Position numbers and translations under genes: made by a program
Source of the DNA: Physcomitrium patens
Taxonomy: Eukaryota > Streptophyta > Bryopsida > Funariales > Funariaceae
Length of the DNA stretch: 64,000 nucleotides
Reading direction: 5' to 3'
NCBI RefSeq assembly: GCF_000002425.4
Contig: NC_037260.1
Location: 15,793,372 to 15,857,371, forward strand
Notes under the pieces: model-generated
Database searches by the model: none
The model's input: the letters and a program-made list of their open reading frames with translations, nothing else
Told to the model about the DNA's origin: nothing
In this document: one piece after another, positions 1 through 64,000 of the stretch
How the letters are laid out: each line of letters opens with the position of its first letter
Numbering within the stretch: the stretch's first letter is position 1

Positions 1-231
1 TGCCTTCGTAATTGGTGCGACTACATCATCATCAAAGTTAAGTTCATCATTCGATGTCAATTCAGATGCTAGCAATTGAGATTCCCCATGATAGTGTACT
101 GGGTACATTTGTAATATCATTTTATCTCTACCCTTCCCAATTGTCAAAGTACCCCAATCCCAATCGTTCTTGGCCTTCACCTAATTAAGCCAGGGTCGTC
201 CCAATAAAAATAGATACGATAAAGTCGAACA

Positions 232-795
232 TTATAGCCAAAAGATGATATAGTCAATTTCATATGCTATACCAGTAATTTTAGTTTGAACACTCCATAA
301 AATATCCATTGGTTTAACCTGACTATGATCTGCCATCCATAATACCAATATCATGGGTACTAAGTGTTTTAAATCTAAAGCATCCATTGTATCAACGTTT
401 ATTAAATTGACACTAGAACCACCATCCACTTGAATACTCAAGATCATAATACCGTCAATTAAAACATCGATGGTTGGTGCACTTGGATCAGAATTCAAAC
501 TAACTTCACAAACTTCTTTATTACGTTGCTTATGCCATGTTAACGATGAATTCAATGTAGAACGATACTCTGGTGCAATCGCTAAAAGTTGCTTCATAGA
601 AATAGAAGGCCAAGTAGCATCCAGATCTTTCAATATGTCATAGGGTTCGATATTTAAGGTAATGCCCAATGCCCTCTTTCTTTTTGTTGGTTTGAGTTTA
701 ACTCCATGAGATAAGATATTCTTCCGCCCTGGACTCGGAATTGAAACAGAAGACGGAGCTTCTTTGAAATTCACGCGTCTGAGAGGATCTTTCAA
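232..795 (-). pseudogene. Element G aspartic protease region (fragment of gag-pol)
   Basis: A 187-codon open stretch contains VDGGSSVNLI at residues 123-132, the flap/active-site style motif (D-G/S-G/S) of retrotransposon aspartic proteases in the Athila/Tat branch, followed by hydrophobic strands as expected for the protease fold. The protease would cut the gag-pol polyprotein inside the virus-like particle. The frame ends at a stop just after the domain, where reverse transcriptase should follow, and upstream sequence to 1518 is broken in all frames. The first ATG here is only the first Met of the surviving frame, not a gene start. Confidence 0.65.
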
Positions 796-1518
796 TAAAA
801 AGGACGTTTCTCAGAAAGCCATAGAAAATGAAACAGCTTGAAATAGAATTGAAGCCTCCGTAATCGGTACCTCATTGATTTATCCAACCAAGTCAGGTCT
901 CATACTGAGTAAGAGGCCCATAACAGGATCTGGATTAGATGTCCCCGTAAATGGGTCCAATTGGTCCTTTGCTTTAGGATCATCCAAATATTGAATTGGT
1001 CCTTTTCTTTTTTGCTGTCTCCTGGTAAGAATGGCTTGGACACATTCCACTCGATTTATCAGAGAATCTTTAGGACCTTGATTTATCTCCTCTATTTTTT
1101 CTTGGTTTTGAATCTACTGATGCTGATTATTGAAATTGAACGGAGTATTACATTACTAATAAGTATGCCCCAACTGCTTGCAATTTCCACAAACTGGCAC
1201 ACAATCGTCATTGGCTCTGAGATTGGGACAATCACTCACATAATGATCAATCAATCTGCAACTGAAATAATGAAGTAGTCTTCTTACACTCCCATCAGAC
1301 ATATTGGGTATCTCCACTGGTATATACCTACTAAGCTTGTTCTATATAGGATTAGAAAATCATCTTCGTTGTCCCATTAGAATGGAAGGAACTTGATTTG
1401 ATGATGCCGAAGGAGCATATTGCTCATATTTCTACTGCTCCTTCCCGTAGAGCTGGGAGTTTGATGTAGACCCTTCATTAAAATTGGAACTTTGAGAGTT
1501 ATTGAATACCTAATTTTA

Positions 1519-2019
1519 TCAATTAGATCGATTTCTATTCCATCCAAATATATTTTTCGATTGAACTTGATTGACATCCCAGTGAGTTGGTGGGATCATG
1601 GTCTGATTATTGAATTGTTGTTGCCTTTGCAAATTCCAATAATTAGCTGTTAAGTGCTTTCCTCCGTAAAATGTACATTGACCCATCATTTGTGAGGATG
1701 AAGGATATTTTGTTACCAAATGACCATGGCCCTTACAATTACTGCACCAAACATTGGTCCTAGTATTGGTAGGCTTTTGCCTCTTTTCCTTATCCTTGGC
1801 CATATTGATGGCCATTTCTTCCATTTTCTTCATCAAGTTCAACAATAAGGCTTCATTGGAATCTTTTAGGGCTGATAGTATTCGTAACTCTACCGCTTGT
1901 TGTTGATATGGAAAATATGGAGCATATGTTATTGTCACGTTCAGTGGCATAGCTTGCAATGGGGTGACATTAAGTGGCCCCTCAATATTGGCACTGAAAT
2001 TGGCCCCTTTTTCTAACAT
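1519..2019 (-). pseudogene. Element G gag C-terminal part with degenerate zinc knuckle
   Basis: A 166-codon open frame is rich in Q, N, M and K. Near residue 112 it has a CCHC-like stretch CSNCKGHGHLVTKY in which the last cysteine is replaced by tyrosine, and a second damaged knuckle-like stretch (CTFYGGKHLTANY) follows. Zinc knuckles of gag bind the element RNA during packaging. The loss of the terminal cysteine plus neighbouring stops (for example around 2040) indicates decay. It continues the broken gag frame at 2047-2970. Confidence 0.6.
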
Positions 2020-2046
2020 CCATGGATAACTACTTATTGATCCGTT

Positions 2047-2970
2047 CTAAGTCGGATTTTGATAACTACCTTGAACTGGAATCATCGTAGCTCCCACAGT
2101 TAAAAACTGATCATAATGGCATTCCTCCCAAACCTTGGCTCTATTAAGAGATGCAGTTACCGCATTTAGTAGAGCTTCTTTTACAAACATTTTTAGTTTG
2201 GGTAGGTGTAATCCATTGATTAATATGGACAATACAAAAGCCTCTGGTATTTGGTGATTTAGCCACTTGCAGAGTATATATGTCACACGACCATAGTATG
2301 ATTCCATTGCCTCTCTTGGACCCATTATGATACTCATTAATCTTTCTCGAAGTTGATCCTCAAAACCAATTGGGCAAAAATGGATCAAAAATGTATTCTT
2401 CAATGCTTCCTAATTCGAAATTTAATCCACTTATTGACGGTTGTACCATTCAAATGTCTTATCTTTTAAGATTGATGGCAACCATCGTAATCAAATATCT
2501 TTGATTTTTCCATTATTGGCTATACATGCTATCAAAAACTCAAACAAATGTTGATTAGGATCTGCTTTCGAAAAGTCCCTAAAAGTAGGTAATGGAGCCA
2601 TGTTAGTTGTGCGATCATCCACGTCACCCATTTGGACTGCTATTGGAATTGCGGAACTACTCGTCATCATTGAAGAGAACAATGTGCTACTTAATCTCTT
2701 ATTAAAATTACCACTACCTTCTTTAATTATCTTTTTTAGACTTTCTAACCTCTTCAATTTACTATTATTATCCCTGAATAAGTTTATTGATTGAATTGGA
2801 GGTAAAAATGATGGATTTTGATATACACTGAATTGGTCCTTATTGGCAAGCAATTTATGCCATTTTACGGAACCAATTTTTACAGAATCGATAGTTTCTG
2901 CTATTGGAAAGGTATCCAATGGAGTATCCAATTCTTCAGTGTTTCCTCCTCTTGCAGTTAATGAGCTCAA
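2047..2970 (-). pseudogene. Element G gag N-terminal and middle part (broken)
   Basis: Two open pieces, 2970-2491 and 2403-2047, belong to one gag gene separated by a frameshift/stop zone near 2410-2490. The first ends with a stretch (ADPNQHLFEFLIACIANNGK) and the second begins with a stretch (FEDQLRERLMSIIMG, YYGRVTYILCKW) of the type seen in the plant retrotransposon gag domain, where the capsid is built. I recognise the domain by pattern only. It sits 380 bp downstream of the element primer site on the minus strand, as expected for gag. Confidence 0.6.
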
Positions 2971-3333
2971 GAGATATGCTAGGCTATTGATAAAATTTCA
3001 TGTGAGTGCTCTTGGTAATTTTCTTAACCGTATATATGTCTAAAATATTAGAGATCGATCAGCTTATGGGTATGCTCGGATATGCCAATAGGCATGCAAC
3101 CATAGCTTAATCCAACTTTATCGATGCTTCCTTTTTAACTTATATTTTTGCTTATTTTACAATGATTTTCTTGTTTACGCTCTCTCTTATCTTTCTTTCG
3201 ACTACCGTGTTTGCTTTATTGTAATGTTCTCATTCTTAATAACCATAATCTTTTATTATATACTACTGAATTTGCTTCATATTTCCCATCTACTCATTCG
3301 GCAATTGATTCCTAATACTCAATGCTATTGTCA

Positions 3334-3352
3334 ATCCTCGATAGCGACGCCA
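3334..3352 (-). other. Primer binding site of element G (tRNA-Asp type, decayed)
   Basis: On the minus strand the bases are TGGCGTCGCTATCGAGGAT, starting three bases after the LTR end. Compared with the expected complement of the 3' end of plant tRNA-Asp there are five differences and every one is C to T or G to A, the signature of cytosine deamination. Identification of the tRNA is from knowledge of the Athila group. Confidence 0.7.
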
Positions 3353-3355
3353 AAA

Positions 3356-4263
3356 TGTAATTATTATTTTACTTATTCTATAAATTTCTTTCAGAATAAA
3401 CCTATATAGGAGAATTCAAACTCAGGGAAAAACTAAGTGCATGAGCTTACAAGTTAGGGTCACTCAATTAACTGTAATCTGGACGACTAAAACACCAAGA
3501 AATACTACAATGCTTTCTTTCAAGAACAATACTCCTTCATCAACTGATAACCACAATGCACAATCTTGCACTCTCAAAAGATTGCTCAAAACACAATAAT
3601 TTCCATCTAACACCAGGAAAACAGACTTCATTCCAACCAATCTGGATCCACACAATTTTTGTAATCACAGACTTCCTCTATACAAAACACACACAACTCT
3701 TAATAAACAACAATCATAATCTTTCAATCATGATCAATCTTCCAATAACTTCTCATATAATTCAATCACATAATACTTCAATTACATAATCAATAATTCA
3801 TGAATCAATCTCTGATTTATTCCATAGACTCACTTCTCAATATTCAAAAACTATCCATTACTATTCAACAACAAAGAAAATAAAGAAAACAAAGAAGTAG
3901 CACCAAGCTTAATCCCAACTCATGACTATCACAATCTCGCCTCTCAATAAACTCCTACAACTCCTATATAATTGCTATTGATTTCTAAATTCTAACCTAA
4001 ATCCTATAATAACCACTTTTAATAACTAATTTAATCATCCATCCTCGTGAACTGACTATTCTATGGACTATTAGTCTATTTTATCAATATCTTATAAAAA
4101 AAAACTAATATCTATTCTACAAAATTCTATAGTAATCTTTTTAACAACCTCTTCTCAAGATAATAATCAAATTATATTCTTCAATCAACTAAAATCTATT
4201 AACATGGCTCTGACCATGTTACTTAGTAAATTATATATTAAGTACATAATTACATTTTTTTCA
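3356..4263 (-). repeat. 5' LTR of element G
   Basis: The LTR starts at TG (3356) immediately outside the primer site and runs to about CA at 4263, where sequence homologous to element A gag begins. It is AT-rich with many short direct A/T stretches and no long open frame. The partner LTR is outside the window, so the outer end is inferred from the F gag junction and may be off by tens of bases. Confidence 0.5.
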
Positions 4264-5023
4264 TATAGTAGCCGAATCACAACATGACAATGTCAATGAT
4301 CATATTTTGTATCAATTTATCCATTTGATTTTGGACAATTGGCTTGTAGCATCAATTGGGATGAATAAGCTCTTATGAATCAATTGTATTGGAATCTAAA
4401 AGATGATGTGAAAAATCTTATTATTATTATTATTATTTAATTTTCAAACACTTAATGAAGATATCAACTAAGATATAAATTGTAATAATTGATTATTTTA
4501 ATGCCATCAAAATCAATACTTATTGACTGAGACAAAGCAATGGAATAAAAATTCGTAATCTATTACTTCAACAAATGTGTTATTTCTACACTTCATTTAA
4601 AAATTTGTAAATTGATGCAATAAGATTTAAACTTCTTATAGTAGTAAAGAAGAAGTATTGACTTGAATAAGGTCTATGCTTGTATTATAGTGAAGAAGAC
4701 CATAAATCTGAAAATTATCTCAAAAACAATTATACAACAAAAATCATGAATACGATCATTTAGGAAAATAAAGATATTCAACTACAATAAAAATTTTATG
4801 GTTGAATATTCTAATATCTCAAGTTCATCAAAATCCATGTCTTTTTATCTAATTTTTTTTATTTTTTTATTATATTTTTATTTCTTAGTCTACAAAAACT
4901 TCAAAGAAATGGCTTATTGAATTCAAAAGCATCTACTTACTTTTTAGATGAGGAATTTTTTACACTTCATAAAAAAAATTTAGTATAAAAGATAAAACTT
5001 GTATATATAGAAAGAATAGATGG
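4264..5023 (+). pseudogene. Relic F gag C-terminal half, zinc knuckle and start of protease
   Basis: Segments match element A by eye: GACAATTGGCTTG near 4333 with A near 16004, the gag end near 4440-4520, a knuckle-like block near 4665-4715 and the protease block with TTTTTAGATGAGGAATTTTT near 4940 (A: the LDEEF region near 16600). All frames are interrupted. It ends exactly at the GATGG duplication where element B begins. The decay is dominated by A/T-increasing changes. Confidence 0.7.
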
Positions 5024-5612
5024 TGTAACAAAATATAAATAAGATATTTTTATTATTAGCACATATAGATAGAGAGTTAGAACCATGTTTGAGAAATTAT
5101 GGAAGTTTTTAGAATTGAGATTAGGTTGGTGGATTAGGTAGGATCCACCAAAAAAACATTCTAGAAAGAGTTTAAGACAATAATCTAAGTAAAGTCTATC
5201 ATGTAACCTTCTAGAAAAGACTTAGGATGGTTACCTAGATAGGACCTACCATGGAACCTTCTAGAAGGAATTTAAGGTATTTATCTAAGTAGGGTTTATT
5301 ATCTAGGAACATTCTAGAAAGTCCAAGGTAATAGAACAAAGTATTAATAGGACTAGCCAAGGCCTTTTCGGGCATCTAATCAACTATGGCTTTGAATCCT
5401 TTCATTTATTTAAATTTGGTATTGCATCATTTTATTTAGTTCTATTCTTTTCTATTTCCGTTTGCTCAGTTTTACCTTTTGTATCCTATTTTGATTAGTT
5501 TTGATTATTTCTCTTCAATTTTGTTCTGGTCAATTTTTCCTTACTTTGTGATAAAGCTTATGTTGTAGTTTTGAAGGATCTTAGATTTTGGAAATAAATT
5601 AGTCATATTTCA
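5024..5612 (+). repeat. 5' LTR of element B
   Basis: Begins TGTAACAAAATA after the GATGG duplication and ends TATTTCA immediately before the primer site. It contains repeated short segments such as 'accttctagaa' and 'gtctaccat'-like units between 5150 and 5330. It is homologous to 30663-31194, whose ends have decayed to TATAAC and TATTTTA. Confidence 0.8.
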
Positions 5613-5613
5613 T

Positions 5614-5625
5614 TGATATCAGAGT
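5614..5625 (+). other. Primer binding site of element B (tRNA-iMet type)
   Basis: TGATATCAGAGT starts one base after the LTR end and matches the complement of the plant initiator tRNA-Met 3' end apart from transitions. This canonical placement contrasts with elements A, C and D, where a similar sequence is displaced by more than 20 bases. Confidence 0.75.
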
Positions 5626-5639
5626 AAGTGTTAGACTAT

Positions 5640-7138
5640 TCTTTGATAGTGTATGAATAGTCATCATCAAATCTAAGGTCAATTCTTGTGATCACACTAG
5701 ATACCATGTTCAGGCTACTACGAGCTATTTTTAAAAAGTCAATTGGAAGGTAAAAAGATATTATATTAGTAGAATTTAGTAGAAAAATTATAACATGGAA
5801 GATATGACAAAGTAATTTTAGATAGAAGCTCAAATACAGCATCTTTTAGACTAGATAGGTACTTTACAAGAATTAATAAAAACCTTAAGAACAAGAAAGT
5901 TGACATTTGTTAGATTGAAATTGAATAAGTCTAATACATATTCTAAAACTTTAAGACAAGAAGATATATAACAATGGCTCTTCAACATGCAGCAATACCT
6001 CTAATGATCTGGAATAAATACTACTAAAAAAATTATATATACAGCCAGCTATTTGAAAGATGAAAAAATTATTTGGTAGCAACATTAAATTCAAAGCTAT
6101 GGAATTCAAGGTAGATTTTGTAATTAAGAGGAGTTTGAGACTGAGTTTAAGAATTAATTTGAACCCATCAATGTAAAAAAGATAGCATGCAATCAGTTGA
6201 AAAATCTTACACAATTTAAGTTAATGCAAGTTTATGTCTCTTGATTCAAGTTTCTATGTCTTCAAATTGGCAATATTTTTGAGGTAGAGATGATGGATCA
6301 ATTCCTACAAGGTTTGAAACTTGAGATCCACTGAGATGTGAAACTAAAGAATAAAAAAATATTTGAAGAAGCAATTTGGATTGCAGCAAGGATTGATGCC
6401 ATATATTTCAGAAATCATAGAGTATGACATATAGTATAAAGTCTTATATCGCTATCTAATATTACAGCACAACAACCAATGTCAATGGAAATTGATGCCC
6501 TACAAGGATCATTGATACCACAAAGATAATAAATATTGGTACAAAAAGAATTATATTTTTATTATTGAAAATTAGGCCATTACATTGGAAGTTGTCTAAA
6601 ACATCAAAATTCAAGCACCAACAAGACAAGGTAGGTTTATAGTCTCAAAACTCACTAAGTCCATAATGAGTCAGAGCAGGAATATGAGGCTTCCTAGTAA
6701 AGGCACCAATCGCAAATATTAGAGATAGCTACTGTCCCTTAGAGACAAATGGCATGACCTCAAACAACTATAAAAAGAGTCAATTGGTGCATCTAACGAG
6801 ACTATTAAGAGCACAACCATGTCAAGTGCTTGTAGATTGTAGCTCTACAAAAAAATTATATCTTGATTGAAATTGCCAATCAACTTCAAATTAAAACTAA
6901 AAAAATCAATAAAAGAAATATATACCTTATAAATGACCAAAAAAATACATTGAATGAGACATTTGAAGAAAAATCCTAGAGGTTGACTGACACCTATATT
7001 TTAAGAGAGAAGTTCAAAGTAACAAAGCTAAAATATTATGTTATCCTTTATATGCCATAATTAAAAATAAAATGTAAATAAGTTGATTGAATAGTAAAGA
7101 CAATCTTCTTTAAATATAGTCGACACATCATGACTCTT
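5640..7138 (+). pseudogene. Element B gag and protease (decayed)
   Basis: Reading across frames gives gag-like text: a stretch with QEDI-QWLFNMQQYL near 5960, a stretch around 6140-6250 with FEPINVKKIACNQLKNL, and IFEEAIWIAARIDAIYF near 6360-6410, all typical of the gypsy gag capsid region. Near 6555-6600 a knuckle remnant (KLGHYIGSCLKHQN) follows, then a protease remnant (LLRAQPCQVLVDCSSTK) near 6800-6850. Numerous stops interrupt it. The piece ends at the element D insertion (TSD at 7134-7138). Confidence 0.7.
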
Positions 7139-7575
7139 TGTCAAGGACAAGAACTCGATAAAAAAACAATTTAGACAAGTGAGCCTTCACTCAAAGAGAG
7201 GTAACAAAATATATATAAACAAGTATATATATTGAAAGAGAAACTGGAATGGCTATTGCCAAAAGACAAGAAAACTAGAGATCCTTGAAACTAGACTAGA
7301 AGCAAGAAAGGAGTTGACAAGAGTGAAGAAGCCTTCACTCTTGTCTCTATATATATTATCTAACTACGGGCTATGTGGCGACGTTCTATAGGACCTCCAA
7401 TATGTGTTGACTTTGTAGGACACATGCCTTGACTTACAAGGCAAGTTTTTCTACATGTGGGCCACATAGTTAGCTTGATCTTCAAGCTAACAACATGTGT
7501 GGCACATGGCCAACTTGTTGACCACGTTTCTAATCCAAAAAGTCAATTAAAGATACATATGAAATCAAAGCAGCC
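7139..7575 (-). repeat. Truncated 3' LTR of element D
   Basis: Aligns with 9072-9500 of the 5' LTR from TGTCAAGGACAAGAACTCGA to AATCAAAGCAGC, then jumps into protease sequence. The missing part is the U3 outer end (about 115 bp). The bases at the junction resemble both parents (TAGGAAG in the LTR, TAGGATG in protease), so a microhomology-mediated deletion is likely. Confidence 0.75.
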
Positions 7576-7850
7576 TCTATAGGAAGGGTTTCATGAGTAA
7601 TATCTCCAGAAGATAATGGACGACCATCTATGACTTCTACATGAACAGGTTTAGTTTTCTTTACTAAAAATATGTTATGTCTTTTAGTAAATTCTTCATC
7701 TAAAAAATACGCTGAGGCTCTTGAATCTAACAAGGCAGAGACTTTGTAATGTTTAGGTCCTAAAATAACATTTAATGTAAAACAAGGAGAGGGCTCTGAG
7801 GAGAGAATAGGACCTTTACTAGAAGTTGTACAAGGTTCCAGCCACACGGT
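7576..7850 (-). pseudogene. Element D protease fragment
   Basis: An open stretch shares its start (LEPCT) and the segments KPVHVEVIDGRPLSSGD with elements C1 and C copy 2. The catalytic triplet context is LLDSRAS instead of the DSGAS present in A and C, so the active-site glycine is replaced by arginine. The frame runs into deleted-junction and host LTR sequence after THETLPIEAA. Nonfunctional. Confidence 0.75.
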
Positions 7851-7854
7851 CCCT

Positions 7855-8859
7855 ATTGTAGCTGGACAAACTCGTTTTCCGACATATTATCTTCTTTCAC
7901 AGCCATACTCCTCATTTTGTGATTGCGTCATTTCTTTGGACAATGTTAAGCAGTGTGCTTTGGTTCTCCATAATATAAACATAATCCTCTTGACGACGAC
8001 GAGTCTTTTCTTCCTCAGTAAGAGGTTTGAAACGTATTGCATCAATTTGCATATCCTCTACTTTCGAATGTATGTGTTGAAGAAATGTTGGTGTTGCTAT
8101 TGAATTCTAGTAACGTTGAGGTCCACTTGTATGGTTCTCAGATCGAAATTCAAAAAGATGATTGTTGCACTTCACAGCAAAGTCAATTGCTTGACTCAAT
8201 GTTTGAGGATCAGGTAAGTTTAGCATTAATTTTTTTATCTCATATTGTAATCCGTAGAGAAATTGGCTAATAAGTGCACAATCATCCTACTTGATATCAG
8301 TTGCAAGTTGTCAAAATTGTGAAGCATATAACGTTACTGATCGATTGCCTTCTTGTAAAATACGGATCTTATTGGTTGCAACACAAATTACATCATGTTC
8401 TCCATACATGGATCAAAATTCCACCAAAAAAGCCTCTAGATTATCCAATATTGGATCTCGTCGTTCAAGAAAAGACAAAAACCACGATAGTGCTGAACTT
8501 GAAAGAAGCGTACCAATGAATCTAACTTGTGATCCTGAAGTTTGATAGCTTTGGAGTTGAAGTTCAATCACAAGTTACACTTGATTAATAAATCCTCGAA
8601 ACTTGGATCTGGTGCCATCAAACTTCTCAGGTAGGATAATTCTTGGTTCTCTAACATTTGAAGGGCGCTCCACTATAGGAGAAAGGACATGGTTTGGTGC
8701 AGATGTTGAAGCAGCTCCAACCATTTCTATATCTTCACTTCTTGTCAATCTTGTTGCTCCTTGTGGTGGTAAATTGAGTTGATGCATTGCAAGCATTAAC
8801 TCCCTCAATTGCTCTTGCATTTGTGCCATTGCACTCTTCATTTCAAGAAGTTCTGCCAT
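7855..8859 (-). pseudogene. Element D gag (broken)
   Basis: The N-terminal 94 codons (8859-8575) are open and start MAELLEMKSAMAQMQEQL, a near match to C copy 2 gag (MAELVEMKSAMAQ). The capsid region and the zinc knuckle (a CCHC remnant near 7960-8000 on the minus strand) follow with several stops and frameshifts between 8575 and 7880. It lies 200 bp downstream of the D primer site, as in C. Confidence 0.75.
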
Positions 8860-9058
8860 GATAACACTTAGAAGAGAGAAGATGTCTAATATCGCTCAAG
8901 ACAACAAGAAAAGAGGACTTGCGGACAAAGAAAATACTAAAGACAATATCAGTTTAGAAGATGGTAATCCGTAATTTCTAATACACTTATATCTTATCAA
9001 GAAAAAGGAGTAATCCACTCTTAATCAAGATTAGACAAAGCTCTGATATTGTAGGTGT

Positions 9059-9069
9059 ACTCTTGACAA
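9059..9069 (-). other. Self-complementary primer site of element D (one mismatch)
   Basis: On the minus strand TTGTCAAGAGT begins two bases after the LTR end. It pairs with ACTCTTGTCAA in the D LTR at 10 of 11 positions. The equivalent site in C pairs at 11 of 11. The mismatch fits decay after D lost activity. Confidence 0.6.
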
Positions 9070-9071
9070 TC

Positions 9072-9632
9072 TGTCAAGGATAAGAACTCGATGAAAAAAT
9101 AATTCAAACAAGTGAGCCTTCACTAAAAGAGAGGTAACAAAATATATATAAATAAGTATATATATTGAAAGAGAAACTGGAATGGCTATTGCCAAAAGAC
9201 AAGAAAACTAGAGACCCTTGAAACTAGACTAGAAGCAAGAAAGGAGTTGACAAGAGTGAAGAAGCCTTCACTCTTGTCTCTATATATATTATCTAACTAG
9301 GGGCTACGTGGCAACTTTCTATAGGACCTCCAATATGTGTTGACTTTGTAGGACACATGCCTTGACTTACAAGGTAAGTTTTTCTACGTGTGGGCCACAT
9401 AGTTAGCTTGATCTTCAAGCTAACAACCTGTGTGGCACATGGCCAACTTGTTGACCACGTTTCTAATCCAAAAAGTCAATTAAAGACACCTATGAAGTCA
9501 AAGCAGCGTCTAAGAAGTTTTTAGGAAGCTTTTATATTAAATATTATAGAATTAACTTACTTTTACCTACTTTTACTTACTTCTACCTATTTCTATATGT
9601 AATTATTAGCTTACATGATTATGGCCATGACA
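9072..9632 (-). repeat. 5' LTR of element D (complete, 561 bp)
   Basis: TGTCAAGGATAAG to GGCCATGACA, close in sequence to the C LTRs. On the minus strand it contains a TATA-like run and the same 13-bp inverted repeat GACAAGAGTGAAG/CTTCACTCTTGTC as C, located at about 9255-9285. Confidence 0.8.
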
Positions 9633-9637
9633 TTCTT

Positions 9638-9799
9638 CACACTTTTATATCAAGTAAAGAAGAAAGATAATATGTAATCAAAGACTTAATTGTAGGGGTG
9701 ATTTTTCTAAAGAAACAAATATAACATAAGCAATTCATATATATGGTAGTTTCAAATCTTGCATCAATAGTAGGAAAGAGAATCGAAGGAATAGAACGA
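9638..9799 (+). pseudogene. Short piece of element B between insertions D and E
   Basis: This 160-bp stretch resumes after the D target duplication and ends where the E LTR begins. It should be the B protease-RT linker by position, but it is too short and decayed to recognise a domain. Confidence 0.45.
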
Positions 9800-10947
9800 T
9801 GTCGAGGTAGAGAGAGTTTGCCTCAAGAAAGAACTAGGCTCCTAGCTATCACTAATTATTCAATCAAGCTTCAAAATAAAGAAAGCCCTATGTTTATATA
9901 AAAAATTTTCTTTTTTAGATAAATTACATCAAATGCATAAGCCTAAAGTAACCAACAACATCCGAAATATGATAAAATCCTCTAAAACCTTGTATATCCT
10001 TATGTAAAAAATTTCCTAAACTTCAATACTTCATATTTCTTGATCTGACTATCTAAATTTACTCAAACTTTACATGAAGTACTGATGTATTTTTATCAAC
10101 TTTCACAACAAATTCCAATTGCAAATTCATTGCGGATCTTAAGATATCACTAAAATCGAAATAGTAGCTTCAAATCCTAATTTTAATACACCTACATGCA
10201 ATTTTCTTCATATCTCACAAATTAAACATCCAAATGCTACAAAGTTTATATGCATAGCTTCTTCACACAATAATGTACTTTCTTCAAAAGGTTTGAGCTA
10301 AAAATTTGTCCAAAAATTCAAAATATGGTTCCAACCATTACTATAATCAAAATCACTTACTACCTTTGATTTGGATGTGCTGACTTTAACTCTCTATAAC
10401 TTCTTCATCCAAAATCCAAATTCATCAAATAGTATATAAAAAGTTTAGTCAAAAAATTACTCTTTTCAATCCTACTTAAACTCCAAAACACACAAAATTT
10501 GCATCCAATCTGTATCCAAAAACCTAAATTTGCTGATCCTGATATCTAAAGCTCTAATGACTTCAAAAGAGAAATCCTAATCCCTAATAGGACCTCCGGC
10601 AACCTCCTTGAAGCCCATTGGACATGGCTTTTGACTAATAGGAATGAAGATCTCCATTCCTTGCCTTCATCCAACCATGCCTTATTTTCATCCTTCCCAA
10701 TAAGCCTCCTACTAGTTAAGATTTTCTTCTTTAGACTCTAATCTCCTCTCATGTCTTCATATTAAACATTTAGGTCCTATAATTTATTTAAATATTATAA
10801 TCAAAAAAGATAAAATTCAAAATAAAGTTTCTTAAATCTACTCTCTTTAAATTAATTTATTAACCATTCTATCATACATCTAGATTTATTAATATATAAT
10901 ATATTTTAATTAATTTTTATATACTATAAACTTTTACAGTATGACAT
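9800..10947 (-). repeat. 3' LTR of element E
   Basis: Starts TGTCGAGGTAGAGAGAGTTTG and ends near CAGTATGACA. It aligns with 13443-14728 through several blocks, for example 'gaccaatag/aatgaagatctccattcc' near 10640 and 14420 and 'cctctcatg/aactcttctc' near 10750 and 14520. It is strongly diverged from its partner. Confidence 0.65.
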
Positions 10948-11216
10948 CTACTCTCTCAAGCTTGCACATCCTTTAGCATGTATCAATCTTTCCATCTCTA
11001 TTTTCTTCATTATCATTTCTTTTTGCATCTTATTCTTTATATTCATGGTCCAAATATTGAGGTAAGAATTCTCTAAGGTCTTTGATTTGAAACTGGCCAT
11101 CTCTTCTCTTGAAAGCCTTTAATTTCTTTCTTACTATTGGAATTCTAATGATAGATCCATCTTACTAACAAATTATATATGTTTCATTGTGTTACATTAT
11201 TGCAACTATATATGAC

Positions 11217-12560
11217 TCAAACTATCTTTAAAAAAATTCTTCTACGTATTATAATAAAATCTAAAGTACCATTAGAAACTTCTATTAACTTGTCTTTCAT
11301 ATTATTTGAAACTTTTAATATCCATTTTTGGCTGATATCAATGGTCCATTTCTTCCTATCAAAAAGTCTTCTAGACATGATTTTTTTCTTAGAGTCATGA
11401 ACAATCAAAGCTAAAATCATATCTTCAAGCTCTTCAAGCTTTGCCTTTGTCCAAAATAAATGATAATAATCCACCTTTTTTTTTTTATTACACTCAAAGT
11501 TATAGTTATTAGCATAAATAAGTAACTTTGTATCTTGATAAACCATCTTTTCATTTGTTATTTTTCCAACTATGAGTTCTTGAATTTGTATGGTCTAGGC
11601 TTTTTTTATTAAGCCTTGTGCTTCTTTATATTCAAATTCAGCTTGATTTTGGATACATGTTGTATCCACAATAATCCTTGTATTACTCATATTCATTCAA
11701 GCAAACATTTGTAAAACCTCATTTTTTATTTTTCCATTGAAAAATTCTTCTATTTCTTCAACTTCTTCTTTTTGAGCCTTACTAGAGCCAATTTCTTGTT
11801 CTTTTTTGTAGCCATCATTAATCATAGGATTACATTTAAGAACAAATACTTGATCAATTTCTTTTCTTTTATTCATAGTTATTCAAGTATCTAATGATTC
11901 TGCCATAATAGCTTCAACTTTGACTTTGCTAACATCATCCTTTTTCTTCATTTTATCTTTCTCCCATCATTCTTTTGATATTGATATATCTCTAGCATGA
12001 GCAGAAGAAGGCATCTTTACTAGCTTTTGTCCTTCAAAAGCTTCTTTATTATTTAGAAACCTCTTTTTGCTTCCAAATTTAGTAGCATCTTCTTCACGAA
12101 TAGCTCTATTCTTTTTTTCTTCAACCATAGCATCACACAAACCATCATATTTGTCTTCATGTAAAAATGCTTTAATGCTAATGACATCAACTAGATCACT
12201 CCATCTAGTCATTTTCTTGATAGCTTCAGCTTTCTTGATCATGGCTTCTATAGTTGATAAAGAATTAGCCTTAACTGCTTTTTGTTCAACTGTAACAGAA
12301 TAAGTCTCAATTTCTTTTTATTGTATGGCATTTCTCTTTAATATTTATTCTTCCACTAACTTTTTCATGCCACCTTTTCCAAAATTAGTCTTCAAAGGCT
12401 CATTTGACTTTATAAATTTTAACCTATCCTCCTTTAAATATACATTATCATCCTTGATTATAATCTTATAGTTGTTACATTCACCACGCTTATGATTTGA
12501 ATTCTCACACTACATATATCTCTCTAAAAATCTGTTTGAGCCTTCAATTGACTTTCATGA
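11217..12560 (-). pseudogene. Element E gag-related downstream region (broken)
   Basis: Reading the minus strand, a degenerate knuckle (CENSNHKRGEC) lies near 12510, followed by NFGKGGMKKL near 12370, an open stretch with TRWSDLVDVISIKAFL at 12242-11967 and another with RRLFDRKKWTIDISQKWILK at 11546-11217. I recognise this order of motifs as a conserved plant retroelement gag-family polyprotein, from general familiarity. Frames change at least three times. Confidence 0.55.
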
Positions 12561-12817
12561 GTTTGTTATCTCAGATTTCTTTAACTCAGTCATTTCTACC
12601 TTCAAATCCTTGATGCTTTTGATCAATTCTTCAAGAGTACCATCTTTGACAATCTTGATCACCTTTTGAGGTGGTACTTGATTGTGAGATGTAGGCACTA
12701 GTTCCAATCTTTTTATTAAACCACAAATCTTGATCTTCTATTGTTTAGCCAAAAGCTCCATTGTCTCTTTTATTAGCTTCTAATTATTTGTAAAACCACT
12801 CTTAGATGTCTTTTCTA

Positions 12818-13387
12818 TTAGATGAAAGAGAAGCTTGTCTTCCAAATATTCATCAAATGCTTGCAAGAATAACTCAATTTTTTTTGTTTTCCTAGTTGCC
12901 TCTCTTGCCACGGCAATTGGCCAAACTTAGCTTCAAATTTTTTGATTAATTCATTTGGAGCCATTTGATTCCCTAGCCTATGTTCAATCCACTCCAAAAA
13001 AGTCACCTTGGTCATTCTTTTTGAATCATCCTCAAAAAATTCATCTTTCAAGAGTTCTTCAAATTTCCTCCATAATATAGCCTCTGCATGCAACTCTAAC
13101 ACTCTTTCCCTAATTTTTGATATCACTACCCAATCAAATGTAGTGATCATCTTCATTTCTAGAACTTGATGCACTTTCATTTTACATGTGTAAATCCTTA
13201 AGAACTTGGTGATATTCCTTCCATCAAACCTCCCAACTTTGTCTACTACTATTTGTAAGGCCTTAGTAATGCTCATATCCTTTCCATGCACAAATTGCCT
13301 TTCTTCCATAAATTGAGCAAATACCTTGAATAAATCATGGGCATCCACTCCTCTTAATAATCCAAATCCTAGATTTTGATCTCTCAT
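12818..13387 (-). pseudogene. Element E gag N-terminal region
   Basis: A 189-codon open frame contains FDGRNITKFLRIYTCKM, FDWVVISKIRERVLELH and MTKVTFLEWIEHRLGN, which fit the plant gag-like family whose capsid region precedes the knuckle seen near 12510. It begins about 35 bp inside the primer-site-like segment on the minus strand, so MRDQNLGFG may be close to the true start. The frame is lost near 12850 in an A/T-rich slip region. Confidence 0.6.
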
Positions 13388-13421
13388 TTCAACTTGTTCA
13401 GAAAATTAGTGTCTTAAGGCT

Positions 13422-13440
13422 CTCTCAATGGAAGCACCAA
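13422..13440 (-). other. Putative primer binding site of element E
   Basis: On the minus strand TTGGTGCTTCCATTGAGAG starts two bases inside the LTR end (CCCCAACA). I recall similar post-LTR sequences in other plant LTR elements but do not assign a tRNA. Confidence 0.5.
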
Positions 13441-13442
13441 TA

Positions 13443-13540
13443 TGTTGGGGCAGAGAGAGTTTGCCTCAAGAAAGCATTGGGCTCTTACTTGCTACTAATT
13501 ACTCAATCAAGTCTTAAAATAAGAAAGACTAAGATTATAA

Positions 13541-13588
<48 letters not shown>

Positions 13589-14728
13589 ACTTTTAGGTGC
13601 TATTACACCAAATATATAAATCTTAAGTTTCCAAAAATATCCAAAATATGATAAAACCTCTAAATCCTTAAATATCCTTATCCTTAAACTTCAAAAATAC
13701 AAATCTCTCAATCAGATTGTTCAAACACATTCAAAATTTATACAAAGTATTGATGTATTTTTATCAACTACTACAACAAATTTCAGCTATAAATTCATTG
13801 TAGATCTTAAGATATCACCAAAATCCTAACAATAGCTTCAAATCCTAGTTTTGATACACCCGCATGGAATTTTCTTTATATCTCACAAACTAAGTACTTT
13901 ATTTTCATAAAATTTATATCTATAGCTTTTTAACACAATACAATTATCTACCTTTTTTGAAAGATTTAAGTCAAAAATTCATCCAAAAACTCAACATATG
14001 GCTCCAACCATTACTATGAATAAAATAACTTACTTACTATCTTTGATTTGGATGCACTGACTTTAACTCTCTACAACTTCTTCATCCAAATTCTAAATTC
14101 ACCAAATAATATATGAAAAGTATAGTCAAAGAAGTGCTCTCTTCAATCCTAGTCGCCGATTCTTTATTGCTCTCCGTAAACATATGTTATGTCTCAAAGA
14201 GTGATAGTAGAAATGAAATTAATACCTTAAATTTGAGTGCTAATAAGTTCTTCATAAAAATTCCAAATCACACAAAATTTGTATCTTATCCATATCCAAA
14301 AACCTAAACTTATTGCTCCTAGCCTCCAAAGCTCGAATGACTTCAAAAGAGAAACCCTAATCTCTAATACGGCCTCAGAAAGCCTCATTGAAGCCCATTG
14401 GACATGGCCTTCGACCAATATGAATAAAGATCTCCATTCCATGCCTTCATTCAACCATGCCTTGCTTTCATCCCTCTCAATAAGTCTCCTATTAGTCAAA
14501 AATTTGTTCTTTAGGCTCTAAACTCTTCTCAAATTTTCATATTAAATATTTAGGTCTTATAATTTTTTTTTAATGCTATAATCAAAATAGATAAAACTCA
14601 AAATAAAGTTTTTTATATCCACTCTCTTTAAATTAATCTATTAATTTATAAAAATATTTTATAAAAATAATTTATAAAAATAATTTATAAGACTATTGAA
14701 ATATCTTACTAATTGATCTACCTAATGG
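13443..14728 (-). repeat. 5' LTR of element E
   Basis: Starts TGTTGGGGCAGAGAGAGTTTG and matches 9800-10947. It has gained a (TA)n tract at 13544-13583. Its far end is obscured by the insertion of element A. Confidence 0.6.
13544..13583. repeat. (TA)n microsatellite
   Basis: About 40 bp of uninterrupted AT dinucleotides inside the E 5' LTR; absent from the partner LTR, so it expanded after insertion. Confidence 0.9.
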
Positions 14729-14977
14729 CATACTGTCATGGACATACATTGGAAGATTCTTCGAATATTCTTCTAGAATATTCTCTAAAGATTCTCTAAA
14801 GATTCCTTTAGAAGATTCTAGAAGATTCTTAGAATATTCCCTAAAGATTTTTTTAGAAGGTTCTAGAATATTCTGATAGATTTTAGAAAGTTGCTCGAGA
14901 AGTTTCCTAATTAGTAGAAGTTGTTGGAGAAGCGTCCTAGTTAGTGGAAGTAGCTCGAGAAGCTTCCTATTCAGTAG

Positions 14978-14987
14978 TATATATAGG
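14978..14987 (+). promoter_or_regulatory. TATA box of element A LTR promoter
   Basis: TATATATAGG. A start about 30-32 bases downstream, as usual in plants, falls at 15008-15010, the exact beginning of the CAGTCTCGACAA segment. Confidence 0.75.
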
Positions 14988-14988
14988 A

Positions 14989-15018
14989 GTCGAGGCTGAA
15001 GGGTTCTTCAGTCTCGAC
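14989..15018 (+). repeat. Inverted repeat at the expected transcription start of element A
   Basis: GTCGAGGCTGAA (14989-15000) and TTCAGTCTCGAC (15007-15018) pair at 11 of 12 positions with a 6-nt loop. The same design with unrelated sequence is present in the C and D LTRs. Confidence 0.8.
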
Positions 15019-15020
15019 AA
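15009..15020 (+). other. Proposed self-primer (5' end of element A RNA)
   Basis: CAGTCTCGACAA is the perfect reverse complement of 15148-15159. It begins 31 bases after the first T of the TATA box, so it should be the first dozen bases of the transcript. Confidence 0.65.
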
Positions 15021-15147
15021 CACATCTTTTGGAGTTCTAGCTCACCTTTCTGGTGTTGTTCTTATACTCATCTGTTTAATCTAGTTCTGCCACTTCTTCT
15101 TGAACTTCTTGTTAGATTTCAAGTCTGTATTTTGTGTCCGTGACAGT

Positions 15148-15159
15148 TTGTCGAGACTG
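15148..15159 (+). other. Proposed self-complementary primer binding site of element A
   Basis: TTGTCGAGACTG starts two bases (GT) after the LTR end. The 12-bp pairing with the predicted RNA 5' end, and the two-base gap that integrase end-processing would remove, match the organisation of Tf1-type self-primed elements. No TGG-starting tRNA site is present at this position. Confidence 0.65.
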
Positions 15160-15168
15160 CATTTTCAC

Positions 15169-15181
15169 TAGTATCAGAGCT
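15169..15181 (+). other. Displaced tRNA-iMet-like site in element A
   Basis: TAGTATCAGAGCT matches the iMet primer-site consensus at about 11 of 13 bases but begins 23 bases past the LTR. The C and D elements keep an equivalent site. Confidence 0.55.
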
Positions 15182-15448
15182 AGTTCCTTCTTGTTAGAGA
15201 GTGGATTACCCCTCTTCTTGAAGGTGTGCTAGTGTTTTAGAGGTTGCGGATTACCCTCCTCTAAACTGATATCTCTTCTTTCTCAATATTGGAGCCTTAT
15301 TCTTCTTGGAGAGAGTGGATTACCCCTCATCTTGGAGTCTTAAGGCGTTTTAGAGGTTGCTGAGAACTTTCCTCTGAACCAATATTGTCCTCTTGTCAAA
15401 ACTCTTTTTTCTTCTTTTTGAAGGTTAGCCGAAGGTTAAGACGTTAAA

Positions 15449-16450
15449 ATGGCTGAAAGTTTGGAATCCAAACTAGACACCATCATAAATGCTCTTGCCT
15501 CGTTGTCACATAGGACAACAGAGATCGAAGGAGTCATGATAGGACTCCATAACAATAGAGCATCTGGAGTAGCACCATCTAAAGCATATCAGCCTCAAAC
15601 TTCTGCGCCAGAAGAAGCAGTTCTACCTCCATTTCAACAAGATCGAGTAGTCCTACAACGAAAGGAGCCTCGAATTAGTCTTCCGGATAAGTTTGATGGA
15701 ACTCGTTCCAAGTTTCGAGGTTTTGTCAACCAAATCAGGTTGATAACAATTTTACAGCCCAAACGTTATCCGACGGACGAAGCGCGTGGTGGGCTTGTTG
15801 GAACCTTGCTTACAGCACAAGCTCTGTCTTGGTTTACTCCCTTGTTCGAGAAGCGATCGCCAATCCTGAGCAACTTTGAAACGTTCTTGGAGGCGTTTGC
15901 AGAAGCATTTGGCGAGCATGATAAAGTTCGATGGGCTACAACAAAGATCCGATCGCTACGACAAGGAACACGCTCTGCATCAGTCTATGCCTCGAATTTC
16001 AGACAATTGGCAAGTGACATTAATTGGGGTGAAGAGGCGTTGGTGAGTCAGTTTTATTGGGGCTTGAAGGATGATGTGAAGGACTTGCTGTTATCTCTTC
16101 CTTATCCTCAAACGCTCAACGAAGCTATTAGCCAAGCTGTAAAGTGTGACAACCGCCTATTCCAGCGTCGCCAAGACCAACGTCCAAGACACCAAATGAC
16201 TCGTTACGACGTGACTATGTTTGCAAATAGCTTAATCTCACATTCGAAGGCAACAGACATGCAAATCGACACGGCGCGTGTCCGATCTCTTACTCCAACA
16301 GAGAAGAAACGGCGTATGGAGGAAAGGTTATGTTTGTACTGTGGAGAAGAAGGTCACAAGGTTGGAAATTGCCCCAAGAAGCAAAATTGGCACCCTGTCA
16401 AGACTAGAAGTGCGATGATTCCGAAAAACGACGACGCCCAACCACAGTAG
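15449..16450 (+). CDS. Element A gag (intact frame, 333 aa)
   Basis: Encodes the structural protein that packages element RNA into virus-like particles. The ATG at 15449 starts MAESLESKLDTIINALASL, a helical N-terminus. A capsid region of the retrotransposon gag type runs at about residues 75-230 (KFDGTRSKFRGFVNQI, TALSWFTPLFEK-like core). A CCHC zinc knuckle CLYCGEEGHKVGNC is at 295-308, followed by a basic tail. The frame ends TAG at 16448-16450. Pol is open in the -1 frame from 16408, so gag and pol overlap by about 40 nt. The knuckle and the conserved SKFRGF segment are shared with C copy 2 gag. The gag frame is open although pol is damaged. Confidence 0.9.
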   Translation: MAESLESKLDTIINALASLSHRTTEIEGVMIGLHNNRASGVAPSKAYQPQTSAPEEAVLPPFQQDRVVLQRKEPRISLPDKFDGTRSKFRGFVNQIRLITILQPKRYPTDEARGGLVGTLLTAQALSWFTPLFEKRSPILSNFETFLEAFAEAFGEHDKVRWATTKIRSLRQGTRSASVYASNFRQLASDINWGEEALVSQFYWGLKDDVKDLLLSLPYPQTLNEAISQAVKCDNRLFQRRQDQRPRHQMTRYDVTMFANSLISHSKATDMQIDTARVRSLTPTEKKRRMEERLCLYCGEEGHKVGNCPKKQNWHPVKTRSAMIPKNDDAQPQ

Positions 16451-19400
16451 GAACCGTGCGGCTGGACAATCTAATATCACGACACCAATCAGGTTCCTCC
16501 TTCTCTGTCCAACCTGCCCGTTGTTTTACAATTCCTTTGTTTTTAGGCCCTCAAAAACAAAAAACTTTAGCTTTATTGGATTCGGGGGCATCTACTTGTT
16601 TTTTAGATGAAGAGTTTGCTAAACGCCATAAGATCCGTTTAGTACAGAAGTCCAAACCTGTTCACGTAGAGGTGATAGATGGACGACTCTTATTGTTAGG
16701 CAACGTTACCCACGAATCAGAACCTATAGAAGTGGTGTTTAAGGACCATAGTAGTCACATTATTTTTAATATTATTAGAACCCCATCAAGCCCTGTTATC
16801 CTTGGTCTTTTTTGGTTAGAAGATCATAATCCGTCCATTGATTGGAGGCTACGAAGGATAACATTTCCTGAAAAAAATAATAATAAACCTGTTCGTAGAA
16901 CCTACATGAAGAAATCCATGTTTATTGGAGCAAGAGCGTTCCTAAGATCGTCCAAGGAAGGCGCACCATTTGTCATTTATGCAGCTCCAACTAGCGGCGA
17001 GAATATCTCAACATCGAATATATCAGAACAATATAGGGATTTTGAAGACGTGTTTCAGAAGAAGAACGCCAATATACTGCCGGAACATCGACCATATGAT
17101 TGCGCCATAGACTTAGAGGAACGAGCGCAACCACCTTTTGGTCCAATATACAACCTATCGCAGATGGAGTTGGCAGAATTGCGGAAGTACATCGATGAGA
17201 ATCTAGCCAAGAATTTTATTCGACATTCAAAGTCGCCAGTTGGAGCACCAATCCTATTCGTGAAGAAAAAGAATGGCTCACTCCGGATGTGTGTGGACTA
17301 CCGAGGACTCAACAAGGTGACCAAGAAAAATCGCTATCCCTTACCTTTGATCTCCGGCCTCTTAGATCAACTTAGACGTACAAGGATTTTTACAAAGATT
17401 GATTTAAGAGGAGCCTACAACCTTGTGCGAATCAAAGAAGGAGATGAATGGAAGACAGCCTTTCGTACAAGGTATGGCCATTTTGAGTACAATGTCATGC
17501 CTTTTGGTCTTACCAATGCTCCAGCGGTCTTTCAGCATATGATGAACGACATCTTTCGGGAGTACCTCGATGACTTTGTTGTCATCTATCTGGATGATAT
17601 TTTGATATTTTCCAAGAATGAAGAAGAACATGAGAAGCACGTTTGTTTGGTTCTTGAAAAACTACGCGAACGAGGACTCTACGCCAAGTTGGAGAAGTGT
17701 CAATTTCACCAGAATGAGATGGAATTTTTGGGCTTCATTGCGACTACAGAGGGCTTGAAGATGGATCCAAAAAAGGTAGAAGCAATTATATCTTGGGAAG
17801 TTCCGAAGACGGTTAGAGATATTCAGTATTTTCTTGGATTTGCTAACTTCTATCGGATCTTCATCAAGAATTATTCTCAAGTTGCTGCACCACTCACGCG
17901 TCTAACAAGCAAAGATAAGCTCGAATGGAGATCACAAGCAGCAAAAGCATTTCAAGATCTTAAGACGGCATTCACTACGGCTCCAATTTTGGTATACCCT
18001 GACTTTGCAAAGGCTTTCTATTTAGAGACCGATGCTTCAGATTTTGCTTTTGGGAGCTGTGCTTTCACAGATGGGCATAGACAAGAAGCTTCACCCAGTT
18101 GCGTTCTATTCACGGAAGTTCTCTGCTGCTGAGATCAACTACGAGATCCACGACAAAAAGCTGCTTGCTATAGTGGATGCCTTCTAAGAGTGGCGTCACT
18201 TCCTCGAAGGAGCTGCACATCCAGTGACTGTTTATACGGACCACAAGAATTTGGAGTACTTCATGACAGCTCGAATTTTGAATCGTCGTCAAGCTCGATG
18301 GAATATGTCTCTATCACGATTTGACTTTATTATGACCTACCGCCCTGGAAAACAGCAAGGATTATCTAACGCATTATCGAGGAGATCGTATCTTGCGCCA
18401 AAGGCTGGAGAAGCAGCGTTTGATCAACAATGTATAACATTGTTGAAACCAGAAAAATTCAGGATTTTTGCTACTGTTGCCACTATCGATGACGGCTTCC
18501 TCAGCGAGGTACGTACTGTGACCATTGAGGATTCTATAGCTCTTGACATCAAACAACGTGTCGATAATGACAAGTTTAAGGTGGAGGGAGATCTTCTGTA
18601 TTTTGAGGAGCGGTTGTATATCCCGAAAGGACCAACTCGACTCCGAGTACTTCAATCTCGCCACGACTTTCCAGCTGCAGGACATTTTGGATTCAACAAG
18701 ACTTTGGAGCTCATTTCACGAGATTTTTGGTGGCCCCAAATGTGGAAGGATGTGAAGGAATTTGTCCTTTCTTGTGATGTTTGTTCAAGATCCAAGATCC
18801 CTCGACATCGTCCGTATGGACTTCTCCAGCCATTGCCTATTCCGCACCGACCATGGTCTTCAGTTTCTATGGACTTCATTACGGACCTACTGCCATCGAA
18901 TTCATTTAACAGCATCTTTGTTGTGGTGGATCGATTTACAAAGATGGCGCATTTCGTGCCTTGCAAGAAAACATCGTCAAGTGAAGACACCGCAAGACTC
19001 TTTCTTGATAACATATATCGTTATCATGGCCTACCAGATGATATTGTGTCGGATCGAGGTACTCAGTTTGTATCCAAGTTTTGGAGGTCCCTCTTTGAGA
19101 TATTGAAGGTGGATATTAAGCTCTCTTCGGCTTTTCATCCTCAAACTGACGGTCAAACGGAGCGGGTGAATCAAGTTTTGGAGCAATATTTACGATGCAG
19201 CATCAACTATCAACAAGATGATTGGACTGCATATCTACCGCTTGCTGAGTTCGCATACAACAACACTCTTCATGCGTCAACTCAACAAATACTATTCTTC
19301 TCCAACTACGGATACCACCCCAAGCTCGATTTATTGAGTTCTTCAGCAAATAACAACCCAGCAGCTGAAGGATTTGTGAAGCAACTATCGGAGCTTCAAG

Positions 19401-19927
19401 CGACGTTGAAGCTTCAATTGTAATCTGCCCAAGAGAGTTACAAGGCATCTGTAGATAAATATCGAAATGAGGCGCCTACTTTTAAAGTTGGAAGTAAAGT
19501 ATGGCTTCTTTGACGGAATATCAAGACCAAGCGGCCATGTGACAAATTGGACTATCGGAGATTAGGGCCATTTGTTATCGAGAAGCAGATCAATCCGGTG
19601 GCATATCGTCTGGAGTTACCAGCTACTATGAAGGTACATCCAGTCTTTCACGTGTCTTTGTTGGAACCTTATCGAGAGTCAGCTTTTCCCCAAAGAGTAC
19701 AAAGTCCGCCACCAAGTATCGAAATTGAAAACCATGAGGAATACGAGGTGGAAAAGGTACTAGATTCACGGCATAATAGGAGAAAATTGGAGTATTTAGT
19801 GCATTGGAGTGGATACGACATCAATGAACGAACGTAGGAGCGTGCCGAAAATCTTGCCAATGCACCAAAAAAGGTACAAGAATTTCATCAACGATATCCT
19901 CATAAACCTAAGCCGATTCAACGATAG
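16408..19927 (+). pseudogene. Element A pol: protease, RT, RNase H, integrase, chromodomain (broken)
   Basis: Domains in order: protease with LLDSGAS near 16577; reverse transcriptase with YLDD at 17587-17598; RNase H with ETDASDF near 18030; integrase with an HHCC finger (HDFPAAGH ... CDVCSRSK, about 18662-18800), then MDFITDL, SDRGTQF and a QTDGQTERVNQ block for the D,D,E triad; a chromodomain with EYEVEKVLD and LEYLVHWSGY (about 19738-19870) that would steer integration to modified histones. One extra T near 18048 shifts the frame, and stops occur at 18185 (TAA), 19421 (TAA), 19511 (TGA) and 19835 (TAG), mostly explained by C-to-T or G-to-A changes. Gag-pol expression would need -1 frameshifting. 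The integrase reads like the sushi/Tf1 side of the chromoviruses. Confidence 0.92.
16423..16429 (+). promoter_or_regulatory. Candidate -1 frameshift site between gag and pol of element A
   Basis: GAAAAAC is read in gag as G-AAA-AAC. Slipping back one base enters the pol frame, which from here (EKRRRPTTVGT) resembles the C pol start (GKRIRPATIGT). The C element has GGAAAAC at the same distance (seven codons) from its gag stop. Confidence 0.4.
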
Positions 19928-20053
19928 CTTCTTGCTGAAGCTTGCTCATCAAGTAGCATAAAAAGGGAGGAGGGTACTTCCAAAACCCATAATTCGATAG
20001 TGTAGAACTTTGTTAGCAACTATAGTTTGCTCTTATCATTTTAGCCTTTGGAC

Positions 20054-20401
20054 ATGGATAGTCAAGATACTACACTTGTTATGTCATCTCAAGCGACTAG
20101 CTCACGAAGACGACCGCGAGATGAAGAACCGCCTGCACCACGACGACGTCGGAGGATACCGAGCAACAGATCGCTATTAATTGTATTTGAGGTCGAGCCT
20201 GCCTACGACGGTCAGCCAGAAGGTGTGTTTCGAGGACAGTTTCACAATGAAGACACAGAAGTCCACGCTTGGTCAGAGGTTGAAGGTGTTGGTCACTACT
20301 GTTGGCTCCAAGGGCCGATGAATCATTTGCCTCGCGAACAACAATTGGAATTCATAGCGGATGTGATGCGACAGATTTTTATTTTCTTGCGTTGGTATTG
20401 A
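20054..20401 (+). CDS. ORF3 of element A: conserved small protein of unknown function (115 aa)
   Basis: An intact frame starts at ATG 20054, 127 bases after the pol stop and about 50 bases before the purine tract and 3' LTR. The N-terminus is very basic (RRRPRDEE, PRRRRRIP). The C-terminal half aligns with ORF3 of both C elements: GHYCWLQGPMNHLPREQ here against GHYRWLRGPINHLRREQ in C1, with further matches upstream (LLIVFEVE against LVILLEVG) and downstream (EFIADVMRQI against EYVANTIRRI). No signal peptide, membrane helix or zinc motif is visible, so it is not an envelope gene. I do not recognise the family. The basic arm suggests nucleic-acid binding, by inference only. Confidence 0.75.
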   Translation: MDSQDTTLVMSSQATSSRRRPRDEEPPAPRRRRRIPSNRSLLIVFEVEPAYDGQPEGVFRGQFHNEDTEVHAWSEVEGVGHYCWLQGPMNHLPREQQLEFIADVMRQIFIFLRWY

Positions 20402-20436
20402 CTAATAACAACATTGCTTCTCGGAGACCTCGAAGT

Positions 20437-20451
20437 TAGAAGAGGAGGTGA
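20437..20451 (+). other. Polypurine tract of element A
   Basis: AGAAGAGGAGGTGA directly precedes the 3' LTR, as needed for plus-strand priming. Confidence 0.8.
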
Positions 20452-20884
20452 TGTCATGGACATACATTGGAAGATTCTTCGAATATTCTTTTAGAATATT
20501 CTCTAAAGATTCTCTAAAGATTCCTTTAGAAGGTTCTAAAAGATTCTTAGAATATTCCCTAAAGATTTTTTTAGAAGGTTCTAGAATATTCTTAGAAGGT
20601 TCTAGAATATTCTGATAGATTCTAGAAAGTTGCTCGAGAAGTTTCCTAATTAGTAGAAGTTGTTGGAGAAGCGTCCTAGTTAGCGGAAGTAGCTCGAGAA
20701 GCTTCCTATTCAGTAGTATATATAGGAGTCGAGGCTGAAGGGTTCTTCAGTCTCGACAACACATCTCTTGGAGTTCTAGCTCACCTTTCTGGTGTTGTTC
20801 TTGTACTCATCTGTTTAATCTAGTTCTGCCACTTCTTCTTGAACTTCTTGTTAGATTTCAAGTCTGTATTTTGTGTCCATGACA
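20452..20884 (+). repeat. 3' LTR of element A (433 bp)
   Basis: Matches the 5' LTR with about eight transitions and one 21-bp tandem duplication ('aaggttctagaatattctt' unit near 20575-20615) that explains the length difference. It ends CCATGACA before CATAC. Confidence 0.95.
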
Positions 20885-20889
20885 CATAC

Positions 20890-21184
20890 CTCTTGATCGA
20901 GGTGCCCCCTTTTAAATAGAATTATTTCCTCAAGCCAAACCTGTAAGTTGATCAATTTATCATCTAGGACCAAATGAACTTAAAGAGTTGCAGAAGAAAT
21001 TCGAGAAATATTTGGAAAAAAGTTTCATTCAAGAAAACACATCACCATAAGAAGCACATGTACTCTTTGCACCTAAAAATGATAGTGGACTTTGACTTTA
21101 CATCGACAATCAAAGCCTCAATAAGCAAACTATTAAAAATAAATATCCACTTCTATGTATAGATGATTTTCTTTACTAACTTTA
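20890..21184 (+). pseudogene. Element B reverse transcriptase, first part
   Basis: Directly after the A target duplication the sequence reads IPLDRGAPF, then IYHLGPNELKEL, FIQENTSP, HVLFAPKNDSGL and LNKQTIKNKYPL across two frames, i.e. the start of gypsy RT. It ends at the C1 target duplication CTTTA (21180-21184) and resumes at 28104 with FSKLDL, showing that C1 interrupts one continuous RT gene. Confidence 0.8.
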
Positions 21185-21736
21185 TGTCAGGGCCATAATC
21201 ATGTAAGCTAATAATTACATATAGAAATAGATAGAAGTAAGTAAAAGTAGATAAAAGTAAGTTAATTCTATAATATTTAATATAGAAGCTTCCTAGAAAC
21301 TTCCTAGACGCTGCTTTGACTTCATAGGTGTCTTTAATTGACTTTTTGGATTAAAAACGTGGTCAACAAGTTGGCCATGTGCCACACATGTTGTTAGCTT
21401 GAAGATCAAGCTAACTATGTGGCCCACACGTAGAAAAACTTGCCTTGTAAGTCAAGGCATGTGTCCTACAAAGTCAACACATATTGGAGGTCCTATAGAA
21501 CCTCGCCACGTAGCCCCTAGTTAGATAGTATATATAGAGACAAGAGTGAAGGCTTCTTCACTCTTGTCAACTCCTTTCCTGCTTCTAGTCCAGGTTCAAG
21601 AGTCTTTAGTTTCTTGTCTTGTGGCAATAGCCATTCCAGTTTCCTTTTAATATACCTACTTGTTTACATTTTGACTTATTATATCGAGATAGCCTTTTTA
21701 TGTATATTTTCCCTCATCGAGTCTTTGTCCTTGACA
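21185..21736 (+). repeat. 5' LTR of element C1 (552 bp)
   Basis: TGTCAGGGCCATAATC to GTCCTTGACA. TATA box TATATATAG starts at 21529. The inverted repeat GACAAGAGTGAAG (21539-21551) / CTTCACTCTTGTC (21556-21568) is perfect over 13 bp with a 4-nt loop. The proposed RNA 5' end ACTCTTGTCAA is at 21560-21570, 31 bases after the first T of TATA, the same spacing as in A. Confidence 0.95.
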
Positions 21737-21738
21737 GA

Positions 21739-21749
21739 TTGACAAGAGT
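21739..21749 (+). other. Proposed self-complementary primer binding site of element C1
   Basis: TTGACAAGAGT begins two bases (GA) after the LTR end and is the perfect reverse complement of 21560-21570. A displaced iMet-like site TAATATCAGAGCT follows at 21757-21769. Confidence 0.65.
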
Positions 21750-21947
21750 ACACTTATAATATCAGAGCTTTGTTTTTCTTGAGTGAGAGTGGATTACCCC
21801 TTTCTCTTGACAAGACATAAGCGTATTAGAAGTTTGCGGATTACCCACTTCTAAACTGATATTGTTCTTAGTACCTTCTTTGTTATCAAGTCTTTCTTTT
21901 CTTTTGTCTTGAGCAGTATCAAACAAATTTTTCTTCTTAGTGTCATT

Positions 21948-22951
21948 ATGGCAGAGCTTGTTGAAATGAAGAGTGCAATGGCACAAATGCAAGAGCAAAT
22001 GAGAGGGTTAATGCTTGCGATGCATCAACTCAATTCACCAACACAGGAAAGAACAAGAATAGCAGGAAGTGAGATATAGAGATGATCGAAGCTGCTTCAA
22101 CATCTACAACAAATCACGTTCCTTCTCCAATTGTATAACACCCTGTAAGCACTAGAGAACCAAGAATTGCCTTACCCGAGAAATTTGATGGTACGAGATC
22201 AAAGTTTCGAGGGTTCATCAATCAAGTACAATTGGCAATTGAACTTCAACCGCAAAGCTATCCAACTCCAGGATCACAAGTCAGGTTTATTAGCACTCTA
22301 CTTTCTGGTTCTGCATTATCATGGTTTTCGTCTTTTCTTGAACAACGAAATCCAATATTGGATAATTTGGAAGCTTTTTTGGCGGAGTTTCGATCTATGT
22401 ATGGTGAACACAATACAACTCGTATTACAACAAATAAGATCCGAATTCTGCGACAAGGAAATCGCTCAGCAACACTGTATGCTTCATAATTTTGACAACT
22501 TGCAATTGACATCAAGTGGAATGATGCTGCACTCATCAGTCAATTTCTTTATGGATTGCAATACAAAGTAAAGAAATTGATGCTCAACTTACCTGATCCT
22601 CAAACTTTGAGTCAAGCAATCGATTTTGCGGTAAAATGCGATAATCGACTTTTCGAATTTTGATCTGAGAATCATTCACGGGAACCTCAACGTTATTACT
22701 CAATGGCAACATCAATATCTTTGCCAAACGTACATTCGGAAGTAGAAGACATGTAAATTGACGCGGTACGTTTTAAACCCCTAACTGAGCAAGAAAAGAT
22801 TCGTCATCGTCAAGAAGGATTATGTTTATATTGCAGAGAACCTAAGCACACTGCTCAAAATTGTCCAAAGAAGCGACGCAACTATAAAATGAGGGGTACG
22901 ATGGTCAAAGAAAACAACATGTCGGAAAACGGATTCGTCCAGCTACAATAG
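21948..22951 (+). pseudogene. Element C1 gag (broken)
   Basis: Starts ATG at 21948 (MAELVEMKSAMAQMQEQM) and matches the open gag of C copy 2. A one-base loss near 22065 and stops near 22135, 22486, 22661 and 22754, each explained by C to T, destroy it. The capsid segment KFDGTRSKFRGFINQVQL and the knuckle (CLYC here continuing with an R for G change) are recognisable. Ends TAG at 22949-22951 with pol open in the -1 frame. Confidence 0.9.
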
Positions 22952-22956
22952 GGACC

Positions 22957-25900
22957 ATGCAGCTGGAACCTTGTACAATTCCTAATGAAGGTCCTATCCT
23001 CTCCTCAGAACCCTCTCCTTGTTTTATAATAGACTTATATTTAGGACCTAAGAATTACAAAGCCTCTGCTTTATTAGATTCAGGAGCCTCAGCATGTTTT
23101 TTAGATGAACAATTTGTTAAAAGTCGTAAAATACCTTTTGTACAGAAACCTAAACCAGTACATGTAGAAGTCATAGATGGTCGTCCCTTGTCTTCTGGAG
23201 ATGTCACTCATGAAACTCATCCTATAAAAGTAACAATAGACGGTCATGATAGCTACATAGCTTTTAACATAATTAAATCCCCGTCCAATCCAGTTATTTT
23301 AGGTTTATCCTGGCTAAAAAAATATAACCCTTGAATAGATTGGAATTCGTGTAAACTTGACTTTTCTCAAAGCATTATTAATAGTTCTACTAACCAAGTA
23401 AAAAATTATAAGTCTAGTGTAGTAAAACCGTACTAATAGGTGCAAAAGCATTTATACACGCAGCAAAAGAAGGATCAACTTTTGCTATTTATGCTGCACC
23501 TATTTCTGAAAACGTAAAGACTTCAAGTAGCATTCCAAGTCAATATCAAGAGTATGAAGACGTTTTTGAGAAAAAAAATGCAGATATTCTTCCTGAGCAT
23601 CGCCCATATGATTGTTCAATCGACCTCAAGGAAGGAACTTAGCCACCATTTGGACCAATTTACAGTTTATCGCAAGATGAGATGGTTGAACTCAAGACAT
23701 ATATTGACGAGAATTTAGCGAAGAATTTCATAAGCCATTCAAAATCTCCAGCAGGAGCTCCAATTCTATTCGTAAAGAAAAAAGATGGATCTTTACGAAT
23801 GTGTGTTGATTATCGAGGACTCAACAAGATCACAATCAAGAACAGGTATCCATTACCTTTGATATCAGGACTCCTTGACCAGTTGAAACAAGCTAAGATC
23901 TATACAAAAATAGATCTAAGAGGAGCATATAATCTAGTATGGATCAAAGAAGGAGATGAATGGAAGACTGCATTTCGAACCAAGTATGGACATTTCGAAT
24001 ATAATGTCATACCCTTTGGACTCACGAATGCACCAGCTGCTTTTTAACATCTCATGAATGATGTATTTCGTGAATTCTTAGACAATTTTGTCGTCTGCTA
24101 TCTAGACGATATCCTGATCTATTCTAAGAACGTCGAAGAACATGAAATACATGTTCGTCAAGTATTACAAAAACTTAGAGTTGCAGGATTGTACGCCAAG
24201 ATGGAAAAGTGTGTATTTCACACTACTCAAGTTGACTTTTTAGGATACATCATTTCAAATGATGGTCTCATGATGGATTCTAAGAAAGTCCAAACAATCA
24301 TGGATTGGAAGATTCCAAGGACAGTAAGAGATGTCCAATGTTTCTTGGGATTTGCCAATTACTATCGGATCTTCATCAAAGATTTCTCACGAGTTGCAGC
24401 TCCACTTACATGCTTGACTAGTAAAGATAAATTCCAATGGAATCGAGAAGCGGAAGTAGCATTTGAAGCCTTGAAGACATCGTTTGTCTCTGCACCAGTC
24501 TTATATCGTGTTGACTTTTCCAAGGCATTTTTTATGGAAACAGATGCATCAGATTTTGCCTTGGGTGCAATTATATCACAAATGGGAACAGATGACAAAC
24601 TTCATCCGATAGCGTTTCATTCAAGAAAATTCTCGGCAGCCGAGATCAATTATGAGATCCACGAGAAAGAACTTCTTGCGATCGTGGATTCCTTTCAAGA
24701 ATGGTGTCATTATCTAGAAGGCGCTTCTAGTCCAGTCACTGTATATACAGATCACAAGAACCTCGAGTATTTCATGTCAGCACGCGTGTATCAAGGACAA
24801 AGACTCGATGAGGAAAAATATACACCAAAAGGCTATCTCGATATAATAAGTCAAAATATAAACAAGTAGGTATATTAAAAGGAAACTGAAATGGCTATTA
24901 CCACAAGACAAGAAACTAAAGACTCTTGAACCTGGACTAGAAGCAAGAAAGGAGTTGACAAGAGTGAAGAGGGCTTCACTCTTGCCTCTATATATACTAT
25001 CTAACTAGAAGCCACATGGCGACGTTCTATAAGACCTCCAATATATGTTGACTTTCTAGGCCACATGCCTTTGCTTGCAAGGCAAGTTTTCTATGGATGG
25101 ACCACGTAGTTAGCTTGTTCTTTAAGCTTCCAACATGTGTGGCACATTGCTAACTTGTTGACCAAGTTTCTAGCCTAAAAGTCAACTATAGACTCTTGTA
25201 AAGTCAAAGCAGCGTCTATGAAGCTTCTAAGAAGCTTCTCTAGAAGATTTTACACAATTAACCTACTTTTATCTACTTTTACATACTTTTATCTATTCAT
25301 ATAGGTAATTATATGTATGTCCGTGACAGCGTGTTGAATCATCATCAAGCTCGTTGGATTATGTCTTTGTCAAGATTCGAGTTCATTATCACTTATTGGC
25401 CAGGAAAACAATAAAGTTTGTCCGATGCCCTATCTAGCATTCTTATTTTGCACCAAAAGAAGGAGATGCAGCTTTTGAGCAACAAAGAACGGTCTTCTTG
25501 AAATCGGAGCAATTTCATCTCCGAGCAATGAAATCAACATTGACTGTTGATTCAACTTTACTCAAGCAAATCCAGTCCAGTATGTCCTCAGACCCTCTTG
25601 TTCATGATATCAAGAATAATTCTTCCAAGTCTCATGATCCTTCTAAGTTCGAGTTCAAGAATAATCTATTATATTTTGAAGGACGCCTATATGTTCTAGA
25701 AGGAGAAGCACGTTTATGTGTTCTTCAAGCACGTCATGACTTTCCAACAGCAGGGCACTTTGGATATAATAAGACTTTGGAACTCATATCAAGAGATTTT
25801 TGGTGGCCACAAATGTGGAAGTCAGTCAAAGACTTTGTACAATCATGTGATATTTGTTCAAGATCAAAAATTCCTCGTCATCGACCTTACGGACTTCTTC

Positions 25901-26988
25901 AGCCATTACCTATACCAGAACAACCATGGTCTTCTGTTTCTATGGATTTCATCACAGATCTTCCAAGCTCAAGATCTTATGATTTTATATTTGTGATAGT
26001 AGATCGTTTCACCAAGATGGCACATTTTGTGCCATGTACAAAATCTATCACAGGTGAAGAAACAGCTAAGCTTTTCATTGATAATATCTATCGCTATCAT
26101 GGATTACCTAAAGATATCATATCGGATAGGGGAATTCAATTTGTGTCAAGATTTTGGAGGACCCTTTTCAAGATTTTAAAAGTGGACATAAAGCTATCTT
26201 TGGCTTTCCATCCTCAAACTGATGGACAAACAGAGCGCGTAAACCAAGTCTTGGAGCAATATTTAAGGTATACTATCAACTACCAACAAGATGATTGGAC
26301 AACCCTTCTGCCATTGGCAGAGTTTGCTTATAATAATACGATGCATTCTTCCACGCAACAAACACCTTTCTTTGCCAATTATGGCTATCATCCACGACTT
26401 GATACTTTTGATTTTTCAAAAGTTGATAATCCTGCAGTAGAAGATATGGCAAATCGGTTGTCAGAGTTACATGCAATAATGAAGACGCAATTGAAGGAAG
26501 CTCAAGAACGACAAAAGATAAACGCAGATCTATATCGTAAGGAGCAACCACAACTCAACGTGGGTGATAAGGTATGGCTACTTCATCGCAATATCAAGAC
26601 TACTCGACCTTGTGACAAGTTGGACTATCGTAGGCTTGGCCCCTTTTCTGTTTCTGAACAGATCAACTCAGTTGCATATCGGTTACATCTACCGGAGTCA
26701 ATGAAGATCCATCTTGTATTCCACGTATCTCTTCTTGAACCATATAATACAGTGGATATACAAAGAAGAAGACAAATGCCACCGCCTCCTATAGAAGTAG
26801 ATAATAATGAAGAATTTGAGGTGGAAGAGATATTAGACTTAAGGCGGCGCCGAAATAAGCTGGAATATCTTTTTTATTGGCGCAGATATGATATTAGTGA
26901 ACGCACATGGGAGCCATCAAGGAATCTAGCAAATGCATCAATTAAAATCCAAGTTTTTCATCAACAACATCCATCAAAACCAAGATGA
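22957..26988 (+). pseudogene. Element C1 pol, interrupted by a solo LTR
   Basis: Protease (LLDSGAS near 23075), RT ([10 protein letters not shown] near 24095), RNase H ([11 protein letters not shown] near 24540) up to FMSARV, then the solo LTR 24789-25328, then RNase H continues (LNHHQARW at 25337), integrase (HDFPTAGH finger near 25737, CDICSRSK, MDFITDL, SDRGIQF, QTDGQTERVNQ) and chromodomain (EFEVEEILDL, TWEPSRNLANA, ending 26988). Stops: TGA at 23332 and TAA at 25412 are shared with copy 2; TAG near 23640 and TAA at 24045 are private. A one-base loss near 23430 is also private. The integrase-chromodomain part (25498-26988) is one open 496-codon stretch. Confidence 0.92.
24789..25328 (-). 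repeat. Solo LTR (540 bp) inside RNase H of C1
   Basis: A diverged relative of the C LTR in reverse orientation, TATCAAGGACAAAG to GTCCGTGACA (first dinucleotide decayed from TG to TA), flanked by GCGTG at 24784-24788 and 25329-25333. It contains the TATA and hairpin of its family with a different loop (CCCT). It adds an alien tail to the RNase H frame. The same insertion, same length and same target duplication, is at 48138-48677. Confidence 0.95.
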
Positions 26989-27082
26989 AAATCTCTCTTA
27001 TAAAAGAGACAAGATTGAGGTAAGATAACATTCAATTTCCTATCCTTGTTTGTAACTTCTTTGCATTTGTGACGCAAATTAG

Positions 27083-27505
27083 ATGGAGAGCCAACAACCA
27101 GCGGATTCAACTCAAGAACCTTCGTTTGCAGACTTGTCGGACGAGACATTACGATTGTCACAACCTTCGAGATGACGCAATCGAGATGAAGATCTTCAAG
27201 AACGACATGTTCTTCCTCGAATAGATGGTGAGATACAACGCGTTTGGTATCACGATTTGGGAAGGGACTCTCGATGTTTGGTGATTTTGCTAGAGGTAGG
27301 AACAACTCCTGATGGTGTTCCGAATATTCTATTCGAAGGAAGTTACGAAGGCCTCAACAATGATCAAATAACTGGGTGGTCTTCCCGCCCTGGTATGGGA
27401 CACTATCGATGGTTGAGAGGCCCTATCAATCATCTTCGAAGAGAACAGAGATCAGAGTATGTGGCGAATACAATTCGTCGCATCATAGATTTCTTCAACA
27501 TATGA
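27083..27505 (+). pseudogene. ORF3 of element C1 (140 codons, one stop)
   Basis: Starts MESQQPADSTQEP at 27083, about 95 bases after the pol stop. A single TGA near 27173 (CGA in copy 2) breaks the frame; the C-terminal 82 codons (27257-27505) are open: LVILLEVG, then GWSSRPGMGHYRWLRGP and NHLRREQRSEYVAN. The match to element A ORF3 is limited to protein-level motifs, which implies past selection on the protein. Followed by purine tract AAAAGGGGGGG near 27533. Confidence 0.75.
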
Positions 27506-27546
27506 TGACCACTCCTCGTGGAACTCATCTCTAAAAGGGGGGGTAA

Positions 27547-28098
27547 TGTCACGGCCATAATCATGTAAGCTAATAATTACATATAGAAATAGATAGAAGT
27601 AAGTAAAAGTAGATAAAAGTAAGTTAATTCTATAATATTTAATATAGAAGCTTTCTAGAAACTTCCTAGACGCTGCTTTGACTTCATAGGTGTCTTTAAT
27701 TGACTTTTTGGATTAGAAACGTGGTCAACAAGTTGGCCATGTGCCACACATGTTGTTAGCTTGAAGATCAAGCTAACTATGTGGCCCACACGTAGAAAAA
27801 CTTGCCTTGTAAGTCAAGGCATGTGTCCTACAAAGTCAACATATTTTGGAGGTCCTATAGAACGTCGCCACGTAGCTCCTAGTTAGATAGTATATATAGA
27901 GACAAGAGTGAAGGCTTCTTCACTCTTGTCAACTCCTTTCTTGCTTCTAGTCCAGGTTCAAGAGTCTTTAGTTTCTTGTCTTGTCACAATAGCCATTCCA
28001 GTTTCCTTTTAATATACCTACTTGTTTATATTTTGACTTATTATATCGAGATAGCCTTTTTGTGTATATTTTTCTTCATCGAGTCTTTGTCCTTGACA
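27547..28098 (+). repeat. 3' LTR of element C1 (552 bp)
   Basis: TGTCACGGCCATAATC to GTCCTTGACA, same length as the 5' LTR with a small number of substitutions, followed by the CTTTA duplication. Confidence 0.95.
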
Positions 28099-28103
28099 CT
28101 TTA

Positions 28104-30640
28104 AGATACAATCATCTTTAGTAAATTAGATCTTTGAAGTAGCTATTGACAAATACCTATTATAAGTAAGGATGTTAAAAAGATGGCATTTTATATGCAC
28201 TATAGGCCTTTTAAATGGCTTATTTTACTTTTTGGCCTCACCAATATTCTGGTCTCTTTCATGGATAACATGAACATATTGTTTTAGAATCTTTTAAATA
28301 AGTATGTAGTTTTTTTCATTGATGATATCCTCATATATAGTAAAATCCATAAAAAGCATGAAAAATATTTACAAGAAGTATTGTATCAAATATAAGATAG
28401 TTGATTCTATTGTAAGCAATCAAAATATAAACTTTGAAAGATAAAAGTCACCTTTTTGAAGCATGTGGTTTCTTCCGGAGGCATGCACATGGAGCAAGAT
28501 ATGATGAAAGTGATAGGGGATTAGCTAATCTCTAAAGATGCTTCTGAAGTTTGTTCATTTTTAGGCCTTGCTAGATATTATTATTGTTTGTTTGACAATT
28601 TACATACATTTCTACCTCTTTCATAAACTTAATGGAGAAAGGTGCTTTATTTGAATAGAAATTGGAATAGAAAAGTACCTTTTATATGTTGAAGGAGGCA
28701 CTCATTACTGCTCTAATATTATAATTATATGATTCCAATCTTCTTTGTATGCTTGAAATGATGCTTCTAACTTTGCTATTGGAATGGTCTTTCAACAAGA
28801 CTTTGATAGGGGCCTTCAACCTATGGCATATGAATCATGCAAGCTCAAAAGAGTGCAATTACTTTACATGCAATCAAGAACAATTAGCAATTATACATGC
28901 CTTACAAGTATGGCAATATTATCTATTAAGAAAGCCAATAGTTGTTTGGATTGACCATGGACCCTTGCTACATGATTTACATCTAAAAAAAAAAAAAAAT
29001 TATGATATTATCATTGAAAAGAACAGTTATAATATTTTGATATCCAACTTGAGTACAAACAAGGGTGATAATATATTGTATCAGATAACTTATTGTAAAG
29101 ACTAGATTTGAAGGATGAATTGAAAGACAAGGTAAAAGTCGCTACTGTTAGTAGTGTCATTTTAAATCTAATCAAAGAGGCAAAATAGAAAGAAGCTATG
29201 AATTGGGATGCTTATTTTAAGATGCTTAGCAATCGACTGAAGATAGGTGATATACAATATCAAGATTATAATCTTAGTGATGGCTTACTCTATTTTAAGA
29301 AGTGGATTTATATATCTGACATTATTATACTCTAGATGCGTATATTTCAAGAAAAATATAACATCCCTATATATAAACATCTAGGCTGAGAGAAGATTCT
29401 AAAACAGATCTCTAGGATATGATTTTAAATAGATTTGGATCATAATATTTGAGCTTTTGTACACTCTTGTGAGTCATGTCAACATAATAAAGCATGCAAT
29501 GTAGCGTCTCCTAGACTATTATAATCAATTTCGCCACATACTGCATGTGGAGAGCAGGTGACTATGGATCTTATTATGTATTTGCTGCAGATGCTTCATA
29601 ATCATACTGTGGTTGCCATCTTTATAGATTGATTCTTGAAGCAACTTCACTTGGCCATGATGTGCTCGGATATTAATGTCTCAGTGCTTGTACAAGTCTT
29701 CTTTGATACTATTTTTTATGATCATAGATTATCTTGTGTTATCATTTCAAATTAGAATCTACACTTCATGGAAAGTTATTGGCAAGTTTTATTCAAGCTA
29801 CTAGGTTTATGACTTACGATGTTTATAGCCTTTCATTTCCAAACAGATGGATAAATAGAGTGTGCAAATTGGACCTTAGAAGATATATTGTGGATATTTG
29901 TGGTGGTTCATCATAATGATTGGCATGAATACTTGAAGCCCTTGGAGTTTGCTTACAATGATAACATTTAAGCAAATATCAATCATTAACTATTTTTTCC
30001 TTAATATTGATCAGCCTCTAATTATACCAACAACTTTCTAACATCCCATCACCACCAATAATCTAACAACGAAGAAATTTATACAAGAGCATATAATAGC
30101 CTTATAAGAAGCATACTACTACCTTTTTATTGTATATAATCAATAAAAATAGTATGCAAATAACCATTGGTAAGACAAGTCCTTCAGGGAGGGTGATCAA
30201 GTGTTACTTTCTAATGCCAACTTATCACTTATTACATCAACTCAAATTTATAAACTATTACCTCAATGGCTTGGACTTTTCCACATTTTTGCAGTGATTT
30301 TTGATGTCATATTTTGCCTTGAGCTTCTGCCACATATTTAGATCCATTGATTCTTTTATTTTTTGTAATTAAAATAATTTCATAGTGAGCCAAAGTAATT
30401 TTTTGATCAACACCAACAACTACCACTACTAGTTGTAGTTGATGATCAATAAGAATATGAAGTGGACAATATTTTGGAGCATTGTTATCTTTGCCGTTGT
30501 AGTAGACATCTACAACTTTAGTATAAAATTCTTTGAAAATGTTATCTCATCTACAATGCAATGTGAAAACCTATACAAAATCTTATCTATTGCCAAGAAA
30601 CAATTTGGAGATACCATTGAGAGCAAAATAAAGATGTTTC
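28104..30640 (+). pseudogene. Element B RT (second part), RNase H and integrase remains
   Basis: Continues the RT started at 20890: FSKLDL near 28120, MAFYMHYRPFKWLILLFGLTN near 28180-28250, an FFIDDILIYS-like active site near 28315, then VVSSGGMHMEQDMMKVIGD near 28466-28520. RNase H-like text (CNYFTCNQEQLAIIHALQVW) lies at 28850-28920. Integrase remnants follow from about 29330 to 29960. Many stops and indels. Confidence 0.75.
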
Positions 30641-30644
30641 ACAT

Positions 30645-30660
30645 TAGTAAAGAGGGATTA
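30645..30660 (+). other. Polypurine tract of element B
   Basis: GTAAAGAGGGATTA directly before the 3' LTR. Confidence 0.5.
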
Positions 30661-30662
30661 AC

Positions 30663-31194
30663 TATAACAAGGTACAGATAAGAAATTTGTATTATTGGTA
30701 CATATGAATAGATCGTTAAAATCATATTTGAAAAATTATTGAAGTTTTTAGAATTGAGATTAGGTTAGTGGATCAGATAGAATCCACCATAGAATATTTG
30801 AAAAAGATTTTAGGATGACTATCTAGGTGGGGCCTATTATGGAACCTTCTAAAAAGAATTTAAGGTACTTATCTAAGTAGAATCCATCATTTAAGAATAT
30901 TTTAGAAAATCTAAGGTGATAGAATAAAGTATAAATAGGATTAGCCAAGGTCTTTTTGGACATCTGGTTAAGTATGGCTTTGGACCCTTTTTGTTAGTAA
31001 AATTTTATTTTATATCTTTTTGTTTAGTTATATTTTATTCTATTTCTGTTTGCTCAATTTTATCTTTTGTATCCTATTCTGATTATTTATGTTCAATTTT
31101 ATTTTGATCTATTTCATCCTATTTTGTGATGAAGCTTTATGTTACTGTAGTTTTGAAAGATATTGGATTTTTGAGATAGATTGGTCTTATTTTA
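30663..31194 (+). repeat. 3' LTR of element B
   Basis: Aligns with 5024-5612 (shared blocks near 30745, 30900, 31030 and the end) but lacks part of the repeated middle. Followed by GATGG at 31195-31199. Confidence 0.8.
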
Positions 31195-33960
31195 GATGGT
31201 CTACTTTTAGCTTCAAGTCATATTATTGATAAAATTATATTACTAAAAATATTATTTGAGGGCCACAGTACCAAAATAATATTCAATATCATTAGAATCT
31301 TAATTAATCTTATTATTTTAAGACTTTTGTGGTTGAAAAGATATAATCCATGGATAGATTGAAAGTTTTTTTAGGTTGAATTTCCTATAGAATTTCTTCA
31401 AGTAAATCCTATTATTAAATCATTAATAATAAAGTATTTATTTTTTGAAGCAATGACTTTTATAAAGGTGAGTATGAAAAAATACTATTTATTATTTATA
31501 CAACTTGAGCTCATGAAGAAGCAAGCTTACTAATAGCTATCTCAAAGAAATATAAGGAGTTTCAAGATATCTTTGAAAAAAAAATACTCACATATTTCCA
31601 AAATATTGACTATATGATTGTACCATCGATCTTTGAGAAGAGGCTCAATTACCATTTGGTCCAATTTATAATCTATCACAAAACTTTGTCCAACTATATT
31701 CTAGCATTTGATGAATGATATTTTTTAAGAATTCTTAAACAAGTTTTATTGTCTACTATCTTGATGATATTTTAATCTATTATAAGTCTTATAAAGAAAA
31801 AAAAAAAGAATATGTAAGATTAGTCTTCCAAAAGTTACAAGACACAAGATTATATATCAAATTAAAAATATATATATTCTATCAACCAAAAATAGAATTT
31901 TTTAAATATATTATATTCCATAAAGACTTGTTGATAGACCAAAAGAAAATTCAAGCTGTAATGAAGTGGACAACTCTAAAGACAATATGGGATATATAAT
32001 ATTTTTTTGAATTTTTTAATTCCTATCAAATATTTATCAAGAATTATTTCCAATTTTCAACTCTTTTTACTTAATTAACATCCAAAATCAAATTGAAATA
32101 GAGGCCTCAAGCACAAAAGTTTCTTTTTACAGTTGAAGGTAGCTTTTACTATAATTCCAATCCTAATACATCTTGATTTCACAAAAGCCTTCTATTTAGA
32201 AATTGATACTTCTAACTTTATATTAAAAATTGTACTATCATAGATGGAAAAGAATAGAAAGTTCCATCCAATTACATTTTATTTTCAAAAGTTTTTAGAT
32301 GTAGAGATTAATTATGAAATTCACAATATAGAACTTTTTGTGATTGTAGATTCTTTTCAAGAATGGCGTCACTTACTAAAAGGTGTTATACATCCTGTGA
32401 TTCTATATACAAATCACAAAAAATTTAAATATTTTATATCAGCTTGGATTCTTAATTGCGGCTAAGCTCGTTGGAATATGTCATTATCTTGTTTTAATTT
32501 TGTGATTACATATTGACTAAAGAAGCAACAAGAACTATCAGATATTTTATTAAAGAGATCATATCTTACTTCAAAAGCTAAAGAAGCAATATTTGATCAA
32601 CAATATATCACTCTCTTAAAGCCAAAAAAATTTTGTCTTTGTGCTACTTCTATAGTTATACCTATTGATTCAAAAAAATTTGAATAAATTTGTCTAATAT
32701 TAATTAATAATTAATTAGTTCATAATATTAAATAGTGCCTTGAAAACAATAAGTTCAAGATTGTGGAAGAACTTTGTATTGTGAAGATTGTTTATATATG
32801 CTAAAAGGATTGACGTAACTTTGTGTTTTTTAATCTTGTCATAATTTTTCAGTTGCATGACAATTTGGATTTAACAAATTATTAGAGCTTATTTCTTAAA
32901 ATTTCTAGTGATGTCAAATCTAAAAGATTGTAAAGGACTTTGTTCTCTCATGTGACATCTATTTAAGTTCCAAGAATTCTTAATATTATCTTTATAGACT
33001 ATTATAACCACTACTAATTTTGAAGTCTCCATGGTCTTTAATATCAATGACTTTCATTAATAATTTGCTGCCCTTAGCTACATTTGATACCATATATATT
33101 GTTGTGGATCAACTTACAAAGATGGCATATTTTATCCTATATAAAAAGGTAATTTTTAGAGAAGAAACAATAAGATTCTTTCTTGATAATATTTACATCA
33201 ATATCATGGCCTATTTAATGATAACATGTCTCATTGAAGACCTAAATTTATATCAAAGTTTTAAAAATCTATTTTCAAGATATTGAAGGTAAATATAAAA
33301 CTTTCTTTTGTCTTCCACCTTCAAATCAATGATCAAACAGAACAAGTCAATAAAAATTTAGAATAATATTTACAATATATCATCAGCTATTAATAAGATG
33401 ATTGAATCTTGTATTTAACTTTAGAAAAGTTTGCTTATAATAATATTCTTCATGCTTTAATCCAATAAATACCATTTTATGTTAATTATGATTATCATCT
33501 AAAGCTTGATTTGTTAGATACATCAAAGAATAAAAATCTAGCAGCTGAAGATCTTACAAAACAATTGTTACAACTAAAAATAATTTTAAAGTTCCATTCA
33601 CATACACCTCAAGATTCTTACAAAGTATCTTCAAATAAATTTAGAAAAGAATCTCTTACTTTTGAAATTAAAAATAAAGTATGGCTTCTTTGACAAAATA
33701 CCAAGTTTAATTGGCCTTGCGATAAGTTGGATTATGAAAGATTGGAGCTATTTTGTATTCAAAAGCAAATTAATCCAATGGCTTATTCATTAAAACTATC
33801 CACATGTATGAAGGTATATCTAATCTTTTATATTTTTTTATTAGAAGCTTATTAAAAAGAATATGAGATGGAAAAGATCCTTGATATTGACAAAGAAGAG
33901 GCAAATTATAGTTTTATATTCATTGACATAGCTATGATATCAATGAGCATATATAGAAAT
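31195..33960 (+). pseudogene. Relic F protease end, RT, RNase H, integrase
   Basis: Matches element A pol in order: NIIRILI near 31285, an RT active-site remnant ([16 protein letters not shown]) near 31750, RNase H (FHPITFYFQKFLDVEINYEIH) at 32265-32330, integrase (SLISMTFINNLLP near 33040, MAYFILYKK near 33120), and the integrase tail near 33700-33800. Short open pieces of 60-88 codons are all that remains. Confidence 0.8.
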
Positions 33961-33962
33961 CA

Positions 33963-33965
<3 letters not shown>

Positions 33966-33993
<28 letters not shown>
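33966..33993 (+). repeat. Poly(A) tract
   Basis: About 28 A residues within the decayed chromodomain region of relic F; probably slippage. Confidence 0.9.
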
Positions 33994-33997
<4 letters not shown>

Positions 33998-34454
33998 AGT
34001 TAATGTATCACAAAAAGTACATGAGTTATATTAATGCTATCATCAAAAATCTAAATCTATTTTAAGATGACTTCTCAATGAAGCTACTATTAGAATGTTG
34101 TATATAATAAAGAGAGAAATTATTGCTCACAACAACCTTAGAGTTTAGTATATCTAGTTTATGATCCAATATGTTGAATTGGAGAGTGTTTAAAGAGTTT
34201 TTAAATTATGAATCTCAAAATAGAGCCAAAGTTGGAGCTTTTCTTATCATTCCTACTATATCAATTGTTCCAACTCTCGTAACTTTTGCAAGATCATTCT
34301 TGAAATGAAATTGGACCTTCTCAAGAGAAGAAACACCTATACTACAATCAACTTAAATAAGAAAATCTTGAAGATGATGCTTGAGATTTACTCATCTTAT
34401 TGTAAATATAAAATCCATGTTTTTTATCAAACTTGAAGCTAGAAAGAGAGGTAA

Positions 34455-34860
34455 TATTATAAACATCTAAGAATAATATTTTTAAAATATTTTTAAAATA
34501 TCCTATTAGATTATAAAATATTTCAAAAAAAATTTATAATATTCTAATAGGATGTTCTAAAAATATTTCTAAAATATTCTAAAAGATGCTAAAATATTTT
34601 TAAAATATTCTAATAATTTCTAAAAAATTCCTAGAAGATTAAAGAAGTTATTCAAGAAGCTTCTTTGGATTGCTTCATTTTCAAGCAACATAGAAACTTC
34701 TCTAGAAGCTTCTTAATATTTAGTATATATTAGAGTCAATACTAAGGAGATTCTCAATCTTGAAAATACATCTCTTAGAACTCTAACTCATCTCTCTTGA
34801 TGATAATCTTCTACTCATCTAATTTAATTAAGTTCTTATTACAACAAAAAAGTTTCAACA
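34455..34860 (+). repeat. 3' LTR of relic F
   Basis: Starts TATTATAAACATC, aligning with TGTCATGGACATAC of A after a purine-rich AGAGAGGTAA, and keeps the repeated 'attctaaaa' blocks, a TATA-like 'tagtatatatta' at 34718 and decayed hairpin sequence ('gagtcaatactaagg ... tctcaatcttg'). The 3' end is not sharp. Confidence 0.65.
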
Positions 34861-36446
34861 AGTAATTGAACAAAATGACAAAAAGACAAAGATGATTGAA
34901 TTTATGTTTTTCAAATGGCTAAAAGATTTAGAAAATATAAAAAAATATAAAATAAAATAAAATAAAATAAAAAAATCTTAAAATAGATATTATTTATAAG
35001 TTATTATTGATAAAGATGGATAAAGATAAATAGATATATATAAATTAGGTTAGTTAAGATTAATATATAAAATAAAAGTTTCTTGAATTATTATAATTAC
35101 ACCAAAAATTCGAAATTTCTTTCAATAAGGAGATTCAAATTTGGTATTTTTGGATGATATTTTATCCATAAAGTACATGTGATATTTTAAACTATTACTT
35201 GATACTTTATCAAATCACCATACAAGGTAGGTGATTTTGAAATCCAAATATAAAAAAATAAAAATATGAATGAAATATCTAAAATTATGATACTTTCCTT
35301 AATTTTTTTTATCTTTGATTCTATACCACATCACTCTTTGACTTTTTCAAATCACCAAAATATTAAGTGATATTTTAGAAACTTGAAGATAGTAATAAAA
35401 TTTGAATAAGAATATTTTGGATTTGATATTTCAATTGACCTTGAAAATATTATTGGTGAAATTCAATTAATTGGTTTTGTAAATACTTTAGGTCTAAATT
35501 CCCTTAATATACAAGATTAGTTACTTACTAGTCTCAAAAAAATTAAGATATGAGCTTTTGGATAGCATCCAAAGACTTAATATCTACATTGCAATATCAA
35601 TATTAATCCTTTTCAACCATGTTGCTAAAGCTTTAATGGGATATGAGCAATTGTTGACTAATAAATGGCTAACAAAGAGGCTGAAGATGAAAATAAAGAG
35701 TTAGAAGTTGTGCTTGAGCAAGAGATGTTAAAAAAAAAGAGAAACTTTTTATCCACTACATTATAATCAAGCCCGTTAATATTATAAAGCTTATATATTT
35801 CTTAACATATGTTGTATTGGAAGACCTCGAATACAAATTGCATGTCTTTAATTTCTTGCAAACAATGTTAAATGCTTAACAATATTAAATAAATAAAAAT
35901 TAAGCTTAATGAATCATTCATGAATGGCCTTGGACATAATAGACAAGCTTCTAGTCCAAGTAAGTTTTTAAAATATTGCCATTATTTATTGACTTAGTTA
36001 TATGTTTGAAATATTTGTTCAATCTACACATAAAATGAAAGATAAGCATATCTTTTTAAAGCTTGATTTTCCTACACTATTAAAATATAAATCATTTATT
36101 TATTGATCTGAGTAAATAAACAAAAAACCAAAATATTAAACCATATCTAAGTAAGTTTCTTACTGAAAGAATGGAGTAAAGTAGAGTAAAGTTGGGGGAG
36201 GGGGTCGACAAAGAGTGGGCTAGAAAGGCAAACGTCATTACTATATTAGGAGGCACAGCTCCTGGATGAGGTGGCATGTCCCGCCACTTGGAGCCGTTCT
36301 TTTGACAGCGTGGGAACAACAAGTTTTGCCGGGAAGTTTGAACTGGGGGACCATAATGCCGGGAAGGCGACTCGTTGCTCCACGACTACAGTGAGGGTTG
36401 CGAACCTTCAATCCTTATTTGTATGTGGTACAAAGTGTGTGCGGAA
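34861..36446. other. AT-rich spacer, no gene recognised
   Basis: Contains an (AAAAT)n run near 34950-34975 and decayed, unassigned sequence. Base composition becomes less AT-rich after about 36180, approaching the XRI1-like gene. Confidence 0.6.
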
Positions 36447-36564
36447 GTCTGAGGTGACTCTTTCCTGTTGTTTTGTAGCGTCAACAAAAGAGTCACCTCA
36501 GACTTTTTCGCTACAAAACAACAGGAAAGAGTCTGAGATGACTCTGTTGTTTTGTAGCGAAAAA
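36447..36564. repeat. Cluster of alternating inverted repeats
   Basis: A 21-bp perfect inverted repeat (36504-36524 TTTTTCGCTACAAAACAACAG and 36544-36564) has a 19-nt spacer. The flanking 36447-36503 carries the same unit in the opposite orientation with its own inverted partner (GTCTGAGGTGACTCTTT / AAAAGAGTCACCTCAGAC). It looks like a small foldback or MITE remnant about 770 bp downstream of the XRI1-like stop codon. Confidence 0.75.
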
Positions 36565-37334
36565 CTGGCGCAGACGTTGGAACTCGTCCTTGTTTACGTT
36601 GGCCAACGTGGGAATGAGCTGCATCTGCCATGAATGGATGCCTCCCTGCCTGTCGAAGATGATAGAAACTTCTCCCCGCATTCATCTTTAACCCCCTCCT
36701 GACATTGAGGAAGGACCTCATGAATGAATGAATGAAATTCCTACACTGGATGGCAATTTACACATAGGCGAGTTTGAAACTTTCTGATAGTGCAAGTTTG
36801 CGTTCTTTGGTATCGTTGACAGGAAATGGTTCGTTAGTGGAGGTCATTGTGCTTTAGGGAGTTAAGCAAGAACTATACGGGGCAACATTGAGAATCCTTC
36901 AGAGAATTGTAATTCAAATTACCGCAAATTGTGCATACAGTAAGAAAGAAAAAAAAACTTCAGAGCCATGTCACGCACCTCTGGGATGACATTGTACAAA
37001 TGTTTCTAAGCCCCAACATTAGCAGTTGGTCTACGGCTTGCCATATGTTACACTAAGCAGTTGGGAAGCATTAGGGCAGGCTGAGAGGTACTGTTTTCTA
37101 CTCTATCCGATGCTGAAAATTTTACACTCAACTCAGTCCACCCAGCTAATTGCGAGACATCAGGCTCTGGCTTGATTGGTCACGCATCCTCGTTGTATGT
37201 ATGACATTTATCGTTCTAGGAGGAGGAGTAGATTTACACAGGCCTTCCTCGTCAGAATCGAATGAGAACCAGTAAAAATGGTTCTCAAGGCTTCTATAAT
37301 GAGTGTAGGGGCTAACGATTACTCTCCGTCCGCA

Positions 37335-39122
37335 TCATCCTCGAGTTTTCATGATAGTGATGGAACCCTTGCCCTCAGTGTGAAGCTTGATGCACTCTAC
37401 CACAGCTTTGCCCGAGAGTCCCGATCCGGAATGGGCCGGAGACTTTTGGATGTCCCTTGCAGATTGACGACGCGTAGGCCTTGGAGATGGACTCTTAATT
37501 CGCTGATTTATGTCGTTCAACGTCACGTCCCCATGGGCACTGTATGGTTTTACCAAATTAAATGGGTATGCAACGGGCGTAGCTTTGACTCGAAACCTCG
37601 TAAGTGGGCTGGGTCTCCACCCTGAAAAACATGGATTTGCCGTTCTCAGAAATATCATAAAACAAGGTAACACTACAGCTTTTGACAAACTACTGCGACG
37701 ATTACAGCGTGTAGAGAGAGAAAGAAAGAAAGCAAGAGAGGTGAAGAGAGAAAGAACGAGAGACATACCAGGAGTAGAACCCTTGGAAAACGGCGTCAAA
37801 GGCCCTTGCAAAACCTCGCCCTCAGATGAGGGTGATGAGACTATGGATGCTCCTGGTGCCTCACCATGCTTGGCGCTTCGCACTTTAGGTTTCCTGAAAC
37901 ACATGAGAGGTCACCCTCCGCATTAAGTACCTTGATTCTATCACATAGCTGAGAGGTGGATCAGTAGTGGTATCTACTCCAGAGTGGGACTGTCAACTGC
38001 TGATGTATGGAATTGCAGCAGAGCAAGCAGGGGGCATCCAGAGATTGCAGGTCCTTACGGCTTATCAGATGAACAGTGGGTCTCTGTGTTCTCTGAGCAT
38101 TTATCATCAAAAACTTGGCCAGTTTCTTCTGGAATTGAATTATCAGCTGATGTATCATCTTTGGAGAACCATATACTGTTCGGCGACGAGGGGGCCGGGT
38201 TCAGAAACTCATCAGTCCCGGAACCTAAAGAACCCACACAGCTCTGAAAAGCATACAAGCGGTCAGAGGTCGTAGGCAACACTCCGACTACTGAAGAACG
38301 CTCAAGAGAGGGATGTGGAGACAACGAGGGCAAGGATAGAACACCAATGTACCATGAAAGGTGAGTCGTTGGTAGAACCGGAATCGAACGCTGGTGAGGA
38401 AGCAGGCACACACTCATCACCAGTTACAGAGAAATGCAGCATTCGGCGCCTCTTAATTCGTCCGCAGTTCTCAGCAGCATAATCGCTAGGACCAATACTG
38501 TCACCCTCTGTTGAAGCGAAGAAAATTCTAATCAGTTCAAATGCCGATTGACCCCGTGCATACGTGTTTCATGACAAAGGTTCACAGTGGAAAGAGCTAC
38601 GCTTGTTCGGCTAAAAATAGGTCGAAGACTATCTTAATGCGAGAAATACATGAAGACACCCCAGGCAGTGCCCATTGTGCAAGAGACTGGTCGATACCTT
38701 GGCTACAGTCAGCGATGTGCGAGGGACTTGACTCCCTTTCATTCACAATTGGGGGAGTTGAGGCAAATAGCTCTTCGTCATTTTGAGTCAAATCATCCCA
38801 GAAGGACTTGGCGACTTCTGCAACATTGTCAAAGAATAAACTAGACTCAGAAAATGTGCAGTCATCCCAAGGGTAGGTGTAGTGCAACCCAAACATGCCA
38901 CGATTTAAAAATTTCAGCGTAGTTTTCAAGCTTATCGTCGACAGGTCAAAAGCCAAGGCCGGCGAAAAAGAACTTAAGCACTCAGAGTCAAAGCGTGCTA
39001 CCTATATATGATTCGGAGTCCAACTTGAATGCGTCTTCTCGCCATAACCAAGAATCAGGGTTATCGCCCACAATTATTTGATTGTCGACTACCGCCAGCT
39101 CCTCAAACGCAGCAATCTCCAT
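37335..39122 (-). CDS. XRI1: XRI1-like protein, six exons, 330 aa
   Basis: Minus-strand exons: 39122-39002, 38817-38698, 38507-38353, 38243-38059, 37893-37769, 37621-37335. All introns (184, 190, 109, 165, 147 nt) are GT-AG, phases agree and the total is 993 nt. The ATG at 39122 has an in-frame TAA two codons upstream. The N-terminus reads DSWLWREDAFKLDSESYIEV, then AKSFWDDLTQNDEELF; exon 3 has a basic KRRRML motif; the last exon has TPVAYPFNLVKP, GDVTLNDINQRI, LSGKAVV and the terminal GKGSITIMKTRG. These mark XRI1 (X-ray induced transcript 1), a plant protein required for meiosis and the response to DNA damage that acts in the nucleus and was reported to bind MND1. The open, correctly spliced frame indicates a functional gene. 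It lies apart from the transposon stacks. Confidence 0.9.
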
Positions 39123-39222
39123 AGCTTAATTCTTGAGAAGCAACTTCGAAGTCTGGGATTCGGCAAGACAGAACTAACAACCGGAAAAGGATCCACGCTT
39201 ACGCGAAGTTATCCTGTACGGC
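39123..39222 (-). other. Probable 5' UTR piece of the XRI1-like gene
   Basis: On the minus strand a good 3' splice site (CTAAC ... TTGTCTCACAG) ends at 39223, 100 bases before the ATG, suggesting an intron in the 5' leader. The donor was not identified. Confidence 0.4.
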
Positions 39223-41180
39223 CTGTGAGACAATCGATTATAACGTTAGATTGCGGACATACAGGAAACACAACGCAGAGAACTCATGCAGAACGAACAG
39301 GAGGACAAATATGGGAGGCGAGACCCCAAAGACAGCTATCCGTCGCAACTCAATTGCGTTAAGGCAAGTCATAGGCAACTCGTGGATTGTCTCTTCGACG
39401 TTCGTAGGCACACCAAGAGACAGAGGGAGAACTGGAGACATGATGCAAGGAAAAGACACCCACGACCACCGAAGCATCAATCTCTACAAAGCAGTAGCGG
39501 AGTTCTCTGTACAGAATAGTACTTGCAGGATTACAAACCGCCTGGAGACACAAGAGGAGAAAATGTGGTCTTCACGATGACCCGTGAGAATCAGCGTTTC
39601 TCAAGATTGTACTGCTCTGGAAAGACCTACGCTCCCGCTCAGGGGCTCACACTACATAATTACGCAACCTCTAGGCAAACAGGGTGCAAAACCGTGGGTT
39701 CCTGTGAAAATGTTTGTTGCCAATGGCAAGGACATCAAGAAGTTAGACAAGAAGCAAGAATCTGAGCACTTCAACGCCCATTCCAAGGAAGTGGGAAACA
39801 ATAGTCAAGTCATATCCTCGTTCCTGTAGAATGAATAGCAGACATCGACAGATGCCTTTCTAATCTGGCAAGAACAAGGGGGAAGAATTACTCTCCAAGA
39901 CAACCTATGAAGGATTCAATCCAAGATACTTCTCAAGAACAGGACTTCGTGACAAAAAGGTCGAGGAATACCACAGTGAAGTACAAACTAATCGACAACA
40001 GATGCATCAGGACTCACTCAGGTCGAGTTCAAAAGCACGACACAACAACCAAACCATTGTCTGGTAATCAATTAACGCAAAGAAAAAAGAAAAAAGGAGG
40101 GGACGTTCCCCCACGCGCGCTCCTCAAGGGAGCCACAGTATTCACAAGACAAGTAGAATGCTCGAGAGAGAACAGGAATCGATGCTCTGGAGAACACGAC
40201 TCCCTAATCAGCTACTCTTCGTTCGCTCGGAGACGAAATCATCCAACCCCGGCACAAAACAGAAGATACTCCTTACACCGAGCTAAAACAACTTTCACCA
40301 CGAACACGATCTCTCTCCGCTTTGACACGCGCGCGCGCTGCTGCAAGCTACACATAACCCCTCTGACTTCTAAGAAGATCCAGAGCGGCACCAACATCCG
40401 ACCTGCACGGGTTGCGCCACCTTCAAACCAGCACCATTGCAACAAACTCCCAATGCGCCACCTCTCGAACTCGGCCCAAGCTCCGCCTCCCACTCTCGGA
40501 GTCCCAACGCCCAGAGACAGTTGTTCTACCACGCACGTACTTCCAGCACATCCTACACTTGCGACCGCTGGGCCAACAGTCGCGACGTCAAACCAAGCAC
40601 TCGGCAACTCCATACAATCGGGTCTCCCCGCTATATCCCCCTCGGGAACACGGGATGGAGAGCTAAACAGGGCAGCTCCGACCCGTTGATGGTTCATCCA
40701 GCAACAAGAACGAAATGCATCGGTAAATAGACGACGACAACAATCGGGGTTGCGATGCCATGGAGCTAGTTTTCGCAAAAACAAAGAGAAGCTCGCTCGC
40801 TGTGGCCACGTTCCCTAGTTCAGTGCACATTCAAAGCAACGAGAAAGATGAAGACAGGGACAGATCACGGGCCAGGCGGGGTGTCGAACACGAATGCGAA
40901 ACCCGGTGCGCACCCCTGGCACTGGCCCGCCACGTCATCGGGGATCCCATTCCCGCGCTTTCCTGTTATCCAGTCCACCACTGGAAAACGAACTCCCGCG
41001 GTAAAGCTCCTCTGCTTTATTATTTTCCCCACTTGGCTCCCGCCATAATCTGCCTCTTTCCCACGCTCCGATCGGCCCCGAATGGGTCCACATCGGGGTC
41101 CATTCACCGCATTCAATAACAAGGCCCTTTTCCGGCAAAACTAATAGCCACTCTTCCCGGCAACAGCTAGTGACGACAAT
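39223..41180 (-). promoter_or_regulatory. GC-rich upstream region of the XRI1-like gene
   Basis: Higher GC than anything around it, with long but low-quality open frames on both strands. On the plus strand it reads TTCCCGCG at 40950-40957, an exact E2F consensus (TTSSCGSS), and GCCACGTCATC at 40929-40939, an ACGT-core bZIP-type site. E2F control is common for plant DNA-repair and cell-cycle genes. Leader intron and first exon probably lie here, with transcription starting near 40.8-41.0 kb. Motifs are seen; their use is inferred. Confidence 0.45.
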
Positions 41181-44100
41181 GCCTGCCATTGTGGCAGGTA
41201 ACTGTTACCCATACTGCTGTGTCTACCTCCAATTAGGGGGTTCTACTAAAAGCTGAGATGGGCTTCGCTGGATATATTGCTGGTAGTAGCCCACTTAGGC
41301 TCCCTAGGCCTCCGTGCTCATTCATTCATTCGTTCTTGTTGGGTCCGTTGGCCGGCTTTCTGTGTGTAGCGGAACAACGGTAAGGAGCTATTCTGGCTGT
41401 ATTGTATTGTTTATCTCTTTATTGAAACGATCATATTCCCACTGAATGAATGAATTCCACAGCGGCACTGAACGTGGTAGGAAATGGGTCTTCGCCCCCC
41501 CACCCTAATTTAATACTGAGCTCTCTGCCACGTCACCTTTATGTGCGCTGCGAACACTTAATCCCGCCCTTCACGAGCTTCTTCATCCATCCATCCATCC
41601 ATGCATGCATACATACATACATACATACATACATCATATATATATCCACTCATCCATCCATACAAACCCACGTCAGCAAATTCCCAGGCCTCCAAACCCT
41701 ATAAACTGAAGGCTTGTTATTACCCCAAGAACAGTTGCAAATCAGTTAATCCATAATGGCTCAATAACAAATAAAAAAAAACAACAACAACAACAACAAC
41801 TTAAAAGCCTGGATTAGGGCTCTGTCACCCAAATCATTTGTGAGACCAAAATGATTGATGAGAGGAAACTCTTCCCAATTAGAAACAACCTATAATATGG
41901 GTTTTCTTCTATGATCATGTGCCCCAGGTGGGGGGTGGGGTTTATTGCACAATGGAAGGTCCACAAACACACACACAGAGAGAGCATGTTGTGCTGTGGA
42001 ACAGGCATGCTGAAATGAGGAGGGAGAGCAGTTCTATAGTGGAATACGTCACTTACTTATCACCATGTGGGTGTGGGGCTATCAGAGCTCTGACTACTAC
42101 CTGAGCCAAAACATAATGGGGCACTAAGGATATGAGAGCCTATGTTTTTTGTAGTTATCTTAGAGAGGTGAAGTGGACATGCTAAATCAATAATCCCATG
42201 CCCGTTGACCCAAAATCATTTTTAGGGTTCCTGATACTACTATCACACTACAATACTACTTTTCCATGCTAAAGTAGGGGAGTAGCATGTATGGTATTAA
42301 TCAGGGTCCTTTTTGTGACAACTCAGTTTGGTGTGTCTCTCACACACAAACTCACACACTCACACACACACTTGCACACATGCACACTTGAATTCTCAAT
42401 AAATTCAATATCAATGAAGTTATGAGTTGAATGATATTGTTGATTTTGAATAGATATATATTTATATTTTTTTTCTCTCACTGAGGATTTAATATTTTAT
42501 TTTATGTTAGTTTTTTATGACAGTTTCTTATTTTTATTTTTAACATTGGATGTTTGGACATCTGGTTTAATTTGCAACCATTGTCATATGATTTGTGGAG
42601 AATACAGTTCATATGTTGCATGCAATTGGAAGTTCATGCAGTTTTTTCACATTAAAAAAAGATTTCAATCTATTTTTACCAAATCCACTTCCTATTCTTG
42701 GTAGATTTGGAAATTTTATGCTTAGAGGAATATAGTAGGGTTAGCTTGGTTGGTTTTGTTCATATGAATTCCATGTTCGTTTCATTTAAAGCTTAAAATA
42801 TCTCGTGAAGCAAATAAATCGTTTTAAGATTCAATCAAAATTCTTTATACTTCATAACCCAAACCCTAAAAAATGAAATGTGAAACTTTAAATTTTAAAT
42901 GAAATGTGAAACTTTAAATGTATACACAACCTTGTGAAAATTAAATTACTTGACAAAGGAGATTGGAAGGTGAACATAACACAAGTGACAAACCTGATCC
43001 ATGCTGTAAAGATCCAACTATATTTCATTATATATGTTTGAAAAACTGATGTTTCAATCTTTGTACCAAAAAGCACTATTCTAAAAATGTAATATTTATT
43101 TTCTTTTTCTATGTTTTTAATTATTTTGTGTGTGTTTCAATCGTTTTTCTTAAACACTTAAATATTTATTTTTTATGCATTATCTTTTTGTAATTTTCAT
43201 GTCATGCATTTTGTAAGCATGCACCATTATTTTGCTCCAATCAAGGTAGATGTGTTTTTCAGTTGTTTTGTAAATCAACTTCTAATTCTTATAATTCATG
43301 ACTTTTGTTACTTTGCCTCTTCTACTTACTTATTTATATTTAATCATTTATTTCATATCTCATTTACTTATCACATTGAAAAACTTAATTAATATGTATA
43401 TTATTTTATGTTTAGATTATAAAAATTTTAAATTATATTCTCTTGCTGACAAAAAAAAAAACAAATAACAAAAAACAAAAAAAAAGTTTAAATTAAATTA
43501 AAGATTGAGATTTTGAGTACTGCATTGTGCACATATATTTCCACCAGCTAGTATTCGAAATCCTCGTCAATGCTTGCAACGCCTTAGAATTATGGAGGAT
43601 TAGTTTTTTGGTAGCTCTACTTAAAAATAAATCAGCTTAAAATCTTCCAAGTAAGCTGAATCTAAAACAATGAATTTTAGTTGTATATGATGTCTTGAAT
43701 TATTAATAAGTATTTTTTCTTTTATAATAAATGAAGGACACCTTCAAATTTGGCATCATATCCACCATGTGGTAATTTTTTCCAACATTGTATTTTTACC
43801 CATTGTAAAGGTTCATAATGGTTTCTGCAATAATATTCAGTCGTTACATAAGCAGAGGAGGCAAGCTTTTAAAACTTGAATGTTTTCAGGGAATTTTTCT
43901 TCAGTAAGTACTTTACAAAAAATATCACAAAATGGTGTGTTCTGTTTCTATACCTTGCCAATAGTGTCTCCTTGAAGCAAAAAATTATTTTGTCATCTTT
44001 ATTATTTAGTATAAATAATAAGTGATTTCAATTATTTATTGACTGATTTCAGTTTCGCAAAAACATAAAATAGATATATGTAGATTCAAAAAAATTTCGT

Positions 44101-44307
44101 TATATAGATTTAAAATATAATTATTGGTAATTTTTTTAATTTAGAAAAAAATTAACTAATATTACCAAAGTATTCTCTTTATTGTTTTAAACATTTAGCT
44201 TACATATTTATTATTTACATTCTTTAACCCTAATCCTAATTTTTAAATTCTATTTTAAATCTAAATTATGATACATTAAAAAATATATATATTATTAAAT
44301 CTAAATG

Positions 44308-44346
<39 letters not shown>

Positions 44347-45329
44347 AAAATTAGGTGTTTTAATTGATTACATTTTTCCTGTCTGATTTTGGACTAACAA
44401 TAAATATGGAATGAGTGATTTAAATTTTATGGAATATAAGTAGAAATTATCTCAAAATATATAGTTGTTTATTTTAGAATTCATAACCCCACAGTGTTTT
44501 GTAAAATTTCACTTTTAGTTTTACTTAGAATCAAATAGTATTTTTTTATCAAATTCATCAATTTCAACTTTCAATAAAATTCAAGTGTTTCTTGAGCATT
44601 ATTTTCAGTTATAATTTTGATAGTTTTAGCCACTTCTATAAACCAAAAGCCTGAAAATGTTAATAACATAATTGTGGTTTGTAAACTTTTATTCCATTCT
44701 GCTTAAATATTATATATGTAATTTTCAGTATTTCATGGAAAATTAATTGAACCAATCATATGGTACTATGTATTATGTACTTTCAAAAGTAATGTGCAAG
44801 CTAAAATAAAAACATCTATCCTGATTTAGTATTATTAAATATATATATATAGATATATATATATATATATATATGGTAAATCATAAAACATGTGAATAAC
44901 TTTTTCATAATATATATACCTTTAAAGCCCCAGAAAACGTAATTCCATATATTTTTGTAAATAAGTCCTATCTGTTATTTAAGAGCATTTTATTTCTTAT
45001 TTTTTTGTCGTAAATTAAAGTATCATAACAATAGATAAAAATACCCTTGAATTGGCATCAAATGTGCTAAATTATTTAAGCGATTTGATTGTAAGGTATT
45101 CCTATTGTACGTAAAATCCATTATAAAACTTATAATTAAAACTAAAAAAACAAAGTAATATTATTATTAAGTATTTTGTAAAATGCCATAACATTAATAT
45201 AGAAAACATCCTAAAAATGAAATTTAATTATTTTGATGATTTAATTGTCTAATTGTATACTTATTTTTGGTTTATTGTGTTTATTTGTGCTTATTAAGGG
45301 TGACTAAATATCATAGTATGAATGTAGTA

Positions 45330-45368
<39 letters not shown>
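41181..45368. other. AT-rich spacer with microsatellites
   Basis: No gene recognised. Simple repeats: CATC/CATA units at 41586-41634, (CAA)n near 41780-41802, CA-rich at 42340-42380, (TA)n at 44311-44342, 44840-44873 and 45334-45368. The last tract is the insertion target of C copy 2. Confidence 0.7.
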
Positions 45369-45372
<4 letters not shown>

Positions 45373-45919
45373 AAGGACAAAGACTCGATGAGGGAAAATA
45401 TACACAGAAAGGCTATCTCGATATAATAAGTCAAAATATAAACAAGTAGGTATATTAAAAGGAAACTGGAATGGCTATTGCCACAAGACAAGAAACTAAA
45501 GACTCTTGAACCTGGACTAGAAGCAAGAAAGGAGTTGACAAGAGTGAAGAAGCCTTCACTCTTGTCTCTATGTATACTATCTAACTAGGGGCTACGTGGC
45601 GACGTTCTATAGGACCTCCAAAATGTGTTGACTTTGTAGGACACATGCCATGACTTACAAGGTAAGTTTTTCTACGTGTGGGCCACATAGCAGCTTGATC
45701 TTCAAGCTAACAACATGTGTGGCACATGGCCAACTTGTTGACCACGTTTCTAATCCAAAAAGTCAATTAAAGACACCTATGAAGTCAAAGCAGCGTCTAG
45801 GAAGTTCCTAGAAAGCTTTTATATTAAATATTATAGAATTAACTTATTTTTATCTACTTTTACTTACTTCTACCTATTTCTATATGTAATTATTAGCTTA
45901 CATGATTATGGCCGTGACA
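45369..45919 (-). repeat. 3' LTR of C copy 2 (551 bp)
   Basis: TGTCAAGGACAAAG to GGCCGTGACA, next to the (TA)n target. Confidence 0.95.
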
Positions 45920-45960
45920 TTACCTCCCCTTCTAGAGACGAGTTCCACGAGGAGCGGTCA

Positions 45961-46383
45961 TCATATGTTGAGGAAATCTATGATGCGACGAATTGTATTC
46001 GCCACATACTCTGATCTCTGTTCTCTTCGAAGATGATTGATAGGGCCTCTCAACCATCGGTAGTGTCCCATACCAAGGCGGGAAGACCATCCAGTTATTT
46101 GATCATTGTTGAGGCCTTCGTAACTTCCTTCGAATAGAATATTCGGAACACCATCAGGAGATGTTCCTACCTCTAGCAAAATCACCAAACATCGAGAGTC
46201 CCTTCCCAAATCGTGATATCAAATGCGTTGTATCTCACCATCTATTCGAGGAAGAACATGTCGTTCTTGAAGGTCTTCATCTCGATTGCGTCGTCTCGGA
46301 GGTTGTGACAATCGTAATGTCTCGTCCGGCAAGTCAATAAACGAAGGTTCTTGAGTTGACTCCGCTGGTTGTTGGCTCTTCAT
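45961..46383 (-). pseudogene. ORF3 of C copy 2 (140 codons, one stop)
   Basis: Same length and start as ORF3 of C1 (ATG at 46383). A single TGA near 46217 replaces the TGG found in C1, while the C1 stop is CGA here. The two copies therefore carry different lesions in a frame that was intact in their common source. The C-terminal 82 codons are nearly identical to C1. Confidence 0.75.
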
Positions 46384-46477
46384 CTAATTAGCATCACAAA
46401 TGCAAAGAAGTTACAAATAAGGATAAGAAATTCAATGTTATCTTGCCTCAATCTTGTCTCTTTTATAAGAGAGATTT

Positions 46478-49400
46478 TCATCTTGGTTTTGAGGGATGTT
46501 GTTGATGAAAAACTTTGATTTTAGTTGATGCATTTGCTAGATTCTTCGATGGCTCCCATGTGTGTTCACTAATATCATATCTACGCCAATGAACAAGATA
46601 TTCTAGCTTATTTCGGCGCCGCCTTAAGTCTAATATCTCTTCCACCTCAAATTCTTCATTATTATCTACTTCTATAGGAGGCGGTGGCATTTCTCTTCTT
46701 CTTTGTATATCCACTGTATTATATGGTTCAAGAAGAGACACGTGGAATACAAGATGGATCTTCATTGACTCCGGTAGATGTAACCGATATGCAACTCGGT
46801 TGATCTATTCAGAAACAGAAAAGGGGCCAAGCCTACGATAGTCCAACTTGTCACAAGGTCAAGTAGTCTTGATATTGCGACGAAGTAGCCATACCTTATC
46901 ACCCACGTTGAGTTGTGGTTGCTTCTTACGATATAGATCTGCATTTATCTTTTGTCGTTCTTGAGCTTTCTTCAATTGCGTCTTCAATATTGCATGTAAC
47001 TTTGACAACCGATTTGCCATATTTTCTGCTGCAGGATTATCAACTTTTAAAAAATCAAAAGTATCAAGTCGTGGATGATAGCCATAATTGGCAAAGAAAG
47101 GTGTTTTTTGCGTGGAAGAATGTACCGTATTATTATAAGCAAATTCTGCCAATGGCAGAAGGGTTGTCCAATCATCTTGTTGGTAGTTGATAGTATACCA
47201 TAAATATTGCTCCAAGACTTGGTTTATGCGCTTTGTTTGTCCATCAGTTTGAGGATGGAAAGCCGAAGATAGCTTTATGTCCACTTTTAAAATCTTGAAA
47301 AGGGTCCTCCAAAATCTTGACACAAATTGAATTCCCCTATCCGATATGATATCTTTAGGTAATCCATGATAGCGATAGATATTATCAATGAAAAGCTTAG
47401 CTGTTTCTTCACCTGTGATAGATTTTGTACATGGCACAAAATGTGCCATCTTGGTGAAACGATCTACTATCACAAATATAGAATCATAAGATCTTGAGCT
47501 TGGAAGATCTGTGATGAAATCCATAGAAACAGAAGACCATGGTTGTTCTGGTATAGGTAATGGCTGAAGAAGTCCGTAAGGTCAATGACAAGGAATTTTT
47601 GATCTTGAACAAATATCACATGATTGTACAAAGTCTTTGACTGACTTCCACATTTGTGGCCACCAAAAATCTCTTGATATGAGTTCCAAAGTCTTATTAT
47701 ATCCAAAGTGCCCTGCTGCTGGAAAGTCATGACATGCTTGAAGAACACGTAAACGTGCTTCTCCTTCTGGAACATATAGGCGTCCTTCAAGATATAATAG
47801 ATTATTCTTGAACTCAAACTTACAAGGATCATGAGACTTGGAAGAATTATTCTCGATATCATAAACAAGAGGGTCTGAGGACATACTGGACTGGATTTGC
47901 TTCAGTAAAGTTGAATCAACATTCAATGTTGATTTCATTGCTCGGAGATGAAATTGCTCCGATTTCAAGAAGACCGTTCTTTGTTGCTCAAATGCTGCAT
48001 CTCCTTCTTTTGGTGCAAAATAAGAATGCTAGATAGGGCATCGGACAAACTTTATTGTTTTCCTGGCCAATAAGTGATAATGAACTCGAATCTTGACAAA
48101 GACATAATCCAACGAGCTTGATGATGATTCAACACGCTGTCACGGACATACATATAATTACCTATATGAATAGATAAAAGTATGTAAAAGTAGATAAAAG
48201 TAGGTTAATTGTGTAAAATCTTCTAGAGAAGCTTCTTAGAAGCTTCATAGACGCTGCTTTGACTTTACAAGAGTCTATAGTTGACTTTTAGGCTAGAAAC
48301 TTGGTCAACAAGTTAGCAATGTGCCACACATGTTGGAAGCTTAAAGAACAAGCTAACTACGTGGTCCATCCATAGAAAACTTGCCTTGCAAGCAAAGGCA
48401 TGTGGCCTAGAAAGTCAACATATATTGGAGGTCTTATAGAACGTCGCCATGTGGCTTCTAGTTAGATAGTATATATAGAGGCAAGAGTGAAGCCCTCTTC
48501 ACTCTTGTCAACTCCTTTCTTGCTTCTAGTCCAGGTTCAAGAGTCTTTAGTTTCTTGTCTTGTGGTAATAGCCATTTCAGTTTCCTTTTAATATACCTAC
48601 TTGTTTATATTTTGACTTATTATATCGAGATAGCCTTTTGGTGTATATTTTTTCTCATCGAGTCTTTGTCCTTGATACACGCGTGCTGACATGAAATACT
48701 CGAGGTTCTTGTGATCTGTATATACAGTGACTGGACTAGAAGCGCCTTCTAGATAATGACACCATTCTTGAAAGGAATCCACGATCGCAAGAAGTTCTTT
48801 CTCGTGGATCTCATAATTGATCTCGGCTGCCGAGAATTTTCTTGAATGAAAAGCTATCGGATGAAGTTTGTCATCTGTTCCCATTTGTGATATAATTGCA
48901 CCCAAGGCAAAATCTGATGCATCTGTTTCCATAAAAAATGCCTTGGAAAAGTCAACACGATATAAGACTGGTGCAGAGACAAACGATGTCTTCAAGGCTT
49001 CAAATGCTGCTTCCGCTTCTTGATTCCATCGAAATTTATCTTTACTAGTCAAGCGTGTAAGTGGAGCTGCAACTCGTGAGAAATCTTTGATGAAGATCCG
49101 ATAGTAATTGGCAAATCCCAAGAAACATTGGACATCTCTTACTGTCCTTGGAATCTTCCAATCCATGATTGTTTGGACTTTCTTAGAATCCATCATGAGA
49201 CCATCATTTGAAATGATGTATCCTAAAAAGTCAACTTGAGTAGTGTGAAATACACACTTTTCCATCTTGGCGTACAATCCTGTATCTCTAAGTTTTTGTT
49301 ATACTTGACGAACATGTATTTCATGTTCTTTGACGTTCTTAGAATAGATCAAGATATCGTCTAGATAGCAGATGACAAAATTGTCTAAGAATTCACGGAA

Positions 49401-50510
49401 TACATCATTCATGAGATGTTGAAAAGCAGCTGGTGCATTCGTGAGTCCAAAGGGCATGACATTATATTCGAAATGTCCATACCTGGTTCGAAACGCAGTC
49501 TTCCATTCATCTCCTTCTTAGATCCGTACTAGATTTTATGCTTCTCTTAGATCTATTTTTGTATAGATCTTAGCTTGATTCAAATGGTCAAGGAGTCTTG
49601 ATATCAAAGGTAATGGATACCTGTTCTTGAATGTGATCTTGTTGAGTCCTCGATAATCAACACACATTCGTAAAGATCCATCTTTTTTCTTTACGAATAG
49701 AATTGGAGCTCCTACTGGAGATTTTGAATGGCGTATGAAATTCTTCGCTAAATTCTCGTCAATATATGTCTTGAGTTCACCCATCTCATCTTGCAATAAA
49801 CTGTAAATTGGTCCAAATGGTGGCTGAGTTCCTTCCTTGAGGTCGATTGAACAATCATATGGGCGATGCTCAGGAAGAATATCTACATTCTTTTTCTCAA
49901 AAACGTCTTGATACTCCTGATATTGACTTGAAATGCCAATTGAAGTCTTTACGTTTTCAGAAATAGGTGCAGCATAAATAGCAAAAGTTGATCCTTCTTT
50001 TGTTGCGTGTATAAATACTTTTGCACCTATCAGTACGGGTTTTACTATACTAGACTTATAATTTTTTACTTGGTTGGTAGAACTATTAATAACGCTTTGA
50101 GAAAAGTCAAGTTTACACGAATTCTAATCTATTCAAGGGTTATATTTTTCTAGCCAGGATAAACCTAAAATAATTGGATTGGACGGGGATTTAATTATGT
50201 TAAAAGCTATGTAGCTATCATGACCGTCTATTGTTACTTTTATAGGATGAGTTTCATGAGTGACATCTCCAGAAGACAAGGGACGACCATCTATGACTTC
50301 TACATGTACTGGTTTAGGTTTCTGTACATAGGGTATTTTACGACTTTTAACAAATTGTTCATCTAAAAAACATGCTGAGGCTCCCGAATCTAATAAAGCA
50401 GAGGCTTTGTAATTCTTAGGTCCTAAATATAAGTCTATTATAAAACAAGGAGAGGGTTCTGAGGAGAGGATAGGACCTTCATTAGGAATTGTACAAGGTT
50501 CCAGCTGCAC
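46478..50510 (-). pseudogene. Pol of C copy 2, interrupted by the solo LTR
   Basis: Protease (50510-50133, LLDSGAS), RT in pieces (49796-49536 and on), RNase H (49277 to 48680, [11 protein letters not shown]), solo LTR, RNase H end near 48130-48030, integrase (47968-46859: HDFPAAGH finger, CDICSRSK, MDFITDL, SDRGIQF) and chromodomain (46765-46478: EFEVEEILDL, YLVHWRRYDISE). Stops and shifts occur near 50133, 49500, 49300, 48050 and 47580. Confidence 0.92.
48138..48677 (+). repeat. Solo LTR (540 bp) inside RNase H of C copy 2
   Basis: TGTCACGGACATAC to TCCTTGATA, flanked by CACGC (48133-48137 and 48678-48682). By eye nearly identical to the reverse complement of 24789-25328, including the decayed terminal dinucleotide, so it was inherited from a common source element. 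Confidence 0.95.
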
Positions 50511-50515
50511 GGTCC

Positions 50516-51520
50516 CTATTGTAGCTGGACAAATCCGTTTTCCGACATGTTGTCTTCTTCGACCGTCGTACCCCTCATTTTATAGTTGCGTCGTTTCTTT
50601 GGACAATGTTGAGCAGTGTGCTTAGGTTCTCCGCAATATAAACATAATCCTTCTTGACGACGACGAATCTTTTCTTGCTCAATTAGGGGTTTAAAACGTA
50701 CCGCGTCAATTTGCATGTCTTCTACTTCCGAATGTACGTTTGGCAAAGATATTGATGTTGCCATTGAGTAATAATGTTGAGGTTCCCGTGAATGATTCTC
50801 AGATCGAAATTCAAAAAGTCGATTATCACATTTTACCGCAAAATCGATTGCTTGACTCAAAGTTTGAGGATCAGGTAAGTTGAGCATCAATTTCTTTACT
50901 TCGTATTGCAATCCATAAAGAAATTGACTAATGAGTGCAGCATCATCCCACTTGATGTCAATTGCAAGTTGTCGAAATTGTGAAGCATATACTATTACTG
51001 AGCGATTTCTTTGTCGTAGAATTCGGATCTTATTTGTTGCAACACGAGTTGCATCGTGTTCACCATACATAGATCGAAACTCCGCCAAAAAAGCTTCCAA
51101 ATTGTCCAATATTGGATTTCGTTGTTCAAGGAAAGACGAAAACCACGATAATGCAGAACCAGAAAGTAGAGTGCCAATAAACCTGACTTGTGATCCTGGA
51201 GTTGGATAGCTTTGCGGTTGAAGTTCAATTGCCAATTGTACTTGATTGATGAACCCTCGAAACTTTGATCTCGTACCATCAAATTTCTCGGGTAAGGCAA
51301 TTCTTGGTTCTCTAGTGCTTATAGGGTGTTGTACAATTGGAGAAGGAACGTGATTTGTTGTAGATGTTGAAGAAGCTCCGATCATCTCTATATCTCCACT
51401 TTCTGCTATTCTTGTTCTTTCATGTGTTGGTGAATTGAGTTGATGCATCGCAAGCATTAACTCCCTCATTTGCTCTTGCATTTGTGCCATTGCACTCTTC
51501 ATTTCAACAAGCTCTGCCAT
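50516..51520 (-). CDS. Gag of C copy 2 (open frame, 334 aa)
   Basis: The likely start is ATG at 51520 (MAELVEMKSAMAQMQEQM), since the upstream codons 51559-51521 lie in leader sequence. Capsid segment KFDGTRSKFRGFINQVQL at about residues 90-110, zinc knuckle CLYCGEPKHTAQHC near residue 295, basic tail, TAG stop. Pol is open in the -1 frame across the end (GGAAAAC seven codons before the stop). The intact gag in an element with dead pol is consistent with recent mobilisation in trans. Confidence 0.88.
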   Translation of the reverse strand: MAELVEMKSAMAQMQEQMRELMLAMHQLNSPTHERTRIAESGDIEMIGASSTSTTNHVPSPIVQHPISTREPRIALPEKFDGTRSKFRGFINQVQLAIELQPQSYPTPGSQVRFIGTLLSGSALSWFSSFLEQRNPILDNLEAFLAEFRSMYGEHDATRVATNKIRILRQRNRSVIVYASQFRQLAIDIKWDDAALISQFLYGLQYEVKKLMLNLPDPQTLSQAIDFAVKCDNRLFEFRSENHSREPQHYYSMATSISLPNVHSEVEDMQIDAVRFKPLIEQEKIRRRQEGLCLYCGEPKHTAQHCPKKRRNYKMRGTTVEEDNMSENGFVQLQ

Positions 51521-51719
51521 AATGACACTAAGAAGAAAAATTTGTTTGATATTGCTCAAGACAAAAGAAAAGACAGACTTGATAACAAAGAAGGTACTAA
51601 GAACAATATCAGTTTAGAAGTGGGTAATCCGCAAACTTCTAATATGCTTATGTCTTGTCAAGAGAAAGGGGTAATCCACTCTTACTCAAGAAAAAACAAA
51701 GCTCTGATATTGTAAGTGT

Positions 51720-51730
51720 ACTCTTGTCAA
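51720..51730 (-). other. Self-complementary primer binding site of C copy 2
   Basis: On the minus strand TTGACAAGAGT, two bases after the LTR end, perfect complement of ACTCTTGTCAA in the 5' LTR. The displaced iMet-like TATCAGAGC is at 51701-51709. Confidence 0.65.
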
Positions 51731-51732
51731 TC

Positions 51733-52284
51733 TGTCAAGGACAAAGACTCGATGAGGGAAAATATACACCAAAAGGCTATCTCGATATAATAAGTCAAAA
51801 TATAAACAAGTAGGTATATTAAAAGGAAACTGGAATGGCTATTGCCACAAGACAAGAAACTAAAGACTCTTGAACTTGGACTAGAAGCAAGAAAGGAGTT
51901 GACAAGAGTGAAGAAGCCTTAACTCTTGTCTCTATGTATACTATCTAACTAAGGGCTACATGGCGACGTTCTATAGGACCTCCAATATGTGTTGACTTTG
52001 TAGGACACATGCCTTGACTTACAAGGCAAGTTTTTCTACGTGTGGGCCACATAGTTAGCTTGATCTTCAAGCTAACAACATGTGTGGCACATGGCCAACT
52101 TGTTGACCACGTTTCTAATCCAAAAAGTCAATTAAAGACACCTATGAAGTCAAAGCAGCGTCTAGGAAGTTTCTAGGAAGCTTCTATATTAAATATTATA
52201 GAATTAACTTACTTTTATCTACTTTTACTTACTTCTATCTATTTCTATATGTAATTATTAGCTTACATGATTATGGCCGTGACA
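51733..52284 (-). repeat. 5' LTR of C copy 2 (552 bp)
   Basis: TGTCAAGGACAAAG to GGCCGTGACA. The TATA box has a change (TATACATAG) and one hairpin arm has a C to T (GAGTTAAGG), while the primer-complementary arm is intact. Confidence 0.95.
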
Positions 52285-52742
52285 ATATATATAAATAAAT
52301 TGTCACTATTGTAATTAAATAAATTATTCAATAGTCTATTTCATAACATATAGAAACTATCATTACATAAGTATAAAAATGGCCAACAATGCGAATTTCT
52401 TTTTTATTTTAGAATGAAATTATTATTATTTTTATTTTACTTAGTTCAAATTTATATATAAGATGTTGCTATTGCTACCATAATTTTTAGTCCTGCTGCA
52501 ATAACTTTTCATTTCTTATATGCCATCTCATTGTTTGCTAATTCTACCACAAGTTGTTTTAAATTTATGTTGTATATCACAATGCGGTTTGTTGAACATT
52601 GTAAATGCTCATTACAATAGGTAAAGTACACATTTATTATGGATGTAAATTATAGTTTTCTACAAAATTCATTGTGGTGTATAAAAAAAGTTTAGTGAAG
52701 ATTGTAGTGACAATAGCAAAAACTATGATGGCATTAGCAACA

Positions 52743-52782
<40 letters not shown>

Positions 52783-54257
52783 CACATATAAAATTCTAAC
52801 ATTGTAGTTTTATTTTTATTCAACATTTCTTTTATATATTTGTATAAAACTTTAAATAGTCTACTTTAATATGAAAAATAATATATGCTATATTAAAATA
52901 TATAAATCTGTAATATTATATTATTTTTAATATGTAAAATTTATAAGTTAAGAGTTTTAAAAAATATAGATGTATATTAATATGCTATTGATTTAATAAA
53001 TAATTTATTTTTTAAGATATTTTTTGCCAATTAGAAAAATTATTTAAATAATTTTATTTAAATGGAATATCATTAAAATTAAATAAATTATTCTTTGAAA
53101 ATAGTACTTTTAAAATTGTATTCAATTTTATATTTGGTCATCAATGTCATGTGTGCAGGTTTTTACTTGTTCACATTTAATTTACACTTGCACTTAGCTT
53201 TATTAATGAAATATTATTATTCATGAAATATTATTATTCATGAAATAATCTAGTGAAGCCAAAAATAAGACTGTGTTTTTAAAATCATATTGGAATTTTT
53301 TAAAATTAATTATTACTTACCAACCACTTTTGTCTTAAACCAAAAATTCTATATGAGATTTTTTAAATTAGGAAGGATTCTCATACCAAGTTTTGCATTT
53401 CTCTTAATTATACTTGTTATTAGTTCATGTCGGTATAAAAAAATAATAATAAAGATAAATTTATTAACATTATATTTTTAGACATTTGAATTACATATGT
53501 ATGTAAAATATAATTCTTTTAAGGTGGATTAAGAATTTAAAATAAATTAGGATTATTAAAAATTAATAAATTCATTATTAAAAATAAAATTTACTAAATA
53601 ATATAAATACAACCATAATTTAATATTTAATAGTTTTTAATTTGATTATACCATACTTTTAGAATCCTATAGAGTATTTTTTATATACAGTTTATCAATT
53701 TTATGCAAAATATTTTAATATTTTATGTAACTACAAATCAAATTTACAATGATTGAATTATGTGTTGGAATAGTTTTACGAATTAGATTATTAAATGTAA
53801 TAACATCATAATGTCTTAAAATCAAACACCCACGAATGGATGTTTATTTATTTTTAGGATAAGATATATCTGGTTAAGTTGTAGATTATGATATAGAATC
53901 TTGTATTAGCTAAATGTATGATTGGATAGAAAAAAGAAAAAATCTACACTAAACATTTTTAAGTAAGTTGAATCAAACAGCTGAGGCTATTTATATAGAT
54001 ATTTTTAATTTTTAATCTCATATTTTGAGATTTTAACTCGAAGGTCTAGGAGTTAAAAGTTATGCTTATTTTTCTATGAATTCTGATAAATGCTTTGATG
54101 GTTTAATGCAAACTTTTAGACTTAGAAATCAAATCAAATTAGAATTTTGTTCGGCAATTGCTAGTCATACCATGATATGAAATGATTCTTTTATGATAGT
54201 AATTTATAAATAAAACAAATAAATATTTGACCAAAGATTCAAATAAAGATCTTCTAG

Positions 54258-54294
<37 letters not shown>

Positions 54295-55177
54295 CACATG
54301 TTATATTTTCAAAAAATAATAAAAAACTTATAATATGTAGATGAGAAATAGACATATTAAAAACATTGGTTATTGTAACTATTTTTATCGAACATTAAGT
54401 ATTATTTCAAAACATAAGTATATTTTCTATCCTATTTTTTATGTTTCAATGTTCTAATACTAAATATAAAATATCTATGAAATTATCAACATAATGTTAG
54501 ATAATTCAAATGATTTTAAAACCCAAATAACGAAGAAAAAAATAACTTGAAAGATTATATTCATGAATATATACACATAAAATTTTAAAGTTTATAATTG
54601 TTTCTAACCTGTAAAGAGTCTATGATATAGTTATTCCTTATTTGTGTTTTACTTTAGACTTAACTACAAGAAATGTATACTAGTTTGACACAATATTCAA
54701 ATGTTTCTGTGTAACACATATTTAAAAATACAAGCTTGTGATTTGTTTGTACTTTTCTATAAAAATTAATAAAATAATTTAAATTTAAGTGGACTTACAT
54801 AAATTATGATTAAAATATTGAATAACCAGATTTTTCCTTGAAATAAAACTCTTGAAACTACTTTATAATAAAGATATGCAACTTATTTATAATTTTAAGT
54901 TGATAATTTTTATGTTAAGTGTTTCAGTAACTTACACATCATAAAAACCATAAATATTATTTTTGACAACAATTTGACATTATCATTTAGCATTCGGTTT
55001 TGAAATTAGTACATATTATTCATAATTTTTTTTATAAATATTAATATAAATTATTAATACATTTTTTTCCTTTTGAACTCCTATAGAAAAAATTATAAAC
55101 AATAAAAAAATATTTATATTAAATTATCATTTATGTAATCTTAGAATTATCATATACTATGTGTATAAAGAAACAAA

Positions 55178-55335
55178 TTTGATAAATATTTTTAAAATCA
55201 TTTATTAATTATTAATTTGGTAAAATCTTGACAAATAATTTGATAAATTTGATAAATATTTTTAAAATCATTTATTAATTATTCATTTGGTAAAATCTTG
55301 ATAAATAATTTGATAAATTTGATAAATATTTTAAA
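55178..55335. repeat. 70-bp tandem repeat, about 2.2 copies
   Basis: Units start TTTGATAAATATTTTTAAAA at 55178 and 55248 and begin again at 55318. Two substitutions separate the first two units. Confidence 0.85.
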
Positions 55336-56083
55336 AATATATATATCCTTGAATTTTTATTTTGATTTATGAAGAAAATAAATACATTCATATAGTCATT
55401 TTTTGTAGATGTGCTCAAATAAAAATATTCTTAGGATTCATGTCTTGTCAAAAATAATGTGATATATTTAAAAATTTACAAAAAAATATTTTTTCACAAT
55501 TTTTTTAAATAATCAATAATATAATTTTATATATTATTATAATTATTTTTCATTCTTGTTCATGAAGACATTCAAATTTGATACTAAATCTTAATAGTAT
55601 TTGTATTGATATTTTTGAAGTATAGTATTTTTATATGTACATGTTTCAAAAAAACATATTATTGTATAAATAAATTGTAGAAAATAATTATTACGACATG
55701 TTATCAACTTTTTTAATTGTTTCTTGAGAAAATAATATTTATATAATAATATTTTATTTATTTCTAATTATATTTATATCTGTTTTAATTAAATAAGTAG
55801 TATAAGTTTTTTAAATGTAATATTTAAATATTTTTAATGAAAAAATATTTAAAAATTCAAATTTCAAGTAAATAGAATTCTTTATAAAGTGAATATTTCA
55901 ATTTAACACAAAGATAATTGATTGGTATATGAAATTATTAATGATTGTTTTTATTCAAGTAAAAAAAGCATCTCTTTTATTTTATTATTATTGAAGTCTT
56001 TATAATTACTTCAAATAATACATTTTATTTGAGATGGTATCTGCTTCTAATAATAATATCAAATAGTAAGATATTGATCTAAT

Positions 56084-56183
56084 TTCATTATATAAAAATT
56101 TTATTTCTAATCAGATATATGAAAAACTTGTTTTTCATTATATGAAAATTTCATTTCTAATCAGATATATGAAAAACTTGTTT
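56084..56183. repeat. 50-bp tandem duplication
   Basis: Two copies of a unit beginning TTCATTATAT and ending AAAAACTTGTTT, with a few differences. Confidence 0.85.
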
Positions 56184-56466
56184 TTCTTGAATACCTTCAT
56201 AAAAATTTTGATGTCTTGAAGGTGCTGATAGTTGAAGTAGTATATTTTATGCTTTTTCAACTAGTAATTCTTGAAATGATTTTCTTAGCTATTAAGATTT
56301 AAAATTACTAATTTGAAAGACTATATATATAAGAAAAAATTGATTAATAATAGTTTGTGTGATTTAAACCGCATTTTATTACTGCCAATGTTTAGTCCTT
56401 GATTCATCTAAAATCTCTTTAATTAATACATTACTAATTAAAGAGATTCACTTCACCTAAAATCTC

Positions 56467-56502
<36 letters not shown>

Positions 56503-56795
56503 CAATATAAATAAAAAATATATTTATTTGTTTTAGTTAATAAATTAAGTTAGGATTTAATCCTCCTTTTTATAAGGCTGTTTGATTTTGATATTATAAA
56601 AAATAAATATATATTTAATCACAAACTTTGAATATTAGTTTTTCTTTCCTATGAATATTTGTTCTAACATTTTCTTGTTCTTGAACTTCTTTTAATTGAA
56701 ATTTCATTTCATTTATAATCTAATTGTTTATTCTTCTATTAGTAAACTAACAAGTTTTGAAAAGTTAAAGTATCAAATTGTAAATGATAAATATT

Positions 56796-56834
<39 letters not shown>

Positions 56835-56847
56835 ACCTACTATTATT

Positions 56848-56882
<35 letters not shown>

Positions 56883-57780
56883 TACTGGTAACATGATTTA
56901 TTTATTTTTTTATTTTTTTATTTTTAAATAAAACCCAAAAGTTGTTAAATCCACAATAAAATTTGTTGAAACAAATGACTTATAACTTTAGGATAGAAAA
57001 TGGTTGAAGAAGTTAATACCATCAATGACATATATCATTTGGTTAAGAACTAGTGTTATAAGATTTTATATACCTTTTTACATTTGGAGGCATAAAAACT
57101 ATTTTAAAATAAAAAATTATAATAACCATAATAGTTTTTATACTATATTGTGCTTGAAGAATATTGTACTTTAAATCTTTGAATGAAAAATTAGTACAAC
57201 TGAAATTAAGTTTATTTGAATCATAGTGATGGTTATTTTTAACCTCAATAATAAATAATGTTAACATAATAAAATATATATAATCTAAAATAAATGATAA
57301 AAATAATGATAATGATAAATTGTTGAATTCATAACTTAGAAATAAAATTGATATTGTTATACAGGAATGATTCATTTCCAATTGTACATGATACTTTTTT
57401 CTTGTAGTACAAGCCAATGTGTTTTAGGAAAAGATATTCAACAAACATTAGTTTTTTCCAAGATAGTCTTTAACGATGAGTACAAATCATCACAAAAGGC
57501 ATACTCTAATAAGTTTGATAACAATTCAAATAGTATAGTAACATGTAAATAAAAGGAAAAAGTGTATATGAAAATTTCACCTTTATGTGCCAACTTGAGT
57601 GAAGTATGTATGTATGTATTCCTTAAGATTATAAAAATGATTATCTTACTATTTTTTCACAATTACATTTCCAATTTCATTCATCTAGAATAAGGAGTTT
57701 CATAGTCCACATGCATACTAAAGATATACAACTATGTTCACAGCATGAAATAGAACGTGGCCATGTATTAAAAAACTATT

Positions 57781-58516
57781 GTTTCTGTGCAACCAACCAA
57801 CACTCTCAATTCAGGAAAGAAAACCCTAAACCACATCCAAAACAATGAAATAAAGAAAATTCAACAAACATCATCGTCCATCCGTCCGTCCAAAAGCGAA
57901 TCGAATCCGTGGCACGGTCCCGCAAGCCGGGCCTCCTCCACGGAATCCGAAACGTGTCAAATTTTTATCGGTTAGCACGGTAAAAGGGGGTTGTTTTCAC
58001 GGCCATCCTGTCAGAAGATACTTTGCTTCTGCTACTACGCAGCAGTGGGGGGGGGAGTGCACAGTCTCCTATTCCCGAACTCATGAGGATGCATCATCAG
58101 TTTCGTGACTGCGTCTCGTTCTTTCCCCACAAAGGATACCGGGAACCTTTTCACTATTTCCTCATCACTTCTGGTGCCTGACCAGTGGGATGTACACACG
58201 GTCTTTGGGGCCCCTTCCTTTTCAGGAAAGTGACAAGGCAAAAAACTCAAAAGTCCGTTCTATCTCCCCCTTCTTCTCCCGTGCCATTGAGAACGCGGTC
58301 AGGAACTCCTATGAGAACGTGGGTTCTCATCCTCCCAGTCATAGTGCAAGAGCTGGTTGCCCGTCGTGAAAATTTCTCTCTCCTCGGGCACTGTCACGTT
58401 AGGTAGAGCCCGGGCAGCTAGCTAACATGTGCTTTTAAAGTAGTCTATTCCAATAGTCTCAGCAGCAATGGGTGGATAACCTCAAGAGGCATCACAAGAA
58501 CCTACTGATAAAGCAT
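57781..58516. other. GC-rich island without recognised gene
   Basis: Composition changes sharply from the AT-rich spacer. Open frames on both strands are under 75 codons and match nothing I know. It resembles the XRI1-like promoter in composition, so it may be a promoter or first exon of a gene on either strand. Confidence 0.4.
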
Positions 58517-58575
58517 CAGTTGTAATACTAATAGTAGTAGTAGTACTACTGCTGCTGCTATTAGTATTACAACTG
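58517..58575. repeat. 59-nt near-perfect palindrome
   Basis: Outer arms of 18 bp, CAGTTGTAATACTAATAG and CTATTAGTATTACAACTG, are perfect. The centre pairs TAG repeats with TGC/TAC repeats through wobble positions. Confidence 0.9.
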
Positions 58576-59569
58576 GTCTCTCTTTCTCTGGCCCCATATT
58601 TCAGAGACTATGAGCATTAATGACACATCACCACCATGGAGATATATGGCCCCTGCCCAAAGCATACAGATGGTGCATTTTCTTATTACTTTTGTGGTCA
58701 AACGAGAGCCTTCTGGATCACTCCTCAGACTCTCATGACGCCTCACACAGCAGTAGCAGTAGTAGCAGCTGCAATGGTAAGGCATCAGATTTTAAACTTG
58801 TTGGCTACCCTTACTTTTTGCTTTTATTGTGCCTAAGTACTAATGAGCTCTGGTCTGTCCTTTGAGGCCTAAGTACAACATCTGAGCCAAAAAAAGGGCT
58901 TCTGTACATACTCAACTTTTATCCACTGAAGTGTGACTGAGCTGTGTGTTGTTTTTCCAACAGTAGTTTTGAAATTATGGATGAATGATATGTTATGATT
59001 GGACAGATATATTGATGAATGAATGAATGAATGATGATGACGGGTGGAGGGGATAGAGGAATGGATGACATTGTGATGGGGCTTTGGGCAGTGGCTTGAT
59101 GGTAGAGTTTGCCTTTTGCTTTTGATGAGCTCTCTCTGAGCTTCTGGGAACAGGGGGTCACTTCAGGGGATCTCAGAGCCTTTAAGACATGTTATGCTAT
59201 CACTTTGACTTTATATGCATTGACCATTTTCTCATGGGAAAATAAATAATAATAATGAAAAAGAAAAAAGCCCTTCTCCACATATTCTCATTTGAGTTTG
59301 TCACATATTGTTTTTTTTGTTTGTTAGTTTGTTTGTTGGTTTTATTTTGTTTTTGATTTGAAAATATGGGGAAAGCTCTCTTTTTTAAAATTAGGGTTGG
59401 AGTCTAGTGGAAGCTGGCCTTTCAGGGCAAGTCTACATCAAATCCACACAAGGGCTAACAGACCACCACAATTTGGATGAGACATGGGTTCAGATTGGTA
59501 CACACTTCAACCCAATTCAAACCCATTCAGTGTGTTAGAAGAAAGCTCACTATCATTTATGTATCTTTT

Positions 59570-59615
<46 letters not shown>

Positions 59616-61921
59616 TACATAAAACCACATGCAGACATACAAATATTTAGCACTATTCATGTGCAGCTAGTTTATGGATATAAAACCAAGTAACTTTGAT
59701 TTTATTTTGTATTTATTTTTTTATTTATTATGTTGAAGTGACCTCATAACTACAAAGAGTTTGGTGAGAGTTGTGTTGTCCATTAGATAAAAGGGCTCCC
59801 AACAAGTATTAGTACGTACATGTATATTAGGATTCAGCAAGAGCTTGAGTCCACCCAGAAATGGGGGGGGGGGTTTGCATGGTGTTGCTCAAATCAAAAG
59901 GTGGGTGTTAGATTGAGAGAATTATATAATGTACTGACACAAGAATGACGCTTCAGCTGCTCTTTATTGGGAGGGAGGGAGCCCTTGCAGCCCCCCACCA
60001 GTACCCCCCTTTGTATCGCCCACACCCTTGGACGCAAATAAATAAATAAATAAGGAGGCTGGATTTTGGAGCAGTTTGGGACTGACTGGCTCCAGCCGGC
60101 TGACATGAAGGAAGGAAGGAGGAAGGATGGTTCCATTACTACACTTCACACACTTGAAGGAGAGGAGAATAGGGCAGCCAAGTAGTAGTAGTAGCAGTAG
60201 AGGTGCCCTACCTCTCTTCCTTAATATCTCTCTGCCAACAAAATCACCCCAATTTTGTTTCATTGTTCAAGGTCCACGAAAAAGTGGCAACTTTCAAATG
60301 AGTAGGGAGAGAGAGAGAGAGAGCGAGAGAAAGAGTGAGAGAGAGGCCATGGCAGACTGTGCTCTCTTTTTCATCATTATTTATTCATTTTTCTTTCTTC
60401 TTGTGATGATTTGGTAATTTCAATGCAGGATTCCACATATAGCTTGGAACTTGCATCTGAAATAATCAGCAGAACCCAAACTCTCCACAAGTGCACTGCA
60501 TTGGGCTTCAGTTACAAAATCCTCAAATTAAAATAAGAATAATAACAATAAGATGAAGAAGAAAAAAAAAAGAAAGAAATATATTGATGTAGGAGTGATT
60601 ATTCACTGCCTTGCTTTCTTTTTTTTTTGTTGTTATTGTTGTTGTTGTTGTTGTTGTTGTTATTATTATTAATATTATTATTATTCTCTTACAGATTGTA
60701 ATTGATTTTTGATTGTTGAAAATGGGTGTATATGAGTGTGAATGATGGTTACAAGGAATTGTGTTTTTGTTCTTTGTTTTTGAAGTGTGGAGGTTCTACT
60801 ACTTGGGGAGAGGGGTGGGGTACAATGCACATGATCAATAGGTGTTGCTAAACAACTGTGAAGATTGGGACACATGTCTTGCAGCAATCTCTCTTACTTG
60901 CTTTATTTGTACATATACTTACACACACATAAATAAATAAATAAATAAATATATGTATATATATATGATAGGTTCTCATCGTCCGCCTACATTCATCCAT
61001 TAGGATGGAGTGGGAAGAAAGGAAGGAGGGAGAGGGATGGATGGATGAATGGATGGATGGAGAGAGAAAGGCAATGGTGGATAATGACATTTACCAAGAG
61101 AAAGCTACTTGTTAGCTTCTTCATTATGTTTTCTTAATCCAATTCTTAGAGAGATAGTGTGAATGGATTAAGCAGGTCAGGGCGTTATACTTTACTTCTC
61201 AGTTATTTTATTATTTATTTCTGTTTATAGAATTATGGATAGACTTCATTTCCTCATCCATGCAAAAACAAGTAAGTCAATTTGTAAACACACATGAACA
61301 CACACATACATATATGCATAAAAGGGGGAATAATTATGTCCTCCCTCCTAATTTTTACCATAAGTATTCAATTTGGTATTGAGTTTAAAATCACATCTAC
61401 CCATGAAATCAAACTCTACTGTAGGCCCACTGCCTGCCTGCCTGCCTCATGCTCAGAAGAAAGGAAGAAGGAAGTAGTGGGACATGATTTATATATACAT
61501 ACCAAAAAAAAAAAGAAAAAAAGAAGAAGAAGAAAAAAAAAACCCTCTTCATGGTTTTCATTAAAAGATTAAAAGAGTAAAAAAATCAGTTTAGAAGGAT
61601 ATGCTTCATGTTTGAGTGCAGATTTGTTTTACTAATATGCATGATTTCAATCTCCTTATTGTAAAGTATGTGGTTGTAGTTTATTTCATGCATGAATTGA
61701 ATTTTACAAAGTTTTGTTCAAAATAAGAAAACTCTCTGTTGAGAAACATACAAGCCTTGCAATTAATTTGAAGAAAGAAAGTTTGTGTGTATTTATTCTC
61801 TAGTTTTTCATTCAACACAATAAGCTTTTTTAAACACAAAAAAAATTACACTAGTATGTGTGAAACTTTCCACTAGCAAATAAGAGCATTCAGACAAAAT
61901 TTCAACATTCTTGTAATCTAC
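58576..61921. other. Spacer with many simple repeats
   Basis: GATG/GAAT units near 59010-59040, (TG)n(TA)n at 59570-59610, CAAATAAATAAATAAATAAG near 60035, (GA)n at 60308-60345, (TTG)n and (TTA)n at 60630-60685, (AAAT)n near 60930, GGAT units near 61035. No gene recognised. Confidence 0.6.
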
Positions 61922-62082
61922 CTTGTATGTTACACCTCTAGCAATGAAATTGTCTGCAATGATTGTGACTGAAGCACTCTTAGAAGTGCTCTTGCTGAAC
62001 CTGCAGTGTCGTCATAAACAATTACCAGATTATTAACACCTTGGAAAGTGATTGTCTTCTCTTCGGCACTATTACCTTCTTC
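61922..62082 (-). pseudogene. Probable pectinesterase exon, frameshifted
   Basis: On the minus strand a 161-nt segment is bounded by CTTTGGCAG and AAG/GTAGAT splice-like sites. It reads EEKTITFQGVN and IVYDDTAG, then in the next frame STSKSASVTIIADNFIARGV. This order (F-x-G, DDTA, S-A-S-V-T, A-D-N-F-I-A-R) fits a pectin methylesterase beta-helix strand segment. A single-base change between the two parts shifts the frame near 61996. Neighbouring exons were not found. Family assignment is from pattern recognition only. Confidence 0.45.
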
Positions 62083-64000
62083 CTGCCAAAGCAAAAGTAA
62101 TTGACAATAAGTAGAAGCGCTAGGAAGATTTCTCAAAACTTAAAAGCCAATTCTGCAATTATAAATACAAGAGAAATTCATCACAAGCTTGTTTACATGT
62201 GATTTGCTATGAGAGCGACAAATTTTCCGAGCATCATTTTGAATTAGAGGTGCAATTAGATTATGACTTTTCTCTTTATAGAAGGTTCTCTAGGTAGCTT
62301 TTACAACTAAACACATGGACATCCATGAAGAAAACTTAACCAATAGTATTAATATAATACACACACTTAGTAAAGATTTGTAGTGTTGCTGCACATCAAA
62401 AAAAATCCACTTTTGGATTAAAAAAGACTTTTTGATAGTTTTGATCAAGGAAATAAGAAACAAGATTGTGGCATTTGTAAGAGTAGGAGACAATTTGCAA
62501 TGGCTATTGACTAAAGACTAGCTTGTTGTAAAGTTGGATGCTAGCCACTACATTTTTATTATATGCATTGCATGCAAAATTGATGAAATAAACAAGGAGA
62601 CGATCCATACTATAAGTGAAGAAGTTTTGAACTATGACATCATATCCCTAGCAGAGGGATAAGAAGAGCAATTGTATGAGATGGATGACATCCTAAAGAA
62701 GTATAACTATCAAAGATAACATAGATAAAGACAAAATTGATGGCTCTTTTGAACTTGAATAAGATTCTATCAAATAGAAAAAACTTATATTTTTACTTTT
62801 TATAGTCTAGATTATAAATACGTAAGGTTCACTACTTTTGATAATATGACTACAATATTAAATAAAAATCTTGTCATATAATATATGATGAAATCTTAAA
62901 ATATAGAAAAAATATGATTCTAAATACTGTTAATTACAACAATGACATTACAAAAGCTTTTGCTATGGGCATTGGTAGCTTCAACATGGACATCTTTTGG
63001 TTACAAGATTCAATAGTCCATGGTCTTGAAAATAATAGCTCTTGTGTGGAGAATCTAAAAATTGACTATTATTTAAAATGAAAGAAAGAGACCAAAGACA
63101 AAGAGGGGAGAGACAAAGAGGAGAAGAAAAAAAAAAGGAGGGTGGAGGAGGAGGGAAAGAGGGATGGGGGTGTGAGTCCCACAAATTAATCTTAATTAGT
63201 GGATTAGTTAAAAACATAGTTTTAAGTCATTCAATTATACAAATATTAAGATTAGAGAGTTTTTTTTGACAATTCAAGTATTTATTATAATTTAGAAGTA
63301 TTTATAAGTTTCAAAATTTTTATTAGAAGAAATGTTATAAAAATGGAGTCTTAATAAGTCTTGGAGGCAATTATCTTAGTTAGTTTAGTATTTTTCTTAT
63401 TGTTAAGTATTAAGAGTTAGTTATTGAAACCAATATCTTCATTGACTCCAATCTACATGTATTACTTATAAAATCCTATCAATGATTAGTTAGTAGTTAG
63501 AAGAAGCATGAAAAAGAGCTTCATGTCTTTTTAATTAATTATATAAAAAATAGAATTTTTAGTGGATTTAAATTGATTTTATTACTATAAAAAATCACAA
63601 AGATAGAAAAATATAGCTTCATATGGATATTAGTATTATAGAAAAATTATAAGATTTTTTAGAATTTATTTATAATTTATTTAGATTTTTTTATGAATTT
63701 TTAGAGAAAAATTCAAGACTTTTGGTAAAATTGAGTTTTATCACCTTGAGAGCCATTATGAAGAAATGAAGCAAGATTTGAAGATTATGCAAGGTCATTA
63801 GGATAATTGGGTGTATTTGAACACCTCGGTGAAGTCAAAAATATAAAAAGAGTAGTTTTACTAGTAGAAAATAGGAGGACCAATAGCTAGTGTAGTTCTT
63901 GTAAGAAGAGAGGTACACAATTCTCATATGCGTTGTAGCACCTTGGGTATAGGTAGGAAGATAAGACTAAGGTCTCAAGGCCTCTTGAGGGGAGGAATAT
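62083..64000. other. AT-rich spacer, no gene recognised
   Basis: Contains a purine-rich stretch at 63075-63175. The last 250 bases end with GGGGAGGAATAT, which could be a purine tract leading into an LTR beyond the window edge. No open frame of note. Confidence 0.5.

Follow-up and report, generated by a model that had tools for sequence, protein, structure and literature searches.

Predicted self-priming of reverse transcription in a Ty3/gypsy chromovirus of Physcomitrium patens, with a third complementary segment upstream of the predicted RNA start

The analysis of a 64-kb stretch of Physcomitrium patens DNA (referred to here as the window) led us to conclude, with considerable confidence, that one of its LTR retrotransposons, element A, is a Ty3/gypsy chromovirus that uses the opening 11 nt of its own RNA as the primer for reverse transcription. 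The segments involved are P, at the predicted 5' end of the RNA, and S, its complement next to the 5' LTR (Table 1). In the proposed mechanism, transcription would begin at A15010, with the first T of the TATA box lying 32 nt upstream. The RNA 5' end (P) would pair with S, 2 nt beyond the LTR. The RNase H of the element would then release P after nt 11, and synthesis would proceed leftwards from P across GT into U5. The primer-binding site of LTR elements is regenerated when plus-strand synthesis copies the primer, as established for retroviruses. In element A, this synthesis would copy the self-primer and remake S in each cycle as the complement of P, so that S would track P across families; a binding site that changes in step with the start of the element's own RNA from one family to the next is what self-priming predicts.

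Table 1. Positions of the features of elements A to D in the window.
Element	Feature	Position	Strand	Remarks
A	LTR retrotransposon	14734-20884	+	LTR pair and target duplication
A	Target site duplication CATAC	14729-14733 (left), 20885-20889 (right)	.
A	5' LTR	14734-15145	+	412 bp, TG...CA
A	3' LTR	20452-20884	+	holds P copy at 20749-20759
A	TATA box TATATATA	14978-14985	+
A	U arm GTCGAGGCTGAAG	14989-15001	+	upstream half of start-site hairpin; loop 15002-15005
A	P, predicted self-primer AGTCTCGACAA	15010-15020	+	predicted RNA 5' end 15010
A	S, predicted primer-binding site TTGTCGAGACT	15148-15158	+
A	Stretch 3' of S, candidate pretzel duplex arm	15165-15188	+	predicted pairing with 15030-15056
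A	tRNA-Met-like site TAGTATCAGAGC	15169-15180	+
A	gag	15449-16450	+
A	pol region	16456-19927	+	protease, RT, RNase H, integrase, group I chromodomain; broken here
B	5' LTR	21185-21736	+
B	Target duplication CTTTA	21180-21184 and 28099-28103
B	U arm GACAAGAGTGAAG	21539-21551	+
B	P ACTCTTGTCAA	21560-21570	+
B	S TTGACAAGAGT	21739-21749	+
C (B family)	S TTGACAAGAGT	51720-51730	-	its P at 51899-51909
D (decayed B family)	S TTGTCAAGAGT	9059-9069	-	P at 9247-9257, one mismatch

Pfam searches with element A detected Retrotrans_gag (2.2e-13) and RVT_1 (1.3e-40) as well as protease, RNase H and integrase. The domain order is that of Ty3/gypsy elements, with a C-terminal chromodomain that was identified by eye in the translation rather than with a profile. 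The aromatic cage of group I chromodomains (Y, W, Y, with the residues taken from PMC3350952) is present in A and in four of the related contigs described below (L001, L003, L004 and L009), and element B has F at the first cage position. Judged by these domain features, element A likely belongs to the Tcn1 clade. The copy in the window is broken, for example by a stop codon inside the chromodomain. Its leader contains a duplication (15187-15266 vs 15302-15379, 79% identity) with GAGAGTGGATTACCCCTC-like sequence, parts of which are common to B and L005.

A previous sequence-only reading of this DNA had reported that P, taken as the 12-nt segment CAGTCTCGACAA (15009-15020), is the perfect complement of TTGTCGAGACTG (15148-15159), that the latter begins 2 nt past the 5' LTR, and that 15009 lies 31 nt past the first T (14978) of the TATA box. 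These observations were confirmed, the 2-nt spacer being GT. The exact P 12-mer was found in the 64-kb window only at P, at S and in the 3' LTR (20748-20759). To estimate the expectation by chance, the LTRs were dinucleotide-shuffled and searched for the longest stretch complementary to the 20 bases that follow the LTR. A complement of at least 12 nt appeared in 2 of 20,000 shuffled A LTRs, and the 11 nt of element B, which the previous reading had not covered, were equalled in 42 of 20,000. When other 20-mers of the window were compared with the unshuffled LTRs, 8 of 5,641 attained 12 nt for A and 19 of 5,641 attained 11 nt for B, indicating that the bare match, position ignored, is rare but not astronomically so. 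The complement in B comprises exactly 11 nt counted from the A of CA, and this makes 15010 the likely RNA start in A, with a primer of 11 nt, on the basis of the TATA distance and the CA initiator. The complementarity in A reaches 15159, opposite the base preceding this predicted start.

The layout of A is repeated in element B with different P and S letters. Element C carries the same P/S pair as B, and in element D the P:S pairing has one mismatch and the duplex was absent from the prediction. Elements B (21185-28098) and C (45369-52284) are 97% identical, and each carries a nested solo LTR in the identical position (24791-25312 in B, 48154-48675 in C). A genome search for its junction with at most 3 mismatches gave two places, both of them in the window. 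Since the B/C alignment does not continue beyond the elements and their flanking sequences are different, one is probably a transposed copy of the other, even though pol is interrupted by the nested LTR.

A scan of bacterial genome assemblies provided nine contigs with related integrases (L001-L009), evidently eukaryotic contaminants, and scans of viral contigs with the A RT and an A/B integrase alignment found no relatives. Contig L005, from a cyanobacterial assembly, is a relative of A (88% integrase identity over 200 aa), and its P, S and core U letters are the same as in A, U being a third segment described below. Seven of the nine contigs came from an uncultured Trichormus assembly; we take the cyanobacterium Trichormus azollae to be the symbiont of the fern Azolla, so that the elements of this assembly are probably derived from that fern. 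P is AAGGCGAACAA in L003 and L004 and AAGGTGAACAA in L009, with S matching exactly. The most distant contig, L006 (46% integrase identity), comes from a soil alphaproteobacterial assembly and appears to be fungal. It has its own, different 13-nt P/S pair 1 nt past the LTR, with P 55 nt after the nearest TATA-like sequence (TATATGG), a start geometry unlike that of the other elements. Contigs L002 and L007 stop too soon past the integrase to reach the start region, judged by the spacing in L003, and L008 has about 8 kb (188-8001) inserted between two halves of one integrase frame; these three contigs are uninformative on P, S and U, and L001 shows only U and P. In L003 (701-4967) and L006 (3436-6593), integrase and chromodomain are followed by a single LTR and then by a gag or gag-like frame, an order for which tandem elements sharing an LTR, one-LTR circles and assembly collapse are the alternatives.

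Comparison of these elements revealed that P and S change together between families, as the self-priming layout would lead one to expect. Because the letters of L005 are those of A and the letters of L004 those of L003, there are just four distinct P types (A, B, L003 and L009). Over these types P:S is Watson-Crick at 44 of 44 positions, and 7 of the 11 positions vary, each on both sides. When the P of A or B was paired with the S of another type, or the reverse, only 4-8 of 11 positions matched; the fern-type L003 and L009 cross-pair at 10 of 11, the difference being one compensated pair. In L084, a relative of B, one G.U is found in P:S and one in P:U. The P/S complement measures 11 nt in B and C and at least 11 nt in L003, L004, L005 and L009. 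The LTR end reads TGACA, then GA or GT, then TTG in six leaders (A, B, L003, L004, L005 and L009), with S constantly at +2, and in the same six the distance from TATA to the predicted A(+1) is 31-32 nt. Integrase usually removes two bases, which corresponds to the 2 nt between LTR and S. Altogether, the covariation constitutes strong sequence evidence for self-priming in moss and in probably fern-derived contigs, with a sharp predicted start site.

A first search of the genome (470,438,890 bases in 101 contigs) listed 3,417 candidate copies of A and 2,842 of B. From each set we scored 40 and fetched the best 30. The 11-nt P:S core is fully Watson-Crick in 25 of the 30 best A copies and perfect in 27 of the 30 best B copies. 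Other copies lacking the complementarity had been named as a finding that would speak against self-priming; among these A copies, five are without the perfect core that the remaining 25 keep. The fetched copies are the best matches, selected partly through the P and S segments, so their agreement is weak evidence, and being the most similar ones they show merely that the window copy is typical. A pattern search with TTG[GC] gave 57 hits, and the 30 loci fetched comprised B-family variants (some with worn U arms, e.g. L083 and L090), S-less LTR ends and unrelated places; as the base following TTG is set by this pattern, S at those loci was not taken as evidence. The search with TTGT[AGT] resulted in 154 hits vs 3 for its control. 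The 98% identity of the scored A copies to the query, together with the eight window 20-mers matching the A LTR over at least 12 nt, would fit a short inverted match that arose by chance or inheritance and was retained only through copy recency. The layout recurs, however, with other letters in B and in the fern-type contigs, and we rejected this explanation, to which we assign a negligible probability, as already contradicted by the P:S covariation.

RNA folding predicted the P:S duplex in most of the leaders. The pairing probability at the centre of P:S was 1.0 in B, L003, L004, L005 and L009, and 0.98 in C. In element A it was 0.65, vs a mean of 0.96 with the rest of the leader shuffled, indicating that A's own leader competes with P:S. 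The minimum-energy fold of A is without the P:S duplex, a result that counts against the simplest picture. For pretzel-type duplexes flanking P:S, the predicted 3' duplex of A (15165-15188 with 15030-15056) has -21.1 kcal/mol, and none of 500 shuffles was as low. As for the 5' duplex, shuffles as low numbered 0 of 500 for L009, 2 of 500 for L004, 17 of 500 for B and 31 of 500 for L003. In these predictions both duplexes are clear in no leader, and L005 is without either.

Family A also has a perfect 12-nt tRNA-Met complement that begins 23 nt past the LTR. The sequence TGGTATCAGAGC, the 12-nt complement of the 3' end of a host tRNA-Met(CAT) with CCA added (one gene read out of 19 places found by pattern), is exact at this site in 25 of the 30 best A copies, the window copy being TAGTATCAGAGC. 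Exact TGGTATCAGAGC located 10 nt after exact 11-nt S was found at 297 genome places, and the reversed-pattern control gave 0. These figures would suit a model in which tRNA-Met primes at this site and S and P serve another role. Priming at +23, however, would make the next LTR longer by 23 nt, and the 3' LTR of A ends TGACA, with the target duplication directly behind it. Pattern searches for LTRs prolonged as far as the tRNA site (one past CAC, one past CA) gave 0 hits, vs 197 for the internal continuation used as positive control; these searches detect exact sequence only, and about 9/16 of random junctions are visible to each. Furthermore, the site is broken in all 30 best B copies, where CAA or TAA replaces TGG and the tRNA CCA end could not pair. 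It is also missing in L003, L004, L005 and L009, in which no tRNA-Met match with fewer than 5 mismatches of 12 was found within 100 nt of S. A tRNA-primed plant chromovirus would have its tRNA complement within 0-5 nt of the LTR, a place that in A is taken by S. Priming by tRNA as the main route was rejected on the LTR-end geometry and the 0 extended-end hits, and we regard it as highly unlikely.

Dual priming, with P the usual primer in family A and tRNA-Met an occasional one, or a site left over from a tRNA-primed ancestor, would account for both sites being exact at the 297 places and for the core TATCAGAGC common to A and B. We consider this unlikely, though worth keeping in mind. The extended LTR ends were not found in the exact-sequence searches, within the visibility given above; the stretch with the tRNA site is explicable as a duplex arm with 15030-15056; and L005, the closest relative identified beyond this genome, does not have the site. 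For the tRNA-Met site we see three options: it is a remnant, it serves as an additional primer site, or it belongs to a pretzel arm. A perfect but displaced site in a single successful family may preserve the trace of a change between two kinds of primer, or make such a change possible.

Besides P and S, a third complementary stretch, U, was detected 3' of the TATA box and 5' of the predicted RNA start; like the displaced tRNA-Met site, it had escaped the previous reading. U pairs with nt 1-9 of P and with the 3-4 bases preceding the start, and leaves out the last two primer bases (nt 10-11), which S covers. The U:P hairpin has 13 bp and a 4-nt loop in A (with one G.U) and B, 12 bp and a 4-nt loop in L001, L003 and L004, and one mismatch in L009. 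Over the four P types, P:U is Watson-Crick at 34 of 36 positions, with one G.U and one mismatch. The arm is present in both window families and in the five plant-type contigs of five that include the start region (L001, L003, L004, L005 and L009). In the fungus-like L006 U was not found, and the matching letters are not repeated there. Of the 30 best B copies, 29 have a perfect U:P, and the A pattern with one G.U is retained in 23 of the 30 best A copies. In one of the 30 B copies U and P are altered together with S unchanged, which agrees with a constraint on U:P, although this is one copy only. Stems of at least 13 bp were found in 2 of 1,000 shuffled LTRs of A and 1 of 1,000 of B. TATA-linked AT-rich hairpins are common in the window, and for this reason hairpins were judged by GC-containing stems and covariation.

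Being upstream of the start set by the TATA rule, U would be absent at the RNA 5' end and present at the 3' end together with the R copy of P. A tentative and weakly held possibility is that U folds the 3'-end P into a 12-13 bp hairpin lock that keeps this copy off S. The lock would leave R from nt 10 onward free for strong-stop DNA, which, having been primed by P, would itself not contain the P complement. If true, the lock would solve a problem peculiar to self-priming, in which there are two primer copies and only one is useful, and the hairpin would let the element tell the useful 5' copy from the useless 3' copy. We entertain with similar reserve the idea that a three-part system of U, P and S is common to self-primed plant elements. 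Alternatively, U could have a promoter role, or it could circularise the RNA through 5' P and 3' U, in a way comparable to the bipartite primer-binding site of Ty3. In Ty3, as in A, a second primer-complementary stretch lies in the 3' U3, but different parts of tRNA-Met pair with the two Ty3 sites (PMC5371799, in the sections drawn on here), whereas U and S would compete for the same 9 nt of P. U could also reflect passive repair of a quasi-palindrome, since template-switch repair could keep it matched to P; a snap-back origin of U was considered as well, without ranking.

The fact that U matches S and pairs with P goes beyond what priming alone requires, and would favour a role of P:S and U:P in packaging, dimerisation or promoter symmetry, the primer being something else. 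We judge this very improbable, given that S lies at +2 throughout and also pairs with nt 10-11 of P, which U leaves unpaired, both being requirements of a primer site, and that the LTR edge is without any other primer site. Self-priming by P stays our preferred reading of element A.

Self-priming in plants has been predicted before. The sequence-only reading had stated that no plant example was known, and this part of it fails: the parts of Neumann 2019 (PMC6317226) used here describe a prediction of self-priming for 12% of plant LTR elements, including most of the Tcn1 clade (moss, club moss) and TAR copia elements, and cite earlier self-priming proposals for Houba and Osr-1. The self-priming interpretation itself gained from the covariation, the constant +2 position of S, the TATA distance and the folding of most leaders. 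PMC6317226 defines a self-primer site by a complement of 10 bp or more located within 0-5 bp of the LTR. Such complements were found past the 5' LTR in A, B, C, L003, L004, L005 and L009, and element D, with its one mismatch, falls outside. In the consulted parts of Novikova 2010 (PMC2864245), SM-Tcn1 is described as having no tRNA or self-primer site. Novikov 2012 (PMC3350952), in the portion cited here, ties plant group I chromodomains to Tcn1-like elements of non-seed plants and to the algal Chlamyvir, the exceptions being two Selaginella elements of the Galadriel clade with group I chromodomains. The plant Tcn1 elements resemble A in being chromoviruses of non-seed plants with a group I chromodomain and a predicted self-primer site at 0-5 nt, but the sections of these accounts covered here (PMC6317226, PMC2864245) leave the U arm and a +23 tRNA-Met site unmentioned.

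The Tf1/sushi elements (Tf1, Tf2, Tj1 and Tosmo; PMC10085805, PMC4600332) are like A in that the RNA 5' end complements an LTR-adjacent site and in having a chromodomain, and their pretzel-type adjacent duplexes would be only partly matched by those predicted for the moss and fern-type leaders. Self-priming of Tf1 in fission yeast is reported there as demonstrated, whereas in A, as in the plant papers cited here, it is predicted from sequence. The passages of these two accounts considered here describe no arm upstream of the RNA start, unlike A, which has U. In P. patens, RLG1 is reported with 5,092 complete copies and as expressed (PMC7466625, in part), the expression being reported for protonema, and A or B may be RLG1. 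RLG1 and RLG2 are, like A, abundant expressed moss gypsy elements, RLG1 with a chromodomain; the excerpts of that account relied on here give no priming mechanism and no mention of a PBS. No description of the U arm was found in the literature searched, which excluded most subscription papers, among them three original Tf1 papers. Self-priming of A is of an already predicted kind; what is new, as far as that search went, is the U arm together with the tRNA-Met site at its displaced position.

Elsewhere in the window, the region 36000-41200 is GC-rich and contains exon-like frames on the minus strand. These frames may resemble the plant DNA-repair protein XRI1, but Pfam found nothing in the four that were submitted.
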